Made by a program: the position numbers and the translations under genes | Shown here: positions 1 to 64,000 of the stretch, piece by piece | Position numbering within the stretch: the first letter of the stretch is position 1 | Layout: every line of letters starts with the position of its first letter | Notes under the pieces: model-generated | What the model was told of the DNA's origin: nothing | Database searches by the model: none | The model's input: only the letters and a program-made list of their open reading frames with translations | Assembly (NCBI RefSeq): GCF_900163565.1 | Contig: NZ_FUHU01000043.1 | Location: 1-64,000, forward strand | Length of the DNA: 64,000 nucleotides | DNA from: Agrococcus casei LMG 22410 | GTDB lineage: Bacteria; Actinomycetota; Actinomycetes; Actinomycetales; Microbacteriaceae | Direction of reading: 5' to 3'

Positions 1-1003
1 CCGCAACCGCGGCCTGATCCACAAAGAGACCGTCTACAAAACTTGACACAGCCCATGCTCCGTAGTTCGAGCCGATTACAGTCTTGCCGTCATAGGCGAG
101 CGCAAGCCCATCGAGCTCCACCGTGTCGCCTTCCTTCGGCAGGCCGACGAACACCACGCGGCCGCCTGCACGAACCAGCGAGGGCAGCTGTGCCATGGTC
201 CGCGACCGGCCGATCGCCTCGAATGCGACATCGGCTCCGCCGTCGGTGAGCGCTGCGATCTGCTCAGCCGCATCAGCGCCGCTCTCGAGCGCATGCGTCG
301 CACCCGCCCCGAGTGCCAGCGCGCGCTTCTCATCTGAGATGTCGAGCGCGATGATCGGATTCGCTCCTGCGAGCTTCAGCGCATGGATGATCGACGTGCC
401 CACGCCGCCCGCTCCGACCACGACAGCAGCCTCGCCAGCGACGACACTCGCGTTGTTGACGACCGCGCCGTACGCGGTGCCGACCGAGCATCCGATCAGA
501 CTGGCGACGTCGAACGGCACTCGCTCGTCGATGCGAATGGCCGCGAACTCCGGCACCACGATCGCCTCGCTCATCGCACCGACTGCGAGATACGGATAGG
601 CGGGCGAGCCATCCGCAGTCGACCAGCGTGTGGTGCCGTCCGGCAGCAGCGAGTCGTTCGACTTCGCACGAGAGCACGCCCATGGCTTGCCGCTGACACA
701 GTCGCCACAGCGCTGACACCCCTGGTGCCATGCGACCACGACGTGATCGCCCACCGCAAGGCTCTGCACTCCGACGCCCACCGCATCCACGACTCCCGCT
801 GCCTCGTGTCCCATGACCGCAGGGAGCGGAACCTGCCATTCACCGTCGATCACGTGGCGATCCGAGCCGCAGACACCCGCGGCCCGCACGCTGATGCGCA
901 CTTCGCCGGTCTCGGGCTCTGCAAGCTGGAGCTGCTCGATGGCAAGCCGGTCGCCGTCATTCCCGCGGAAGACAGCAGCGCGCACGGTTGTGGACACAGT
1001 CAT
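1..1003 (-). CDS. Zinc-dependent alcohol dehydrogenase, 3' end cut by the window
   Basis: Medium-chain dehydrogenase/reductase of the zinc alcohol dehydrogenase type, oxidising an alcohol or polyol with NAD(P)+. ATG at 1003 is preceded by GAAGGAA and overlaps the upstream permease stop as ATGA. Seen in the translation: GVCGSD with the catalytic-zinc Cys45, GHE at 66-67, the structural-zinc cysteines 96, 99, 102 and 110 (CQRCGDC...C), and a Rossmann motif GAGGVG near residue 180. The frame is open to base 1, so at least 334 residues are present and only the C-terminus is missing. It is the third gene of an operon with a 56-residue membrane protein and an NCS1 permease, so its substrate may come from the imported compound; that is inference. 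Confidence 0.9.
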   Translation of the reverse strand, partial: MTVSTTVRAAVFRGNDGDRLAIEQLQLAEPETGEVRISVRAAGVCGSDRHVIDGEWQVPLPAVMGHEAAGVVDAVGVGVQSLAVGDHVVVAWHQGCQRCGDCVSGKPWACSRAKSNDSLLPDGTTRWSTADGSPAYPYLAVGAMSEAIVVPEFAAIRIDERVPFDVASLIGCSVGTAYGAVVNNASVVAGEAAVVVGAGGVGTSIIHALKLAGANPIIALDISDEKRALALGAGATHALESGADAAEQIAALTDGGADVAFEAIGRSRTMAQLPSLVRAGGRVVFVGLPKEGDTVELDGLALAYDGKTVIGSNYGAWAVSSFVDGLFVDQAAVA

Positions 1004-2460
1004 TTCCTTCCGGCCGCGGCGAACATGTCGGGCACGCCGTAGGCCCCATCGCCGCGGCGAACATAGAGCAGCCAGTTGAGCACGAGGTACAGCACCATGG
1101 CGAGGGCTGTCGCGGGCAGCGTGGCCGTCGTGTACTGGAACAGCGGCAGGGTCTCGAGCGTGATCGGGTTGTAGATCCAGAGGTAGAACGCTGCCGATAC
1201 AGCCACCGACACGAGCGCCGCGATATTGACACCGCCGGTGAAGCGCATCGGGTCGTCCTTGCCCTCGGTGTAGAGCGCGCGCAGCGGCACGCGCTGCTTG
1301 CGCAGGATGAAGTAGTCAGCGATGATCACGCCGCAGAGCGCCGCAATGAAGGCTCCCGAGAGCAGCACGAAGGTCATGAACTGCTCGTACATGAACGCCG
1401 GGAAGAAGCTCAGGATCGCCGGCAGCACCAGGAACCCGGCGCAGATGTGCTTCCACTTGACCTTCGCCAGTGCCCTTCCGCTTGTCTGCTTCACCGCCAG
1501 CACGGTCGAGTATGCGATCGAGGCCATGCTCGTCACATTGGCGAAGCCGACGAACAGCAGTGTCAGTATGCCGAGGATCGGTCCGCCCAGCGGCACCATC
1601 CACACGGTCGGGTCGGGGTCGCCGAGCATGAGGCCTGCGGCCATGCCGACGATCTGCGCCAGCACGGTGCCGATGAACAGCCCGCCCCACGAAGCCCACA
1701 CTGCGGCGCGAGGACCGCGGGTCAGCCTGGCGAGGGTGCCCATGACGGGCCACCACGAGAGTCCAGCGCCGAGGTTGAACTCGACGGCCATCATGAAGTT
1801 GAGCTGCTCGTCTTCGAACGGTGCGACCGGAGGCGCTGCGAGCAGGTCTGCCCACGAGTTCTGCGACATGAGCATGACCATCATGAAGCCGACGACGACG
1901 ATGAGGCCTGGTGCGACGAAGCGGTTGAGCTTGCTGATCGTGACGGGACCGCGCGAGAGCACGATCCAGCCGATCAGGATCGCCAGTAGTGCGAACACTG
2001 TGACGATGGGGCCGTAGGTGTCGAAGCCGGTGCCGAATGCCTGGTTCGAGATCTCGGTGAACGCTCGCCCGAACAGCACACCGAGCAGCGAGGTCCACCC
2101 CATCTCGGTCAGCAGCACGATTGTGAACACGACGATGCCGACGCCCACGATGCCGAACACAGACTTGAGTGCCCGGTACTGCTCGACGCCGATGCGCTGG
2201 CTGAGCACGACGCTGCCGAATGCCATGATGGCGAGGCCGATGCTGTTGCCGATGAGCATTGTGGCGATGCCGTCGGTGAATCCGACCAGCAGCACCGTCG
2301 ACCCGCCCGTCAGGAACGCCCAAGTGGCGATCGCGAGGCTGATGGTCACCCAGCTGAAGTCACCGGCACCCCAGACTCGCTCCTTCTTGGTGAGCGGGAG
2401 TGCGCCGTAGGTCGCCTCTTCGGCGACGGCGGCTTCTACGCTCTTCTTCGATGCGCTCAC
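1000..2460 (-). CDS. NCS1-family permease (purine/cytosine/allantoin/hydantoin type)
   Basis: Integral membrane symporter of the nucleobase:cation symporter-1 family, importing a nucleobase or related heterocycle. The 486 residues contain about twelve hydrophobic segments, and the early region (WGAGDFSWVTISLA) has the NCS1 look. The start is uncertain. GTG at 2460 overlaps the stop of the upstream small gene as GTGA, matching the coupling used throughout this window; an ATG at 2478 would add six residues but has no ribosome-binding site. The stop overlaps the ATG of the alcohol dehydrogenase. Substrate is unknown; the divergent Lrp-type regulator and nitrilase-like hydrolase nearby suggest a nitrogen compound. 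Confidence 0.88.
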   Translation of the reverse strand: MSASKKSVEAAVAEEATYGALPLTKKERVWGAGDFSWVTISLAIATWAFLTGGSTVLLVGFTDGIATMLIGNSIGLAIMAFGSVVLSQRIGVEQYRALKSVFGIVGVGIVVFTIVLLTEMGWTSLLGVLFGRAFTEISNQAFGTGFDTYGPIVTVFALLAILIGWIVLSRGPVTISKLNRFVAPGLIVVVGFMMVMLMSQNSWADLLAAPPVAPFEDEQLNFMMAVEFNLGAGLSWWPVMGTLARLTRGPRAAVWASWGGLFIGTVLAQIVGMAAGLMLGDPDPTVWMVPLGGPILGILTLLFVGFANVTSMASIAYSTVLAVKQTSGRALAKVKWKHICAGFLVLPAILSFFPAFMYEQFMTFVLLSGAFIAALCGVIIADYFILRKQRVPLRALYTEGKDDPMRFTGGVNIAALVSVAVSAAFYLWIYNPITLETLPLFQYTTATLPATALAMVLYLVLNWLLYVRRGDGAYGVPDMFAAAGRK

Positions 2461-2627
2461 AGTGCCGACACCGCCCATGATGCGCCAGCGATGACGGCGA
2501 CGGCCGCCAGGAACACCGCGATGGTGCGCCCGCCGAGTGCTGCATGAATGGCATCATTGGCCTCTTCCGCCTCGATCTCGACGAGACGGCGTTCGAGCTC
2601 TTGATCGAGCTCCGTGTTCTGACTCAT
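2457..2627 (-). CDS. Small single-pass membrane protein, 56 aa, coupled to the NCS1 permease
   Basis: ATG at 2627 follows an AGGAGG ribosome-binding site (plus-strand cctcct at 2635-2640). Residues 1-30 are acidic and probably helical (MSQNTELDQELERRLVEIE). Residues 34-54 form one transmembrane helix ending WAVSAL. The TGA overlaps the GTG of the permease. I do not recognise the family. Position and coupling suggest an accessory subunit, stability factor or assembly partner of the permease. Codon use and the strong ribosome-binding site argue that it is a real gene. Confidence 0.75.
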   Translation of the reverse strand: MSQNTELDQELERRLVEIEAEEANDAIHAALGGRTIAVFLAAVAVIAGASWAVSAL

Positions 2628-2749
2628 GGACAGACCTCCTTGTGCATCCGAACTGCTGCGGCTTCAGACGGCCGAAACTGTCCCACAGCCTAGGCGCACG
2701 TGCAGGCTCGTGAATGCAGATCCGCATAGCTGTATCCAGTGTGCCAACT

Positions 2750-2820
2750 TTCTGTGCAGAAGAAGTGCATCTCATGATTAAACCGCACTACACTGGTATC
2801 GGATGATGTGTTTCTGCACA
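2750..2820. promoter_or_regulatory. Divergent control region with an inverted repeat, possible Lrp operator
   Basis: The 220-bp gap between the permease operon and the Lrp-type regulator contains TTCTGTGCAGAA (2750-2761), itself a dyad. A distal inverted copy pairs TGTGCAGAA (2753-2761) exactly with TTCTGCACA (2812-2820). The second arm also lies inside TGTGTTTCTGCACA (2807-2820). Two related sites about 59 bp apart between divergent genes suit an oligomeric Lrp-family regulator. No convincing -35/-10 pair was assigned. Confidence 0.45.
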
Positions 2821-2847
2821 TTCGATTGGATCGAGTTTCGGAGAGCC

Positions 2848-3807
2848 ATGCAGCCACACAGTGAGACAGACGAGCTTCGCAGCCGAATCCTGCGCGAACT
2901 GCGCGAGAACGCCCGCGAGAGCTACTCGGCAATTGCAACCAGACTCGGCATCACCAGACGCATCGTGACCCAGGTCGTGCAAGAGGCGCTGCAGCTGGGC
3001 GAGCTGCGCATCACGACATCGATCAGCTCAGACCTGCTGGGCCTTGAGCGCTTCGCCTATCTCAAGCTCACGGTCGACGGCATCATGGAGCCTGTGCGCG
3101 CCGCACTGCTCGCGATGCCCGAGACGACCTTCGTGGCCGACATCACCGGCCGATACTCGATCGACGCCGAGATCCGCGTGGGCGCCGACCCGCACCTCCG
3201 AAATGCTGTCGACGAGATTCGAGCACTGCCGGGTGTGCAGTCGCTCACGATGCACCTCTACGAGAGCATTGAGATCAACCTCTACTCACCGCTGCGCACT
3301 GGCCAGGGCGGCTTCGTCATCGACGAGGCCGACCGTGCGATTGTGCAGCACCTGCAACAGGATGGTCGGGCATCGTTCCGCGAGCTCGGTGTTGCTGCCG
3401 GAATCTCGCCGAGTGGTGCGCGGCTCCGATTCGAGCGGCTGACCGCAAACGATGCAGTGAAGGTCGTCGGGATTCCGTCACGTCGCAACAAGACTGATTT
3501 TCCGTCGCTGGGGGTGGGCATTCAGGCTCGCCATTCGCTCGAGCGAACTCTTGAGCGCGTTCGCGAACTGAACCCCGAGTTTCTCGCTGTCACGATCGGC
3601 GACTACGACATGATCGCGACGCTCACTGCAGACAGCTACGAAGAGCTCATCGCAGTGACCGACCGGTTGCGCGAACTCGACGAAGTCGCCGCGTTCGAGA
3701 CGTGGTCGAACCTGCGAATTCTCAAGGAGCAGTACGGCGAGGGAGATCGGATTCGCGCCACGCCGCGTACACGTCGGCGCGGCGGTCGCGCAGATAGTTC
3801 GAGCTGA
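2848..3807 (+). CDS. Lrp/AsnC-family regulator with duplicated halves
   Basis: Transcription factor of 319 residues, about twice a canonical Lrp. Residues 8-60 form one AsnC-type winged HTH (DELRSRILRELRENARESYS) followed by a RAM-like sensing region. A second HTH begins near residue 165 (DEADRAIVQHLQQDGRASF) with a second sensing half. ATG at 2848 follows GGAGAGCC; the upstream in-frame ATG at 2803 lacks a site. It is divergent from the permease operon, which it probably controls. Its last 86 bp overlap the 3' end of the convergent hydrolase gene. The C-terminus (RTRRRGGRADSSS) is basic and low-complexity, as expected of a tail shaped by the antisense gene. Confidence 0.9.
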   Translation: MQPHSETDELRSRILRELRENARESYSAIATRLGITRRIVTQVVQEALQLGELRITTSISSDLLGLERFAYLKLTVDGIMEPVRAALLAMPETTFVADITGRYSIDAEIRVGADPHLRNAVDEIRALPGVQSLTMHLYESIEINLYSPLRTGQGGFVIDEADRAIVQHLQQDGRASFRELGVAAGISPSGARLRFERLTANDAVKVVGIPSRRNKTDFPSLGVGIQARHSLERTLERVRELNPEFLAVTIGDYDMIATLTADSYEELIAVTDRLRELDEVAAFETWSNLRILKEQYGEGDRIRATPRTRRRGGRADSSS

Positions 3808-4543
3808 GGCCAGGCACGCTCGCGGGCTCAGGCAGGTCGACCATCAGCAGCTCGGGCGCATCGGCCGCCTTGCCGAGCACCGAACCGTCCCAGGAGGCGA
3901 CGACGCTGCGACCCGTGAAGCGCTCGGGGTCCGTCTCTGGCCGTGCATGGTCTGCATAGGCGACGACGATGCCGTTCTCGGCAGCTCTCGTCGGAACGAT
4001 CAGATCAGACACGTAGTGCGCATCGTCGTCGATGGCGGTCGGCACGAGCACGAGGTTGGCGCCGTGGCTTGCGAGCATCCGAGTCGGCTCAGCGAACTCG
4101 ATGTCGTAGCAGATCTGGAATGCGACATTCCAGCCGTTCCACTCGGCGATCTCGGGTGCGTCTGACGCCGCGACGAATGTCGCCTTCTCGTCCTCGCCCC
4201 AGAGGTGCACTTTGTCGTAGCGCAGCACCTCGCTGCCGTCGTGAGCCCAGAGACCCGCTGAGATTGTGGCTGTTCCGTCTTCGCGCAGCAGCGGAAAGCT
4301 TGCGGCGATCGCGATCTCGGTGTCGCTCGCGAGAGCCTGCAGCTTCTGCTCGGTCTCACTGTCGCCTCCTGCGGCGAGCCAGCTGCGCAGCTCGACCGGT
4401 GCGTAGCCCGAGACGAAGAGCTCCGGTGTCAGCAGCAGTGCTGCGCCGTCAGCCTCTGCCTTGATCGCGCCCTGACGGATCGTCTCAAGGTTGGCGTCGA
4501 TGTCGGCCGTGATGGCGTCTGCCTGCAGCAGTGCGATCTTCAT
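3722..4543 (-). CDS. Carbon-nitrogen hydrolase, nitrilase superfamily
   Basis: Cytoplasmic amidohydrolase of 273 residues hydrolysing a non-peptide C-N bond. The Glu-Lys-Cys triad is visible: Glu41 in TPELFVSGY, Lys111 in RYDKVHLWGE and Cys145 in FQICYDIEFAEP. Length fits the amidase-like branch rather than true nitrilases, which usually exceed 300 residues. ATG at 4543 is preceded by GGAAGAGGAG. The 3' end overlaps the convergent regulator by 86 bp. The nearby NCS1 permease and Lrp-type regulator suggest nitrogen scavenging; the substrate cannot be read from the sequence. Confidence 0.9.
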   Translation of the reverse strand: MKIALLQADAITADIDANLETIRQGAIKAEADGAALLLTPELFVSGYAPVELRSWLAAGGDSETEQKLQALASDTEIAIAASFPLLREDGTATISAGLWAHDGSEVLRYDKVHLWGEDEKATFVAASDAPEIAEWNGWNVAFQICYDIEFAEPTRMLASHGANLVLVPTAIDDDAHYVSDLIVPTRAAENGIVVAYADHARPETDPERFTGRSVVASWDGSVLGKAADAPELLMVDLPEPASVPGLSSNYLRDRRADVYAAWRESDLPRRTAP

Positions 4544-4570
4544 GATTTCGCTCCTCTTCCCGACCAGAGC

Positions 4571-5839
4571 CTAGAGCGTGTCGGGCCCGCCGACCATTTC
4601 AGCCACCGATCGAAGGCCGAGGCCGCCTGCCTCAGTGCCGACAAGCTTCTCGTGCTGCTCGGCCGTGACCGGTGCGAAATGGTACATGTCAGAGTCGGGG
4701 TCGAGCATCAGCAGTCTCAGCCCCACTTGGTGCAGACCGGCGTCGGCCTGCTGCAGCAGCCTGCCCACGGGATCGGTGCTCTGCGCCTCGATGCCGTCGT
4801 GCAGGTGGGGTGCAGGCAGACCGAGGTTCTCGCATGCCCGAATCACACTCGCGAACACCTGACCCGGGTCGTCTTCACCGCCGGCATCGCACCAGCCGAT
4901 CGTCTCGGGACTCGGATGCGCACCTGCGTCGAGCAGCAGCTGCCCGTCGTCAGCGTTGTCGCCGAACCGCTCTCGCGCATCCGCGAGCACTCTTCTGCCC
5001 TCTTCGTTCAGCACGGCCTCTGCGAGCCTGTCGATGAACTGCTCGTCCTGCGCCTCTTGCAGCCCCTCTTCGAAGGCGCTGAGGATCGTCATCTGTGCGC
5101 TGATGGGCCTGCTCATGAACAGCGACATGGTGGCTGTTCCGATCTCTGCCTTGTCGGCGCTCCAGATCGCTTCGAGCCCGGCGGCACGGGCGGCTGCGGG
5201 TACAGCGACGAGTGCCATGACGGTGTCATCCTCGCTGAGCACTGCCGACAGCGGCACGCGGAGCCCGCCAGTGTCGGAGATCACTTCGAACAAGCGCTTC
5301 AGCTTCGGGGCGGATTCGCTGCGGAGCGAACGAGGCCGCTCTTCAATGAGGCCGACGACCAGCATGGCCTGTGAGGATCCGACCAGTTCGTGCAGAGCCT
5401 GCGCGATCCGCTGCCGAGCCGGAACATAGACGTTGCGAAGGTCACCTGCGAGCACTCCGACGCTATCGCTCCACGGAACCCACACGCTGCCGGCGATCCG
5501 CAGTCCCTCGCGAGACACCGAGATGTAGGTCGGGTTGGCTCGCGCTGCAGCCAGCCGCGATCTGATCCGCCGAATGTACAGCGCCATGAGCAGCAGCAAC
5601 CCGATCAGGATGCCGAGCAGCACGTACGTGAACGTGCGACCGAACTCAGTGAAGATGATCCAGACGAGCAGCACCGAGCATGCCGCTGCCACGACCAGTG
5701 TTGCCGCGAATCCGAACGTGTTTCCTCGCAGCTTGCTCTGCAACCGCTGCTGATCGACCGGCACATCGACCTGTAGGCCGTTCATCATTGCCTCATGCCA
5801 TTCTGCATGGCTGGGAGGGTATCCGTGCGGCTGGGTCAT
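4571..5839 (-). CDS. Membrane protein of unknown function, 422 aa
   Basis: I do not recognise this protein firmly. ATG at 5839 follows CAGGAGCTCAC. The N-terminal 40 residues are cytoplasmic-like, followed by two transmembrane helices (about 41-62 and 68-89). A region with a PH-like feel follows (YISVSREGLRI...WVPWSDSVGVL). The C-terminal half is soluble and acidic, ending with LDPDSDMYHFAPVT and a final hydrophobic motif. It lies 27 bp upstream of the nitrilase-like gene in the same direction, so the two may be cotranscribed. Confidence 0.8.
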   Translation of the reverse strand: MTQPHGYPPSHAEWHEAMMNGLQVDVPVDQQRLQSKLRGNTFGFAATLVVAAACSVLLVWIIFTEFGRTFTYVLLGILIGLLLLMALYIRRIRSRLAAARANPTYISVSREGLRIAGSVWVPWSDSVGVLAGDLRNVYVPARQRIAQALHELVGSSQAMLVVGLIEERPRSLRSESAPKLKRLFEVISDTGGLRVPLSAVLSEDDTVMALVAVPAAARAAGLEAIWSADKAEIGTATMSLFMSRPISAQMTILSAFEEGLQEAQDEQFIDRLAEAVLNEEGRRVLADARERFGDNADDGQLLLDAGAHPSPETIGWCDAGGEDDPGQVFASVIRACENLGLPAPHLHDGIEAQSTDPVGRLLQQADAGLHQVGLRLLMLDPDSDMYHFAPVTAEQHEKLVGTEAGGLGLRSVAEMVGGPDTL

Positions 5840-5909
5840 GTGAGCTCCTGTCACTGCAGCACCGCGGCCAGCGCGCGCCAGTAGTCTCGAGTGTAATTGG
5901 AGGGCAACG

Positions 5910-6215
5910 ATGACCAACACCACCCCGCTTCCCGAGCGCAGCCAGATCGACGCAAGGCCCGCTGCTGGTCACGAGAGCACTGCAGCTGTCGCGATGGCAT
6001 CGGCCAAGCAGGTTCGCGAGTTCACTGGCCAGGCGATCGGCGGCGTCGCACCCATCGGCCACCCGGCTCCTGTGCGCACGGTCATCGATGCAGCGTTGCG
6101 CGACTACGAGACGCTGTGGGCAGCGGCTGGCACCCCCAACACCGTCATGCCGCTCACGTTCGAGCAGCTCGTGCAGCTCACTGACGGCACCGTCATCGCG
6201 GTAGCCGCCGACTGA
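5910..6215 (+). CDS. N-terminally shortened YbaK/ProX-like (aminoacyl-tRNA deacylase) protein
   Basis: The 101 residues match only the C-terminal part of the YbaK/EbsC editing domain: VREFTGQAIGGVAPIGH, then DYETLWAAAGTPNTVMPL and LVQLTDGTVIAV. Full YbaK proteins have about 90 more N-terminal residues that build the sheet and carry the catalytic lysine region. Here they are replaced by about 33 residues without similarity I can see. The start is a good ATG after GGAGGGCAACG, and no in-frame coding lies between it and the divergent gene at 5839. It is either a decayed editing enzyme or a half-domain with a new role. Translation is likely; deacylase activity is doubtful. Confidence 0.7.
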   Translation: MTNTTPLPERSQIDARPAAGHESTAAVAMASAKQVREFTGQAIGGVAPIGHPAPVRTVIDAALRDYETLWAAAGTPNTVMPLTFEQLVQLTDGTVIAVAAD

Positions 6216-6228
6216 CCGTCACGGTCAG
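6212..6228. terminator. Short inverted repeat at a convergent gene end
   Basis: CTGACCGTCACGGTCAG is an exact inverted repeat between the YbaK fragment and the convergent acyl-CoA dehydrogenase, overlapping the YbaK stop. It can form a 6-bp stem with a 5-nt loop. No T-tract follows, so termination is only a possibility. Confidence 0.3.
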
Positions 6229-6229
6229 C

Positions 6230-7411
6230 TCAGTCGTCGAGCAGCGCAGCCGCGAACATCGGGCGAGCAGCGTCTTCGCTCGGCGGGTGGAACAGCCCCG
6301 CAGTCGCATCGCGGAAGATGCGGCTCATCTCGTGGCTGTTCGAGAATCCGCTGCCGCCTGAGCACGCCAGCGCAGCCTCAGCCGTGCGCCTGGCGGTCGT
6401 CGAAGCATGGATGCGCGCAGCGACGATGCGGGGCGACCATTCGGCTCCGTGGTCGATCACCTCGTCGAAGTCGCGGCAGATCGAGTCGAGCTGGGCCGGC
6501 ACTGCCAGGTACTGCATGTGGGCATCCGCCAGCCGAACACGCGCCTCGGGAACCTCGGCGAACGAAGCACCCGCCTTCGCTGACTTGCGAGCCTTCAGGC
6601 CGGCAGCACCGAGCTCGAGTGCGCGCTTGGCGACTCCTGCATAGACCGATGCGACCAGCAGCTGGAAGTTGCACGTGATCGAGAACGTCAGCAGATCGGG
6701 GTGGCGGCCGGCCGGAATCCGGCGGGCAACACGATCGGGCCGCATCCGCACGTTGTCGAGACGCGTGGCGCGGCTGTGCGACGGGCGCATGCCGACGACG
6801 TCCCACGAGTCAGAGACCGTCACGCCTTCGGCCTCACGCTCGACGAAGCCGAACACGAGGGTCGGATTCTCGGGGTCGGTCTCGTCGAGGCCGTGCGTGA
6901 TGAGGCGGGTCCAGACCGGTGACAGCGACGTGAAGATCTTGGTGCCCGTCAGCAGGTATGACCCGTCGTCTTGCGGCACTGCCTTCGAGTTCGAGCCCTG
7001 CAGCACCCAGTCATTCGAGGGCTCGCTGATGCCGAATGCGAAGATCTCGCCCGCTGCTGCCTCTTCGAAGATGTAGCCCAGCGAAGTGTCGCCGCGATCG
7101 AACATGCCGCGCACGACGCCCGTGCAGAGCAGGTGCATGTTGATCGCGAGCGCAGTGCCGGGCGCTGCGGTCGCGAGCCGCTGCTGCAGCTTCGAGACCT
7201 GCTGCAGATTCAGCCCTCCGCCGCCGAACTCAGTCGGCACGAATGCCAGCAGATAGCCGCGCTCACGCAGTTCTTCGAGGTCTTCTGTGAAGAACGCGTT
7301 GTCGCGGTCGTACACAGCGGCACGCTCGCGGAATCTCTCGAGCAGGTCGTCGGGCAGATACTGCTCGGCAAGCTCGCGGTGGCGGGTCTCTCGATCGACG
7401 GCGTCAGTCAT
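6230..7411 (-). CDS. Acyl-CoA dehydrogenase family flavoprotein
   Basis: FAD enzyme of 393 residues. The order fits the family: helical N-terminus, a FAD-binding middle with FGISEPSNDWVLQ and a beta domain (LTGTKIFTS), then a helical C-terminal domain ending in SGGSGFSNSHEMSRIFRDA. The typical catalytic Glu near the end was not identified with certainty, so it may be an atypical dehydrogenase or flavin monooxygenase of the same fold. ATG at 7411 overlaps the ketosynthase stop as ATGA. It is the last gene of a chain metN-metI-metQ-ligase-ketosynthase-dehydrogenase and probably acts on the thioester made by the two preceding enzymes. Confidence 0.85.
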   Translation of the reverse strand: MTDAVDRETRHRELAEQYLPDDLLERFRERAAVYDRDNAFFTEDLEELRERGYLLAFVPTEFGGGGLNLQQVSKLQQRLATAAPGTALAINMHLLCTGVVRGMFDRGDTSLGYIFEEAAAGEIFAFGISEPSNDWVLQGSNSKAVPQDDGSYLLTGTKIFTSLSPVWTRLITHGLDETDPENPTLVFGFVEREAEGVTVSDSWDVVGMRPSHSRATRLDNVRMRPDRVARRIPAGRHPDLLTFSITCNFQLLVASVYAGVAKRALELGAAGLKARKSAKAGASFAEVPEARVRLADAHMQYLAVPAQLDSICRDFDEVIDHGAEWSPRIVAARIHASTTARRTAEAALACSGGSGFSNSHEMSRIFRDATAGLFHPPSEDAARPMFAAALLDD

Positions 7412-8661
7412 AGTGAACCTTTCTGTGCGTGGGTGAGCAGCAGCGCTGCGTTGTGGCCTCCGAAGCCGAACGACGTCGACAACACGGTGTCGACCTGCTG
7501 CTTGCGGGCGGTGCCAGAGATGAAGTCGAGGTCGAACTCAGGCAAGTCGAGGTTGAGGGTCGGCGGCAGCAGCCCGGTGCGCAGCGACTGCACCGCGATG
7601 ACCGCTTCGACGACGCCAGATGCCCCGAGCAGATGCCCTGTCGACGACTTGGTCGCGGTGATCGGCACAGCAGCGAGCCGCTCGCCGAACACTGCCGCGA
7701 GCGCCTTCGCCTCAGCGGCATCGCCAGCGGGCGTCGAGGTGCCATGGGCGTTGATGTGGCCTACGTCGTCGGCAGTCATGCCGGCGTCGGCCAGGCCCTC
7801 GCGAACCGCCTGTGCTGCTCCGCGGCCCTCGGGATGCGGTGCGGTCGGGTGGTGTGCGTCACTCGATGACCCGAAGCCCGAGAGCACGGCTAGCGTCTCA
7901 GCGCCTCGTGCTGCGGCAGCGTCATCAGACTCGAGCAGCACTGCCGCGGCACCCTGCGACATCACGAAGCCGGATCGATTGCGATCAAAGGGCATGCTCG
8001 CGGCCTCTGGCTGCTCTTCATAGCCCGCCGCGAGCGCACGCATGTTGGCGTTCGACGAGAGGTGCACGGGGCCGAGGCAGTCTTCCATGCCGACCACGAG
8101 CACGGCGTCTGCGTACCCGTGGCGGATGCGGCGCATCCCCTCTCCGAGTGCGACTGCGCCACTGGCGCACGTTGCCGAGACTGCCTGAGCAGCACCGCGG
8201 ATGCCGTGGCGCTGGCTCAGCAGCGCTGCGGCCGAGTCGGGGGCTCCGTGCATCGACAGCGTCAGCGGCACTCCCCGTGCACCGCGGGAGTCGTAGGCAC
8301 GCGTGGCCTGCTGCATCGCGTCGACGGGACCCGAGCCGGTTGCGGCGATCACCGAGACGCGATCGGGGTTCCAGGGCAGTGCTCGAGAGGCAACGCCAGC
8401 GTGGCCGAGTGCTTCGTCGGCAGCCGCAATGGCCCAGTGCTGCACCGGGCTCACACGCTTGGCGAGCGTGCGGTCGAGAATCGTCTCGGTGTCGAATCCG
8501 CGCACCTGGCCGCCGATGCGCACCGGCAGCTGTGCGAACGCATCGCCTTCGAGCACGCGAATCGCGCTGCGCCCCTCGACAACCGACTGCCACAGCGCAT
8601 CGGCCGTGAGCCCGCTGGGAGTCACAGCACCGAGACCGGTGATCACCACCTGTCGTGTCAC
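7408..8661 (-). CDS. Beta-ketoacyl-ACP synthase, KAS II (FabF)-like
   Basis: Condensing enzyme of 417 residues, the usual FabF length. The Cys-His-His set is intact: Cys165 in SATCASGAVA, His306 in INAHGTSTP and His343 in SSTGHLLGASG. GTG at 8661 overlaps the stop of the upstream ligase. No acyl carrier protein, ketoreductase or dehydratase gene is nearby, so this is not a housekeeping fatty-acid cluster. It more likely performs one decarboxylative condensation in a dedicated pathway with the flanking ligase and dehydrogenase. Product unknown. Confidence 0.9.
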   Translation of the reverse strand: MTRQVVITGLGAVTPSGLTADALWQSVVEGRSAIRVLEGDAFAQLPVRIGGQVRGFDTETILDRTLAKRVSPVQHWAIAAADEALGHAGVASRALPWNPDRVSVIAATGSGPVDAMQQATRAYDSRGARGVPLTLSMHGAPDSAAALLSQRHGIRGAAQAVSATCASGAVALGEGMRRIRHGYADAVLVVGMEDCLGPVHLSSNANMRALAAGYEEQPEAASMPFDRNRSGFVMSQGAAAVLLESDDAAAARGAETLAVLSGFGSSSDAHHPTAPHPEGRGAAQAVREGLADAGMTADDVGHINAHGTSTPAGDAAEAKALAAVFGERLAAVPITATKSSTGHLLGASGVVEAVIAVQSLRTGLLPPTLNLDLPEFDLDFISGTARKQQVDTVLSTSFGFGGHNAALLLTHAQKGSL

Positions 8662-10163
8662 AGTCGCTCCCCTCCCCCGTCGGCCACAAGCGCAGCGACG
8701 GCATGCCTGCGAACCTTTCCTCCAACGGTACGCGCGAGCTCTGACACGCGATACCAGCGCAGCGGAACAAACTGCGGAGCAAGCCTCTCAGCAGCCACTG
8801 CCTGCAGCGATGGCTTGGTCGCTGAGCCTTCGATCACGAGTGCCACGGCTGAGCCGAGCGCCCGATCTGGCAGTGCGACGGCACAAGCGGCATCGACTCC
8901 GGCGACGCCCTCGAACACGCGCTCGACCTCAGTCAAAGCCACCTTGTGACCGCCGGTGATGGCGATATCTCCGGCGCGGCCGACCAGCTCGAGTCGCCCG
9001 TCGACCACGCGCGCCTGATCGTGCACGGTCGCCCATCCGCCTTCGCCCTGCAGGACCTCGTCGGTCGTGCCCGAGAGGTAGCCGTCTGAGCAGGCGTCAG
9101 CCAGCACCCAGAGCTCGCCGAGTTCGCCGTCGGCAACCGCCGCCCCTGCGTCATCGCGCACCTCGACCGCGATGCCCTCGTAGACGCCGATGCTCGTGCC
9201 GTCGCCGTCGCGGCTGTCGCCGATGAAGCCGATCTCGGCTGCTCCGTAGTAGCTGATGAGGCGTGCGTCGGGTATGGTCTCAGCGGCCGCCTGCCTGATG
9301 GATGCCGGCAGGTTTGCTCCGCCAGTCACCAGCACCGACAGCGATGCGAATCGCTCCGGGCTGCGTCGTGCTGCGACCGCGAGCGCCTGCAGAATCGCCG
9401 GCACGGCAACGATGCGCGTGATGCTCTCGCGTTCGATGCGCCGCCCGGCATCGATTGCGTCGAAGCGGTCTGCAACATGCACTGTGCCGCCGGTTGCCAG
9501 GCACTCGATCACGGCATAGAGGGTGAGGCTGTATGACAGCGGGCCGGGTGCGAGTGTGGCCACACCCGGCAGCGGCTCGAGATAGGCGCTCGACACTGCG
9601 ACGTTGGCCCGGTACTGCGCTCGGGTCTTCAGAAACGCCTTCGGGTCGCTCGTGGTGCCCGACGAGAACAGCATCAGGAAGGCTTCGTCACCGTCGCGCA
9701 CAGTCGGCGCGGTGGCTGCCGCAGCAGACCCTTCAGCACCCACGAAGTCGGCCAGCGAGATCACTGTGCCGCCCCATCCGCGCTGCTGCAGAGCCGGTGC
9801 GAGCTCGGCCGAATCGCTCACGACCAGGCCGATTCCGGTCGACTCGATCACCCGAATGCGGTGCTCGAGCGGCCAGCGCGGGTCGATCACGGCACTCACT
9901 GCGCGGTAGCCCGCAAGCGACGCCACGATGCGCGCTGCGTGGAATGCCGAATCGATGCTGACGGCCGTCACGGGAATGCCGCCGGTCTCGGGAGCAGCAG
10001 CGGGCGGATGCGCCTGTGCGGCATGCAGAGCGTCGACAGCGGCGATCGTTCGGCGGGACGTCTCGGCCAGCTCGGAATACGTCAGCTGATCGCCGCCGCC
10101 CGCAACGGCCACGAGGTCAGGGCGCTCAGCTGCCGTGCGAAGCACAGCCTTCGTCATCGGCAC
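8658..10163 (-). CDS. AMP-forming acyl/aryl ligase (ANL superfamily)
   Basis: Adenylating enzyme of 501 residues that activates a carboxylic acid as an acyl-AMP and probably transfers it to CoA or a carrier. Visible motifs: the phosphate loop FSSGTTSDPKAFLK near residue 190, YYGAAEIGF (core motif A5), and the hinge region LVGRAGDIAITGGHKV with TVGGKVRR near the C-terminus, carrying the likely catalytic lysine. GTG at 10163 follows GGGAGGGCGCTC; an ATG lies two codons later. The stop overlaps the ketosynthase GTG. It starts 30 bp after metQ on the same strand, which places it in the importer operon. Confidence 0.88.
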   Translation of the reverse strand: MPMTKAVLRTAAERPDLVAVAGGGDQLTYSELAETSRRTIAAVDALHAAQAHPPAAAPETGGIPVTAVSIDSAFHAARIVASLAGYRAVSAVIDPRWPLEHRIRVIESTGIGLVVSDSAELAPALQQRGWGGTVISLADFVGAEGSAAAATAPTVRDGDEAFLMLFSSGTTSDPKAFLKTRAQYRANVAVSSAYLEPLPGVATLAPGPLSYSLTLYAVIECLATGGTVHVADRFDAIDAGRRIERESITRIVAVPAILQALAVAARRSPERFASLSVLVTGGANLPASIRQAAAETIPDARLISYYGAAEIGFIGDSRDGDGTSIGVYEGIAVEVRDDAGAAVADGELGELWVLADACSDGYLSGTTDEVLQGEGGWATVHDQARVVDGRLELVGRAGDIAITGGHKVALTEVERVFEGVAGVDAACAVALPDRALGSAVALVIEGSATKPSLQAVAAERLAPQFVPLRWYRVSELARTVGGKVRRHAVAALVADGGGERL

Positions 10164-10193
10164 GAGCGCCCTCCCCTCTTGATTGCTCTCAGC

Positions 10194-11006
10194 CTAGAAG
10201 GCTGCGGGCTCTTCGACCTCTTCGAGCATGGCGCGCACAGCGTCGCTCGTGTATGCGTCGATCAGCGCCTGCGTCGCAGGGCTGTCGACGTCGTCCTTGT
10301 GCACAGCGAGGCCCACCGCGAAGCGCGTGTCGTCTTCGACGAGCAGACCGTCTTCGTAGGGGCGAAGATCCATCTGCCTGGCGTACGACGGCACGTTGAA
10401 GACCATGTCGGCCTCTTCGTATGCGGTGTTGAGCTGCGGCAGACCGACCTCGGTGATCTCGAAGTCGTGCGGGTTCTCGATGATGTCCTGCTGCGTCGCC
10501 GTGTACTGCTCGACCTCAGGGTCAAGCGTGATGAGGCCTGCGTCAGCGAGCATCTGCAGCGCGCGTCCGCCGTTCGACGAGTCGTTGGAGATCACGATGC
10601 TTGCACCGTCGGGCAGCTCTTCGATCGACGCGTATTCGCGCGAGTAGAACGCGACGACGACGACGTAGATCGGCTGCACGAGCACGAGGTTGCCGCCGTT
10701 CTCTTCGTTGTAGTCCTCGAGGAAGTCCTCGTGCTGCACGAAGTTCGCGTCGATCTCCTGGTTGTTGAGCAGCACGTTCGGCTGCACGTAGTCGCTGACC
10801 TCGACCGGCTCGATCTCGTAGCCGTCTGCGATCTCTTCGGCGGCGACTTCGGTCAGTGTCGACATGGGAGGCACGGTGACGGCAACCTGCAGCGTCTCGA
10901 CGCCGCCCTCGGTGCCGTCAGCGCCTTCTTCGCCGCCAGTCGCGCATCCGACTGTCAGTGCTGCGAGCGTGATCGCAGTGGCTCCTGCGAGGAGTCGAAG
11001 CTTCAT
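10194..11006 (-). CDS. metQ: MetQ/NlpA-type substrate-binding lipoprotein
   Basis: Extracytoplasmic lipoprotein of 270 residues that delivers a ligand to the adjacent permease. A lipoprotein signal peptide ends in LTVGC with Cys21 as lipidation site, followed by an acidic glycine-rich linker. The NlpA fold is suggested by QPNVLLNNQEIDANFVQHE and PNDSSNGGRALQ-like segments (VISNDSSNGGRAL). ATG at 11006 is preceded by AGAAAGGAAGACCCC; an upstream in-frame codon at 11033 would precede the signal peptide. The family mainly binds methionine, but linkage to an acyl-metabolism module leaves another ligand possible. Confidence 0.88.
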   Translation of the reverse strand: MKLRLLAGATAITLAALTVGCATGGEEGADGTEGGVETLQVAVTVPPMSTLTEVAAEEIADGYEIEPVEVSDYVQPNVLLNNQEIDANFVQHEDFLEDYNEENGGNLVLVQPIYVVVVAFYSREYASIEELPDGASIVISNDSSNGGRALQMLADAGLITLDPEVEQYTATQQDIIENPHDFEITEVGLPQLNTAYEEADMVFNVPSYARQMDLRPYEDGLLVEDDTRFAVGLAVHKDDVDSPATQALIDAYTSDAVRAMLEEVEEPAAF

Positions 11007-11061
11007 TGGGGTCTTCCTTTCTGGTGGCCGCATTGCCGGCCGGGTCTATCGCGTGTGGGGT

Positions 11062-11754
11062 CTAGCGTCTGTCGAGTGCCTTCGAGAGCCTGTGGCCCCC
11101 GACCTGCATGAGCTGCACGAGCACGACCACGATGATCACGGTCGTGTACATGAGCACGTAGTCGTACTCCTGGTAGCCGTAGCGCATGGCGAAGTCGCCG
11201 AGTCCGCCACCGCCGACGACGCCGAGCACCGTCGAATACGAGATGAGGCTGATCGCAGCCGACGTCAGTGCATAGACAAGGCCCGAGCGCGATTCGACCA
11301 GCAGGTACATCCACACGGTCTGCAGCGTGCTGGCGCCCATCGATCGGGCGGCCTGCAGGATGCCCTGGGGAATCTCGAGCAGGATCTGCTCGGCGAGGCG
11401 CGCATACAGGGCGACTGCGACGAAGCACATGGGGAAGGTCGCGGCTGCCGTGCCGAAGCTCGTGCCGTAGACCGCACGCGTCAGCGGAATCAGGAACACC
11501 ACGAACAGCAGGAACGGAAACGACCGCACGACCGTGACGTAGAGGTTCGAGAGCTGGAACAGCCACGGCATGGGCCGCACGCCGCCGGGTCGGGTGACGA
11601 AGATGGTGACGCCGACGGGCAGGCCGATCAGCACTGCGGCCAGCAGCGAGAAGCCCAGCATGTAGCCGGTCTCGCCGAGGGCCTCGACGATGGCGCCGCC
11701 GTTTCGCTGCAGCGCTTCGACGATCTCGTCGAACAGGTCTTTCACGAAGTTCAT
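11062..11754 (-). CDS. metI: MetI-type ABC transporter permease
   Basis: Membrane subunit of 230 residues with about five transmembrane helices. The ABC permease loop is visible as ILQAARSMGASTLQTVW. The early NAIVEALGETGYMLGFSLL-like segment is typical of MetI. The start overlaps the metN stop as ATGA, and the gene ends 56 bp before metQ. It forms the translocation pore with MetN. Confidence 0.9.
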   Translation of the reverse strand: MNFVKDLFDEIVEALQRNGGAIVEALGETGYMLGFSLLAAVLIGLPVGVTIFVTRPGGVRPMPWLFQLSNLYVTVVRSFPFLLFVVFLIPLTRAVYGTSFGTAAATFPMCFVAVALYARLAEQILLEIPQGILQAARSMGASTLQTVWMYLLVESRSGLVYALTSAAISLISYSTVLGVVGGGGLGDFAMRYGYQEYDYVLMYTTVIIVVVLVQLMQVGGHRLSKALDRR

Positions 11755-12488
11755 GACTCGAGCACCTGCTTGGCGCGGTCGAGGTAGCTCGCGCCCTGCT
11801 GCGTCTCGCCGTGCACGACCTGCACGATGTCGCGCAGCTCGCCGCGCTCGAGGATCACTGCGCGGTCGCAGACGGCCTTGACGGCTGCGAGCTCGTGGGT
11901 GACCAGCACGATCGTGGTGCCGAAGTCACGGCGGGTTCGCTCGAGCAGGCTGAGGATGCCGGCGGTCGTGCGCTCGTCGAGGGCGGATGTGGGCTCGTCT
12001 GCCAGCAGCAGCGTCGGCTGGGTGATGAGGGCGCGGGCGATGGCCACCCTCTGCTTCTGTCCGCCCGAGAGCTGTGCGGGATAGTGCTTGGCACGGTCTG
12101 CGAGCCCGACGTAGTCGATCAACTTGGCGACGAGTTCGGGGTCGCGGCGTCGCTGCAGCCGCAATGGCAGTTCGATGTTCTGCTCGACGGTGCGGTTCGA
12201 AAGCAGATTGAAGCCCTGGAACACCATGCCGATGCGGTGACGGATGCGCCGCCTGCCTCGTTCGCCGAGCGTTGCGGGGTCGACGCCGTCGAGCAGCACG
12301 GTGCCCTCTGTCGGCTGTTCGGTCGCGTCGAGGAGTCGCAGCATGGTCGACTTGCCGGCGCCGGATTCGCCGACGATGCCGACGATCTCGCCGTGCTCGA
12401 TCGAGAGGTCAATCGACTGCAGTGCTGTTGTCGCCTTGTAGCGCACGGTGACGTCTCGCAGAACTGCTGCGTGACCTGGCTTTGCCAC
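11751..12488 (-). CDS. metN: MetN-type ABC transporter ATPase lacking the regulatory domain
   Basis: ATP-hydrolysing subunit with Walker A GESGAGKST, signature [15 protein letters not shown] and Walker [13 protein letters not shown]. At 245 residues it stops soon after the ATPase core (EQ...SYLDRAKQVLES). Canonical MetN proteins are about 340 residues and carry a C-terminal NIL/ACT-like domain that inhibits transport when methionine binds. Its absence suggests no such feedback or a different substrate. GTG at 12488 follows AGGAGACTAA. First gene of the six-gene operon; divergent from the OhrR-type regulator. Confidence 0.9.
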   Translation of the reverse strand: MAKPGHAAVLRDVTVRYKATTALQSIDLSIEHGEIVGIVGESGAGKSTMLRLLDATEQPTEGTVLLDGVDPATLGERGRRRIRHRIGMVFQGFNLLSNRTVEQNIELPLRLQRRRDPELVAKLIDYVGLADRAKHYPAQLSGGQKQRVAIARALITQPTLLLADEPTSALDERTTAGILSLLERTRRDFGTTIVLVTHELAAVKAVCDRAVILERGELRDIVQVVHGETQQGASYLDRAKQVLES

Positions 12489-12741
12489 TTAGTCTCCTAG
12501 ACCCTGTATATATACCGCGGTCAAGCTTAGCGCCTGCAAACAATATTCGCACCGCATTCGCTGCGCAGCAGCCGAACAGCAACTTGGACACTTGTCATGG
12601 CAACATGAAGTTGCGTCGGGTGATATCGAGCTCGATGCACTTCTCGCGCTTTTTCTGCCAGAAAACACGCAAAACGTGTGGATTGTGCACCAACCATCGG
12701 CAAGAAACTGCTTGGCGTGCATATGATGACAACGGCTGCCC

Positions 12742-12756
12742 TTGAGTGTCATTCAA
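12742..12756. promoter_or_regulatory. Possible OhrR operator upstream of its own gene
   Basis: TTGAGTGTCATTCAA is an imperfect palindrome (6 of 7 arm bases pair) just before the AGGAG site of the OhrR-type gene. Known OhrR operators are AT-rich palindromes with a TTGAATT-like core, so this is plausible but weak. The rest of the 283-bp divergent region holds the metN promoter area, including TGTATATATACCGCGG near 12506. Confidence 0.3.
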
Positions 12757-12771
12757 AAACTAGGAGAAACG

Positions 12772-13251
12772 GTGCCCCAGAACACCACCCTTTCGGAGCA
12801 ACAGGACTCCCTGCTGCTCGAGAATCAGGTGTGCTTTGCCATCACGCTGACATCTCGAACCGTGATTGCGGCATACAAGCCGCTGCTTGAGCCCCTCAAG
12901 CTGACGCATCCGCAGTACCTCGTGATGCTGACCCTGTGGGAGGGCGAGCCGATGTCGATCAGGGCCCTCAGCGACCGCCTGCGCCTCGACCCGGGCACGC
13001 TGTCGCCGCTGGTCAAGCGACTCGAGCTGGCCGGCTACGTCACGCGTCCGCGCAACACATCAGACGAGCGTGCGCTCGCAATCGCGCTGACTGACGAGGG
13101 CCGTGCCCTCAAGGAGCGTGCACGCCACGTCAATGACGAAGTGAAGGCGCAGTTCGACATCACGACTGAAGAGCTCAGCGTTCTGCACAAGACGCTGATG
13201 CGCCTGCAGGAGAAGACTGCCAAGGCTGCCCGCACACCTGCTGTCGCTTGA
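12772..13251 (+). CDS. OhrR-type MarR-family regulator with sensing cysteine
   Basis: DNA-binding repressor of 159 residues. The N-terminus LLLENQVCFAIT aligns with the OhrR redox-sensing region, giving Cys21 as the reactive cysteine. YKPLLEPLKLTHPQYLVML and the winged HTH (LSDRLRLDPGTLSPLVKRLE, then SDERALAIALT) follow the family closely. OhrR proteins are inactivated by organic hydroperoxides. GTG at 12772 after AGGAGAAACG is chosen over an upstream TTG. No ohr peroxidase gene is adjacent; the divergent neighbour is the MetNIQ/acyl operon, the likely target. Confidence 0.88.
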   Translation: MPQNTTLSEQQDSLLLENQVCFAITLTSRTVIAAYKPLLEPLKLTHPQYLVMLTLWEGEPMSIRALSDRLRLDPGTLSPLVKRLELAGYVTRPRNTSDERALAIALTDEGRALKERARHVNDEVKAQFDITTEELSVLHKTLMRLQEKTAKAARTPAVA

Positions 13252-13300
13252 TAGGCTGGGCGATGCATCCCACCAAGCAGATCCGATGAGAGGGCACACC

Positions 13301-13519
13301 ATGGCAAAGCAGCGTCAGGAGCACGAGAGCAGCGGTTTCGCATCGCTCATCGGCATTGTTCTCGGTTTCGTGCTGCTCGTCGGCGGCATCTACCTGCTCG
13401 GCCTCGCAACGGGTGCACCTGAAGAGCTCAAGGCGATCACCTTCGTGCTCGGCATCTTCGTCTTCTCGGCTGCGTTCTTCATCCCGATGAACGTCATCGG
13501 CCACTTCTCGAAGAAGTAG
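13301..13519 (+). CDS. Small two-helix membrane protein, 72 aa
   Basis: ATG at 13301 after GAGAGGGC. A short charged N-terminus (MAKQRQEHESSG) is followed by two transmembrane helices (about 17-37 and 45-65) and a basic end (HFSKK). Family not recognised. It lies 49 bp downstream of the OhrR-type gene and may be cotranscribed. It ends 4 bp before the convergent gene remnant next to the IS element. Confidence 0.7.
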   Translation: MAKQRQEHESSGFASLIGIVLGFVLLVGGIYLLGLATGAPEELKAITFVLGIFVFSAAFFIPMNVIGHFSKK

Positions 13520-13523
13520 TCGC

Positions 13524-13640
13524 TCAGAACCGCACGTAGCGCATCAGCAGCGCGTCTCGCATCGGCGATTTCGCTGACGCGGCTCGCTTGCCTGACAGCA
13601 CCCACCTGATCTGCGCATCCATGATCTGCAAGGCCTGGGC
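13524..13640 (-). pseudogene. C-terminal remnant of an unknown gene cut by the IS element
   Basis: On the minus strand the frame after the IS end is open for 38 codons and stops at 13524 (ending ALLMRYVRF). It has no start of its own because the IS3-family element begins at 13641. The translated piece does not resemble the end of the truncated ABC ATPase on the other side, so it is not simply the missing tail of that gene. It marks the far edge of a deletion or of a separate gene. Confidence 0.5.
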
Positions 13641-13675
13641 CTTGACCCTCGATCGTGGACACGGTGTCGGTTCGG

Positions 13676-14596
13676 TTATGCCGCTTCCGCGAGGGTAGCG
13701 GACGTGGTCTCCGCGTAGGCGGTCTTGTAGTTGTTCGGGGTGATCTGGCCGATCGCGGAGTGGCGCCTGCGGGTGTTGTAGCGGTTCGCCCATCGGAACA
13801 CGGCCCGGTAGGCGGTGGCCTGGTCCGGGAACGCCGCCTGCCCTTCGAGGAGCTCCCGCTTGAGTGTGGCGTTGAAGCTCTCCGCGAGTGAGTTGTCGGC
13901 GCTCGTGCCCACCGCACCCATGGACTGGACGATGTTGAGCTGCTCGCAGAGGGCTGCGTAGGCCTTCGAGGCGTAGACGCTGCCGTGGTCGCTGTGGAAG
14001 ATCGCGCCGGCCAGCGTCCCGCGGTCACGGGCCGCAGCGCGCAGGGCGTCTTCGACGAGCCCTACGCGCATGTGGTCGGCGACCTGCCAACCCGCGAGCT
14101 TCCGTGACCCGAGGTCGATGCAGGTCGCGAGATACAGGTTCGACCCGTCCGCGATCGGGAGGTAGGTGATATCGCCCACGTATCGGCGGTTCGGCTCACC
14201 AATGGAGAAGTCCCGCTCGATCAGGTCGGGGAAGCGGCGTCCGGACTGGTCCGGGATCGTGGTCCTCACCCGTCGACGCAGCCGGATCCCCGCGAGCTGG
14301 TGTTCCCGCATCACCCGGGCGACCCGCTTGTGATTCACCCGCCCGGCCGCCGCGACGCCGTCGTTGAGGTCGGCGGTGATCCGCGGCGCCCCATAGGCGC
14401 GATCGCCACCCTGCGCGGGGTCCTGCAGCACACGGATTCGCGCCGCCAGCGCGGCGTCTGCGGCGGCCCTCGCGGCCCGTCCCGGGGCCGCCGCCAGCCA
14501 GGCGTAGAACGACGACCTCGCGATCTGAATGACCTCACACAACCGCTTCACGCCGTAGGCGTCCTTGTGATCCTCAACGAACTGGAAGCGGTTCAC
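13676..14596 (-). CDS. IS3-family transposase OrfB (DDE integrase)
   Basis: Catalytic subunit of 306 residues. It has an N-terminal HTH_21-like segment (YGVKRLCEVIQIARSSFYAW) and an rve core with the DDE set: Asp in YVGDITYLP, Asp in IFHSDHGSVYAS and Glu in ADNSLAESFNATLK. Translation may start at GTG 14596 overlapping the OrfA stop. Alternatively a -1 frameshift may give an OrfAB fusion, because the OrfB frame stays open well upstream of 14596. The sequence does not decide between them. Confidence 0.9.
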   Translation of the reverse strand: MNRFQFVEDHKDAYGVKRLCEVIQIARSSFYAWLAAAPGRAARAAADAALAARIRVLQDPAQGGDRAYGAPRITADLNDGVAAAGRVNHKRVARVMREHQLAGIRLRRRVRTTIPDQSGRRFPDLIERDFSIGEPNRRYVGDITYLPIADGSNLYLATCIDLGSRKLAGWQVADHMRVGLVEDALRAAARDRGTLAGAIFHSDHGSVYASKAYAALCEQLNIVQSMGAVGTSADNSLAESFNATLKRELLEGQAAFPDQATAYRAVFRWANRYNTRRRHSAIGQITPNNYKTAYAETTSATLAEAA

Positions 14597-14922
14597 CAGT
14601 TCGTCTCCCCGGCGAAATACTTCGCCGCCTGACGAAGGATGTCCCGCTCCGTCTGAAGCTTCAGCTTCTCCGCTTCCAGCCTCGCGTTCTCGGCCTCCAG
14701 CCGGAGGACCTTCGCCGCCTGTGACTCCGCCCGCGCCGGCGCGGGCGTCGACGCTGTGCCGGTGGTCGTGCTCCCCGAGCCGTGCTTCTCGACCCACTCC
14801 CGCAGCGCACCGCGGGAGATCCCCAGATCCGCCGCGATGCCCTTCAACGTCGCACCCGGCGTGGACGCGAACAAGTCCACCGCCCGCTGCCGGAACTCGT
14901 CCGTGTAGTTCTTCCTTGCCAT
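14593..14922 (-). CDS. IS3-family transposase OrfA
   Basis: Protein of 109 residues with the IS3 OrfA helix-turn-helix (NYTDEFRQRAVDLF, then GIAADLGISRGALREWV) that binds the element ends. A leucine-zipper-like helix follows (VLRLEAENARLEAEKLKLQ). The TGA overlaps the GTG at the start of OrfB. Confidence 0.92.
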   Translation of the reverse strand: MARKNYTDEFRQRAVDLFASTPGATLKGIAADLGISRGALREWVEKHGSGSTTTGTASTPAPARAESQAAKVLRLEAENARLEAEKLKLQTERDILRQAAKYFAGETNW

Positions 14923-14973
14923 CCCTTGGATTCTCGCTTCCCCAGCAACGTGCTGGAATCAGCGTGTCCAAGA

Positions 14974-15693
14974 TCAGGGGTCAAGCGCCCTGTTGGGCTC
15001 GCCCTCTTCGATGATGCCGCCATCTGCCATCACGACGAGGCGGTCGCCGACACTGCGTGCGAACTCCATCTCGTGTGTGACGACCATCATGGTCATGCCC
15101 TCTTCAGCGAGTTCCTGCATGACGGCGAGGACCTCGAGGCCGACTTCAGGGTCGAGAGCGGATGTGGGCTCGTCAAAGAGCATCACCTCAGGGTCCATGG
15201 CGAGGGCGCGGGCGATCGCCACACGCTGCTGCTGGCCACCTGAGAGACGAGCCGGGTGTGAGTCGTACTTGTCGGAGAGCCCCACGCGGTCGATCAAAGC
15301 GCGCGACCGTTCGTCGGCCTCGGATTTCGAGCGCCCGAGCGCCCGACGTTGTGCGAGCGAGACGTTCTCGAGGGCTGTCAGGTGCGGAAAGAGGTTGAAT
15401 GACTGAAACACCATGCCGGCAGTGCGTCGCAGCTCTTCGAGCTCGCGGGACGTGTGCTTCTGGCTCGAGTCGATCGTGTGGGTGCCGATGCGGATCACAC
15501 CCGAGTCGGGCTGCTCGAGCAGGTTCGTGCAGCGCAGGAAGGTGCTCTTGCCAGCACCCGACGGGCCGATGATCGCTACGACTTCGCCCTCTGCGACGTG
15601 CAGCGAGACGTCGTCGAGCACGACGTTGTCTCCATACGCCTTATAGACGTTGTCGAGCGCAACCTTCGGCTGCACAGTGGTGTGGTCAGTCAT
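14974..15693 (-). CDS. Polar amino acid ABC transporter ATPase, C-terminus replaced by IS sequence
   Basis: GlnQ-like ATPase of 239 residues with Walker [10 protein letters not shown], signature [15 protein letters not shown] and Walker [16 protein letters not shown] at 15693 follows AGGAGCACGAATCG. The natural end (usually about ten further residues after GEP) is missing: the IS3 terminal repeat supplies the last three codons (LDP) and the stop. The catalytic core is complete, so the protein may fold. The permease and binding-protein genes expected downstream are absent, leaving an orphan ATPase. Confidence 0.88.
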
Positions 15694-16050
15694 CGATTCG
15701 TGCTCCTGGCTTCATGGTTGTTCTCGGGCTTTCAACCGCTCTCAGCGCACCCTCATCGGCAGCACTGCGGCGGCGTGGTTCAACGCGTGCGTCTGTACAC
15801 GCGGGCAAGGTGTATTGCGAAGAAGGAGGAGACGGATGCGGTCGCACCAGAAGAGTGAACGCTGCTGAAAGGGGCACGACGGAGCAGCGTCTGTGTGCCA
15901 CATTGGGCCTTCTGCATCGTCGCAACCATCACTCTGATCAAAATTCCTCAACTCGGCTTCGGTGTCACCGACGCTACTAGCGGGGCCCGCGAAATTTCAG
16001 TGATCTGCCCAGATTGATATCATTCACTGTGCATTAACGATTGGGGTTGC
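15694..16050. other. Divergent intergenic region, 357 bp
   Basis: Separates the orphan amino-acid ABC ATPase from the LysR-type gene. It contains AT-richer patches near 15945-15960 and 16000-16040 (TTGATATCATTCACTG), where promoters and a LysR site would be expected. I see no convincing coding frame, RNA structure or repeat. Confidence 0.4.
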
Positions 16051-16989
16051 ATGCTTGACGTTTCGAAGCTTGTGCTGCTTCGAGAAGTCGCGCTGCAAGG
16101 CAGTCTCACTGCCGCCGCGAGAGCACTCAAAGTCAGCACTTCGAACATCTCGCAACGCCTTCAGAGGCTCGAGACAGAGGTCGGCACTCCCCTGCTGCTG
16201 GCTGAGGGACGAGGCGTGCGACTGACCGGAGCCGCCTATCGACTCATCGCGCACACAGAGACGGTGCTCGAGGCGCTCGAGCTTGCCGAAATCGATCTCG
16301 ACGAGGCGCGCAGCACCGGCCTCGTCGGCACGATCAGGCTCGTCGCGTTCCACTCGTTTGCCGTCGGCCTCATGGCATCGGTCTCTCGTCACCTGCGCGA
16401 GATCGCGCCTGATGTGACGATCAAGTTCACGCAACTCGAGCCCGACGACGCGATCGCCGAACTGCTCGCCCGTCGTGCCGACATCGCGGTGTCAGACGAG
16501 TACCCCGGATACGCGCTCAAGCCGCGCCCGGGCGTGCTGCAGTCAGTGATCGCCAGGGAATCCATCCGCGCCTACGTGCCTGAACAGTTTGCATCGCTCG
16601 AAGAAGCACCGTGGGCGATGGAGCCGAGCACCGCTGATGCGGGCCGCTGGGCGCTCGAGGTCTGCAGGACCGCGGGCTTCGAGCCCAACATCAACTTCGT
16701 CTCCCCCGATCCCTACCTGCACAGGAGCCTCCTCGAGCAGGGCATGGCGGCGGCTTTCCTGCCGGCCAGCGTGACGCCGGTGCCCACCTGCAAGATTCGT
16801 GTCATCGACGAGCTGCCCGACACGATGCATCGCCGCATCGTCACGCTCATCCGTCGAGGCTCGGAGCACTCGCCCATCGTGGCGGCCTGCCACGATGCGA
16901 TTCGAGCTGCCGTTGCTGAGAGCCGTGCGGAAGCCACTCCCCCGTCCCACGCTGGTCGAGGAGCCGCGCAGCCACCCCTCGGAGGTTGA
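16051..16989 (+). CDS. LysR-family transcriptional regulator
   Basis: Regulator of 312 residues. The N-terminal winged HTH is clear (LVLLREVALQGSLTAAARAL, SNISQRLQRLETEVG) and is followed by a periplasmic-binding-like effector domain. ATG at 16051 follows a weak GGGG site. It is divergent from the orphan amino-acid ABC ATPase, which may have been its target before the IS event. The last roughly 20 residues (SHAGRGAAQPPLGG) are encoded by sequence of the intergenic repeat family, so the C-terminus was probably rewritten by a repeat. Confidence 0.9.
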   Translation: MLDVSKLVLLREVALQGSLTAAARALKVSTSNISQRLQRLETEVGTPLLLAEGRGVRLTGAAYRLIAHTETVLEALELAEIDLDEARSTGLVGTIRLVAFHSFAVGLMASVSRHLREIAPDVTIKFTQLEPDDAIAELLARRADIAVSDEYPGYALKPRPGVLQSVIARESIRAYVPEQFASLEEAPWAMEPSTADAGRWALEVCRTAGFEPNINFVSPDPYLHRSLLEQGMAAAFLPASVTPVPTCKIRVIDELPDTMHRRIVTLIRRGSEHSPIVAACHDAIRAAVAESRAEATPPSHAGRGAAQPPLGG

Positions 16990-17067
16990 GGAGGCGCGAA
17001 GCGCCGTCACGAAACCCCGATCACCCACCGGAGGTTGAGGAGGCGCGAAGCGCCGTCACGAAACCCC
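16981..17067. repeat. Two copies of a 38-bp intergenic repeat
   Basis: A 38-bp unit is present at 16981-17018 and again, identical, at 17030-17067. It begins GGAGGTTGAGGAGG, has an internal hairpin GGCGCGAAGCGCC, and ends GTCACGAAACCCC. A diverged relative (CTGGTCGAGGAGCCGCGCAG) lies at 16952-16971. Related copies occur at 49597-49640 and 50696-50860. This is a REP-like family dispersed through the window, placed between convergent genes where a hairpin could act as a terminator. Confidence 0.85.
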
Positions 17068-17074
17068 CAAGGCC

Positions 17075-18322
17075 TCAGCTCAGCTGCAACCGATCCGTCG
17101 CAAACGAGTGCTCGCCAGTCTCGTCCTGCCAGTACACAAGCGTGGGTGCCGACTCGAGGTTCTTCTTCGGATTCTCCAGAACCACAAGCGTCTCTTTGGC
17201 GGTCTCGATGAGCGAAGTGAAGCCTTTCATGATGGCGTTCTCGCTCTCCAGAGTCGAAACATACGCAGCCTTCAGCGCCTCAATCTCGCGCTGCGTTGCA
17301 GTGCCTCGACCGCCGGCGAAGCCGGGCAGCGCACGTTCAGCCCAGTTCATGTCGCTCAGCTTCTCTTCGCGAATTGTGATCTCGTCGCGAAGTGACTCTG
17401 ACCGCTGCAGCAGGTACTCCCAGAACTGGGAATCCTCGCGAATCTTCTTCGTGAGACGCTCTACCGATGCTTCGACCGACTTCGGATTCTCCTGCATGTC
17501 GACGCATAGGCGCAGATGAGCGATACGCAGGCTCAAGAATGACGACAGCATGGCGCTGTGGGCGTCATAGTTCGCCCGCTGCACGTGGCCGGGGTCATCC
17601 ATCGAGGTCGGAATCTGGCTCGTGAGCGCAAGGTGCCGGAAGCGCTCCGCAAGCTGAAACACGTCACGCTCTGCAAGCGACAGTCGAATCAGCATGTCGT
17701 TCGAGAAGGCTCCAGAGAGCTCGTACTGCTGGTGAATCTCGTCAACAATGGCGGATGCGGCGAGCAGCTGCCCTGCGTGCGTCGCCTCGAACCGTGCGAT
17801 CGCGGTGTCAACAGCACCCTTGATGACGTCAAGCTTCTGGTCGACCTTCTCAAACTCTTTGAGAATAATGGCGGTCGAGATCGCCTGAACGGCAAGCATC
17901 GGCGCGACGACCGGCAACGAACTGGCAACGGGAATGAACGGCGCCTGCGCGAGGATGCCTCCGGCTCCCACCTGCGCGCTGCCGAAACCGGCTCCGATCT
18001 GCATCAACGTGGACGGATTGGCCGTCGCAACAAACAGGGTCGACGAGAGTCCCGCAGAAAGCGCGGTTGCGCCAGCAGCCGACCCAGAAACCACGAGCGA
18101 CTTCATGCTCTGTGGCGAGACCGCTCGAGCACCCGAAGCGTGGGTCTCAGTCGAGAGGAATCCGCCATGCAGATTGGCGACAATCTGATCCTTCAACTCA
18201 CCCTGAAACTCGAGGAGTGCGATCTCTGCATCACCGCCATGGAACCGGCGGACCGCGACCTCCGCTGCGGTCTGCGACTCGGTGGCTGCAACATCATTGT
18301 CATGCGATTCAGGGTTGCTCAT
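17075..18322 (-). CDS. Unknown protein with long hydrophobic stretch, fourth gene of the helicase/PLD module
   Basis: No family recognised. In 415 residues three parts are visible. Residues 1-70 are polar and acidic. Residues about 75-155 are an unusually long Gly/Ala/Ser/Val-rich hydrophobic stretch (SGSAAGATALSAG, VGAGGILAQAP, VVAPMLAVQAIS). Residues 156-390 are mainly long charged helices with coiled-coil character (FEKVDQKLDVIKGA, SVERLTKKIRED). This recalls helical membrane-inserting proteins, but that is inference from composition. ATG at 18322 overlaps the helicase stop by 14 bp, so the two are cotranslated. It is probably part of the same defence module, possibly the membrane effector. 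Confidence 0.8.
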   Translation of the reverse strand: MSNPESHDNDVAATESQTAAEVAVRRFHGGDAEIALLEFQGELKDQIVANLHGGFLSTETHASGARAVSPQSMKSLVVSGSAAGATALSAGLSSTLFVATANPSTLMQIGAGFGSAQVGAGGILAQAPFIPVASSLPVVAPMLAVQAISTAIILKEFEKVDQKLDVIKGAVDTAIARFEATHAGQLLAASAIVDEIHQQYELSGAFSNDMLIRLSLAERDVFQLAERFRHLALTSQIPTSMDDPGHVQRANYDAHSAMLSSFLSLRIAHLRLCVDMQENPKSVEASVERLTKKIREDSQFWEYLLQRSESLRDEITIREEKLSDMNWAERALPGFAGGRGTATQREIEALKAAYVSTLESENAIMKGFTSLIETAKETLVVLENPKKNLESAPTLVYWQDETGEHSFATDRLQLS

Positions 18323-21300
18323 GGACGTCCTCTCCTGCTCTGGATCCTAGCCAATTTCGCGGTGCGCTCAGGTCGATCGATGGAACTTCATGACCCGTCA
18401 CTCCCCTGGCTGCGAGCAGCTCAAGCATGTCCTCTTGTCGCGGCTGTCCGAGCGTCAGCCGATACAGCACCAAATCACGCTTGAGCTGCGCATATCGCGA
18501 CTCGTCGATGCTCAGCGGGAAGTTCGTGAGCACCCGATGAATGCGTGAAGACCCCGGGTACATCCACCACGGCGCAAAGTCGCCCTTCCCACGGCTGGCT
18601 TCAACGGCAGCGCCGAACGCTGCCTCCCAAGGGCTGACTTCGTCACACGACAGCACATCCGCCCAATGCTGTTCAGCGACGTTCTTGCGAATCGCATGAC
18701 CAGCAAAGCGATTCACTCGACCTTCGCGCTGCTCGAAGTCAATAGGGCTCGACGGCAAGTTCCAGTGCACGACAGCATGGCTCCACCAGTGAAAGTCGAT
18801 GCCCTCCTGCCCTGCACTTGTCGAAGTGAGCACGAACGGGGCAAAGGGGCTGTTGAAAGCCGCGCGCACGTTGGCTTGACGCTGTTCTCCAGAGTCTGAC
18901 GTGGAGCGAACGTTAGCGTCGCCGTATCGAAGCGCCCAACGCGCGCCGATGTCGATAGGCGTTCGCTCGGCATCGACACCCCGTCCGCGGTAGTTGACGC
19001 GCTGCAGCCCCAGCACTTCGCTGGCTTGCTCAGCAACTGTCATGAGGGCCGCTCCATCGAGTTCATGACCGCCTCGGTCTTTGTGCAGCTGAAACAGGTA
19101 CTCATCCAGCACTGCCTGCAGGTTTCCATCGGCGCTGTATGACAGCACCTTCTGCCAGTACGGCCGATCCTCGAGTCCAGCGGCCTCATCGAGTGTGTTC
19201 AGCAGCACCACGGTCTCACCGCGATTGAACAGAGTGCGAAGCCCCTGAGCCAGCACAAATGCAGCTCCCCACAGCTCGCTGTTCGAAACGTGCGGGCCGG
19301 CAATGGTCCGAAGTGCACGATAGGCAGAGTTGCCTGGCGAGAATGCTGCAAGGTCGGGCAACCACCGGTGAGAGCTCTTGGCGGCGGCCCCAGACTTCCG
19401 CGCCATGGCGATGGCTTCCGTCATATGCTGCTGAAGCGCTGACTTCCACTTGGGTCGGCCATCGCCGAGTGTGAGCAGTGCCATTTTCGTGTTCTTCAGC
19501 TCAGAGGGCAGAGCCCCGGGCGCTCCGAAGAACGCATGCCATGCTTCGCCGGCGTCCTCTACAGGAAGCGACTGGCGAATGGCCTGCAACAGAGCGTCAG
19601 ACGATACGCGGCTGCCCTGGCGTCGTGCTGCCCGTACCGGATCCCCAAGATCAGCGATCCCCGGATGCGGCCAGAAGAGAGTCAGCGCTGACATCGACTG
19701 AGGTGCACCGGTGGCAGCCATCTTGTATTCGAGACCGTGCAGAGTCGATTCGTTGTCGGCGGCAGCACCGCCCTTGCGCGTGACTCGCATGCGCATGGCT
19801 TCGCGACTCACCAGAGCCGCAACCGATGTTGGCACTGCCGACCACGATGAGAAGACAACCTGCTTCGTCATTCCGTGCTCGTGCAAGGGCGCGTAGTTCG
19901 CGCCAGGCTCGAGGTACGGCATCGAGGGCGGCACCCAGATCGCCCGCCACCAGCCTTGCCCCACCGTCGCTTCAATGAAGGCGCGCAGCTTCGCGTTGCC
20001 AGCATCGACGGAAGCGCCGGGCTCCTGCACATCACACGGCAGCGACTGAGTCTGCGCGAGCAGCTGCTCAATGCTCGCCGCATCCTGTTCCAGCCGTTCT
20101 GTCACATCCTGTCCGAGCTTGTAGCCATCCATGTAGTTGGCGAAGTACGGCACCGACTTCCACCGATCAAGCTCTAGTGGCGAATCAACAGCATCGGCAA
20201 GCTTGCGCAGTCCCACCCAACCGAGCAGGTCATCCGAAGTCGGAGACTTGACGGCCAATGGTCGCTCCTGCACGAGGCTTTCGCCCTCTACGACCTCAGG
20301 TCGTTCTGCCCGCGTCATGAACGGCAGCAGCCTGTCTCGCACAGCCTTCGCCGCTGAAGCCACGTCTCCATCGCGCGTCAGCGCCCTGCGATACTCCTCC
20401 AAGGCATTGCGCACTGGCAGTTCTGCGCCAGGAGCTCCCCCGGCAAGGAATCGAACCACCGAAAGAAAATCTTTGTAGTGATCGCCCTCCTCATCGCCTC
20501 GCGTGAACGGCTTGTAGGGCGTCGCTGAGAGCAAGAGAACGCGAGCGTCGCCACGCTGAAACAGGTGCTGGGCCAGCTCGGCAGCTTCGCTGTCCTGAGT
20601 CGAATCCAGCAGATGCCTGAATCGCTGAAACTCGTCGAGAATGATCAGGTCGGGGCGAAGCGTCTCCACTCCAGCTTTCGCGAGCGCGTGCCGGAGCTCG
20701 GCAATCGAGTCCTGCACCGCATGCCAGATGTCGTCTGGAAGCTCCTGCGATTGAGCCAGGTCTATCCGCGACACCAGCGCCGTGAACCTCCCGAGTGCTC
20801 CGGTCTCGTCGGCAATTCGTCCGAAGGACTCCTCAATCTGCGGGTCAATCCCATGTTCTTCAAGGTCAGCGCGAAGGTTTGCAACGTGACGATCACGGAA
20901 TCGACCGACGTTGTCGATCCAACCGCGAAGCAGTCGCAGGATGCGCGTCCAGTCATCAGGGCTGGGCTGCAGCAGTCGCTCGAGCAGCAGTGCGATCAGT
21001 GCTCGCTCGTTGCCTTTGCCCTGCCTCATGCCGCCATTAGAGAACGACGTGCCCGGCGTGAATGAGACGAGATTGAGCTCGCCGGCTCCGGTCTGACGAC
21101 CTCGAGTCAGAGCACGTCCTTCTGTCGCCAGCATCGTGAGCCGTGTGTTGATCTCGGCCAGCCGATCGTCGCTGACATTGAGCCGTCGAATGTTTTGGCG
21201 GGCCAGGTCTTGATTGCTGCAGATGTAGACGACGTTGATGGGCTTGTCTGGCCGTTCAGCGCGCAACGCATCGATGGCATGAGCGATGACGCCTCGAGCC

Positions 21301-21464
21301 ACCACGCTCTTGCCGAGACCGGTCTCATCAGCCACGAGAAACCTGCCAGTGCGCCCGTCAGCAGTCGCAGCGACCTCACCATAAAACTGATGCGCGATGT
21401 GCAGCACGGTGTCACGCTGAAACTGCTTCAGCCCCCGCATGACGCGTTCAGCAGTCGTCGTCAT
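18309..21464 (-). CDS. Large SF2 helicase of a defence module
   Basis: ATP-dependent DNA translocase/helicase of 1051 residues. Motif I is VADETGLGKSVVARG (Gly-Lys at 51-52), motif II ILDEFQRF near 275, motif III LLLSATPYKPF near 313. The C-terminal RecA lobe shows TSTSAGQEGIDFHWW near 881 and QREGRVNRFAGH near 910. A roughly 450-residue insert separates the lobes, larger than in simple SNF2 enzymes. ATG at 21464 overlaps the PLD-like gene stop as ATGA. Same operon as the DUF6361-like and PLD-like genes. Confidence 0.92.
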   Translation of the reverse strand: MTTTAERVMRGLKQFQRDTVLHIAHQFYGEVAATADGRTGRFLVADETGLGKSVVARGVIAHAIDALRAERPDKPINVVYICSNQDLARQNIRRLNVSDDRLAEINTRLTMLATEGRALTRGRQTGAGELNLVSFTPGTSFSNGGMRQGKGNERALIALLLERLLQPSPDDWTRILRLLRGWIDNVGRFRDRHVANLRADLEEHGIDPQIEESFGRIADETGALGRFTALVSRIDLAQSQELPDDIWHAVQDSIAELRHALAKAGVETLRPDLIILDEFQRFRHLLDSTQDSEAAELAQHLFQRGDARVLLLSATPYKPFTRGDEEGDHYKDFLSVVRFLAGGAPGAELPVRNALEEYRRALTRDGDVASAAKAVRDRLLPFMTRAERPEVVEGESLVQERPLAVKSPTSDDLLGWVGLRKLADAVDSPLELDRWKSVPYFANYMDGYKLGQDVTERLEQDAASIEQLLAQTQSLPCDVQEPGASVDAGNAKLRAFIEATVGQGWWRAIWVPPSMPYLEPGANYAPLHEHGMTKQVVFSSWSAVPTSVAALVSREAMRMRVTRKGGAAADNESTLHGLEYKMAATGAPQSMSALTLFWPHPGIADLGDPVRAARRQGSRVSSDALLQAIRQSLPVEDAGEAWHAFFGAPGALPSELKNTKMALLTLGDGRPKWKSALQQHMTEAIAMARKSGAAAKSSHRWLPDLAAFSPGNSAYRALRTIAGPHVSNSELWGAAFVLAQGLRTLFNRGETVVLLNTLDEAAGLEDRPYWQKVLSYSADGNLQAVLDEYLFQLHKDRGGHELDGAALMTVAEQASEVLGLQRVNYRGRGVDAERTPIDIGARWALRYGDANVRSTSDSGEQRQANVRAAFNSPFAPFVLTSTSAGQEGIDFHWWSHAVVHWNLPSSPIDFEQREGRVNRFAGHAIRKNVAEQHWADVLSCDEVSPWEAAFGAAVEASRGKGDFAPWWMYPGSSRIHRVLTNFPLSIDESRYAQLKRDLVLYRLTLGQPRQEDMLELLAARGVTGHEVPSIDLSAPRNWLGSRAGEDVHEQP

Positions 21465-23242
21465 GCCCCGCCTCGCTTCGTCATCGCGTAAGCGTCGCGC
21501 ACCGCAGACCAGAGTTCATCGAACCCTTCGGGCAGAATCTCAGCTGCCTGCTGATCGTCAGATGCGATGTATTCGATGATTCGCTCCACATCCGCAATCG
21601 CGTCGGTGCCATAACCGAGAGCCTTTGCGAGTGCCTCCATCAGGCCAGCACTCTCACCTGAAGCGGCTGCAAAGCGACCGAACACTCCATCGCCAATTGC
21701 TGCTTCTGCTGCAGTACCGAAGCCGGCGAGCTCAAGCATCATCGTCAGCAGCCGCAAGAATGACGCCCGATCGGTGATGTGCTCGCTCAGGACTGCCGTG
21801 CGTCGACGCTCGAAATCGCCCAGGAGTCTCGCGAGCAGAATCGTCCGGCGAGTGACCGAACCGTTCTTGGCCGTGACCAGGATGAACGGCGTCACCTGCT
21901 CAAGGGGAACCTCAGCAAAGGTATGGGCGTCCTCTTCGCGGGCAGGAATCACGCCTGCAACGACATTTGCGGCCCGCAGCATCTGCCATTCGATTGTGAC
22001 GCCGGGTGAATCCGCACTCTCGTTGTCACTCCACACCGAGACATCACACGGACCTTCCCCACGCAGTCTCATGTGCACGGGCGAAGCAGCGATCGCACGG
22101 AGCATCTGCTCCAGCCGGTGCTCGGCTTCCTCTTGTTCTGTCGAGGTCTCGCCACCGGTTGGCGCGTACTCTTCTTTGAGCTGATCGAGGGCTTCAAGCG
22201 TGCTCTTGACGCCGAACTGCTTCACAGGCCCAACCAACTCGACCATGACCTCGGTGTTGTCACGAAACGCTGCTCCAGTTGCGTTGGCCGAGCCCAACAG
22301 CACGCGTGACTGCTTGCGAGGCAGGTCGTGCACGATCACCTTCGCGTGCAGTCCAACGAGCGGTTTCCTTTGCCATTCTGAGACGGCCGAATCTGCATCT
22401 TCAAGGTTGGCCGCATCATCGAAGATGTAGCTGCTCAGTCCCCCCAACGACTCCGGCCGCAGTCGCTCAAATGATTCTGGGCGCGAAATCACGTGTGTCT
22501 CGCGGCGACAATCCTTGCGCAGCAAGCGCAGGCCATCGTCAGACAGAAATGGCGACACGATCAGCGATCGCGTCCCACTCGTGTCGATAGTCGAATTCGC
22601 ACCCGGCCCGTACGCATGGAATCGAAGTTCACGCGCGCCATCCGGCAGTTCCCACAAGATCTGTTCCCACTGATCGGCAAGCTCGTTCAGCCGCGCATGC
22701 CGCGTCCCTTCCAGTGAGTGGATCATCAGATCCGGCAGCCGACGCAGCAGATCAGCCATCGGCAGATTCTGCTCACGCACCCTCTCATCCGAAACGTCAC
22801 CGGGCGCCCCGTCGAGTTGAACAACGACATCCCAGCTTCGATCCTGCGTCAGGTTGCGGCTCGAGCAGATGAATCGAAAACGTGTCTCCCCATCGTCTGA
22901 CTCGAAGCGCAAGAACCATACCTTTGGGTGAAACAGCCCGCGTCGCTGAGCAACCTGATGCACAGAGCGCTCAAGCAGCGCAACGAGGCTCGAGTGCTGA
23001 CCCATGCTGATCTGCCCTGCCTGGGCGAAGATGTCGACCTGCTGTTCTGTTCGTCGGAGCGCATCGAGAATGCTCAGAGCGTCGTCGCTGGACTCCACAC
23101 GCTTGGCAGCGAGGGCCAGTGGCACGGTCAGCGCAGTTTCAAGATCGAGGGTAAAGGTCGTTCCGACTCCATGAGCAAGCGTGAATCCTGCTGGGGGCGC
23201 CAGCGCTTCGGTGAGCGCGAGACGATCCTGCGGGTCAAGCAT
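21461..23242 (-). CDS. Phospholipase D-like domain protein of a defence module
   Basis: Protein of 593 residues with two half-sites of the PLD fold: His105-x-Lys107 with Asn130 (LFHPKVWFLRF, CSSRNLTQDRS), and a second GLHAKVIVHD near 297 with GSANATGAAF near 316. In defence systems this fold usually acts as a nuclease and often accompanies SF2 helicases. The usual downstream acidic residue of each HKD is present only loosely, so catalysis is likely but unproven. ATG at 23242 overlaps the DUF6361-like stop by 8 bp (ATGCTTGA). Frame-extending codons further upstream lie inside that gene. Confidence 0.88.
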   Translation of the reverse strand: MLDPQDRLALTEALAPPAGFTLAHGVGTTFTLDLETALTVPLALAAKRVESSDDALSILDALRRTEQQVDIFAQAGQISMGQHSSLVALLERSVHQVAQRRGLFHPKVWFLRFESDDGETRFRFICSSRNLTQDRSWDVVVQLDGAPGDVSDERVREQNLPMADLLRRLPDLMIHSLEGTRHARLNELADQWEQILWELPDGARELRFHAYGPGANSTIDTSGTRSLIVSPFLSDDGLRLLRKDCRRETHVISRPESFERLRPESLGGLSSYIFDDAANLEDADSAVSEWQRKPLVGLHAKVIVHDLPRKQSRVLLGSANATGAAFRDNTEVMVELVGPVKQFGVKSTLEALDQLKEEYAPTGGETSTEQEEAEHRLEQMLRAIAASPVHMRLRGEGPCDVSVWSDNESADSPGVTIEWQMLRAANVVAGVIPAREEDAHTFAEVPLEQVTPFILVTAKNGSVTRRTILLARLLGDFERRRTAVLSEHITDRASFLRLLTMMLELAGFGTAAEAAIGDGVFGRFAAASGESAGLMEALAKALGYGTDAIADVERIIEYIASDDQQAAEILPEGFDELWSAVRDAYAMTKRGGA

Positions 23243-24446
23243 TGACGACCTCGCTCTGGCCACGGGCAAGCCCGTCGAATATGTCACCGATGGTTCCCTG
23301 CACATACGACCATCGGTAGTTCAGCGCACCAGCACCCGAACCGCCGGCCCAGTTCTGCAGACGCTTGGGGTTCTTCAGGCGCGAAAGACTACCCTTGTGG
23401 CTGATCTCACGCTTTCTGACGAACTCCCGCACACCGCGAGAATCAGCAACCTGCCCACTTCCAAGTTCACGCACAATGTCGTACCAAGCTGTGATGAATG
23501 CTGTGGAGCGCGGATGGATCGGCCGATCGCGGTCCACATGAATTCGATTGAGCATCTGACGAACAGCACCCGCCTCGGCGAGATCTATGGCCGCAAGCCC
23601 CTCTTGCCACTTCCCAAGCGAGTCCCTGTATCGATCGATGTATTGGTCGTCGTCTCTGTAGCCCTCGGACCGGTGCAGTTCTGCGAGCAACAAGTTGTAG
23701 AGCAGTTGTGCGCCATGCATGACTGACGAGAATCTATGCGCGTCATCCAACCACTGGCGCGCATTCCCGGTCGCTGACAATGCCGAAGAATCAAGCCAAG
23801 CGCTTTTGCTGCTGGAGTCTGGCGGATGCTCGAGCAAGTGAGCAAAGAGGCTGTCTGGAGCAGCCGTGAGCATCCGTTCCCGGAGCCATGCAGCTTCGTC
23901 GTGAGTCATCGCGAACCCGTCGGGAACCTCGCCCGGAAACGACTCTGGCGCTTTGGGCATGGTCGGCGACCAGATCGAGAATCGCCCGCCCTCCCCCGGT
24001 TCAGCTGCACGGTCACTCGAAGAGCTCTCGAGGGCGAGTTCTCTCGTAAGTGTGTTGTCGAGTCTGATGCCATACGTGCCGAGGGCTGCCCAATAGATCG
24101 ACGACGGCAGTGTCTTCAGCGCTTGACCGGCCCGGGAGCCGAGCAGACCTCCGGAGTCTTCACTTGAGCGAATCGCAGATATCAGCTTGCGTTCCTGAGC
24201 GGATGCCCACCCCGGTTTCTTGTTGCGGGCCGCGGCTTCCTGATAGATCCAGGGAATGAATAGCAAATAGCGGGCGCGCGTATGCAGGGTCGACGACCCT
24301 GGGAACAGGATGTCGCCAAGGGCGTCACGCACCTGGCCCAGCCCTAGTTCGTCTCGACTGTCGCGGTCTGCAAACAGTCGAATGATGTCGCGCATGCGAC
24401 GTTGCTCTTCACTCGATGCGTCAAGCCACGCGATAGTTGAAGTCAT
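23235..24446 (-). CDS. DUF6361-like protein, first gene of the helicase/PLD module
   Basis: Protein of 403 residues opening with IAWLDASSEEQRRMRDIIRL and containing DELGLGQVRDALGDILFPGSS and RARYLLFIPWIYQEA, which I associate with DUF6361. The name is from memory and needs a profile search. No catalytic motif is evident. ATG at 24446. It is the first gene of the four-gene unit, followed with overlaps by the PLD-like protein, helicase and 415-residue protein. The family repeatedly sits beside PLD/helicase pairs, where a recognition or scaffold role is plausible. Confidence 0.78.
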   Translation of the reverse strand: MTSTIAWLDASSEEQRRMRDIIRLFADRDSRDELGLGQVRDALGDILFPGSSTLHTRARYLLFIPWIYQEAAARNKKPGWASAQERKLISAIRSSEDSGGLLGSRAGQALKTLPSSIYWAALGTYGIRLDNTLTRELALESSSSDRAAEPGEGGRFSIWSPTMPKAPESFPGEVPDGFAMTHDEAAWLRERMLTAAPDSLFAHLLEHPPDSSSKSAWLDSSALSATGNARQWLDDAHRFSSVMHGAQLLYNLLLAELHRSEGYRDDDQYIDRYRDSLGKWQEGLAAIDLAEAGAVRQMLNRIHVDRDRPIHPRSTAFITAWYDIVRELGSGQVADSRGVREFVRKREISHKGSLSRLKNPKRLQNWAGGSGAGALNYRWSYVQGTIGDIFDGLARGQSEVVNA

Positions 24447-24703
24447 GGCTAAGCAGGCGCTTTCACGGTGACAGCAGAATGCTCAGCATCGCAGTTAGTT
24501 CGATCAGCCGGCGCGACCACACCTTTTTTCGACGATCGATTCACTGCATAGCTATGGGGTTCGCACAAAGAGATCGCATGTTTCAGATGGGTAGTCGCGC
24601 CACCACTGCCAACACCCGCTCCTTTAGTCAAAGTACTTCCCGACACGAGTTACAAGCCCGTCGACGTATGCACCGACGAGCAATCCAGAAGAAGCCCGCA
24701 ACC
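24447..24703. other. Intergenic region between two defence operons, 257 bp
   Basis: Separates the DUF6361-led operon from the hsdR stop. It must hold the promoter of the four-gene module (minus strand). It is visibly less GC-rich in places (near 24525-24560). No RNA, repeat or coding frame was recognised. Confidence 0.4.
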
Positions 24704-27700
24704 TCACCCTTCGGTCCCCGTAGCCCGCAGCCGGTCATACAGCCCAAGCTCGAGCACCAACTCGATCAGCCGCCCTGTAGACAGCGCCCTCGCAGCCTGC
24801 TGAATCTCGCCGTTTGCGCCATCTTGACGCCACAGCGCATCTTCGATCTCAATCTGCAGCTTGGGTGAATTCGAGAAGTCTGCCTTGCTGTTGTTCAGAG
24901 CCTGCAACCTCAATTCATCGCTGTCCAGCGCTTCAGCTAGCAAAGTCTCAGCAAACTGCACCTTGTACTCGTCGCGAGCATCAAGATCACCGAAGTACTT
25001 GTTCACCTTCTCGACGAGTTCAGTCTTTGGCGAGCGCTCCTTCTCGCGGATCTTGGCCAAGCCAGCTTCGGTCATTCCCCGAAGCCCCTCAGTTTCACCT
25101 GACTGCAGATGCAGATCCTCGTCTCGCAGCTTCTCGAGCTTGAAATGTGTGAGCACCACGTCATCGACATCGACTGCCGTGGCATCCGGATCATCTGCGT
25201 TGAACGCGCGAAGCTTCCGAGCAAGCAGGTCAGCGAACACCGAAAGCTTCTCGTACCGGGGGTCGCCGAAGTGCAGAATCTGCGAGAAGAAGGCGTATGA
25301 CTTCACATACTGCGCCAGAGTCGACCGGAAGTCCTGCAACACTTCAAGTTCCTCGTCGTTCTGCTCATACACCGCAGCCTTCCACCGGTATGCGAAGCGC
25401 TCAACGGCCGGGTCGAGGTGAGCGCCGAGTTTGGTGTGCTTGCCGTTGAGGGTCCGCCACTCGTCCCACACCAGGTTCACTTCTGCCTCGGTGTAGATGC
25501 TTTGGGCGTCGAGCTTCACCATGAGATCGGCTACCAGATCCGGGTCCGACTCCTCGTAGATCGTCGCGTCCTCGTAGTACTCCTGAAATGCATCGAGAAT
25601 CAGGTCGGCATCATTGACGAAGTCGAGCACATAGGTGTTCTGCTTGCCAGGAGCCATACGGTTCAATCGCGACAGCGTCTGAACAGCAGTGATGCCCGAA
25701 AGAGGTTTGTCGACGTACATTGCCACGAGCAGCGGCTGGTCAAAGCCGGTCTGGTACTTGTTGGCGACAATCAGGATGTTCTGGTCATCCTGCGCAAACA
25801 CGGATGCGAGATCACGCCCCTTGAGGGCGGGGTTCATCGATGCCTCGGTAACCATCTTCTGTTCCGTGCCAGGCAGCGCCACGACGTCTGGATCAGCAAC
25901 TTCTCCCGAGAAGGCGACCAGGGTCTTGAGCGGCAGCCCCTTCTGCTCGATCGCCTTCTGGAACGCACGCGCATACTTCACCGCAGCGGCTCGCGACGAT
26001 GTCACGACCATCGCCTTCGCACGCCCACCGAGCTCATCACGCACGGCCTCTTGGTAGTGCTCGAGAATCACCTCGACCTTGGACGCCACGTTTGTTGGGT
26101 GCAGCTCAACGAAACCGATGTATGCGCGGGTCCCCTTGCGCACATCCACCTCGTCAACGCCTTCGTCGTCCGCGCCACGAAGCGCGATCCGGGCCGCGAG
26201 CTCATAGGTCGTATAGTTCTGCAGCACGTCGAGGATGAACTTCTCTTCGATCGCCTGCTTCATCGAATACAGATCAAAGGGCTCGTGCTTGCCGCTCTCC
26301 CCGATCTGGCCGAACAGTTCGAGGGTCTTGGCTTTCGGCGTCGCCGTGAACGCGAAGAAGCTGATGCGCTTGTCCTCGTCGACATTCGCAGCCATGGCCA
26401 CCAAGGCGTCCTGGTCAGCCCCCGCCTCTCTCTCATCGACAGATTCGGGCGCGTCAGCCAGATACAGGAGTTCCTTCAGCGACCGCGATGAAGCGCCGGT
26501 CTGCGAGGAGTGCGCTTCGTCTGCAATGACGGCAAAGCGTTTGCCCGCAAGCACACCGCCATTCTTCTTGATCTCTTCAAGTGCGTACGGGAAGGTCTGC
26601 AACGTCACGCCGATAATCGGAACACCCGACGCCAGCGCTTCAGTCAGTTGCTGGGTCTTCGAGCCGTCAGTTCCCGATGTGATCGGCTGGAACGTTCCCG
26701 TGACATTCACGAGCTGGTCGACGGCATCCTGCAGCTGACGGTCGAGCACCTGCCGGTCGGCGATCACGATGACGCCGTCGAAGACCTTATGGCCCTCAGG
26801 CGTGTGCAGCGACGCCATTCGGTGCGCTGTCCAGGCGATCGAGTCGGTCTTGCCTGAGCCCGCCGAGTGCTGAATCAGGTAATTGTGACCGGGACCCTCT
26901 TCACGAGCGGATGCGGTGAGCCGCGTGACAGCGCGCCACTGATGGTAGCGGGGAAAGCGAATCTGCGTCTTCTGCGTGACTTTGCCTGTGATGGGGTCAG
27001 TGCGCTTCTGATGGTTCGTGTAAATGAACTTCGCCAGGATGCTCAGCCAGGCATCGCGCTCGAGCACGTCCTCCCAGAAGTAGGACGTGCGGGCCTTGCC
27101 CTCGACCGGCGGATTGCCAGCCCCGTTCTCGTGCCCCTTGTTGAACGGCAGAAACACGGTCTCAGAGCCGGCGAGATGCGTGCTCATCGCAACTTCTGAG
27201 TCAGAGAGCGCAAAATGGACGAGCGCTCCCCTGCCCGAGATCAGCAACGGCTCACCCTGGGGGTGGCGGTCAGTCTTGTACTGCGCGATCGCAGCCTCAA
27301 GCGACTGCGTGAACGATGTCTTCAGCTCGATCGTCGCCACTGCGATGCCGTTGCAAAACAACACGAGGTCGATGCGGTCGGCTCTCTTCGTCGAGTAGAC
27401 GACCTCCTGCACCACACGTAGCCGATTCTTGCCGTAGCGGGCGGTGAGGTTCGGGTTACGGTCGTCGGCCGGCGGCATCTGCAGCAGACTGAAGCGGCTT
27501 CTGGCACCAGGAAGGTCGAACCCCTTGCGCAACACATTCAGCGTGCCGCCCCCGTGTGACTCATCCGTAGCAAGCAGCTTTGCGACACGATTCAGGATGC
27601 GTTGCTCACCTTTCGCGCGCGCCTCAGCAGATGCATCTTCTGGCACAATCTTTGCGTAGTTGGCAGCATCAGTCTCGGCCAGCCATCCGAGCAGATCTTC

Positions 27701-27820
27701 AGGGTAGAGCGCCCGTTCCTTGTCGTAACCAGCAGAATTCTCGGAGCGCAGCCAACCGTGAGCTTCAAGGTGATCGGCAATCTCTGCTTGAAGCGCGAGC
27801 TCCTGATGCATGGCGGTCAT
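24704..27820 (-). CDS. hsdR: Type I restriction enzyme, R subunit
   Basis: Translocating endonuclease subunit of 1038 residues. An N-terminal nuclease domain of the PD-(D/E)xK type shows IDLVLFCNGI and ATIELKTSF near residue 163. The SF2 motor follows with motif I SAGSGKTDSIAW near 321, motif II VIADEAHSSQTG near 433, motif III FTATPKAKT, and later NKYQTGFDQPLL and QTLSRLNRM. A helical C-terminal region would bind the methylase. ATG at 27820 overlaps the hsdS stop as ATGA. All expected motifs look intact. Confidence 0.95.
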   Translation of the reverse strand: MTAMHQELALQAEIADHLEAHGWLRSENSAGYDKERALYPEDLLGWLAETDAANYAKIVPEDASAEARAKGEQRILNRVAKLLATDESHGGGTLNVLRKGFDLPGARSRFSLLQMPPADDRNPNLTARYGKNRLRVVQEVVYSTKRADRIDLVLFCNGIAVATIELKTSFTQSLEAAIAQYKTDRHPQGEPLLISGRGALVHFALSDSEVAMSTHLAGSETVFLPFNKGHENGAGNPPVEGKARTSYFWEDVLERDAWLSILAKFIYTNHQKRTDPITGKVTQKTQIRFPRYHQWRAVTRLTASAREEGPGHNYLIQHSAGSGKTDSIAWTAHRMASLHTPEGHKVFDGVIVIADRQVLDRQLQDAVDQLVNVTGTFQPITSGTDGSKTQQLTEALASGVPIIGVTLQTFPYALEEIKKNGGVLAGKRFAVIADEAHSSQTGASSRSLKELLYLADAPESVDEREAGADQDALVAMAANVDEDKRISFFAFTATPKAKTLELFGQIGESGKHEPFDLYSMKQAIEEKFILDVLQNYTTYELAARIALRGADDEGVDEVDVRKGTRAYIGFVELHPTNVASKVEVILEHYQEAVRDELGGRAKAMVVTSSRAAAVKYARAFQKAIEQKGLPLKTLVAFSGEVADPDVVALPGTEQKMVTEASMNPALKGRDLASVFAQDDQNILIVANKYQTGFDQPLLVAMYVDKPLSGITAVQTLSRLNRMAPGKQNTYVLDFVNDADLILDAFQEYYEDATIYEESDPDLVADLMVKLDAQSIYTEAEVNLVWDEWRTLNGKHTKLGAHLDPAVERFAYRWKAAVYEQNDEELEVLQDFRSTLAQYVKSYAFFSQILHFGDPRYEKLSVFADLLARKLRAFNADDPDATAVDVDDVVLTHFKLEKLRDEDLHLQSGETEGLRGMTEAGLAKIREKERSPKTELVEKVNKYFGDLDARDEYKVQFAETLLAEALDSDELRLQALNNSKADFSNSPKLQIEIEDALWRQDGANGEIQQAARALSTGRLIELVLELGLYDRLRATGTEG

Positions 27821-29082
27821 CGTGCCTCCGCAAGGCCATCTTCGAGCTGTTCAGCTGCCGACTTGTGCTTCTCGGTCACATCAATCTTGCCTGTGACTGC
27901 TGCCGAGATGAGTGCTGCGCGACGTTCTTTGGCTAGCGCGATGAGATCTGCAATTGCCCGGCTCATCGCTACATATTCCAATCGGTGCCCATCAAGATAC
28001 GAAACGATCTCCCGCTGCGTTGAAATTGGGGGTTGAGGGACACGCAATCGTCCGACATTCGCCACCGAGATCCTCGGAAGACCGGCTCCCCGCATCCGTT
28101 GGGCCGCTTGAGACCGAACCTGGTTCGATTGGAGCGCATACTCAAGAAAATGGGAGTCCATGGCAGTCGATTCCGGCCGCAGAATGACCAAAGACGATGC
28201 AGCCACAAATGGACGTTCTTGCCCCACGACAGCGGTTGTGCCGACGGTGCCGTCCTTTGAGAAGAGCACATCGCCTTCAATTGGCTGGCAGCCTGTTCTG
28301 ACCATGTAGCGGTATGTTTCCGGCGATGTGAGCAGAGCCCCATCAGTGTCGATCTGGGAACTCGAAATATCTCGAGTGGAGACGAAGGGATACACACCGC
28401 CTTCCGTTTCAGGAGAAATATGAGCTCCGTCCGTCAGCACCTTGAGGACAGATTTGACGCTGCGGTTTCTCCATGTTTCGGGAAGCTCATGAAAGAAGTG
28501 ATCCAGTTGATCCTTTTCACTCATGGTCTTTCCCGAGATAACCCGGGCGACATCCGACTCAAATCGCTCTGACAGCAGCTCGCGCAGACCCACTTGCTCG
28601 GCGATCAACGCATCAATCTCGGCAGTTTCGCGGTCGAGGTAGTCCGCGATCCTCTGCTGTTCCTTCAATGGGGGCAACGGGACTTGGAATCCCGTAAGCA
28701 TAGGGCGGCGCAGTGACTCAACGGTGGACTTCGCGGTGCTGCCCTGGAGAGACTCCAGGAACAGGGCGTGCATGGCGTAGTACAAATAGCGACAAGTGAG
28801 ATGAGGCCCAGGTTCGATCACATAAACACGCTGATGAACAGCGAATTTTCCCTTCGCGTGGTGATAAATGTCGCCTACGTTCCCGTCCCCCGCAGTCAAG
28901 ACCGCTTCAGTATCGTGTGTATACAGCGAGTGACGTCTGACGAAGGAGGAACGGACATAGAAGGGATATTCTCCCTCAATGACTTCATCCTGGAGATCGG
29001 CAGATCCTGTACTGACTCTTGCTACATGGCCTAGTTTGGCGTTCGGCCATTTGCCTTCGAGGGGATCGGAAATCGTGGTCAC
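27817..29082 (-). CDS. hsdS: Type I restriction enzyme, specificity subunit
   Basis: Target-recognition subunit of 421 residues with two TRDs, each followed by a conserved helix. The first is PLPPLKEQQRIADYLDRETAEIDAL near 135-165; the second is VPQPPISTQREIVSYLDGH near 345-370. The bipartite DNA sequence recognised cannot be deduced. GTG at 29082 overlaps the hsdM stop as GTGA. The TRDs are less GC-rich than hsdM and hsdR, as expected of a variable domain exchanged horizontally. Confidence 0.94.
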   Translation of the reverse strand: MTTISDPLEGKWPNAKLGHVARVSTGSADLQDEVIEGEYPFYVRSSFVRRHSLYTHDTEAVLTAGDGNVGDIYHHAKGKFAVHQRVYVIEPGPHLTCRYLYYAMHALFLESLQGSTAKSTVESLRRPMLTGFQVPLPPLKEQQRIADYLDRETAEIDALIAEQVGLRELLSERFESDVARVISGKTMSEKDQLDHFFHELPETWRNRSVKSVLKVLTDGAHISPETEGGVYPFVSTRDISSSQIDTDGALLTSPETYRYMVRTGCQPIEGDVLFSKDGTVGTTAVVGQERPFVAASSLVILRPESTAMDSHFLEYALQSNQVRSQAAQRMRGAGLPRISVANVGRLRVPQPPISTQREIVSYLDGHRLEYVAMSRAIADLIALAKERRAALISAAVTGKIDVTEKHKSAAEQLEDGLAEAR

Positions 29083-31073
29083 GCCTTCACCTGCTCGAGC
29101 CGTGCGCGGATCCGTCCGAGGACCTCATCGAGATCGCGGTCGATCTCTTCCAGCGTCCGTGGCGGCACATACGTGTAGAAGTGCCTCGTGAATGGGATGT
29201 CGGCACCTTCCTTGGTCTTAGATTCGTCGATCCAAGCGTCTGGTACGAAGGGCTTTACCTCGCGCTCGAGATAATCGTGGATGTCTTCGTCCCAGGGCAC
29301 GTTCTCGCTGTCGCGCAGCGCAGTGTTAGCAGCTGGTTTGCCTGCCTTCATGACGAGTTCGCCGTCGTCGTCGTGCTCGCCAAGCTCATTCACGAGAGCC
29401 GCCACAAGTGCAGGCTTCAGCGCCAGACCGGCTTTGTTCAGCACCGTGGTCAGCTCAGCGGTGAACTGCTTGCGGTTGGTCGAGACAATGCCGTCCGACG
29501 CAGTCTCAGCAGTCTCAAACGCGGTACGCAAGTCGGTCTGCGCATCCGACTCCAGTTTGCCGACCGCTCGTACCGCGAGCGCACGCTCGATGCGGTCGGC
29601 CGTGAACGCGTAGTTGAGGCGCAGCGGTCGCTCCACGGTGATGGTGCGATAGAAGAAGTCTTCATTGGCGAAGACCTTCGAGGTCTCGGTCTCTTCGAAC
29701 TCGCTGTAGATACGGGCGAGGCTCTCGATGTGCTTGCTGGTCAGATAGCGGCGCTTCGAGCCCACGCTCTTGCGCATCTTCTGGGACATCTCGGTCGCGT
29801 CGATCAGCTGGACCTTGCCGCGGCGATGCTTCGGCTTGTCTTTGTTGATGATCCAGATATATGTGCTGATGCCGGTGTTGTAGAACATGTCGGCGGGAAG
29901 GCCAATGATGGCTTCGAGGTAGTCCTGCTCGAGCACCCACTTGCGAATGTTCGACTCTCCCGAGCCCGCACCTCCGGTGAACAACGGCGAGCCATTCAGC
30001 ACGATCGCGCCACGACCGGCAACGCCCTCACTCGGATCACGGAGCTTCGAGACCAGGTGCATTAGGAACAACAGCGAACCGTCTGAAACTCTCGGTAGAC
30101 CCGGGCCGAAACGACCCGCGAATCCAGCCACCTCATGTTCTGTCTTGACTGCCGCTTGTTCCTTCTTCCAGTCGACCCCAAACGGCGGGTTCGAGAGCCC
30201 GAAATGAAAGGTTCGGTTGGCGAACGCGGGGTCGGTGAGCGTGTTGCCGTGCACGATATTTCGAATCGGCTGGCCTTTGACGACCATGTCGGCCTTGCAG
30301 ATTGCGTAAGACGAGGCATTGAGCTCTTGCCCAAGCAGGTTGACCTGCGCACTGTGATTGATGGCCGTGATCTTGTCTTCTGCGGCCGAGAGCATGCCGC
30401 CGGTACCCGCCGTAGGGTCGTAGACGTCACGAATCACACCAGGGGTCATCAGCTCGTCGTCGCCTTCGAGCAGGATCGAGACCATGAGTTGGACGACCTC
30501 ACGGGGAGTGAAGTGCTCACCGGCCGTCTCGTTTGACGCCTCGGCGAACTTGCGGATCAGCTCTTCGAAGATGTGACCCATCTGTTCGTTGTCGACGTTT
30601 TTGGGGTGCAGATCGGCCTTGGCAAAGTGCTGCAGGATCTGCAGCAGCAAGTCATTGGCGGCAAGCCCGTCGATGGTGTCTTCGAACTTGTACTTCTCAA
30701 AGATGTCGCGCACGTTCGGTGAGAATGCGTTGACGTAGTCGCGCAGATTCTCTTCGAGGTTGTCAGTGTCTCCTTGCAGCGTCTTCAGATTGTGCTTGGA
30801 GCGGTTATAGAACGAGTACTCGTGACCCGCTTTGTTGCGAAGCATGGCATTCGGCAGCTCGTTGTCGCCGTCGAAACCTGCTGCAGCTTCGAGCACCGCA
30901 GCTTTTGTCGGTGCCAGCACCGCATCAAGGCGAGAGAGCACCGTGAACGGCAGGATGATGTCGCCGTACTCGTGCTGCTTATAGGTGCCGCGGAGCAGAT
31001 CAGCTGCCGACCAAATGAATGAAGCGTGGTTGAACAATTGTGAAGTCCAGTTCCTAGTGTTTGTCAGACTCAA
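29079..31073 (-). CDS. hsdM: Type I restriction enzyme, N6-adenine methylase subunit
   Basis: Methylates adenine in the HsdS-defined target and protects host DNA. In 664 residues: an N-terminal HsdM domain (FIWSAADLLRGTYKQHEYG), the SAM-binding motif DPTAGTGGML near 221 and the catalytic NPPF motif (LSNPPFGVDW) near 296. The start is a TTG at 31073; no in-frame ATG precedes the conserved N-terminus, so the unusual start is accepted. First gene of hsdM-hsdS-hsdR, whose junctions both overlap by 4 bp. The giant helicase gene ends 57 bp upstream. Confidence 0.94.
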   Translation of the reverse strand: MSLTNTRNWTSQLFNHASFIWSAADLLRGTYKQHEYGDIILPFTVLSRLDAVLAPTKAAVLEAAAGFDGDNELPNAMLRNKAGHEYSFYNRSKHNLKTLQGDTDNLEENLRDYVNAFSPNVRDIFEKYKFEDTIDGLAANDLLLQILQHFAKADLHPKNVDNEQMGHIFEELIRKFAEASNETAGEHFTPREVVQLMVSILLEGDDELMTPGVIRDVYDPTAGTGGMLSAAEDKITAINHSAQVNLLGQELNASSYAICKADMVVKGQPIRNIVHGNTLTDPAFANRTFHFGLSNPPFGVDWKKEQAAVKTEHEVAGFAGRFGPGLPRVSDGSLLFLMHLVSKLRDPSEGVAGRGAIVLNGSPLFTGGAGSGESNIRKWVLEQDYLEAIIGLPADMFYNTGISTYIWIINKDKPKHRRGKVQLIDATEMSQKMRKSVGSKRRYLTSKHIESLARIYSEFEETETSKVFANEDFFYRTITVERPLRLNYAFTADRIERALAVRAVGKLESDAQTDLRTAFETAETASDGIVSTNRKQFTAELTTVLNKAGLALKPALVAALVNELGEHDDDGELVMKAGKPAANTALRDSENVPWDEDIHDYLEREVKPFVPDAWIDESKTKEGADIPFTRHFYTYVPPRTLEEIDRDLDEVLGRIRARLEQVKA

Positions 31074-31130
31074 AGTATCTTGCTGGGCTGCGACCCGAGA
31101 ACCAGCTCGCTCGGCTCGCGAAGCGATAAG

Positions 31131-34100
31131 TTAGCTCATTCGAAGGCCTCGGCCAGATTCCTTGACGTTCCCAGAATCAACGGCTCCATCGATCGCCAAC
31201 TCAAGGCGCGCGCGGGTTTCAGCCGACACACGCAGCCACCCGAATACCCCGGCAACGTACCTCGTCAACTCATCCCGGTCGATTGAAACGGCATCTTCAA
31301 CTGCATGTTCGACTGCGGAAACAAGTTCTTCTATCGGAACCTCGTCCGGTGATCTGGTGAATTCCGCGTTCGGGTACCTGATCGAAATCTTTTCATTAGG
31401 CAACCGCAAGATCTCACCGTCGAAGCTGTAGTCATTCGATTTGCAAGCGGCGATTAGGTTGCTCCGTATACGTGCTCCTACGCGACCAATGTGGCTTGCC
31501 TCTCGCAGGCGCTGGCCAAGAACACTCATATGGATCGGAGCCTCAACCTCAGCTACCTGTTCAACAAACTTGCGAATGGCCCACCGTCCAGATGTATCGC
31601 CAAGGTCGACCCATGGGCCAATCTCGTCTGGCTTAGCCACTTCATATTCAGCGGCCCACTCGGGACGCTGGGAGCGCACATCAACTACCGGGGACGCCAT
31701 GGTCGTCTTCACAGCACTGTCATCGTCGCTTTGATCCAAGCTTGTCGGCAACATGCCCGTGACAGGCAGTTCCTGAAGTCGCGCAAGCGTTTCCTTCAGT
31801 CGTTGCTTCTCGCGGTCAGGGTGCCTGAACCAAGCCGTTCCCCAGATGTGGTGGAGTCTCCATCCCAGACCCACAAGAACATCGTGCCGGATCCTGTCCC
31901 TGTCGCGGGCGGCTCTGCTCGAATGGTACATCGCACCGTCGCATTCGATACCAAGTAAGAATGCTCCCTGCTGATCCGGGTGACGCACTCCCAGATCAAT
32001 CCGATACCCAGCGACTCCCACCTGCGGCAGGACTTCGTAGCCCAGTTCACGAACGTAGTGTAAAACCGCCTCTTCAAAAGGCGACTCAACGTCGTGGTTT
32101 CTATCGCCACTGTCCATGGCGAGGGCGTCAACGCCGCGCTCGGCAAAATCCAAGTACCGACGTAAGTGCCGTGTTCCGGACGACGCAGAGTCCTTGATGT
32201 CACCCGCGTTGATTGATGTGACGATCTCAACGAGCTCTTTAGCTCGCGTGATAGCTACGTTCAGTCTTCGGTGCCCTCCATCACGGCTCACTGGGCCGAA
32301 CTGGTTGTAGACTCGCCCATGCTCGTCTGGCCCGTAACCGATTGAGAAGATGATGACGTCACGTTCATCGCCTTGAACAGACTCCAGATTCTTGACAAAG
32401 AACCCAGATGAGCGATCGCTGCCAAAGCTGTCGTCGAGCTCTGGATGGTCTCGACGCGCGAGTTCGATGGCAGCTTCCACTGCGTCTCGCTGGGCAGTCG
32501 AAAACGTGACCACTCCCAACGACTTGCCTGGTCGAGTTTGGAAATGACGGATCACGCGACTCGCGACTTCGACGGCCTCGATGGGATTGTCACGTGCTCC
32601 AGCTCTTCGGTAGACGCCATTGACTTTCACTAAATGAACACCGAGATCATTGGATTCGCTGATCGCAGAAGGGAATGTCATAAGTTTCGACTCGTAGAAC
32701 GAATGATTCGAGTACGCAATGAGATCCTCATGCCGGCTTCGGTAGTGCCATCTCAACGTCTGGGTAGAGAAATTTCCGTTGCCTTTCATGAGGTCGAGCA
32801 AGGAGTCGAAGTCATTGGCCATGTCTTCATCGCCATCCTCTTCGTCTCCAACGTGTGATGCCGCGAAGAATGATGTCGGCGGAAGCTGATGTTGGTCACC
32901 AGCAGCCATGAGGGAACGGCCCCGATAGATGGCGTTAATGGCGTCACCCGGCAGGATCTGGCTGGCCTCATCAAAGACCACAACGTCAAACATCTTCAGA
33001 GACGGCATGAACTGGCTAACTGCCAGTGGGCTCATCATGAAGCACGGGTGAATGGCCTGAATTACGTCCAGCGAGCGCTCCACCAGCTCCCGAATCGGCA
33101 GGTGCTTTCGCTTCTTTTCAGCCTCCCGCCGAATCAGTGAGGCCTGTCCGATCATGCTCTTGGGCCGCTTCGAGTGAAGCGCAGTCGCTACTCGAGCCAC
33201 TGCTTGGTCTCTCAAACGCGCGTCGAGTGTCCGGAATTGGTCGACAACGGCAGCTTGAGATTCGGCCGAGTCAATACGGATTCGCTCGTCGTTGGCATAT
33301 TCGTGGTCCAGCCAGGCCTTCAGCACCGAAGTCAGGAAAAAATCCGCCACGGAAGACTGTCCGAGCCCGACGAGCTTTGCATACTCAAACACGTCTTCAA
33401 GCCCTAAATCAGTCGCCTGTTGGCGCACTGCGGCCGCTGCCAAATAGTCATCCGCAAGGTCAAGCCCTCCCCGAAGGTCTCGGACGAGATTCAACGCATC
33501 AAACGGATCCTCGAGATCCGCTGCCAAGTCTGGCTGGCGGCTGGGGTCAAACCAACCCGTCAATACCTCGCGCTCCCGCGCATATTGATCCAACAGCGCC
33601 TCGGCTCCCTGCAAAGGGGGAGCCAAGTGAAGCGCATCAATTTGTTCCTGTGTAAGGGCTGCACCATCGTCGCGAGCGGCCTCGCGTACGCGTCGCGCAA
33701 CCTCTAACTGGTGCTGGCATTGAGTCAACCACTGCAAGTCGAGAGAAGAATCGATCTCGGACTCAGGGAAAGCACTATGGAGACCCAACAAGGCTTCACT
33801 GAGCTTAGCCTCCGTAGAATGAACGTTAAGACGGCTATTCAGCAGCTTCAACACACCGCCGATCTTTATTTGCGCTCCTTCGTCAAGATTCAAGGTTTCT
33901 GCCACACGCAAGCACGGAGTCAGCTCTTCAGTCAGCCAAGTGATTTGAGACAACATTGTCGTCAATGCGTCGTGACCATTGACCGGAAGCAATGGCGATT
34001 CGCTGATCTGCGTACGCACTGCACTGAGGCAAGAGCCCACGACGTCTCGAATCTGACGAACAGAATTCTTCTCCAGGATCGATGTAGTCACGCGTTCGGT

Positions 34101-36659
34101 CGCATTGAAGTCCAACAGAGGCAGCGCCACAGCTACTCGGGCATTTCCTAGCGCCTCCCACAGTTCGGTCCATATTGTCTGTGTCGGTGGCCCCACGTAC
34201 CTTCCTAGAATCTGGGCGCTGCGGTCATGCTCGCGCATATACCTGGAGTGCGATTCTGCCCAAGCGCGGCCTGCCGGCAGATTTGAAACCGCGACCTTCC
34301 ATGGCAAGGAACTGATCTGAGACAGACGAGCGCGAAGTTCCTTATGACCAGTTGCACCGCGTTTCAAGAAGCCGCTGTAGTTTGCCACCAACCAGTCGAT
34401 CCGATCGAAATCAGCAGTCAGCACTTCAGTGCTAAAGAAGGGTTCGGCTTTGACGGCCGCCGTATCCAGTTCGCGCTGCGCATTCGCAAGGCGATCGGCC
34501 GCGATTGTTGCAGCCTCCACTCCATTCGGTTGATATAACCACGCAGCTAACGGGGCGTGGTCGGCCAATAGCGCAGTGGCCCCCCGAAGCATGACCTCGG
34601 ACTCAAGCAGACTGGCGGGCATCGCTGCACCTAGGTTGCTGGCAAGAAGCCTCGCATTCGCTTCAAATTCGTTAATGACTTCGACGAGACGCCTACCGGC
34701 GTCGCTGACCGAAAGCGCCGTGCTCAATGGTAGATCCGTGTGTAGCCACGGAATCGCAACAATCGAGTCCTCAAGAGGCTGGATCTCTGCTGTTACTTCG
34801 AAGGGGATAGCGCGTCGGACTCCAGCCGATAGCGTCTCGAGTTGCGCTTTTGCAGAATCACACAATTGCCAAGCTTCAATCGCAGATTGCAACGCCTCGA
34901 AAGAAGTGCCGGTTTCGACGACGCTTAACCAATGAGTCGCGCTTGCCGTTTCTAGCTGAGCTACATCTTCAAGCATGGACGCTAGTTGTCGCATGCCAGA
35001 CACCCCAGCGAAGTCAAAGGCAGCGAGTGACACTTCGCACCCCCGAAATAGCGGCCGAATCTCACCCAGCAGTCCCTCGATTTTGGCAAGCACAAAGTCT
35101 TTGCTGCCCCCGAAAACGAGACCGTGCCAGAGTGCCCTCTCTCCTTGCAAGTGCAAGTCCCACCGGTTAGCAAGTCGCGTCGCCACTTCGCTGACGCGCG
35201 CAAGGTCCAGCTGGGTCAGCGATGCAATCTCACGATGCACTGGCGGTGCCGGGTGATCGATTCGGGAGACTTCGTACTTGCCGAGAATCTGATAGAGAGA
35301 GTCGTTAATCGGTTGCCGAGTCTCGTTCATCGCCTGTATATAGTCAGTTAACTGAATACGTGCAGAAGTCACTGTATGCAAGTCAATCTCGGAGAGCCCT
35401 CGCGGAACTTCAGTGTCGGCCACTAGGGCTGAGCCAAGGGCACTGGCGACTTCTTTGCGGGAAGCGGTGGCACTGTGCAGACTGAAAACGAATTGCCCTA
35501 GGCCACGACCGTCCAACCGCTTCTTCACGACATCAAGAGCGACGGCCTTCTCAGAGACAAACAGTACAGTTTTCCCCTTGCCGATCAACGCAGCGATCGC
35601 ATTGGCAATCGTCTGGCTTTTGCCTGTTCCTGGTGGCCCATCGAGCACGAAGCTCTTGCCGTCGACTGCGGCCTGTATAGCTGCACGCTGCGATGAATCC
35701 GCGTCGAGCACAAGATCAGAGGTTTCCGGAGGAGCAATCCTGTCGATGTCCTGTGGATCGTATGGATCGAACGCAAAGTTGGAGTCTTCTGGGTCGATCC
35801 CGCCACTAAGCGCTCGGACTAAGTCCGAGTCCGCTACCTGAGCTTCGTTCTGGAGGAGGTCGCGGTACATAGCTTCGTTCTGGAATGCGAAGTCTGCGAG
35901 TGCTGCAAAGTCGTCAATCTCCCACCCGGCGGGCCACTCCACTTCGCCCACCCGATCCCGTATAGCAGCAAATGCCTCACCGGACTGCAGTTCGTTCACG
36001 TCGATCAGTTCATCGTCAGGCGGTATGTCCAACCCGAACTCTTGCTCCATCTTCAAGCGAAGCGCCGGGTTGAAAACAATATCTTCGTCAGACGATTCAA
36101 AGTAGATCCGTTCCCGAGGCCCTTTGCGAATCTCATTGACCGGCACCAGTATCAGTGGGCTTCGATATACGTCGCCAGCAAGGTCCTGCCATCGAAGCTC
36201 ACCGAGGGCTAGATACAAAACGCGCAAACCACGATCCAGGTACTGACGTTGCGCTTTAGCGTGCAAGTTGCGAAGTGCGCGGTCGACCTCAAGCTGCGTC
36301 TTCTTCACAAAAAGCTGATCGGGATGCTTCGCAAAATCAAACTCTTGCAGGCTCTGAAGCAGTACGTCTTGTACTTCAAAATCCTGCCCATTCCCATTTG
36401 CCGACTCAGATGACAAGCCCATAGAATCCGATTCCGCAGTACTATCGGGAGGGACCGTGCCCATAACGTAGGTACCATGATCCGACATCAAAAACTGCAA
36501 CACTTCATCAGGTGAATGACGTATGAGCTCAAGAGTCGAAGACTTGGTTGGCTTGTAGTTCAATAGGCGATTCCGGCGAGACATATTCACAATGGAGTCG
36601 CGCCACTGCTTGATCGCAACCATTACACGGTCGCATGAAAGGCCGGACGTCGTTGTCAC
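31131..36659 (-). CDS. Giant DUF4011 - SF1 helicase - Vsr-like nuclease - DUF3320 defence protein
   Basis: Single protein of about 1842 residues. DUF4011 begins at the N-terminus (IVNMSRRNRLLNYKP). The SF1 helicase core has motif I DGPPGTGKSQTIANAI near 340 and motif II VVFDEASQILPGDA near 1226, with late SF1 motifs (QGDERDVIIFSIGYG, RRLNVAITRAKELVE). Next is a Vsr-like nuclease domain near 1525-1600 (PFEEAVLHYV, YRIDLGVRHP, GIECDGAMYHSS), then a DUF3320-like domain to the C-terminus. This architecture is known from antiphage screens (Hhe-type, from memory). GTG at 36659 is chosen because AGGAG sits 8 bp upstream; the frame extends to 36725, and an ATG at 36623 begins the part conserved in relatives. 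Codon use is visibly less GC-rich than neighbours, suggesting transfer. Confidence 0.9.
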   Translation of the reverse strand: MTTTSGLSCDRVMVAIKQWRDSIVNMSRRNRLLNYKPTKSSTLELIRHSPDEVLQFLMSDHGTYVMGTVPPDSTAESDSMGLSSESANGNGQDFEVQDVLLQSLQEFDFAKHPDQLFVKKTQLEVDRALRNLHAKAQRQYLDRGLRVLYLALGELRWQDLAGDVYRSPLILVPVNEIRKGPRERIYFESSDEDIVFNPALRLKMEQEFGLDIPPDDELIDVNELQSGEAFAAIRDRVGEVEWPAGWEIDDFAALADFAFQNEAMYRDLLQNEAQVADSDLVRALSGGIDPEDSNFAFDPYDPQDIDRIAPPETSDLVLDADSSQRAAIQAAVDGKSFVLDGPPGTGKSQTIANAIAALIGKGKTVLFVSEKAVALDVVKKRLDGRGLGQFVFSLHSATASRKEVASALGSALVADTEVPRGLSEIDLHTVTSARIQLTDYIQAMNETRQPINDSLYQILGKYEVSRIDHPAPPVHREIASLTQLDLARVSEVATRLANRWDLHLQGERALWHGLVFGGSKDFVLAKIEGLLGEIRPLFRGCEVSLAAFDFAGVSGMRQLASMLEDVAQLETASATHWLSVVETGTSFEALQSAIEAWQLCDSAKAQLETLSAGVRRAIPFEVTAEIQPLEDSIVAIPWLHTDLPLSTALSVSDAGRRLVEVINEFEANARLLASNLGAAMPASLLESEVMLRGATALLADHAPLAAWLYQPNGVEAATIAADRLANAQRELDTAAVKAEPFFSTEVLTADFDRIDWLVANYSGFLKRGATGHKELRARLSQISSLPWKVAVSNLPAGRAWAESHSRYMREHDRSAQILGRYVGPPTQTIWTELWEALGNARVAVALPLLDFNATERVTTSILEKNSVRQIRDVVGSCLSAVRTQISESPLLPVNGHDALTTMLSQITWLTEELTPCLRVAETLNLDEGAQIKIGGVLKLLNSRLNVHSTEAKLSEALLGLHSAFPESEIDSSLDLQWLTQCQHQLEVARRVREAARDDGAALTQEQIDALHLAPPLQGAEALLDQYAREREVLTGWFDPSRQPDLAADLEDPFDALNLVRDLRGGLDLADDYLAAAAVRQQATDLGLEDVFEYAKLVGLGQSSVADFFLTSVLKAWLDHEYANDERIRIDSAESQAAVVDQFRTLDARLRDQAVARVATALHSKRPKSMIGQASLIRREAEKKRKHLPIRELVERSLDVIQAIHPCFMMSPLAVSQFMPSLKMFDVVVFDEASQILPGDAINAIYRGRSLMAAGDQHQLPPTSFFAASHVGDEEDGDEDMANDFDSLLDLMKGNGNFSTQTLRWHYRSRHEDLIAYSNHSFYESKLMTFPSAISESNDLGVHLVKVNGVYRRAGARDNPIEAVEVASRVIRHFQTRPGKSLGVVTFSTAQRDAVEAAIELARRDHPELDDSFGSDRSSGFFVKNLESVQGDERDVIIFSIGYGPDEHGRVYNQFGPVSRDGGHRRLNVAITRAKELVEIVTSINAGDIKDSASSGTRHLRRYLDFAERGVDALAMDSGDRNHDVESPFEEAVLHYVRELGYEVLPQVGVAGYRIDLGVRHPDQQGAFLLGIECDGAMYHSSRAARDRDRIRHDVLVGLGWRLHHIWGTAWFRHPDREKQRLKETLARLQELPVTGMLPTSLDQSDDDSAVKTTMASPVVDVRSQRPEWAAEYEVAKPDEIGPWVDLGDTSGRWAIRKFVEQVAEVEAPIHMSVLGQRLREASHIGRVGARIRSNLIAACKSNDYSFDGEILRLPNEKISIRYPNAEFTRSPDEVPIEELVSAVEHAVEDAVSIDRDELTRYVAGVFGWLRVSAETRARLELAIDGAVDSGNVKESGRGLRMS

Positions 36660-36865
36660 CCCGCACACTCCTGACATGAATGCATTTACGTCAAATAGAG
36701 GACGCAGTTGTCCTCGATCTCCCACCAGTCTACGGCGACATCATCATTCCTTAACCACTAGTAGATGTCGTCAGGCCTAAGGAGTCTCTGGTCCGCTGCC
36801 GAGGACAGGACCCTCCTGCTAGCACTCGAGTTGTCCCTAGATGCAGAAGCGATCAGTTCGCTCCT

Positions 36866-37312
36866 TTGGCTCAGAAGGCAATGAAGCAATTCCTCACCGA
36901 CCAAGTGAATGATCGATTGAAGACAGCCCTTGGCGCTGGCGTCGAGACGCCATCGGCTACTGAAACAGGAGCGAGCAACTCCAGCGAAGCTGCGGCGGTC
37001 GAGAATATCGAATCCGATCCCGACGTTGAAACCACGCTTGAGGAACTCGAGGCCTATCAGATAGTTAAGGCGATCGCTGTCGCCGAGGCCAAGCCTCAAC
37101 GGATCGTTCACCGCGATGCCAAAACCTACTTCGCGGTACTTCTCGATGACAACAATCGAAAGCCTGTCGCAAGACTTCATTTCAACACGAAGCAGAAGTA
37201 CGTAGGCATCTTCGATGAGGACAAGAAGGAAACACGCCACCCAATCGAGTCCCTTGACGACATTTACCGTTTTGCCGATGAGATCCGTGAAACGGTGAAA
37301 CGCTACCTGTAG
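36866..37312 (+). pseudogene. C-terminal fragment of a COG2810-like restriction endonuclease
   Basis: The 148 codons match only the C-terminal region of predicted type IV-like restriction endonucleases: AMKQFLTDQVNDRLKTAL, then LEAYQIVKAIAVAEAKP, YFAVLLDDNNRKPVARLHF and DDIYRFADEIRETVKRY. The N-terminal nuclease domain is missing. The same frame is open back to 36755 without a start codon, and similarity seems to run past the first possible start (TTG 36866; ATG 36881), so the gene was cut rather than reinitiated. It lies at the right edge of the defence island, divergent from the giant helicase. Confidence 0.7.
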
Positions 37313-37337
37313 GAACGGGACGACTGCTTAGCCCTGA

Positions 37338-38909
37338 TCACGGTTGTCGCGTCCTGATCCGCCCACCCCCACCGACATCGACTGCACCCTCAACATCACG
37401 CGGCAGCTGCTTCTTCGCCACACGACGGCTTGGCGTCAACGGCAGCTCGTTCATGAAGCGCACGTAGCGCGGCAGCTGAAACTGCGGCATCCGACTCTTC
37501 GCCCACTCGACCAGTTGCGCGGGGTCAGGCTCAGCACCCTCGACGGGAATCACGAACAGCAGAATCTCCTGTTCGCCGATCTGCGCATCCACTCCCACTG
37601 CCGCACACTGATCAATCTCAGGGTGCGCCCCGAAGACCGACTCCACTTGCCATGCCGACACGTTCTCGCCGCGAATGCGGATGCTGTCGTTCGTACGACC
37701 CAAGAAGTGGTGGTTGCCATCGTCAGCGCGACGTACGAGGTCACCCGAGTGCCACCAGCCGTCTTGGTGTGACTCACGCGTGGCATCTGGGCGGTTCAGG
37801 TAGCCCGGCGTGATCAGGTCAGGGCGCTCGGGCCGGATGATGAGCTCGCCCTCGTCAGCCGAGTCACCCTTGATGCGCGTCTCGAACCACGGCAGCGGCT
37901 GCCCGATTCCATCGGATGCGCCCGTCTTGTTGACCGTGACGATGCTCGAGGTCTCAGTCGACCCGTAGCACTCGTGAATCTTCAGCCCGAAGCGCTGCAC
38001 GATGTCATCCCAGATCTGCGACGTAGCGCCGGCGCCCCATGTGATGCGGGCACCGTGCTCACGCTCGATCGGCGAAGGCTCTGCCGACAGCAGCATCTGC
38101 AGCACGCCACCGAGGTGGTGGATGTGCGTTGCGCCGAACGCCGAGACCTCGTGCCAGAACTTGCGAACACTGAGCCGCTCACTCAGCGCCAGTCGCACAT
38201 CCTTGATCAGCGGCAGCAGCAACAGCTGGGCACCGCCGATGTGAATGAGCGGCTCCCACACGTAGAAGACGTCGCCGTCTTCGGCATCCGTGGTTGCGAC
38301 CGCGCCCACGACCGAGGCGATCAGCATCGTGTTCGTGACCTGGGCACCCTTCGCCGGGCCCGTGGTGCCCGAGGTGTACATGATCGCGATGGTCTCGGCA
38401 GAGATCTCTTCGGCAGGAGCAGACTCCCCCTCTGCTCCCGCGAGCCTGATCGCGGCGATGCCGGGGGCGATCGTCAAGGTCACCGTCGTGCTGCTCTCGA
38501 CCTCGACGCTGATGGGCGAATCGGGATGCACCAGCACATATGCGGCACCCGAGTCGCGCAGCTGGTGCTGCAACGCCTCACCCTTCAGCTTCGTGTTGAG
38601 CGGCACCCAGATCGCACCGATGCGAATCACCGCGAACACGATCGCGATGTGCTCGAGCGAGTTCGCGAGCGCCACCGCCACACGAGTGCCGGGCGTGATT
38701 CCGGTCTGCTCGAGCGATGTCTGCATCTCGAGCACTTTGTCAAAGAGCCCGGCTCGGTTGAGTGCTCGTCCGGTCCAGTCGACGCCATAGATCACTTCGG
38801 GGTTGCTGTCGACAGAGCGCTCGAGCAGCTCCTTCACCGTGGGGTACTCGTCAAGCACCTGCTGCGGCCGCAGCGCAGCGTGCAGCGAGGGTGTTGCGGG
38901 GGCCGGCAT
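37338..38909 (-). CDS. Acyl-CoA synthetase (AMP-forming) of an uptake/catabolism operon
   Basis: ANL ligase of 523 residues activating an organic acid to its CoA thioester. Motifs: IMYTSGTTGPAKG near 180, ECYGSTETSS near 325, GWWHSGDLVRR near 405, NDSIRIRGENVSAWQVE near 430 and the C-terminal SRRVAKKQLP with the likely catalytic lysine. The hinge resembles carnitine/crotonobetaine-CoA and aryl-CoA ligases; substrate not assigned. ATG at 38909 overlaps the hydratase stop by one base (TAATG). Last gene of the operon behind a NitT/TauT-type importer. Confidence 0.9.
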   Translation of the reverse strand: MPAPATPSLHAALRPQQVLDEYPTVKELLERSVDSNPEVIYGVDWTGRALNRAGLFDKVLEMQTSLEQTGITPGTRVAVALANSLEHIAIVFAVIRIGAIWVPLNTKLKGEALQHQLRDSGAAYVLVHPDSPISVEVESSTTVTLTIAPGIAAIRLAGAEGESAPAEEISAETIAIMYTSGTTGPAKGAQVTNTMLIASVVGAVATTDAEDGDVFYVWEPLIHIGGAQLLLLPLIKDVRLALSERLSVRKFWHEVSAFGATHIHHLGGVLQMLLSAEPSPIEREHGARITWGAGATSQIWDDIVQRFGLKIHECYGSTETSSIVTVNKTGASDGIGQPLPWFETRIKGDSADEGELIIRPERPDLITPGYLNRPDATRESHQDGWWHSGDLVRRADDGNHHFLGRTNDSIRIRGENVSAWQVESVFGAHPEIDQCAAVGVDAQIGEQEILLFVIPVEGAEPDPAQLVEWAKSRMPQFQLPRYVRFMNELPLTPSRRVAKKQLPRDVEGAVDVGGGGRIRTRQP

Positions 38910-39688
38910 TACTCAGCTCCCTCCGATCCCTTTGCGCTTCGCGCAGTGAAGAAGTCCTTGGCCGACTGCTGCGGCTCGCCATCGCTCCAGGCACCCTGGT
39001 CGATGACCAGTGCCGCCTCGAATGCCTCAAGCAGTCCCGGCCACATGAGGTCGCGCATCCGCTGCTTCGTGAGCTTGAACGCCAGGGGCGGCTTCGATGC
39101 GAGTTCGCGGGCGTCTTCCATTGCTGCTGCAAGCACGTCCTGCTGCTCGACGAGCTTGTGGATCAGGCCTGCCTGCTGCGCTTCGTCTGCGCCCAGCAGG
39201 CGACCCGTCAGCATCATGTCTGACGTGCGTGAGTGCCCGAGGCTGTACTGCGTGAGGAAGTGGCCGGTGATGCTCGGGATGCCCGAGTTCACTTCGGGCT
39301 GCCCCATGCGCACACCCGAATGAGCGATGCGCCGGTCGCAGATCAGCGCGAGCTGGTAGCCGGAGCCTGCTGCGACGCCGTTGAGGGCGGCCACAACGGG
39401 CTTCGGGACCGACAGGATCGAGTCGTAGACGATCTTGAAGTTGTCGAGCCAACCCTCGACGTCGTCAGACGTGAAGTCGGTGATCTCGGCGAGATCCTGG
39501 CCAGCGCAGAACGCACGCTCGCCGGTGCCAGTGATGACGATTGCATCGACAGTGTCGTCGGTGCCGTACGCCGTCACAGCGGATGCGAGCTGCTGCTGCA
39601 TCTCGGTCGTCCAGGCGTTGAGCGAGTCGGGTCGGTTGAGTGTGATGAGTGCGATGCGGTCGCGGGTTTCGAACACGATGTCAGTCAT
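38909..39688 (-). CDS. Enoyl-CoA hydratase/isomerase family protein
   Basis: Crotonase-fold protein of 259 residues. NRPDSLNAW and the oxyanion-hole segments AFCAGQDLAEI and ALNGVAAGSGYQLAL are visible. At the usual second catalytic position the segment GQPEVNSGIPS carries a Glu, consistent with hydration or dehydration. It could act in beta-oxidation of the imported acid or, as in ferulate or carnitine pathways, as a specialised lyase or dehydratase. It sits 77 bp after the permease and overlaps the ligase start. Confidence 0.9.
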   Translation of the reverse strand: MTDIVFETRDRIALITLNRPDSLNAWTTEMQQQLASAVTAYGTDDTVDAIVITGTGERAFCAGQDLAEITDFTSDDVEGWLDNFKIVYDSILSVPKPVVAALNGVAAGSGYQLALICDRRIAHSGVRMGQPEVNSGIPSITGHFLTQYSLGHSRTSDMMLTGRLLGADEAQQAGLIHKLVEQQDVLAAAMEDARELASKPPLAFKLTKQRMRDLMWPGLLEAFEAALVIDQGAWSDGEPQQSAKDFFTARSAKGSEGAE

Positions 39689-39765
39689 TGTGGTTCCTTA
39701 CAGATGGGTTGGTCATTGCATGGTCGTGACGGCCCAGCGAGCACGCCGGGCCACAGAAGCGGGGC

Positions 39766-40680
39766 TCAGCTGGTGGTCATCGCCCAGCGCAGGCGGCGCT
39801 GGATCAGTTGCTCGATGAGCTTGTCGGTGAGGTAGCCGGCGGCTCCGATGCTCGCCATCGCCGCGGCAATGTAGTCGAACTGGAACTGGTTGTACGCGAG
39901 GATCAGCGTGTAGCCGAGGCCCGACTTCGCACCGAGCATCTCTGCCACGACAACGCACGTCCACGCGATGCCCGCCGCGACGCGCATGCCGGTGGCAATG
40001 CTCGGCAGCGTCGCCGGGAGCGTGACTCGCAGGAGCGTCTGTCGCTTGTTCGCCCCGAGCATCCGTGCTGCGTGCACCAGGCTTCCCTCTGAGTAACGCA
40101 CGCCTGCAAGCGTTGCCACGTAGACCGGAAAGAAGGTCCCGAGTGCCGTGAGGAAGATCGCCGGCGCGTAGCCGATGCCGAAGATGATGAGCGCCATGGG
40201 CACCCATGCCGTTACAGAGATCGGGCGGAGGATCGTAATGAACGGGTCGACCATGCCGCGCACGTTCTGCGAGACACCGCTGAACAGGCCCAGCGTGATC
40301 GCGAGCACCGCGCCGATCGAGAAGCCGCTGAACACCCGCAGCGCCGATGCACCCAGCGAGGCGAGCCATCCGCCAGCGAAGTAGCTGTCTCCGGCTTGGC
40401 CGAACATCCAGACTCGCAATGCCTCGACCGAGTCGGTGAACGTCGGCAGCATGCCGCCGCCGAACGAGCCGGTCGACGCCACGTACTGCCACACGATCAC
40501 GAAGAGCACCGGCAGGATGACCGCGAGGCCAAACCGCTGCCACCAGGGCATCGATCCGCTGCGCTTCAGCTTCTTGTTCTGCCCTCGGGCTTCACCCGGC
40601 GACATCGTTGCGATGGCGCGAGTTCGGTTGCCGATGGCGGCTTCACTGTTGGCGCTTCTGCGCTGCGTCATGCCCGTCAT
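39766..40680 (-). CDS. NitT/TauT-type ABC transporter permease
   Basis: Integral membrane subunit of 304 residues with about six helices after a 50-residue polar N-terminus. The binding-protein-dependent permease loop is VHAARMLGANKRQTLLRVTL near 215. The family imports sulfonates, nitrate, thiamine precursors or aromatic acids. ATG at 40680 overlaps the binding-protein stop as ATGA. Part of ATPase-binding protein-permease-hydratase-ligase. Confidence 0.92.
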   Translation of the reverse strand: MTGMTQRRSANSEAAIGNRTRAIATMSPGEARGQNKKLKRSGSMPWWQRFGLAVILPVLFVIVWQYVASTGSFGGGMLPTFTDSVEALRVWMFGQAGDSYFAGGWLASLGASALRVFSGFSIGAVLAITLGLFSGVSQNVRGMVDPFITILRPISVTAWVPMALIIFGIGYAPAIFLTALGTFFPVYVATLAGVRYSEGSLVHAARMLGANKRQTLLRVTLPATLPSIATGMRVAAGIAWTCVVVAEMLGAKSGLGYTLILAYNQFQFDYIAAAMASIGAAGYLTDKLIEQLIQRRLRWAMTTS

Positions 40681-41669
40681 TCGGAGGCTCCGAGTTCGGA
40701 GGCCGACTTTCCGGTGGCCGCTTCGAGGTGCGAGTAGTCGAGATGGGTGGCCAGCTTGGGCCCGATGTCCTCACTGTGCTGGCCTGACTCGGTGAGTGCC
40801 GTGCCGATGGCGAGCATCTCGTCGGTCGGAAGCTCGTATGTCAGCGTCACACGGTCAGCTGCTGCCGAGATCACGTCGCGATCACCCGCGGCGTAGCTCA
40901 GGTAGATATCGACTGCCGGCTGCGGGTCCTGCTGCAGCTCATCGACCTTGCCGGTGTAGACGCTGAGGATCTCGTCGACTGCCTCAGGGTTCTCAGCCAC
41001 GAAGCTGTCGCTGGCAAGCAGGCCGCTCGAGACCTCGAACGATGCTGAATAGAGGTCTTCCTGCAGAGCAGGCACGACGTCGACGCCGCCAGCAGCGATG
41101 GTCTCGCTGATGAGGGGTTCGTACGAGACGGTCGCGTCGATGTCGCCGTTGCGAAGCGCGAGCATCACGTCGGTGCCGTTCTGGAAGTTCAGGTACTCAG
41201 CATCTTCGCCCAGCACGACGCCGTTCGCTGCCATCGAGTTGTTCATGTGCAGGTACTCGGCGCTGCCGCGCGAGCCGCCCAAGACCTTGCCTTCGAGGTC
41301 GCTCCAGTCCTCGATCTCGGCATCGTCGCGTGCGATGAAGAACGCACCCGAGGTCGAGATGCCCGAGATGTACGAGAGAGGCATGTCCGACTGCGCGAGG
41401 CCATCAGCGAAGACGTTGTAGCCAGTGGTCGTCATGTCGACAGCGCCCTGCTGCAGTGCGACGAGTGCCGCTGACGACGACGAGAACTCCACCAGCTCGA
41501 TGTCGATGTTCTCGGACTCCTCGAGCGCCTGAACGGCCGAGATCCATGCGATGAAGTTGACGGAGGGAATCCAGCCGACCTTCACCTCGGTCTTGCCCGA
41601 GCCAGCACACGCCGCCAGGCCGAAGATCATGGCGAGAGCCGCCAGGGATGCAACAAGTTTCTTGATCAC
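40677..41669 (-). CDS. NitT/TauT-type substrate-binding lipoprotein
   Basis: Lipoprotein of 330 residues. The signal peptide ends LAACAG with Cys21 lipidated. The fold of SsuA/TauA/ThiY-like proteins is suggested by KVGWIPSVNFIAWISAVQAL, LVALQQGAVDMTTTGYN and LEGKVLGGSRGSAEYL. It captures the ligand outside the cell for the adjacent permease. Ligand unknown; the CoA ligase in the operon argues for a carboxylic acid rather than a sulfonate. Confidence 0.92.
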   Translation of the reverse strand: MIKKLVASLAALAMIFGLAACAGSGKTEVKVGWIPSVNFIAWISAVQALEESENIDIELVEFSSSSAALVALQQGAVDMTTTGYNVFADGLAQSDMPLSYISGISTSGAFFIARDDAEIEDWSDLEGKVLGGSRGSAEYLHMNNSMAANGVVLGEDAEYLNFQNGTDVMLALRNGDIDATVSYEPLISETIAAGGVDVVPALQEDLYSASFEVSSGLLASDSFVAENPEAVDEILSVYTGKVDELQQDPQPAVDIYLSYAAGDRDVISAAADRVTLTYELPTDEMLAIGTALTESGQHSEDIGPKLATHLDYSHLEAATGKSASELGASE

Positions 41670-41687
41670 TCTTCTACTCCTTCGTAG

Positions 41688-42476
41688 TCACGCGACGTTG
41701 GCGCTGTGCGCGGCGTCATCGTGGAGTTGTTCGAACAGGCTCTGACGCAGGTCTCTGAAGGCCTTGTCATTCGAAACCTGGTAATTGCGGGGCCGCGCAA
41801 GCGGCACATCGACGTGGTCGAGAATGCGGCCGGGGCGAGTCGACATGACATAGACGCGATCTGCCAGCAGCAGCGCCTCGTCGATGTCGTGCGTGACGAA
41901 GATGACCGTCTTGCGGTCGCGCTCCCAGAGCTCGAGCAGCAGCTCCTGCATGATTATGCGGGTCTGCGCGTCGAGTGCGCCGAATGGCTCATCCATCAGC
42001 AGGATGGGCGGGTCGTTGATCAGCACGCGTGCGAGCGACAGTCGCTGGCGCATGCCGCCCGACAGTTCCATCGGCAGTCGATCCTTGAACGGCAGCAGGC
42101 CAACGCGCTCGAGGTAGTGGTCGACCTGCTCGGCGACCTCGGCCTTCGACTTGCCGCGCAGCTTCGGGCCGAAGGCCACGTTCTGCGCGCAGGTCAGCCA
42201 CGGGAACACGTTGGCACTCTGGAACACGACGCCGCGCTCGGGGCCTGGGCCGGCCACCGGCTCGTCGTCGACGAGCACTTCACCGTCAGTGGGCTCGAGG
42301 AACCCGGCGATGAGGTTGAGCAGCGTCGACTTGCCGCAGCCGCTCGGGCCCAGTAGGCACACAAACTGCTGGTCGGGTATTGACAGGTTCACATCTGAAA
42401 GCGCCAGCACTGGCTCACTGTGCTTCTTGGTGCCGGGGAACTTCACTTCGGCACCGCGAACGGTGATATTTGGCAT
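41688..42476 (-). CDS. NitT/TauT-type ABC transporter ATPase
   Basis: ATPase of 262 residues with Walker A GPSGCGKST, Q-loop GVVFQSANVFPWLT, signature LSGGMRQRLSLARVL and Walker B ILLMDEPFGALD. ATG at 42476 follows AGGAGAGAATCGC. First gene of the five-gene operon. The 151-bp gap to the divergent LysR-type gene holds the promoters of both. Confidence 0.93.
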   Translation of the reverse strand: MPNITVRGAEVKFPGTKKHSEPVLALSDVNLSIPDQQFVCLLGPSGCGKSTLLNLIAGFLEPTDGEVLVDDEPVAGPGPERGVVFQSANVFPWLTCAQNVAFGPKLRGKSKAEVAEQVDHYLERVGLLPFKDRLPMELSGGMRQRLSLARVLINDPPILLMDEPFGALDAQTRIIMQELLLELWERDRKTVIFVTHDIDEALLLADRVYVMSTRPGRILDHVDVPLARPRNYQVSNDKAFRDLRQSLFEQLHDDAAHSANVA

Positions 42477-42627
42477 GCGATTCTCTCCTGAAGGGGTTGT
42501 CGTCCTTGACTACAAATCAGCCTTCCCCAGGGCCACCCGTGCTTCTACTGCAGTTTCAATGATGTTTCGGGCCTCGAGCATTAATATTGCTAACGATCGG
42601 ATGCTGCAGATGCGGAATGGGGAAAAC

Positions 42628-43560
42628 GTGCGGGTAACCTTGACAGCCTTGCAAACACTTGCGGCGGTGGTTGACACCGGATCGTTCGCGGCCGCGAGTC
42701 GCGAGCTCGGATACACGCCCTCGGCGGTGTCACAGCAGATCGCCAAGCTCGAGCAGACCCTCGACCTCCGCTTGTTCGATCGGGCCGGCCGCAGCATTCA
42801 CGCCACCGAGGCAGCGCTGTATCTGCGAGCACGCAGCGCCGAGCTCGTTGGGCTGCTCTCTCAGGTCGAGCGCGACGCAGGTCGTCTCGCAGCCGGGCAG
42901 GCAGGGCGCATTCGCATCGGCAGTTTTCGATCGGCGGATGCGCAGCTGCTGAGTCGCTCAGTTGCCCAGTTTCTCGTGCGTCGGCGGGGTGTTGAGGTCG
43001 ACCTGCACGAGGGCGAACCTTGGGACCTGCTGCCCCAGGTCGTCAGCGGTGACATCGATGTGGCGATCGCGTTTCGCTACGAGGTCGCGTCACCGCCGTG
43101 GTCATCTGATGTGCAGGTGATTCCGCTGCTGCGCGAGCCCCTGACGGTCATCGGCTCGCCGAGCCATCGTCTGGCTTCGCATGCATCCGTCGAGCTTGAC
43201 GAGCTCGAACATGAGGCATGGGCCGGCAACGACACGAGCACCCTCGCGCACGCATGCCTGATGAACACGACCGCGAAGGCCGGCTTTCGACCCGACATCG
43301 CCTTTCACAGCAATAACTTCGACGCGCTCTTCGGCCTCGTTCGCAACAAGCTCGCGGTGGCGATGGTGCCGGGTCTGACGTTGGCAGGCAGAACGGATGT
43401 GGCGCGCCTGAACGTGACCGACCTGCCGTACCGAGAGGTCGCGGCAGTGGTGCGGATGGGCAGACCCGATCCGCTCGCGCAGGCAGCAATCGACGCGCTG
43501 TCGTCAGTGGCCCGCGAGCTTGCCGAAGAGAACGGCTGGGAGCTGCTGGTTGACGCGTGA
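42628..43560 (+). CDS. LysR-family regulator, probable controller of the NitT/TauT-ligase operon
   Basis: Regulator of 310 residues with a typical N-terminal HTH (LQTLAAVVDTGSFAAASREL, YTPSAVSQQIAKLEQTLDLRLF) and effector-binding C-terminal domain. GTG at 42628 after TGGGGAAAAC is preferred because LysR homology starts there; ATG codons at 42601 and 42610 are possible. It is divergent from the importer operon, the usual arrangement for control by an imported inducer. TAATAT at about 42581 could be part of its promoter. Confidence 0.88.
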   Translation: MRVTLTALQTLAAVVDTGSFAAASRELGYTPSAVSQQIAKLEQTLDLRLFDRAGRSIHATEAALYLRARSAELVGLLSQVERDAGRLAAGQAGRIRIGSFRSADAQLLSRSVAQFLVRRRGVEVDLHEGEPWDLLPQVVSGDIDVAIAFRYEVASPPWSSDVQVIPLLREPLTVIGSPSHRLASHASVELDELEHEAWAGNDTSTLAHACLMNTTAKAGFRPDIAFHSNNFDALFGLVRNKLAVAMVPGLTLAGRTDVARLNVTDLPYREVAAVVRMGRPDPLAQAAIDALSSVARELAEENGWELLVDA

Positions 43561-43710
43561 GGTGCTGGCCGAGGCACAGTGTGCGATACCTCGACCGCCA
43601 CGCACCCTCAATGCTGAGCCTGATTTCAAGGATCCAGCACGAGCTTTCGTGACGCCCCCCACGCGGACGTTGTTACGGTTGAAGATCGACACCGACGCCG
43701 AGGAGCCCTC

Positions 43711-44718
43711 TTGCCTGACACCGACGAGCACATCCGATTCGACGACCTGGTCGCCGCGATCGATCGCACGCTGCAGGCAGCCGGCGCGTCTCCCGAAGCC
43801 GCGAGCATCATGGCTCGCAACTTCGCCGGATGCGAGCGCGACGGAGCCCTCAGCCACGGCGTCTTCCGCGTGCCACAGATCGTCGAGACGCTGAACACCG
43901 GCTACCTCGACGGCACCGCCGAGCCGACTGCCGAGGCGGTCTCCCCCACATACATTCGCGTCGATGCCAAGAGCGGGTTCGCGCAGCTCGCAATCGAGCG
44001 GGCACGGCCCCTCGCCCTGCAGGCGCTGGAGCAGCACGGCATGGCCGTGATCGCCATCCGCGACTCCCACCACCACAGCGCTCTCTGGCCTGACCTCGAG
44101 CCGTTTGCCGATGCCGGCTTCGTGGCGATCACCGCAGTCACCGCCGGGGTTCCGAACACCGCACCTCTGGGCGCCAACAGCCCGGTCTACGGCACAAACC
44201 CACTCGCCTACGCGGCCCCGGTCGCCGGCTCGAGGCCGCTGGTAGTCGATTTCGCCACGTCGGCGATGTCGATGGGTGACGTCACTCTCACAGCAAATGA
44301 AGGACGCCAGGTGCCTGAGGGCACCGGCCTCGACTCCGAAGGTCAGGCGACCACAGACGCCGCCAAGATCGTAGCTGGGGGCAGCCTGCTGCCCTTCGGC
44401 GGCCACAAGGGCGCGGCACTGTCGCTCATGGTCGAGCTGCTGGCGTCGGCCCTGACAGGCGGCGACTTCAGCGTTGAAGCGGCGCCCGGCAAACCCGAGG
44501 GCGCTGCCTCAACGCAAACAGGTCAGTTCTTGCTGCTGATTGATCCGAACCGCGGCGGCTCGGCCGACTTCGCAGCTCGCGCCGCCCAATTGATCGGCGT
44601 TCTTCGCGACGCTGGCATCGAGCGGATTCCGGCCGACCGCCGATACCGGACCCGAGACGAGGCCGAAGCCCGCGGAATCCCCGTGACACCAGCCATCCGC
44701 GAGCTCCTCGCGACGTAG
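43711..44718 (+). CDS. Ldh-family (malate/L-lactate/sulfolactate type) oxidoreductase
   Basis: NAD(P)-dependent 2-hydroxyacid dehydrogenase of the LDH2/MDH2 family, 335 residues. Visible: DGALSHGVFRVPQ with the family Ser-His pair, RDSHHHSALWPDLEP, GTNPLAYAAP with the cofactor loop and LLPFGGHKGAALS. TTG at 43711 is preceded by AGGAG five bases upstream and has no ATG competitor. It follows the LysR-type gene by 150 bp on the same strand. It may supply or consume a hydroxy acid of the neighbouring pathway, but this is only positional. Confidence 0.87.
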   Translation: MPDTDEHIRFDDLVAAIDRTLQAAGASPEAASIMARNFAGCERDGALSHGVFRVPQIVETLNTGYLDGTAEPTAEAVSPTYIRVDAKSGFAQLAIERARPLALQALEQHGMAVIAIRDSHHHSALWPDLEPFADAGFVAITAVTAGVPNTAPLGANSPVYGTNPLAYAAPVAGSRPLVVDFATSAMSMGDVTLTANEGRQVPEGTGLDSEGQATTDAAKIVAGGSLLPFGGHKGAALSLMVELLASALTGGDFSVEAAPGKPEGAASTQTGQFLLLIDPNRGGSADFAARAAQLIGVLRDAGIERIPADRRYRTRDEAEARGIPVTPAIRELLAT

Positions 44719-44776
44719 TGAGAGTCGTGCGTCAGTAAGCTGAGCAGCAGCATTCGATTCACGAAAGAAGCCGCGA

Positions 44777-46345
44777 ATGGATCCGACTGACAGGCATGGT
44801 GGCGCGCCGCTGTCGATCATGACCAGCCGGTACGCAGTCAGTGAGCTGCTGTGGCAAGACGGCACGTGGCTGTGGGTGCATGACCGGCCCCTCGGAACCC
44901 TGACCGACGCCGCGGTGCTCGAGTGCTTCGGCGACGACGCTTTTCGCAGGCGCGACCAGTTGCTCTCCAGCGGCGAGCGCGCGGCACTCCCCCGCATAGC
45001 ACCGCTTATCGGGCGACGCATCGTCAGCGTGTTTCGCGAAGGCAACTGGCAGATCAACGCCGACGACAGCCGCACTTTTCGGGCCACGAGCGCGCAGAGC
45101 AGCCGCTACGGAACACGCACTGTCGAGGTGACCGCGACGACGTCGAACGAGCCCATCGTGCTGCACGTTGACGCAGAGTCTCAGCAGTTCACTAGCGTGC
45201 ACGATGCAGAGCTACGCCTACGCGCGATCGCCGCGAAGCGGGCCGGCTTCGAGGCACGCATCCCCTCTGGTGCAGAGATGGAGCGCCGCCGCGGGCACAT
45301 CGTTCGAATGCTGCGACGCACCCCGTGGCCCGTCTACGAACAAGAGGTGCCGCGGTCGATTCGTGCCGTGGCCGACAAGGTCTTCGTGCAGGGTGACTAT
45401 GCCGTGCTGCTTGACGAGACTGCCGCCGAGAGATGGCCTGAGGTATCCCGCCGATTCGCCCGAGAACTGTTCGACGAGCTGGTTCGCGAGCGCGACTCCG
45501 ACACCGAGCGAACCGCAATCGAGCTGCGCATCGCCGTGCTCACCACCACCTGGTTTGCGCTGGGTGAACGCCACAGCCCCGTCATCGACTACGCGAACTA
45601 TGTCACCGAAGTCTGCAAGCGGTGGAGCCTGCGGTACGAACAGTTCGGCTACAACAGCAACGAGACCCTATGGCCCGAGAACGGGTCGGCGCTTCCGGCG
45701 GTGCGGTATGAATCACGCGATCGACAGGTGTCTCTCGCATGGTGGAGCTTTCGGCCATCAGCGTCACTCAGCTCGGCCCTAGCTGCCGATGGAACCTTGC
45801 GTCACCTCGACGATTCCGAGCGGGCTGCCCTCGCGATTCCAGAAGCGTTCGAAGCCGATGTCGCTCGGGCCGCGACGCTGTATCGCGACGCCGAGCGCGA
45901 TCGAGAGGGTGCTCGGTACCAGCTCGAGCAGCACCAGGGGCGGCTCGGATTCCCGGCTCTTCCCAGGCGGTTCGCTGCGGGCCCCGACGCGGCGACGGTC
46001 AGCTCGCTCTTCGCTCGTCAGCCCCACGGCTTCGTGCTGCGCGGCGACGCATACCTCTGGCAAGCGCTCGAGCGTCGCTTTGCCGCAGAGCCGATGCCGA
46101 CCATGATCTTCGAGCTGCAGAAACTCGTTCAAGATGCGATCAGCGAGCTGGTCGGCACGGAGTTTCCGCTGGTGGCGACTGCCGCTGAAGAGTCTGTGTA
46201 CGTTGAGCAGTTCGACACCGGATCAGGCATGTCTGCCGGCCGGGTGCACCTGCGCTGGTGGGAGCACACAGGTGTGCCGATTCTGGTCGACCGCTACCTG
46301 CACCTCAAAGAGGCGGCGCAGCAGGCCTCAGGCGCCGGGTCCTGA
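44777..46345 (+). CDS. Hypothetical protein, 522 aa
   Basis: Not recognised. ATG at 44777 after AAAGAAG. No signal peptide or membrane helix. Residues 1-150 are rich in beta-like segments (IVSVFREGNWQINADDSRTF). From 150 on, helices alternate with acidic and arginine-rich stretches (ERRRGHIVRMLRRTPWP, RFARELFDELVRERDSD). Its last 18 bp overlap the convergent CDP-alcohol phosphatidyltransferase gene. Codon use matches core genes, so it is probably an old resident. Confidence 0.8.
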   Translation: MDPTDRHGGAPLSIMTSRYAVSELLWQDGTWLWVHDRPLGTLTDAAVLECFGDDAFRRRDQLLSSGERAALPRIAPLIGRRIVSVFREGNWQINADDSRTFRATSAQSSRYGTRTVEVTATTSNEPIVLHVDAESQQFTSVHDAELRLRAIAAKRAGFEARIPSGAEMERRRGHIVRMLRRTPWPVYEQEVPRSIRAVADKVFVQGDYAVLLDETAAERWPEVSRRFARELFDELVRERDSDTERTAIELRIAVLTTTWFALGERHSPVIDYANYVTEVCKRWSLRYEQFGYNSNETLWPENGSALPAVRYESRDRQVSLAWWSFRPSASLSSALAADGTLRHLDDSERAALAIPEAFEADVARAATLYRDAERDREGARYQLEQHQGRLGFPALPRRFAAGPDAATVSSLFARQPHGFVLRGDAYLWQALERRFAAEPMPTMIFELQKLVQDAISELVGTEFPLVATAAEESVYVEQFDTGSGMSAGRVHLRWWEHTGVPILVDRYLHLKEAAQQASGAGS

Positions 46346-46891
46346 GCGAAGGATCGCCCTCGCGTACCCGAACCCGGTGAGCACATGCAGAACAGCACCG
46401 ATCCCTGTCAGCACGACACCGATGAACATCAGCACATCGCTCTCGGGAATCCGACCCACGACGATGAGCGCGAGCCCGAACATGATCGCGGCAGTGCGCA
46501 CCTTGCCGACCATCGTGACCGGCGGAATCTTCGCGTTGCGGTGAAAGAGCCAGAACACGAACAGCAGCACGTCGGTGCCGGCGATGAGCAGAGCGATCCA
46601 GAGCGGCAGGTGGCCGCTGATCACCAGCAGCACCGCGATGGCGACGACACCGATGCGGTCGGCGATCGGATCGATGAGCTCACCCACACGCGACGTCTGC
46701 CCGAGCCTGCGGGCGATGAAGCCGTCGACCCAGTCGCTCATGCCGAACAGGGCCACGAGCACGGCAGTCCAGACCGGCGCCTCGTCGTGCAGCAGCAGGA
46801 TGCCGATCGGCACCACGATCAGCAGACGCGCAACAGTGATCGCATTCGGCAGGGTGAGCCAGTCGCTGCGCGCAGGCCGCGATTCAGTCAT
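46328..46891 (-). CDS. CDP-alcohol phosphatidyltransferase (PgsA-like)
   Basis: Membrane enzyme of 187 residues moving a phosphatidyl group from CDP-diacylglycerol to an alcohol such as glycerol-3-phosphate or inositol-phosphate. The signature DG-x2-AR-x8-G-x3-D-x3-D is complete (DGFIARRLG, then GELIDPIAD). About five to six helices. ATG at 46891 follows GAAGGAGCCAGC; the longer in-frame start at 46933 has no site. Which alcohol is used cannot be decided. Confidence 0.9.
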   Translation of the reverse strand: MTESRPARSDWLTLPNAITVARLLIVVPIGILLLHDEAPVWTAVLVALFGMSDWVDGFIARRLGQTSRVGELIDPIADRIGVVAIAVLLVISGHLPLWIALLIAGTDVLLFVFWLFHRNAKIPPVTMVGKVRTAAIMFGLALIVVGRIPESDVLMFIGVVLTGIGAVLHVLTGFGYARAILRSGPGA

Positions 46892-47001
46892 GCTGGCTCC
46901 TTCTGCATGCGCCAGGCGGCGCGGATGCTGCATACAGCCTATGCGCGAGAGACGGCAAGCGGCACCGACGGGCCGCCCGAGCCTCAGTGGTTGACGAAAC
47001 T

Positions 47002-47841
47002 CTACTGATCAAACGCCTGCAAGAACGTCCTGACGCCGGACTGAACATCTTCACGGAGTTGCTCTGGCGTGGAATCGTCACCAGCATCGAGCATCTGATC
47101 GACCACTCGCTCGACCCAGACACGACTGTCAAGTTGCGCGATTGCAGCTCGGGTGGCCTCATGGTGTTGACGGCGATGCTTGGGCAGCGTCAGCTGCCGC
47201 GCTGCTTCCGCCGCTGCGCGTGGGCCACCTGGGCTGAACAGCAGCACGAATACGAGATCGTACGCATCTTTCGAAAGGCTCCGCGACGACAATGCCGAGG
47301 CCTTGGCCACGATATAACCGCCGAGCGTCGCAAACCGCATGGTCACGAACTCAGGTGCGGCGACATCCGTCTCTCGCATCGACTCCGGCACCGCAATGCT
47401 GCGGCGCACAGGCTGATCGAGTGCCGCGATCGGGCCCTTCAGATTCTGTGCCGCTACACGAGTCGCACCAGGCAATGCGATGGTCTGCCCCGGGCTGTCA
47501 TCAACATCACAGAGCAGATCGATGCGCACCCACGACCCCTCAAGCACCGCTTGCCACTGCCAGCCTGCGCCCTCGCCCTCTGAGAACTTCGCCTCGGCGA
47601 TGAGCTCGTCGAGCCAGCCGAAGTCCTGCTCGTCGCGATCGTAGACGAACCCAAGCTCAAACAGGAGGTCGACATCGGTCGTGCCCATATGAGGCGTGGG
47701 CGCGTTCGGTGCGAGAAAATCTGGGTTGAGTCCGCCGATGACGACGAAGTCTTCTGCGTGGTCGCCAGCAAGCAGCGCGAAGCGAACCAGCGCGTCCTGA
47801 GCTCGATTGCGCGCGTTTCTCGACCGAGGTTCAGAAGCCAA
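47002..47841 (-). CDS. AbiEii-type nucleotidyltransferase toxin
   Basis: Protein of 279 residues with a nucleotidyltransferase core (VVIGGLNPDFL followed by MGTTDVDLLFELGF, giving the DxD metal site). AbiEii toxins modify tRNA or nucleotide pools and stop growth during phage infection. TTG at 47841 follows AGGGAGGTCGCCA and overlaps the antitoxin stop by 11 bp; longer in-frame starts lie inside the antitoxin. Order antitoxin then toxin, with overlap, is typical of AbiE. The GxS near the nucleotidyltransferase start is not canonical, so the exact subfamily is uncertain. Confidence 0.78.
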   Translation of the reverse strand: MASEPRSRNARNRAQDALVRFALLAGDHAEDFVVIGGLNPDFLAPNAPTPHMGTTDVDLLFELGFVYDRDEQDFGWLDELIAEAKFSEGEGAGWQWQAVLEGSWVRIDLLCDVDDSPGQTIALPGATRVAAQNLKGPIAALDQPVRRSIAVPESMRETDVAAPEFVTMRFATLGGYIVAKASALSSRSLSKDAYDLVFVLLFSPGGPRAAAEAARQLTLPKHRRQHHEATRAAIAQLDSRVWVERVVDQMLDAGDDSTPEQLREDVQSGVRTFLQAFDQ

Positions 47842-48874
47842 TGGCGACCTCCCTGAGATGCTCGGCCGCCTCTTCCAGGCGACCACCGCGGTGCACGAGG
47901 TCTGCGTACACTCTGACCGCGGGCGCGACCGGAACCCCGCCGCTGCGTTCAGCAAGTGCGAACAGATGCGGCTCCGCCGTCTTCAGCATGATGCGACCGC
48001 CCGACCGAACTTCTCTGACGTCGGGGACCGCAGTCAGCATCCGTCGGATCTCGTGCAGCTCACCCTGCGCGATGTAGGCCCTCAAGTCGACTGTCTGTGT
48101 GAGAAACGGTGCGATCTGCTCCGCTGCGACGGCACCCGAAACTGCCCACTCGGAGTCGCCGATGACGTCGTTAAGCAACTCAAGCGAACGCTGGGGTTCA
48201 CGCCAGGGCACATGCAGCTGCACCCGGTCACCAGCGTTCATCGACTGGCGAGCCGCCCAGTCGCTGAGCAGCGCTCCTGGGTCACGCAGCGCTCGACCCG
48301 CCGTCGGCCCTCGCGAGGCGCCCACTTTCTCGGTGTAGCCGGCTTCGTCGAAGTCAGTCAGCGCCTTGGCTGTGCTCGAGTAGGAGAGTCGCGCCGCGTC
48401 GGCTATCTCAGCGATGCTTGCGAGGCGTGCATTTGCGCCCGCTCCCTCACGCCTGTGCGTCTCGAGAATCACCTCGGCCGCAGCGGCAACGGATGCGCTC
48501 CATCTGGGTCTGCGCTCTGCTCTTCGCTTCGCCGGCTCAAGTCGAGAAAGGAGAAATCCGGACGCCGTGTGAATGCTCGCGAACCCTGCCGAGTCAGCCC
48601 ACGAGACGTCCTCGTCATCAAGCAGCTGACGAGATCCGATCGAAATCCGGCGACCGGTCACAACCGGTGTCACGCCGTCGGCTGTCCCACTCCGGATACC
48701 GGGGAGTGCCCTCTGCACATCGGATGGGTACCCTTCGCCAACCCACACCGGCGCGAGGATGTGCTCGTGCTCTCCCACGATGATGCTCAGAGATCCGCCC
48801 ACCGCCTCTGTGCGCATAGTCGATGGAATGACTTGTCGAAGCACAGTCAATCCAGGGTTTTCTCGAGTATCCAT
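47831..48874 (-). CDS. AbiEi-type antitoxin and autorepressor
   Basis: Antitoxin of 347 residues. A winged HTH is seen near 140-185 (IAEIADAARLSYSSTAKALTDFDEAG), and the C-terminal region is the AbiEi partner domain type. ATG at 48874 (MDTRENPG) is preferred; an in-frame ATG at 48925 would run through the operator repeats. It binds its promoter and represses the pair, consistent with the dyads immediately upstream. Cotranslated with the toxin through an 11-bp overlap. Confidence 0.78.
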   Translation of the reverse strand: MDTRENPGLTVLRQVIPSTMRTEAVGGSLSIIVGEHEHILAPVWVGEGYPSDVQRALPGIRSGTADGVTPVVTGRRISIGSRQLLDDEDVSWADSAGFASIHTASGFLLSRLEPAKRRAERRPRWSASVAAAAEVILETHRREGAGANARLASIAEIADAARLSYSSTAKALTDFDEAGYTEKVGASRGPTAGRALRDPGALLSDWAARQSMNAGDRVQLHVPWREPQRSLELLNDVIGDSEWAVSGAVAAEQIAPFLTQTVDLRAYIAQGELHEIRRMLTAVPDVREVRSGGRIMLKTAEPHLFALAERSGGVPVAPAVRVYADLVHRGGRLEEAAEHLREVAIGF

Positions 48875-48946
48875 GGTTTTCACTATACCTGGCGAATACC
48901 TGGTTTTCTCAAGAAAACTATCCATTCACTGGATCTCGAGAAAACT
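48857..48946. promoter_or_regulatory. AbiE autoregulatory operator cluster
   Basis: Three related elements lie over the antitoxin start and upstream. GTTTTCTCGAG (48857-48867) followed by TATCCA has an inverted partner TGGAT plus CTCGAGAAAAC at 48930-48945. Between them GTTTTCTCAAGAAAAC (48903-48918) is a perfect palindrome. A further half-site GGTTTTCAC starts at 48875. Spaced inverted repeats at the start codon are what AbiEi-type repressors use. Confidence 0.75.
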
Positions 48947-48981
48947 GCCGTGGCGATGCAGTCGGTTGCTACCGTTGACGC

Positions 48982-49548
48982 ATGTCACAGCAGTCACCGC
49001 TCTCGCCCGGCAGCAATGCGTTTCCCGAGCACGTCTTCACCATCCTCGGCGAGGGGCTGCAGGTGCAGGAGAAGCGCATCGGCGGCTCGATCATGGTCGC
49101 AGCCGGCACCGTGAACGACGGGCCACGCACCCTCATGACTGCAGGCGCCTCGCGTCTGCCCACCTACGACGGCAGCCACGTCGAGCTCGCCGTCGAGGTG
49201 GCCCCCGACCAAGACGGCGCGGCAGTCATCGCCATGCAACACGTCTGCAACGACATCTTCACCAACCGCCGCACTCCCCCTGTCGAGTCGCCGTGGCGCA
49301 ACCCCGAGCCCTTCCTGACGGGCACCCAAATCAACAGCATCGTCGCCACCGGGTCGCGCTGGGGTGCCGAGTTCGACGAGGTTCGCGAGCCCGACGGATC
49401 ACTCGTCGGACACGTGCGCACACTGCGACTCCTGACCGACGCCGAGGCGCAGTTCGTCACGGAACACGGATGGGCAGCACTCGTCGAGCACGCCGGCTCA
49501 CTTGACGCGCTGCTCGATGTCGAACGCGAAAGCACCGTCGCGGGTTGA
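48982..49548 (+). CDS. SUFU (suppressor of fused)-like domain protein
   Basis: Protein of 188 residues. TLMTAGASRLPTYDG followed by HVELAVEVAPD, and the end LRLLTDAEAQFVTEHGWAAL, resemble bacterial SUFU-domain proteins often found in immunity or toxin contexts. ATG at 48982 has no ribosome-binding site; TACCGT lies 6 bases upstream and looks like a -10 box for leaderless transcription. Divergent from the AbiE operon. Function unknown. Confidence 0.6.
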   Translation: MSQQSPLSPGSNAFPEHVFTILGEGLQVQEKRIGGSIMVAAGTVNDGPRTLMTAGASRLPTYDGSHVELAVEVAPDQDGAAVIAMQHVCNDIFTNRRTPPVESPWRNPEPFLTGTQINSIVATGSRWGAEFDEVREPDGSLVGHVRTLRLLTDAEAQFVTEHGWAALVEHAGSLDALLDVERESTVAG

Positions 49549-49596
49549 GCACTTCGGGTGCCGTGATCGTCACCGATGGCGGGGTGCGGGTTGCGT

Positions 49597-49640
49597 GGGG
49601 TTTCGTGACGCTTGCGACTCCGTCGCGAGCTCCTCAACCA
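49597..49640 (-). repeat. Diverged copy of the REP-like family
   Basis: On the minus strand this reads GGTTGAGGAGCTCGCGACGG, then GTCGCAAGCGTCACGAAACC. It keeps the GGTTGAGG start, the inner hairpin arms (GCGACGGAGTCGC) and the GTCACGAAACC end of the family. A half copy (GTGACGCTTGCGACCCCGTC) follows at 49648-49667. Confidence 0.7.
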
Positions 49641-49963
49641 CCGAGGGTGACGCTTGCGACCCCGTCGCGAGCTGTGGGGTCAGCAGTGTCTGGCTGCGAG
49701 TCAGACTCGCCCTTGTTCGAAGCGACGCAGCCGTCGTTGCCGATGATGCCCGCAACCTTCGCTTCGCCGAACACGAGCCTCGCGCGCTCGTCCCGGTCGC
49801 CTGGGCGCACTCCCTTGCTGCGCAACTCGTCGGCCTTGGCGTCGACGGCCTCGAGCAGCTGGACGTAGCTGAGCGCCTCGGATCCGTCGTCGATCGCAGA
49901 GGCATCCGGATGCGCGGCAGCGCTGGCGCGCAGAATGTCGATGAGCGTGCGCTCGGCAGTCAC
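49634..49963 (-). pseudogene. Remnant of an NRPS-like/acyl-adenylate synthetase gene
   Basis: GTG at 49963 after GAGGTCACTTG begins an adenylation-domain N-terminus (ERTLIDILRASAAAHPDASA, ALSYVQLLEAVDAKADEL, GVRPGDR). The frame then jumps to DERARLVFGEAKVAGIIGNDG. In relatives this lies about 30 residues further on, so an in-frame internal deletion is likely. All later motifs, including the nucleotide-binding loop, are missing, and the end runs into repeat sequence. Not functional as an enzyme. Confidence 0.7.
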
Positions 49964-50210
49964 CAAGTGACCTCGATCGAGAGCGGGCTGGCTGTGCGCT
50001 GCTGTGTTCACGTGCTGGCGGTCTCTCGGGATTGCGGCAATTCTGGGACGCATGCAGTATCTCACCGAGCATGCTTCAGAAGCGCTGGCGCACGGAGGAT
50101 TCGCCGGTTCGACACCGAGTTTTCACTTCTGCACAAGCCCCTTGCACCGATATTTGGCGCCGCTATGCTTGCACCACCATTTGCACACTGTCGTAGCGGA
50201 AGGAATCATC

Positions 50211-50459
50211 ATGAGCATGGGACTCGGCATTGCGCTGTTCGTCATCGGAGCCATTCTGGTTTGGGCTCTCAACATCGACGTGCAGGGCGTCGACATCAAC
50301 ATGATCGGCTACATCCTGATGGGCGCCGGCGTCATCATCTTCCTCATCGGACTCGTGATGCTGTTCCGTCGCCGAAGCGTCACCACGACGCAGCGCACCG
50401 CTGTTGACGACGTCACGGGCGAGCGCATCACGCGCACCGACCAGCGCGACGACATCTAG
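50211..50459 (+). CDS. DUF6458-family small membrane protein
   Basis: Protein of 82 residues with two transmembrane helices (GIALFVIGAILVWALN and NMIGYILMGAGVIIFLIG) and a charged tail ending TRTDQRDDI. The pattern is that of DUF6458, common in actinobacteria and of unknown role. ATG at 50211 follows GGAAGGAATCATC. A strong hairpin terminator lies 16 bp downstream. Confidence 0.85.
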   Translation: MSMGLGIALFVIGAILVWALNIDVQGVDINMIGYILMGAGVIIFLIGLVMLFRRRSVTTTQRTAVDDVTGERITRTDQRDDI

Positions 50460-50475
50460 GCCGCGCAAGCAGAAA

Positions 50476-50501
50476 GCCCTCGCATCTGCGAGGGCCTTTT
50501 T
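50476..50501. terminator. Bidirectional Rho-independent terminator
   Basis: A perfect 9-bp stem (GCCCTCGCA/TGCGAGGGC) with a 2-nt centre, followed by TTTTT on the plus strand and preceded by AAA, giving a weaker U-run for the minus strand. It ends the DUF6458 gene and also lies directly after the 3' end of tRNA-Gln read from the opposite side. Confidence 0.85.
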
Positions 50502-50502
50502 G

Positions 50503-50574
50503 CTGGGGTACCTGGACTCGAACCAAGAATGGCGGTACCAGAAACCGCTGTGTTGCCAATTACACCATACCCCA
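50503..50574 (-). tRNA. tRNA-Gln (anticodon CUG)
   Basis: The minus strand folds as a 72-nt cloverleaf. Acceptor TGGGGTA pairs with TACCCCA. D-arm stem is GTGT/ACAC, anticodon stem GCGGT/ACCGC with loop TTCTGGT (CTG in the middle), T-arm CTTGG/CCAGG with TTCGAGT. Discriminator is G, and CCA is not encoded. It reads CAG codons. In bacteria lacking GlnRS it is first charged with glutamate; gltX lies 1.2 kb away. Confidence 0.95.
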
Positions 50575-50695
50575 AGAGGTCTGCCGAATACACGGCGAAC
50601 CAAGTGACAACCTTAGCGCAGATTCACGCCAGTCGCCAAACCGCGCAGAAGAAGAATCGGCGGGGGTTTCGTGGCTCCGCGCTGCACGCTGCGCA

Positions 50696-50860
50696 CCTCA
50701 ACCGCCGAAGTCGCACGCTGGTTGAGGAAGGCACCCGCGCAGCGCGTGCCTGTCACGAAACCCCGCACCTCAACCGCCGAAGTCACGCGCTGGTTGAGGA
50801 AGGCACCCGCGAAGCGCGTGCCTGTCACGAAACCCCGCACCTCAACCGCCGAAGAGAGCT
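50696..50860. repeat. 72-bp tandem repeat, about 2.3 copies, of the REP-like family
   Basis: Copies start at 50696, 50768 and 50840 with CCTCAACCGCCGAAG. Each full unit has a palindromic start (CCTCAACC...GGTTGAGG), a hairpin GGCACCCGCG/CGCGTGCC and the end GTCACGAAACCCCG. The third copy breaks off after about 20 bp. It separates tRNA-Gln from the convergent end of the flavoprotein gene and is the longest intergenic repeat block in the window. Confidence 0.85.
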
Positions 50861-50866
50861 CGGCCC

Positions 50867-51787
50867 CTACAGCTCGCGCCCGATCAGGTCGCGGTTGATC
50901 ACGCTTGCAGCGACCGTGCCCTGCCCCGCAGCGACCTGCAGCTGCCTGAAGCCAGGCGTGATGTCGCCTGCCGCGTACACGCCGAGCACGCTGGTGCGCT
51001 GTTTGCGGTCGACCTCGACGAGCCCGTGCTCGTCGACTTCAAGCCCGAGACGCTCAGCGAACCCTAGCGTCGCGTGCCATTCAGGCCTGACGAACCCTGC
51101 CGTGCGCTCGTGACGCGATCCGTCTTCGAGAAGCACTGCCTGCATCCCGTCGCGTCCGCCTTCGATGCCCGCGATCGGCGAGTCGTAGACCTCGACTCCG
51201 AGCCGAGCCAGCTGGTCGTTGTCGGCGACCGAAACCGCACCCGAGCCATTCGTGAACACCTTGAGGTCTCGCGAGAACTGCCGCACGATCAGTGCGCGGT
51301 CGGCGACGTCTTCAGTCTCGCCGATCAGCGCGAGCGCCTGGCCCCGCTTGTCGTAGCCGTCGCAGTCCATGCACGAGTGCAGGCTGGTGCCGTACCAGGG
51401 GCGCACGTGCTCCTGCACCGGCAGCGTCTCGGTCTGCCCCGTCGCGATCAGCACGGTGCGCGCGTGCCACTCGCTCTGCTCCTGCGAGCCGGGCTTGCGC
51501 GCGACGACGATGAAGTTGCCGTCTGGCAGCGGTGACACCGAGGTGACGATCGTGCGCTCGTACTGCACATGCGGATACGCCAGCACTTCTTCGCGGCCGA
51601 GCTTGCGCAGCTCGAGCGGCGAGATGCCGTCGCGGGTGAGGTAGCCGTGCGACACGAGCGTCGCCGCGTGACGCGGACGGTTCGAGTCGAGCAGCATCAC
51701 CGTGCGGCGCATGCGGGCGAGCCCGAGCGTTGCTGCGAGGCCGCCCGGCCCCGCACCGATCACGACGGCGTCGAGCACTTCAGTCAC
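50867..51787 (-). CDS. Thioredoxin-reductase-like FAD oxidoreductase
   Basis: Flavoprotein of 306 residues. FAD site [14 protein letters not shown] near 12-25 and the C-terminal YAAGDITPG are standard. The CxxC motif is CMDC (SCMDCDGYD near 138) in the place of CATC. The NADPH-site glycine pattern is degenerate: [14 protein letters not shown] replaces GGGxxA. It may use another electron donor, as ferredoxin-linked or bacillithiol/mycothiol-related relatives do. GTG at 51787 overlaps the gltX stop, so it is cotranslated with glutamyl-tRNA synthetase. Confidence 0.87.
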
Positions 51788-53283
51788 AGCTTCTCCATCA
51801 GTCGGCGGATGCGCGCGACAGTCTCGTCGCGGCCGAGCAGCTCCATGGATTCGAAGAGGGGCGGCGAGACCTTGCGGCCTGTCACAGCAACGCGCAGCGC
51901 CGTGAAGGCGACGCGCGGCTTGAGCTCCATCTCGTCGATCAGCAGTCCGCGAAGCGCAGCCTCGATCGACCCGGTCTCGAACTGCTCGAACTCCTCGAGC
52001 TCTTCGAGAACCCTGATCGACCCTGCCAGGATGCCCTCGGCATCCGCCCCGAGCTTCTCGACGGTCGGCATGTCGTACTCGACGTCTTCGGCCGTGACGA
52101 ACAGGAAGCCCATCATGTCCTCTGCCTGGCCGATCAGCTGCATGCGCTCCTGCACGAGCGGCGCCGCCTTGGCCAGCAGTGCGCGCTGCTGCTCGTCGGG
52201 CTCGCCGCCGAACACGCCCTTCAGGTACGGCACGAGGCGCTCGGCGAAGTCGTCGGCTGCGAGCATGCGCACGTGGTCGCCGTTGATCGACTCGGCCTTC
52301 TTCGCGTCAAATCGCGAGGGGTTGGGGTTGACGTCTGCGACGTCGAACGCGGCGATCAGCTCGTCGCGAGTGAAGACGTCACGGTCGGATGCGATGGCCC
52401 AGCCGAGCAGCGAGAGGTAGTTGAGCAGGCCCTCGGGGATGAACCCGGCCTCGCGCAGCAGAAAGAGGTTCGACTGCGGGTCGCGCTTCGAGAGCTTCTT
52501 GTTGCCGTCGCCCATGACGTAGGGCAGGTGGCCGAACTGCGGGATCTCTGTGACCACACCGGCCTCTGCCAGTGCGCGGTAGAGCGCGATCTGACGCGGC
52601 GTCGACGAGAGCAGGTCTTCGCCGCGCAGCACGTGCGTGACGCCCATGAGCGCGTCGTCAACAGGATTGACGAACGTGTAGAGCGGAGCACCGTTCGGAC
52701 GAACTACGACGAAGTCGGTGAATGACCCGGCCGGGAATGTGATCTCACCGCGCACGAGGTCGGTGAACGAGAGGTCTTCGTCAGGCACGCGCAGTCGCAG
52801 GCTCGGCTGACGGCCCTCGGCCTTGAACGCTTCACGCTGCTCGTCGGTGAGGTCACGCTCGTGGTTGTCGTAGCCCTGGCGCGGGTCGCGGCCGGCAGCC
52901 TTGTTGCGCTCTTCCATCTCCTCGCCCGTGATGAACGACTCGTAGAGATGGCCAGTGGCCTTGAGCTTCTCGATGACCTCCTGGTAAATGTCACCGCGCT
53001 CGCTCTGACGGTAGGGCGCATTGGGTCCACCCGTCTCGACGCCCTCGTCCCAGTCGATGCCGAGCCACTGCATCGCCTCGAGCAGCTGCTCGTACGACTC
53101 CTGACTGTCGCGGGCGGCGTCGGTGTCTTCGATTCGGAACACCATCTTTCCGCCCGTGTGCCGCGCATACGCCCAGTTGAAGAGGGCGGTGCGGATCAGG
53201 CCGACGTGTGGTGTTCCGGTAGGCGACGGGCAGAAGCGAACGACGACATCGGAACCGGTTGCAGAAGAAAAAGGCACGCTCAT
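51784..53283 (-). CDS. gltX: Glutamyl-tRNA synthetase
   Basis: Class I synthetase of 499 residues charging glutamate onto tRNA-Glu, and onto tRNA-Gln where GlnRS is absent. The HIGH-type motif is [11 protein letters not shown] (19-29) and the KMSKS-type motif NKKLSKRDP near 264. The long anticodon-binding C-terminal half is helical. ATG at 53283. Only 40 bp separate it from the divergent YczE-like gene. The downstream flavoprotein overlaps its stop by 4 bp. Confidence 0.96.
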
Positions 53284-53323
53284 GATGCCTATGAGTCTAT
53301 TCCCATAGGACTAGCATCAAGAG

Positions 53324-54001
53324 GTGTTCAAACGCCTCTGGATTCCGGTCACCGGAACAAGCTGGCGAAACATCGCGTTCAGGCTCGTCGTGCTGCAGAT
53401 CGGGCTCATGCTCTACGGCTTCGCGATCTCGTTCATGGTCGATGCCGACATCGGCGCTTCGCCTTGGGATGTCTTGGGTCTCGGCGTCGCAATGCACACT
53501 CCGTTCTCGTTCGGCGTCGCCTCGGTGCTCATCTCGGTGGTCGTGCTCGTGCTGTGGCTGCCGCTGCGCCAGAAATTCGGCCTGGGTTCGCTGCTGAACG
53601 GGCTGACCGTCGGCCTCTGGGCTGATGTCGGCCGCTGGTTCACCGTTACGCCCGACGCCTGGTGGCTGGCGTGGCTGCAGTTTCTGTTCGGCATGGTGCT
53701 GCTCGCGTGGGCGACGGCGATGTACGTCAGCGCCGGCTACGGGCCCGGACCTCGCGACGGTCTGATGACCGGCCTCACCCGCGTCACGAAGTGGCCGCTG
53801 TGGGTCGTTCGCACGCTGCTCGAGATCACGGTCGTCATCATCGGATTCGCGCTCGGCGGACCAGTCTGGTTCGGCACGGTCGTGTTCGCACTGGCGATCG
53901 GACCGCTGATTCAGATGTTCCTCCCCTGGTGGCAGAAATGGATGCGCGCTCACGCCGCGCGGGACCGGCGACGGCTGGGCGAGGAGCCAGAGGCGGCCTG
54001 A
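53324..54001 (+). CDS. YczE/YitT-like integral membrane protein
   Basis: Protein of 225 residues with about five to six helices. RLVVLQIGLMLYGFAISFMV, DIGASPWDVLGLGVA and GYGPGPRDGLMTGLTRVT are typical of the YczE/YitT-like family of unknown transport role. GTG at 53324 has only a distant AGGA at 53308. The C-terminus is a basic/acidic tail (RDRRRLGEEPEAA). Confidence 0.87.
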   Translation: MFKRLWIPVTGTSWRNIAFRLVVLQIGLMLYGFAISFMVDADIGASPWDVLGLGVAMHTPFSFGVASVLISVVVLVLWLPLRQKFGLGSLLNGLTVGLWADVGRWFTVTPDAWWLAWLQFLFGMVLLAWATAMYVSAGYGPGPRDGLMTGLTRVTKWPLWVVRTLLEITVVIIGFALGGPVWFGTVVFALAIGPLIQMFLPWWQKWMRAHAARDRRRLGEEPEAA

Positions 54002-54071
54002 GGTCGCGGGTGGCTTGGGCAAGCTGGGTTTGCTTGGTCAGGTTGATTCGGTCAGGCCTTGCTTGGCTCGG

Positions 54072-54362
54072 TCAGGCTGGTTTGGTCGCCTTGCCATCGA
54101 GCCAGAGCGTGTCTGACTCGTCGCTGTGCGAGCCGCCTGACCCGACGTGCTTCGCGTCGATCTTCGGCCCCTTCTTGATCACGTGCACGAGCGCCATGCC
54201 GTGCCCGCGGCCGAGGCCGTAGTCAGCCTTCAGCCATTCGAGGATCTCGCCCGCCTTCACGCCGTCTGCAGCGTAGCCGCGCTCATTCGCGATGTCGACG
54301 AGCTGCCTCGGCGTCAGCCCGGTCTTGTCTTCGACGGCATCCAAGTAGGCCTGGAATGACAT
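54072..54362 (-). CDS. DUF4287 domain protein
   Basis: Protein of 96 residues with the DUF4287 pattern: FQAYLDAVEDKTGLTPRQLV, then GVKAGEILEWLKADYGLGRGH and MALVHVIKKG. Function unknown; often next to metabolic or stress genes. ATG at 54362 follows AGAGGAGCCAGC. Confidence 0.88.
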   Translation of the reverse strand: MSFQAYLDAVEDKTGLTPRQLVDIANERGYAADGVKAGEILEWLKADYGLGRGHGMALVHVIKKGPKIDAKHVGSGGSHSDESDTLWLDGKATKPA

Positions 54363-54576
54363 GGCTGGCTCCTCTGCGGCCGCGTTCGAGACGGATGTCG
54401 CCTCGTTTTTGGAGCGTACGCCGCGGACGCGACGTTGGCAATGGCCCGCTTGGGTTATTTATAGTACTAACGTTCTAGTAAAGCTTGAACACACTTGAGA
54501 ATACGCGACTCAGGAGGTTGCACGCACCCTCAGAATATGGGAAACTGTGTACTAGCAAACGAATCGGGGTGAGCAC

Positions 54577-55911
54577 ATGGGCGCATTGGCGGCAGTTCCT
54601 GCAGCGGCACGGCACGATGCCTCCCTCGCCGATGCGACTGCTGCGCTGCGCCAGGCCGCCCAGGTGTTCGAAAGCGCCTACACCGCTGCCATCGACCGGT
54701 TCGACGAGGCCTCCGACCGCGAGCGCCTCGACATGGTCGTCGCGATCGGCCAGATCTCCCTCACGCATGAGGCACTGCTGAGCAAGTACTCGCAGATGCT
54801 CGACACTGTGCAGGGCACCGAGGCCGCAAAGTCCTGCGGCTACAGCTCGACCGCAGACCTGCTGCAGCACGAGCACGGGCTGCGAAAGTCAGACGCCGAT
54901 GCCTATGTGCGTCTTGCCGCACTGCTCGAACGACGCGAGTATCCGGCCCTCGCAGACGCCGTCGACTCTGGCGCCGTCTCTTCGAAGCAGGCCATCGTGA
55001 TCGCACGCTTTCTCGACCGCAGCCGCCGACGCGGATGCGGCGACGACCTGATCGGCCGCATGGACGGCTTCGCAACCGACTTCGCTGTCGGCGCCGACAC
55101 CAACGCGCCACTCAAGCCAGAGGCCCTCAAAACGCTCATCCGCTCATGGCTGGCCGAAGAAGACCCCGAGTCGGTGCAGCTCACAGAAGACCAGCAGCAC
55201 GACTTTCGCGAGTGCTCGTACTTCATCCGCGAAGACGGCATGGTCAGTATCCACGCGCTGCTGCCCGCAGCCCTCGGAGCAGCCGTGATTCAGTACCTCG
55301 ACGCCAACGCCGCTCCCCGCGTGCTCATCGTCGACGCCGACGAAGTCGACGACCTCGAGCCGCGCGACGGCCGCCGGCGCAAGCAGAAGGCTGCTGACGC
55401 ATTCGTCAGAGCATTCGAGGTTGTCGCAAAGTCGAAGCACACGTCGATCCAGGGCGGAGCCGCCCCGACGCTGCTCGTCACCGTCAAGGCAAGCGAGCTC
55501 GAGAAGCACGCAAAGGGCTCCCCCGCCGTCGCTCACCTCGACCGCACACAAGAGGTCGTGCCGGCTGCCGAAGCAGCTCGCATCGTCTGCGACGGAGCCA
55601 TTCAGACAGCGATCACCGACGACAGCGGCCACGTGCTCAAGCTCGGTCGAAGCCAGAGGCTCTTCACTCCAGATCAGCGAAGAGCAATCACCGCGAAGTA
55701 TCGAACATGCCAGGCACCATCATGTGACATACCCGGCAACTGGGCCGAGATCCATCATGTGCAGCACTGGCAAGACGGCGGACGCACCGACATCGACAAC
55801 GGAGTGCCCCTCTGCAACTTCCACCACCACGAAGTGCACCGCGATCGCCTGCAGATCGTTCACGACCCGAAGACGGGCGACTTCAGGGTGACCAGACGGA
55901 TGCGCCGGTGA
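54577..55911 (+). CDS. DUF222 / HNH endonuclease domain protein
   Basis: Protein of 444 residues typical of actinobacterial 13E12-type repeat families. An N-terminal DUF222 helical region is followed by a C-terminal HNH nuclease (AEIHHVQHWQDGG, DNGVPLCNFHHHEVH) with zinc cysteines in CQAPSCDIPG. ATG at 54577 follows GGGGTGAGCAC. These genes are dispersed and probably mobile; role unknown. It ends 11 bp before the convergent alarmone synthetase gene. Confidence 0.9.
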   Translation: MGALAAVPAAARHDASLADATAALRQAAQVFESAYTAAIDRFDEASDRERLDMVVAIGQISLTHEALLSKYSQMLDTVQGTEAAKSCGYSSTADLLQHEHGLRKSDADAYVRLAALLERREYPALADAVDSGAVSSKQAIVIARFLDRSRRRGCGDDLIGRMDGFATDFAVGADTNAPLKPEALKTLIRSWLAEEDPESVQLTEDQQHDFRECSYFIREDGMVSIHALLPAALGAAVIQYLDANAAPRVLIVDADEVDDLEPRDGRRRKQKAADAFVRAFEVVAKSKHTSIQGGAAPTLLVTVKASELEKHAKGSPAVAHLDRTQEVVPAAEAARIVCDGAIQTAITDDSGHVLKLGRSQRLFTPDQRRAITAKYRTCQAPSCDIPGNWAEIHHVQHWQDGGRTDIDNGVPLCNFHHHEVHRDRLQIVHDPKTGDFRVTRRMRR

Positions 55912-55922
55912 ACAGCAGCGCG

Positions 55923-56648
55923 TCAGTGACGCAAGTCGCTGCCCCCGTTGGGCGAGGGCCGCACCTCGTCGCGAAGCAGGCCCATCCGCTGGTCGAGCTC
56001 AGCAGCGACGCGAGCAGAGTCAGAGATCTGCTCGGCAAGGTGCTCGGGCAGCTCGCTGTCGTACTTGTAGCGAAGCTTGTGCTCGATGCTCGCCCAGAAG
56101 TCCATCGCAATCGTGCGAATCTGCAGCTCGACCGGCACATACTCGGTGTGCGTCGACAAGAACACCGGAATCTGCACAATGAGATGCAGCGACCGGTAGC
56201 CGTTCTCCTTGGGCTCTGCGATGTAGTCCTTCGTCTGCAGCACCGTCACGTCGGGCTGCTTCGACAGCATCTCGGCCATCCAGTACACGTCAGAGACGAA
56301 GCTGCAGGTGATTCGAATGCCCGCGATATCGGTGATCTCTCCACGGATGCTGTCGACCGTGAGCGCACATCCGCACTTCAATGCCTTTCTGAAGACACTC
56401 TCGTGCGACTTCAGCCTTCCCCGAACGTGCTCGATGGGGCTGTAGTCGTGAATCTGCTCGAACTCCTTGCGCAGAATCTCGATCTTGGTCGAGACCTCTT
56501 CGATGCCGAACTCGTAGTAGAGAAACAGCTTGCGCAGGTCAGCCATGAGCGTGCGGATCTGCACGAGCTGCTGCTCGGCATCCGCCTCTTCGCGAAACTG
56601 CTCGAGCAGCATGCCCTGCAGCCGAGCGACGTCAGTCTGGTCGTCCAT
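55923..56648 (-). CDS. Small alarmone (ppGpp) synthetase
   Basis: RelA/SpoT-domain protein of 241 residues without HD hydrolase or TGS domains. Visible: HVRGRLKSHESVFRKAL (nucleotide-binding), DIAGIRITCSFVSDVYW, KENGYRSLHLIVQ and VELQIRTIAMDFWASIEHK with the metal and catalytic Glu. It makes (p)ppGpp from GTP/GDP and ATP. Last gene of the leuB-ilvE-FAH-yeiH chain, 23 bp after yeiH. ATG at 56648. Confidence 0.93.
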   Translation of the reverse strand: MDDQTDVARLQGMLLEQFREEADAEQQLVQIRTLMADLRKLFLYYEFGIEEVSTKIEILRKEFEQIHDYSPIEHVRGRLKSHESVFRKALKCGCALTVDSIRGEITDIAGIRITCSFVSDVYWMAEMLSKQPDVTVLQTKDYIAEPKENGYRSLHLIVQIPVFLSTHTEYVPVELQIRTIAMDFWASIEHKLRYKYDSELPEHLAEQISDSARVAAELDQRMGLLRDEVRPSPNGGSDLRH

Positions 56649-56671
56649 AGTCCTCGAATCCTAGAGTGTGC

Positions 56672-57646
56672 TCATAGCGAGTTGATCATGAGCAGCGCTC
56701 CGATTGCTATGAATGCACTTGCTGCAAGCGCAACCACGATGCTGCGCCATCCCTGGCCGCCGAACTCACGCAGCCGCACCTTCGCAAGCAGACCCACGAG
56801 TGCAACCCCGAGCAGTGCATGCTGTGCCGTGCCCACCCAGCTGAGCACCGCATCCGGAACCGGCACCCACGTGCGCACAGCCGCAAGCACAATGAACCCG
56901 ATGATGAACAGCGGCACAATCGGAGGGCGCTTGCCTCCGCCACCGCGACGACGGCCGATGCCCGAGACGACTGCGACCATCGGAGCCAGGCACAGCACTC
57001 GCACGAGCTTCACGACCACGGCCGTCGCAAGCACCGCCGGCCCCGCAATCGAGGCAGTCGCCACAACCTGGCCGACATCATGCACCGCAGCACCTGCCCA
57101 GATTCCGAAGTCGTTGCCATCGACATGCAGCGGTACCGCCAGCAGCGGCAGCGCGACGATTGCGACGGTTCCGAAGAGGGTGACGAGGGCAACTGGCACT
57201 CCCTGGTCACGCTGCGGCGCGCCACTCGCCTGTCCGACAGCACCGATCGCAGATGCACCGCAGATCGAGAACCCCGCCGCCATCAGCAGCGGCTGCTGGC
57301 CAGGCAGACCCACGATGCGCGCCATGAAGAACGTGAAGAGAAACGACACGACCAGCAGCCCGACAATCGCAATGATCATCGGCAGTCCGAGACTGATGAT
57401 GTGCACGAAGCTGATCGACAGCCCGAGCAGCACAATTCCGGCTCGCATGACGTGCTTGCCCGCAAAGTCGAGACCCGACTGCAGCCCGCTGCGGCCGCCG
57501 ACACCGACCAGACTCAGCACCAGCCCCACACCGACACAGATCGACAGCGCCGGAACCGAGACGCCGACACCCTCGAGTCCGAATGAGATCAGAAACGCAA
57601 CGCCCGCGCCGGCAACGGCAACGAGCAGACCCAGAAATGTCTTCAC
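56672..57646 (-). CDS. yeiH: YeiH/UPF0324-family membrane protein
   Basis: Putative sulfate-exporter-like membrane protein of 324 residues with about ten helices. Family motifs KHVMRAGIVLLGLSIS, GFSICGASAIGAVGQ and WAGAAVHDVGQVVATA are present. ATG at 57646, 13 bp after the FAH gene. Physiological substrate not settled for the family. Confidence 0.92.
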   Translation of the reverse strand: MKTFLGLLVAVAGAGVAFLISFGLEGVGVSVPALSICVGVGLVLSLVGVGGRSGLQSGLDFAGKHVMRAGIVLLGLSISFVHIISLGLPMIIAIVGLLVVSFLFTFFMARIVGLPGQQPLLMAAGFSICGASAIGAVGQASGAPQRDQGVPVALVTLFGTVAIVALPLLAVPLHVDGNDFGIWAGAAVHDVGQVVATASIAGPAVLATAVVVKLVRVLCLAPMVAVVSGIGRRRGGGGKRPPIVPLFIIGFIVLAAVRTWVPVPDAVLSWVGTAQHALLGVALVGLLAKVRLREFGGQGWRSIVVALAASAFIAIGALLMINSL

Positions 57647-57659
57647 CGCGAGGCGCTGC

Positions 57660-58418
57660 TCACTGAACCGTGTTCGAGAGCGTGCCCACTCCTTCGACTT
57701 CGACCGTCACCGTCTGGCCCTTCTGCATCGCACCGACACCGGCAGGAGTGCCCGTGAGAATCACATCACCCGGCAGCAGCGTCGTGAACGACGACACGAA
57801 CTCGATCAGCGATCCGAAATCGAACACGAGATCGGCAGATGTTCCATCCTGCACGACTTCGCCGTCGAGCAGCGTTCGCACACCAATCGCATCGGCATCG
57901 AACTCAGTCTGAATGACAGGCCCGAGCGGGCAGAACGTGTCGAAGCCCTTGCCACGCGTCCACTGGGGATCCGACTTCTGCAGATCACGCGCCGTCACAT
58001 CGTTGGCAGCCGTAATGCCGAACACATGACTCAGCGCATCGGCAGCAGCGACATTGCGCGCAACCTTGCCCATGACCAGCGCGATCTCGCCCTCGAAGTG
58101 CAGGTTCGACGTCGTCGGCGGGTAGACGATCGCATCTCCCGGCCCGATGACCGAAGTGTTCGGCTTCAGAAAGACGAGCGGCTCCTCAGGCACATCGTTG
58201 CCCAGCTCAGCTGCGTGGTCACGGTAGTTGCGTCCGATGCCGACCACCTTCGAACGCGGAATGACCGGCGCCAGCAGCTGCGCATCCGCCACTGCAACGC
58301 GCTCCCCCGTCGGGTCGAACCCGGCATACATCGGGTCACCGGTCAGAACAGCCAGCTCTTCGCCGTCGAGAATGCCGTAGCGAATCTGACTGTCAGAGAC
58401 AAACCTTGCGATCTGCAT
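57660..58418 (-). CDS. Fumarylacetoacetate hydrolase family protein
   Basis: Hydrolase/isomerase/decarboxylase fold of 252 residues. The core KVVGIGRNYRDHAAELG, FLKPNTSVIGPGDAIVYPP, and the metal-binding HFEGEIALVMGK with TARDLQKSDPQW are seen. The family acts on 2-oxo acids or acylpyruvates. It starts 5 bp after ilvE, so it is cotranslated with branched-chain amino acid genes; it may repair or process 2-oxo acids. Confidence 0.92.
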   Translation of the reverse strand: MQIARFVSDSQIRYGILDGEELAVLTGDPMYAGFDPTGERVAVADAQLLAPVIPRSKVVGIGRNYRDHAAELGNDVPEEPLVFLKPNTSVIGPGDAIVYPPTTSNLHFEGEIALVMGKVARNVAAADALSHVFGITAANDVTARDLQKSDPQWTRGKGFDTFCPLGPVIQTEFDADAIGVRTLLDGEVVQDGTSADLVFDFGSLIEFVSSFTTLLPGDVILTGTPAGVGAMQKGQTVTVEVEGVGTLSNTVQ

Positions 58419-58423
58419 GCGGA

Positions 58424-59518
58424 CTACTCCTTAGCGTCGGTGACCTGCACCATCCAGCCGAACGGGTCTTCAGCCCGACCCCACTGGATGTCGTTGAGCG
58501 CCTGGCGCAGCTGCATCGTGACCTTGCCCGGCTCAGAGTCGGGCCAGCCAAACGATCCGCCAGCAGAGACGATCTCGTTGATCGGCGTGATCACAGCTGC
58601 AGTGCCACAGGCAAACGCCTCAGTGATCGAGCCGTCTGCAACACCCTCGCGCCACTCGTCGATCGACACCGGTCGGTGCTCGACCTTGAAGCCCATGCTC
58701 TTGGCAAGCTCAAGCAGCGAGTTGCGCGTGACGCCATCGAGAATCGTGTCTGACTGGGGCGTGATCAGCGTGCCGTCACCGCGAACGAGCACGAGGTTCA
58801 TGCCACCGAGCTCTTCGATGAGGCCATCGCCGAGCGACGACAGGAACAGCACCTGCGAGCAGCCGTTGGCAAATGCCTCCTGTGTGGGCAGCAGGCTTGA
58901 TGCGTAGTTGCCGCCAGTCTTGGCAGCACCCGTGCCACCCTTGCCAGCACGGTTGTGGTGCTCGCTCAGCCAGATGCGCACCGGCTTCACACCATCGGCA
59001 AAGTATGCGCCAACCGGGCTCGCAATCACCATGAATCGCGCCGACTCAGCCGCACGAACACCGAGGAAGACCTCGTTGCCGAACTCGAACGGACGCAGGT
59101 AGAGCGACTGCTCAGCACCCGAGGGCACCCAGTGCTCGTCGATCTCGACCAGCCTGCGGCATGCCTCGATGAACGCTTCTGCCGGCACCTCAGGCAGCGC
59201 CATGCGGGCAGCAGAGCGCTGCAGACGAGCAGCATTCTGGTCAGGGCGGAAGAGCCACACAGAGCCGTCAGCGTGACGGTATGCCTTGAGGCCCTCGAAG
59301 ATCTCCTGGCCATAGTGCAGCACCGCATGCGCCGGGTCGATGGCGATCGGCCCATACGGCTCGACACGGGCATCGAACCAGCCTGCATCGCTCGTCCAGT
59401 CGATCGTGACCATGTGATCGGTGAAGAATCGGCCAAAGCCCGGGTTCTCGAAGATGCCAGCGAGCTGCTCGGCGGTCGCCGTGTTCTCAGACGGGGTGGT
59501 CGTGAATTCCAGTGTCAT
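58424..59518 (-). CDS. ilvE: Branched-chain amino acid aminotransferase
   Basis: PLP enzyme (fold type IV) of 364 residues performing the last step of leucine, isoleucine and valine synthesis. The Schiff-base lysine lies in GAAKTGGNYASSL near 200. FRPDQNAARLQRSAARM and MNLVLVRGDGTLITP are family segments. ATG at 59518 follows GGAAGCTCCAG and lies 17 bp after leuB. Confidence 0.95.
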   Translation of the reverse strand: MTLEFTTTPSENTATAEQLAGIFENPGFGRFFTDHMVTIDWTSDAGWFDARVEPYGPIAIDPAHAVLHYGQEIFEGLKAYRHADGSVWLFRPDQNAARLQRSAARMALPEVPAEAFIEACRRLVEIDEHWVPSGAEQSLYLRPFEFGNEVFLGVRAAESARFMVIASPVGAYFADGVKPVRIWLSEHHNRAGKGGTGAAKTGGNYASSLLPTQEAFANGCSQVLFLSSLGDGLIEELGGMNLVLVRGDGTLITPQSDTILDGVTRNSLLELAKSMGFKVEHRPVSIDEWREGVADGSITEAFACGTAAVITPINEIVSAGGSFGWPDSEPGKVTMQLRQALNDIQWGRAEDPFGWMVQVTDAKE

Positions 59519-59535
59519 CTGGAGCTTCCTATCTG

Positions 59536-60585
59536 TCAGTTCTGGCCGAGCAGGGCAACGACAGCGTCGCCGATCTCAGCGGTGGAAAGTGCTTCTGTGC
59601 GGTTCGTGACCTCAGTGTCGACAGCCGCACGGATGCGCGCAGCAGCGTCTGCATGGCCCAGGTGCTCTGCCAGCAGTGCAACCGACAGAATCGCAGCCGA
59701 CGGGTCGGCCTTGCCGGTTCCGGCGATGTCGGGTGCCGAGCCGTGCACAGGTTCGAACATGCTCGGAAAGCTGCCGTCGACATTGAGGTTCGCCGAAGCA
59801 GCGAGGCCGATGCCGCCTCCGACAGCACCCGCCAGGTCGGTGAGGATGTCACCGAAGAGGTTGTCTGTGACGATCACGTCAAAGCGCGACGGGTCAGTGA
59901 CGAAGAAGATCGTCGCAGCATCGACATGCAGGTAGTCGACCTCAACCGACGGAAACTCCTCGGCAACCTGGTCGGTGATGCGCTGCCAGAGCGCACCCGC
60001 ATGCACGAGCACGTTCTTCTTGTGCACGAGCGTCAGCTTGCCGCGACGCTCGACAGCGAGCTCGAACGCCTTGCGCACAACTCGCTCGACACCGACCGCA
60101 GTGTTGACACTCAGCTCATTCGCGATCTCGTTCGGCGTGCCCTGCTTCAGCACTCCGCCGTTGCCGACATACGGCCCCTCGGTGCCCTCGCGAACGACAA
60201 CGAAGTCGATCTCGCCAGGCGCCGACAACGGGCTGCCGACAGCCGGGTGCAGCTTCGTCGGACGCAGATTGACCGCATGGTCGAACGCAAAGCGAAGCTT
60301 CAGAAGCAGGCCGCGCTCGACGAGTCCGCCAGCGAGGCGCTTGTCAGCCGGGTCTCCGCCGACGGCTCCGAGCACGATCGCATCAAAGCCAGAGAGCTCA
60401 GCTATCGTCTCGTCACTGAGGATCTCGCCAGTCTCGAGATAATGCGAAGCCCCCAAATTGAACTCACGGGCCGTAAGGTTGACAGCAGGTAGCGCTGCTC
60501 GCAGAACCTTCAATGACTCTGCGGTGACTTCGGGTCCGATCCCGTCGCCACCGATAACAGCGATGTTGAGTTCGTTCTCTGACAA
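59536..60585 (-). CDS. leuB: 3-isopropylmalate dehydrogenase
   Basis: NAD-dependent leucine-pathway enzyme of 349 residues. [13 protein letters not shown] opens the protein. Substrate-binding [14 protein letters not shown] and VREGTEGPY, and the metal/NAD segment [13 protein letters not shown] with [10 protein letters not shown] are intact. TTG at 60585 is chosen because AGGAGG lies just upstream; longer in-frame starts have no site. First gene of the leuB-ilvE-FAH-yeiH-alarmone-synthetase operon, divergent from poxB with a 39-bp gap. Confidence 0.94.
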
Positions 60586-60624
60586 GGCGCCTCCTAATCC
60601 TGGTACCAACTCTAGTGAGGAACT

Positions 60625-62346
60625 ATGCCCACCGTTGCAGAACACATGGTCTCCACCCTCGAAGCCAGCGGCGTACAGCGCGTGTACGGAATCACTGGCG
60701 ACTCACTCAACGGGTTCACAGACGCCCTCCGCACATCCGACATCGACTGGATGCACGTTCGTCACGAGGAGTCAGCCGCTTTCGCAGCGGCAGCAGAAGC
60801 CGAGATGACCGGTGAACTCGCTGTCTGCGCTGGCAGCTGCGGCCCCGGCAACCTGCACCTCATCAATGGCCTGTACGACGCACAGCGCTCCCGTGTGCCC
60901 GTGCTGGCAATCGCAGCACACATCCCGAGCGACGAGATCGGCACCGGCTACTTCCAGGAGACCCACCCCCAGGATCTCTTCCGCGAATGCAGCGTCTTCG
61001 TCGAGCACGTCTCTGACATCAGCCAGATGCCGCGCATGCTCACGATCGCAATGCGCGCAGCCGTCGAAGAGCGCGGCGTCGCAGTGCTCGTCGTCAGCGC
61101 CGACACGTTCCTCGCCGAGATGAAGAACGCACCGATCGAGCCAATTCGCGCTACGAGCCCGCGCATCCTTCCGTCCGTCGACGAGCTCAGGAGCGCCGCG
61201 GATGCGCTCAACAAGTCGAAGCGCATCACGATTCTCGCAGGCGCTGGCGCAGCCGGTGCACACGACGAGCTGCTCGCCGTCGCCGAGGTGCTGCAGGCTC
61301 CGATCGTGCACTCCATGCGCGGCAAAGAACACGTCGAATACGACAACCCCTACGACGTCGGCATGACCGGCCTGCTCGGGTTCGCATCCGGCTATCACGC
61401 ACTCCGCGACGCCGACACCCTGCTGATGGTCGGCACCGACCTGCCCTACCGGCAGTTCTACCCGGAGGACGCCACGATCATCCAGATCGACCGCCGCGGC
61501 TCTCAGATCGGCAAGCGCCTCAAGATCGACCACCCGCTCGTCGGCACTGCCAAAGAGACGCTGGTCGAACTCACGAGCCTGCTGACACTGGCGAAGTCGT
61601 CGAAGCACCTGAAGTCCATGGTCGACAACTACGTCAAGACCCGCAAGCGCCTCGACGACCTGGCGACACCTTCGAAGCCCAAGGAGCCCATCCATCCGCA
61701 GTACCTGACCCGTCTCATCGACGAGCGCGCCGACGAAGACGCTGTGTTCATTCCCGACGTCGGCTCGCCCGTCGTCTACGCGGCGCGATACATCAATGCG
61801 ACGCGCGACCGCCGCATCATCGGCTCGTTCACCCACGGCTCGATGGCCAACGGTCTGCCAATGGGCATCGGCACGCAGGCGGCGTTCCCCGAGCGTCAGG
61901 TGATCTCACTCTCCGGAGACGGCGGACTCTCGATGCTGATGGGCGAGCTGCTCACCCTCAAGCAGGAGAAGCTGCCCGTCAAGGTCGTCGTCTACAACAA
62001 CTCGTCGCTCAACTTCATCGAGCTCGAGATGAAGGCAGCCGGCTTCGTGACATTCGCAACCGAGCTCGACAACCCCGACTTCGCAAAGATCGCCGAAGCG
62101 ATGGGCATCTGGGGCAGGCACGTGACCGCAAGCAGCGACCTGCCAGCCGCTGTCGACGAGTTCCTCGCCCACGACGGCCCCGCTCTGCTCGACGTCGTCA
62201 CCGAACGCCAGGAGCTCTCGATGCCGCCTGCCATCACCGCAGAGCAGGTGAAGGGCTTCTCGCTCTATGCGATCCGCACTGTGCTCAGCGGCAAGGGCAC
62301 CGACCTCATCGACCTCGCAAAGGCGAATGTCAGGCAGATCCTCTGA
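60625..62346 (+). CDS. poxB: Pyruvate dehydrogenase (quinone)/pyruvate oxidase
   Basis: ThDP enzyme of 573 residues oxidising pyruvate to acetate and CO2 with electrons to the quinone pool. The ThDP-binding Glu lies in [13 protein letters not shown], the middle FAD domain follows, and the ThDP motif [15 protein letters not shown] is near 432. The C-terminal membrane-binding helix is [16 protein letters not shown] at 60625 after GTGAGGAACT. Convergent with the MFS exporter gene, which begins at the next base on the opposite strand. Confidence 0.93.
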
Positions 62347-63855
62347 CTAGGCCTTCGCATTGCGAAGGGTGAACACCGCAACGAGCACGGCCGTGACCAT
62401 GAGCACAGCACCCGCTGCGCTCATCACAGTCGCACCCTGATCGAACGCGTGCTGAGCAGCAGTGAGCAGTGCATCACCTGCAGCTCCTCCGAGATCGCGT
62501 GCTGACTGCACCGCGCCTCCGAGCGTCTCCATCGCCGCATCCGCGTGCGCTTTGTCGACGCCTGCAGGCACCTGCAGCGAACCGCGATACGCCGCAGTGA
62601 GCAGGCCCCCGAGCAGCGTCGTGCCGAGCACCGCACCGAACTCGTAGGCAGTCTCAGAGACAGCGGATGCGGCACCCGCCTTCGCAGGCGGCACCGACGA
62701 GATGACCAGGTCGTTCGAGAGGGTCTCAGCTGCTCCGATGCCGATGCCGAGCAGGCCGAACAGCAGCGCGATCGTCCACACCTCAGGGTCGTTGCCCGCA
62801 AAGAACATCAGCACATACGCCGACGTCGAGATGGTGAGGCCACCGGCCACGACCCAGCCCGGACTCCAGTGCTTGACGACCTGCACCACGAGCAGGCCCG
62901 AGAACACAATCGCCAGAACACCGGGCACCAGCACGATCGCCGACTCGAAGACCGTGAGGCCCGTGACAAGCTGCAGGTGCTGCGTGACCCAGTAGAGGAA
63001 GCCCGTGAGCGCGACGACGCTCAGCAGATTGATCGAGAGCGCACCCGAGAACTCGGGGTTTCGCAGCAGGCCGATGTCGAGCATGGGGTTCGACGACCGG
63101 CGCATCCGGCGCACGAACAGCCAGCCGGCAGCGACCGCGACGACGAGCATGATGATCGCAAACGGCTCGAAGCCGTGCGTCGCGAGGCGCTTGATGCCAC
63201 TCGCAAGCCCGCCGAGCGCGATCATCGACGATGCGACACCGATGAGGTCGATCGGCCCCGTGTTCGGGTCGCGCGACTCGTCGATCAGGAACGGCGCCAG
63301 CACCACCAGCGGAATCAGGATGGGCACCGCAATCAGAAAGATCGAGCCCCAGTGGAAGTGCGTGAGCAGCAGCCCGCCGACAACCGGGCCGATGGCAGAG
63401 CCGACCGAGAATCCGGTCGCCCAGACAGCAATCGCGAGTCTGCGCTGCGAGCGGTCTTCGAAGATCGTGCGCAGCAGCGACAGCGTCGACGGCATGAGCG
63501 TCGCACCGAAGAGGCCGAGCAGCGCACGCATGGCGATCAGCACTTCAGCGGTGGGCGAGAATGCGGCGATGACCGAGACGACAGCGAACCCGGTTGCACC
63601 GATCAGCAACAGCTTGCGACGGCCGATGCGGTCACCGAGCGAACCTGCAGCGACAAGCAGCCCCGCGAGCACAAGCGGGTAGGCGTCGATGATCCAGAGC
63701 TGCTGTGCCGCTGAAGGCTGCAGCTCCTTGGCGATGTCGGGGATCGCAAAATTCAGTGCCGTGTTGTCGATCGAGACCAGCAGCACCGGAAGCATGAGCA
63801 CAGCAAGGGCAAACCACTTGCGAGCAGGAGCCCCCTGTCGAACGCTTGCCAGCAT
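62347..63855 (-). CDS. MFS drug exporter, DHA2 (QacA-like) family
   Basis: Proton-driven exporter of 502 residues with about fourteen helices. Motif C-like GFSVGSAIGPVVGG, motif A GDRIGRRKLLLIG and the early LDNTALN-type motif VSIDNTALNFAIP mark DHA2 transporters of quaternary amines and dyes. ATG at 63855 follows AGGAGGCAACC; the frame extends upstream without a better site. Divergent from a TetR-type gene with a palindrome between them. Confidence 0.93.
   Translation of the reverse strand: MLASVRQGAPARKWFALAVLMLPVLLVSIDNTALNFAIPDIAKELQPSAAQQLWIIDAYPLVLAGLLVAAGSLGDRIGRRKLLLIGATGFAVVSVIAAFSPTAEVLIAMRALLGLFGATLMPSTLSLLRTIFEDRSQRRLAIAVWATGFSVGSAIGPVVGGLLLTHFHWGSIFLIAVPILIPLVVLAPFLIDESRDPNTGPIDLIGVASSMIALGGLASGIKRLATHGFEPFAIIMLVVAVAAGWLFVRRMRRSSNPMLDIGLLRNPEFSGALSINLLSVVALTGFLYWVTQHLQLVTGLTVFESAIVLVPGVLAIVFSGLLVVQVVKHWSPGWVVAGGLTISTSAYVLMFFAGNDPEVWTIALLFGLLGIGIGAAETLSNDLVISSVPPAKAGAASAVSETAYEFGAVLGTTLLGGLLTAAYRGSLQVPAGVDKAHADAAMETLGGAVQSARDLGGAAGDALLTAAQHAFDQGATVMSAAGAVLMVTAVLVAVFTLRNAKA
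62352..62368. terminator. Inverted repeat at the poxB/MFS convergent junction
   Basis: CCTTCGCATTGCGAAGG is a perfect inverted repeat just past the poxB stop and within the last codons of the MFS gene. It could stop poxB transcription, but no T-tract follows, so this is tentative. Confidence 0.35.
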
Positions 63856-63883
63856 GGTTGCCTCCTTCTGTGCATGAATTGCA

Positions 63884-63899
63884 TACCGTCCAGACGGTA
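63884..63899. promoter_or_regulatory. TetR-type operator between exporter and regulator
   Basis: TACCGTCCAGACGGTA is a perfect palindrome (7-bp arms, 2-bp centre) in the 59-bp divergent gap, 15 bp before the TetR-type ATG. This is the usual location and form of a TetR-family operator controlling both genes. TAGCAT at 63903-63908 could be the regulator's -10. Confidence 0.8.
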
Positions 63900-63914
63900 C
63901 AGTAGCATAGTCGC

Positions 63915-64000
63915 ATGAGCACAAGAGACCAGATCCTCGACTCGTTCGAGACGCTGATCATCGATCAGGGCGAGAGGTCAGCGACCCTCTCGGCAGTGGC
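63915..64000 (+). CDS. TetR-family repressor, cut by the window
   Basis: ATG at 63915 begins MSTRDQILDSFETLIIDQG, then SATLSAVA, matching the start of a TetR HTH. Only about 28 residues lie in the window. Divergence from the MFS exporter and the intervening palindrome make it the exporter repressor. No strong ribosome-binding site is seen, so the message may be leaderless. Confidence 0.82.
   Translation, partial: MSTRDQILDSFETLIIDQGERSATLSAV

Follow-up and report, generated by a model that had tools for sequence, protein, structure and literature searches.

The closest described relatives of the locus considered here are operons that join a ligase to a condensing enzyme, and the MetNIQ importers. 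In Staphylococcus aureus both bioY and yhfS-yhfT are repressed by BirA (PMC6391492, PMC7235819), and this ligase-thiolase pair is assigned putative functions only (PMC6391492, PMC7235819, PMC11089781). The order EcfA-EcfT-BioY-ligase-thiolase occurs in 5 of 5 Azospirillum records and also in Streptantibioticus, where its neighbors are a BioD-like gene and bioB (TIGR00433, 380 bits). In five records from Rhizobium, a ligase of the clade found in these operons is accompanied by the thiolase, with no BioY annotated nearby.

The window analysed here, a stretch of 64,000 nucleotides from Agrococcus casei LMG 22410 (contig NZ_FUHU01000043.1, positions 1 to 64,000), can be compared with these systems. 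As in the Azospirillum and Streptantibioticus operons, importer genes precede a ligase gene that is overlapped by the gene for a condensing enzyme of the thiolase superfamily. Where those operons have EcfA-EcfT-BioY and a thiolase, however, the window has MetNIQ, a FabF-type beta-ketoacyl synthase (KAS) and an extra flavoprotein, and its locus has neither a BioY gene close by nor a BioQ-like box. Similarly, YhfT-YhfS of Bacillus and Staphylococcus is a BirA-regulated ligase and thiolase, whereas the window couples a ligase of probably the same clade to the FabF-type enzyme. No described pathway of such a form was found in the open-licence literature.

A six-gene candidate operon

Six open reading frames run on the minus strand from 12488 down to 6230 (Table 1), in the order metN-metI-metQ-ligase-KAS-dehydrogenase given by the initial annotation, and the Pfam domains of their products match the assigned names. 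Overlaps of 4 bp join MetN to MetI, the ligase to KAS and KAS to the flavoprotein, the last two being those already claimed, while gaps of 28 bp and 30 bp separate MetI from MetQ and MetQ from the ligase. The ATG at 11006 is the more likely start of the MetQ lipoprotein. There is indeed no ACP or reductase gene among the six.

Table 1. Features of the importer-ligase-synthase region in the window
Feature	Position	Strand	Remarks
Acyl-CoA-dehydrogenase-fold flavoprotein, nearest flavin monooxygenases	6230..7411	-	Acyl-CoA_dh domains, Acyl-CoA_dh_2 best
FabF-type beta-ketoacyl synthase (KAS)	7408..8661	-	ketoacyl-synt N and C
AMP-forming acid-CoA/ACP ligase (LIG)	8658..10163	-	AMP-binding domain; nearest NCBIfam PRK07638, below cut-off
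MetQ/NlpA-family substrate-binding lipoprotein	10194..11033	-	Lipoprotein_9 (NlpA), 198 bits
MetI-like permease	11062..11754	-	BPD_transp_1; 4 bp overlap with metN
MetN-like ATPase without NIL/C-terminal sensing domain	11751..12488	-	GTG start, 245 aa
Intergenic region common to regulator and importer operon	12489..12741		inverted repeats
Divergent OhrR-like MarR regulator, candidate operon controller	12742..13251	+	NF052638 OhrR 142.7 bits, cut-off 200

Terminator-like sites were absent from positions 4500-14500 (0 found against 3.4 expected in shuffled sequences), and the sole promoter-like match (1.0 expected in shuffles) lies upstream of the six-gene set, so there is no argument for a break between MetQ and the ligase, and the set can be treated as a candidate operon. 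The neighborhood survey of the ligase-KAS pair that had been suggested covered 89 loci, of which 6 have too little sequence downstream of LIG; in all of the other 83, KAS comes next and is read from the ligase strand. The flavoprotein follows the pair in 74 of these, and the importer subtype described below shares a locus with LIG in 11/89; these counts come from rows pre-filtered by bit score and from genes called by GC-position scoring, which may miss small genes. Taken together, they indicate a gene arrangement beyond chance.

We read the six genes as an operon that would import, activate and elongate a small carboxylic acid, perhaps a sulfur-bearing one of the vitamin type, and give this reading a probability of about one in three. 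Taken as modules, without a named substrate, the succession of import, activation and elongation is likely. The MetNIQ proteins, assigned to their transport class by homology, would bring in the acid; the ligase would convert it to an acyl-AMP, from which a thioester with CoA or ACP would follow; and the synthase would extend this by two carbons, drawing on malonyl-ACP from the housekeeping type II fatty-acid pathway. The flavoprotein may then oxidise or reduce the product, and the divergent OhrR-like protein, as a repressor, could set the operon under thiol/peroxide control. Since FabF-type synthases would be expected to catalyse condensation, the ligase-KAS pair may well build a chain and not degrade one. 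The import, activation and single condensation proposed in the initial annotation fit this anatomy, and the catalytic residues of both enzymes are kept in aligned orthologs.

The importer and its neighbors

The products of metN, metI and metQ share with canonical MetNIQ their gene order, their organization as one operon of NlpA-family lipoprotein, BPD permease and ABC ATPase, and the NlpA-family binding protein fold; the MetQ structure model (pLDDT 87.9) matches MetQ/NlpA folds with a best Z of 28-29. In other respects the two depart. The absence of the C-terminal sensing domain from MetN, claimed earlier, was borne out by a Pfam scan that returned only ABC_tran and an overlapping AAA_21, and no NIL domain. 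This domain is present in 12/12 canonical MetN of the family and in 0/8 further subtype proteins scanned, and MetN measures 245-258 aa in 14/14 subtype loci against 330-360 aa in 12/12 canonical ones. The curated cut-offs are missed by the window MetN (TIGR02314, 220 bits against 499.7), MetI (nearest PRK10782, 162.5 against 212) and MetQ (142.6 and 136.4 against 374 and 228.85). An alignment also splits MetQ of the NIL-less type from canonical MetQ, and by these sequence comparisons the window importer belongs to a separate MetNIQ subtype. Reading methionine specificity from the MetQ pocket gave no conclusion, because even canonical MetQ of actinobacteria differs there from that of E. coli.

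The subtype also has neighbors of a different kind. Of 28 importer loci (29 less L196, whose contig stops before metI; rows again filtered by bit score), 19 have an Ohr/OsmC-like peroxidase gene no more than 4 kb from metN and 2 have mycoredoxin, whereas Ohr/OsmC, mycoredoxin and OhrR-like neighbors occur in 0/12 canonical MetNIQ loci, each examined with some 3 to 4 kb of flank. In the window, the divergent regulator (P0007) scores under the cut-off of the OhrR model, yet OhrR is its best family by far. It carries LENQVCFA, fitting the N-terminal LxNQxCFA pattern around the reactive, sensing cysteine of OhrR. OhrR-like homologs are also found close to the LIG-KAS-flavoprotein trio in loci L080 and L084. 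MetNIQ thus has a second subtype, which lacks the sensor and is associated with genes of peroxide defence, and caution is advisable before such proteins are annotated as methionine importers. The initial annotation described neither the divergent regulator that starts at 12742 nor the association of the importer with Ohr/OsmC, nor the kinship of the ligase to biotin-transporter-linked ligases.

The importer may or may not share a single pathway with the enzymes. Among 150 genomes of the host's family, LIG occurs in 10 and the importer subtype in 7, all of them among those 10 (Fisher 4e-10, kinship ignored); in two of these genomes they are not neighbors, being separated by 770 kb or placed on different contigs. 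With rows filtered by bit score, the importer lies upstream of LIG in the same direction in 8 loci, that of the window included, is convergent with it in 4, and is unlinked in 5 of the 12 LIG-positive genomes that carry the subtype. The association thus recurs in other genomes, and an objection to the initial annotation based on its being unique to this one fails. That said, ten genomes at the level of the order have the importer subtype with neither LIG nor KAS within the fetched flanks, and the two parts may therefore be tied less closely than a single pathway would require; confinement of the importer to LIG-positive genomes, though it holds for the 150 family genomes, is weakened as a general rule.

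These observations bear on an alternative in which two modules are merely neighbors, a redox or sulfur-nutrient importer (with Ohr or OhrR) and an independent LIG-KAS-flavoprotein pathway. Besides the ten order-level genomes and the unlinked cases, it draws on the importer's presence in only 11 of 89 LIG loci, on the fact that LIG is a rarer companion of the importer (12/28 loci) than the Ohr-like gene, and on the ligase often being the first gene, with a -10-like sequence upstream in many loci as judged by eye. It remains on the unlikely side, given that all 7 importer-bearing family genomes have LIG, both unlinked cases included, that linkage exists in two orientations, and that in the window a 30 bp gap on one strand joins the two parts.

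The ligase, synthase and flavoprotein

Lysines K175 and K483 of LIG are conserved in all orthologs aligned at those positions, and LIG groups (100/100) with BioY- and thiolase-linked ligases in a tree whose 9 outgroup ligases are few and partly long-branched. YhfT itself is absent from this tree; LIG probably belongs to its clade. The nearest ligase-specific NCBIfam family for the window LIG, one ortholog and the scanned BioY- and thiolase-linked ligases is PRK07638, presumably the YhfT family. Its cut-off of 518 bits is missed by the window LIG (181 bits) and likewise by the BioY-linked ligases of Azospirillum (336) and Streptantibioticus (216).

KAS passes the cut-off of PRK07314 (396 bits against 387) and falls under that of TIGR03150 (405 against 493.75). 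It has the Cys-His-His and Lys of FabF (KAS II), and C165, H306, K338 and H343 are kept in 84-85 of 86 aligned rows, the remainder being unaligned there. Unlike FabF, the window enzyme is a paralog placed in an operon with a ligase; one other FabF-like gene, 41% identical to it, is found in the genome.

The initial annotation called the last gene an acyl-CoA dehydrogenase, which is right as to fold, but among solved structures the protein comes closest to flavin monooxygenases and nitrososynthases (best PDB matches 5gj7/5z8t and KijD3). The highest identities, 20-27%, are to 5z8t, KijD3, DnmZ and DszC, of the Group D flavin monooxygenases and nitrososynthases. Fold comparison does not settle between monooxygenase and dehydrogenase (Z of 40.9 for 5z8t, 38.4 for a medium-chain dehydrogenase), and for all its likeness in fold to the monooxygenases the protein matches 15 NCBIfam models and stays far under the cut-off of each. 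The segment RDATAGLFHPP occupies what is probably the position where acyl-CoA dehydrogenases carry their catalytic Glu. Homologs occur in 125/150 family genomes, with LIG or KAS in 0/20 such stretches examined. The oxidation by an acyl-CoA dehydrogenase that was first proposed needs revision: the nearest relatives are of monooxygenase type, and the flavoprotein is missing beside the pair in 9/83 loci.

The same features raise the alternative of a small specialised-metabolite or signal pathway, in which the importer would bring in an aromatic or acyl acid for activation, condensation with malonyl and hydroxylation by a flavin monooxygenase, a logic that would resemble the ligase-ketosynthase-monooxygenase scheme of alkylquinolone synthesis. 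The monooxygenase kinship fits, as do 4-chlorobenzoyl-CoA ligase as the nearest solved structure to LIG and a patchy distribution: beyond the 10 of 150 family genomes, a search of 396 phylum genomes at E 1e-45 found LIG only in the window genome and one thiolase-linked relative. We nevertheless consider it unlikely, since no additional gene recurs near the trio across genera and the pair dispenses with the flavoprotein in the 9 loci above. Among mobile elements, phages gave no match at E 1e-20, and at E 1e-40 the only plasmids matched were from Rhizobium and Azospirillum. In a separate comparison of KAS with plasmids, the matches were genes of FabF type, none much above 42%. Salvage of exogenous fatty acids, in which LIG would act as an acyl-ACP/CoA synthetase and a FabF paralog would lengthen short imported acids for use in lipids, agrees with the FabF cut-off passed by KAS and with a second FabF-like gene, from which type II synthesis is probably available, but is very unlikely, as it leaves the Ohr and biotin-operon links unaccounted for and MetQ/NlpA-type binding proteins are not known to import fatty acids.

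Candidate substrates and a possible link to biotin

For the proposed import-activate-elongate operon, a vitamin-type acid is possible as the substrate but doubtful. The likeliest class would be a sulfur-bearing one, such as a side-chain-shortened catabolite of biotin or lipoate that is re-lengthened, as suggested by a ligase from a biotin-transporter-linked clade and by an importer subtype that elsewhere lies beside Ohr-like peroxidases; Ohr uses lipoyl groups. The synthase would then stand in place of the thiolase and MetNIQ in place of the BioY transporter, an actinobacterial version that keeps the ligase and exchanges both of its partners. It is improbable, though worth stating, that the sensor-less importer, controlled by OhrR, takes up sulfur vitamins with shortened side chains (nor-biotin or nor-lipoate type), that the ligase-KAS pair restores them to usable cofactor in hosts unable to produce the vitamin, and that YhfT-YhfS does likewise in Firmicutes.

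Several links to biotin did not hold up. With Azospirillum BioY as query, no homolog was found among the ORFs of 93 loci (90 with LIG, of which 68 are longer than 12 kb), the best match having E 1.1. Replacement of BioY by MetNIQ in LIG-positive genomes is excluded because all those examined (10/10 and 45/45, the host included) have their own BioY elsewhere; the searches for bioB, BioY and MetQ covered 45 of 80 GTDB loci. Biotin biosynthesis by the host fails as well: bioB exceeds its cut-off in 3/150 family genomes and in 0/10 of the LIG-positive ones. In favor of the vitamin reading, among the 45 LIG-positive genomes the importer subtype (12) and bioB (14) never occur together, an exclusion that is clumped on the tree. 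Of shared biotin regulation through BioQ there is little sign: the BioQ-like TGAACNNNGTTCA box is exact at 1/97 upstream regions of LIG or metN (L092) and at none in the window; TGAACNNNGTTCA is absent from the intergenic region in front of metN. BioQ-like boxes do occur near bioY in 6/14 loci and in both bioB loci examined, and the TetR next to the boxed L092 locus differs from the bioY-type TetR.

Gene order and transcription

The six genes follow one another on the minus strand as metN, metI, metQ, ligase, a FabF-type ketosynthase (KAS) and flavoprotein. Adjacent genes overlap by 4 bp at three junctions, and short gaps separate MetI from MetQ (28 bp) and MetQ from the ligase (30 bp). All six assignments are backed by Pfam, and these matches and the coordinates bear out the initial annotation as to the order of the genes and the overlapping ends among the last three. 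A scan of positions 4500-14500 found one promoter-like match, 5' of the set, and no terminator-like site, neither count being above that of shuffled sequence. Judged from the sequence, all six genes could be carried on one transcript.

The ligase-KAS core

From 90 ligase relatives found in a scan of GTDB contigs, 80 loci were kept. These relatives, 49-68% identical, occur in Brevibacterium, Leucobacter, Microbacterium, Cryobacterium, Arthrobacter, Gulosibacter, Pseudoclavibacter and other genera. Neighbours were counted in these loci plus nine longer stretches taken from genomes of the family (89 in all), 83 of which have enough room after the ligase. In every one of the 83, a KAS gene comes next on the same strand, and in 74 a flavoprotein is also present after the pair; the remaining neighbours vary from genus to genus. 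The ligase is rare: it is present in 10 of 150 Microbacteriaceae genomes (E 1e-40), and phylum-wide, among 396 genomes at E 1e-45, only in the window genome and one other, where it is thiolase-linked. Microbacteriaceae is the host's own family, in which G133 yields matches at coordinates identical to those in the L091 genome, Pseudoclavibacter sp. 13-3. Residues C165, H306, K338 and H343 of the KAS, like K175 and K483 of the ligase, are conserved in all orthologs aligned at those positions. The window genome holds one other FabF-like gene, 41% identical to the operon KAS, which is therefore a paralog. FabF-type synthases are expected to run in the condensing direction, so the ligase-KAS pair should lengthen a chain.

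Of the six genes, the flavoprotein gene is the least tightly tied to the others. Homologs occur in 125 of 150 family genomes (E 1e-30), mostly one per genome and mostly 40-53% identical, and neither ligase nor KAS lies beside them in any of 20 stretches examined. Its nearest structures by sequence and fold are 5z8t and 5gj7 (27% identity; Z 40.9 and 39.5) and KijD3 (27%, Z 38.0), with acyl-CoA dehydrogenases mostly at 15-21% identity and Z 37-39; the predicted fold by itself does not decide its class.

An importer subtype without the NIL domain

The window MetN is 245 aa long and in Pfam matches an ABC domain and an overlapping AAA_21 model but no NIL domain, which upholds the earlier remark that a C-terminal sensing domain is missing. 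MetN proteins of this subtype measure 245-258 aa in 14 of 14 loci, whereas canonical MetN measures 330-360 aa in 12 of 12 same-family loci; all 12 canonical proteins carry the NIL domain, against none of eight further subtype proteins scanned. Set against canonical methionine MetNIQ, the window's three importer proteins all fall under the curated cut-offs. The predicted MetQ model (pLDDT 87.9) matches NlpA/MetQ folds, at best with Z 28-29; the fold gives no information on the ligand.

Subtype MetQ, called in family genomes above 200 bits with the next match at 141, occurs in seven of 150, all seven with the ligase (Fisher 4e-10, kinship ignored). Two of these have an importer distant from the ligase, by ~770 kb in genome G121 and on a separate contig in G051. 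The NIL-less importers at L112 (G121) and L111 (G051), unlinked to the ligase-KAS pairs of the same genomes, have two tandem MetQ genes. Among 45 genomes with a window-type ligase that were reached via loci, 12 carry the subtype (>240 bits), linked to the ligase in seven and unlinked in five. The co-occurrence of importer and enzyme genes, whose being unique to this genome was part of the refuting condition in the initial annotation, recurs at linked loci: the importer is co-directional and upstream of the ligase in the window, six Brevibacterium and one Leucobacter, and convergent at loci L094, L096, L097 and L098. The six Brevibacterium loci form a single clade (100/100) and are therefore counted as one event.

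Redox neighbours of the importer

Of 28 importer loci, 19 have an Ohr/OsmC-like gene no more than 4 kb from metN (15 divergent, 4 on the same strand), two (L097 and L098) have a mycoredoxin gene near the importer, and in the window an OhrR-like MarR regulator, P0007, is divergent from it. Six of the 28 have none of these three kinds of gene. No such redox gene was found at 12 canonical MetNIQ loci, in flanks of ~3 to 4 kb. Both cysteines are kept in ten Ohr-like proteins checked; the eight scanned exceeded the Pfam OsmC cut-off but reached only 53-70 bits against the Ohr model (cut-off 88.85). P0007 scores 142.7 bits against the OhrR model (cut-off 200) and contains LENQVCFA, presumably the OhrR sensing-cysteine context. 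Lipoyl groups are used by Ohr peroxidases. A literature search for the importer-peroxidase pairing found no description.

NIL-less-type importers adjoin Ohr/OsmC-like genes at loci L189-L195, L197, L198 and L200-L203, with no window-type ligase in the stretch. Just past the OhrR-like gene of the window stands an IS3-family transposase.

Relatives of the ligase and the biotin link

In a tree of 40 ligases, 19 of window type and 12 that are BioY- or thiolase-linked (including thiolase-linked G157) group together (100/100) against nine others, an outgroup that is small, partly long-branched and selected mostly for resembling the second ligase of the window. Among 72,556 plasmid records (E 1e-40) only seven matched, six from Rhizobium and one from Azospirillum. 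The Azospirillum gene lies within the order EcfA-EcfT-BioY-ligase-thiolase in five of five records, an order also found in Streptantibioticus cattleyicolor, there adjoining bioB and a BioD-like gene; five Rhizobium records have thioesterase-ligase-thiolase, with no annotated BioY near the ligase. The window set has in common with the BioY-linked operons the plan of importer, ligase and condensing enzyme, but with the transporter and condensing enzyme exchanged and a flavoprotein added. The NCBIfam model nearest to the window ligase, and to four BioY-/thiolase-linked and window-type ligases scanned, is PRK07638, which we take to be the YhfT family; all score below its cut-off. BirA of S. aureus represses yhfS-yhfT along with bioY, and passages in two papers describe this as a putative ligase operon (PMC6391492, PMC7235819).

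The window genome encodes BioY; no match in it passes the BioB cut-off. In the 45 ligase-bearing genomes, BioY occurs in all and BioB in 14, never together with the MetQ subtype (Fisher 0.0085); within Brevibacterium, none of the 7 subtype-bearing genomes has bioB, against 11 of the 14 others (Fisher 0.001). Both labels are clumped on the ligase tree (6 and 8 changes), so the exclusion is only suggestive.

In Microbacteriaceae, the palindrome TGAACNNNGTTCA occurs at bioY in six of 14 loci (L157, L160, L163, L164, L166, L169) and at both bioB loci fetched (L104, L105); by eye, TetR-like genes adjoin several of them. As a motif it is likely a BioQ-like biotin operator of the family. Only one of 97 regions upstream of a ligase or metN gene contains it, the window having no copy there, and a scan covering this palindrome does not support biotin regulation of the window operon. 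At position 2839 of L092, from Microbacterium aurantiacum, an exact TGAACACCGTTCA palindrome lies ~59 bp upstream of the ligase gene in a ligase-KAS pair, and a divergent TetR gene, other than the bioY-type TetR, stands by the ligase.

A candidate pathway and its rivals

Gene order, conservation, residues and kinship are direct observations, and on them a route may be sketched. The importer would feed the ligase, and the KAS would use malonyl-ACP from the housekeeping system; we infer that the flavoprotein would act on the product and that the OhrR-like regulator may have a role. The substrate would, as a first guess held at roughly 0.3, be a vitamin-type acid that bears sulfur and whose side chain has been shortened, because the ligase clade is biotin-linked and the importer peroxide/thiol-linked.

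The chief rival to a vitamin-acid pathway is that importer and enzymes are two separable modules. An order-level search of 396 genomes (E 1e-50) found the importer subtype in 16: the window genome, G049, four that match, by coordinates, Brevibacterium genomes of the ligase-bearing set, and ten more from two genera. No window-type ligase or KAS lies in the flanks searched around the importer in those ten (~7 to 10 kb per side; at locus L196, one side has just 0.1 kb beyond MetQ), so the importer may not be confined to the pathway. A small-metabolite pathway and, last, fatty-acid salvage are further rivals to the vitamin-acid reading. Every protein of the set comes from a known superfamily; a search of the literature for an operon of this form found no description.

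Neighbouring systems

The ZacC-ZacB-ZacA-like trio directly adjoins a type I restriction-modification set.

Coordinates of features in the window
Feature	Position	Strand	Remark
Six-gene set	6230-12488	-	metN to flavoprotein
OhrR-like regulator P0007	12742-13251	+	divergent from importer
IS3-family transposase	13676-15693	-	next to GlnQ/TcyN-like ATPase ORF
ZacC-ZacB-ZacA-like candidate defence trio	18309-24446	-	PADLOC 991, 521, 406 bits
hsdR-like	24704-27820		type I restriction-modification set
hsdS	27817-29082		type I restriction-modification set
hsdM	29079-31073		type I restriction-modification set
Second importer-plus-ligase operon	37338-42476	-

The second importer-plus-ligase operon comprises an SsuB/TauB-like ATPase, an SsuC/TauC-like permease, an enoyl-CoA hydratase and an acyl-CoA ligase whose nearest model is PRK06155, with an ORF, lacking an NCBIfam match, that resembles the solute-binding protein of the SsuB/TauB-like ATPase.
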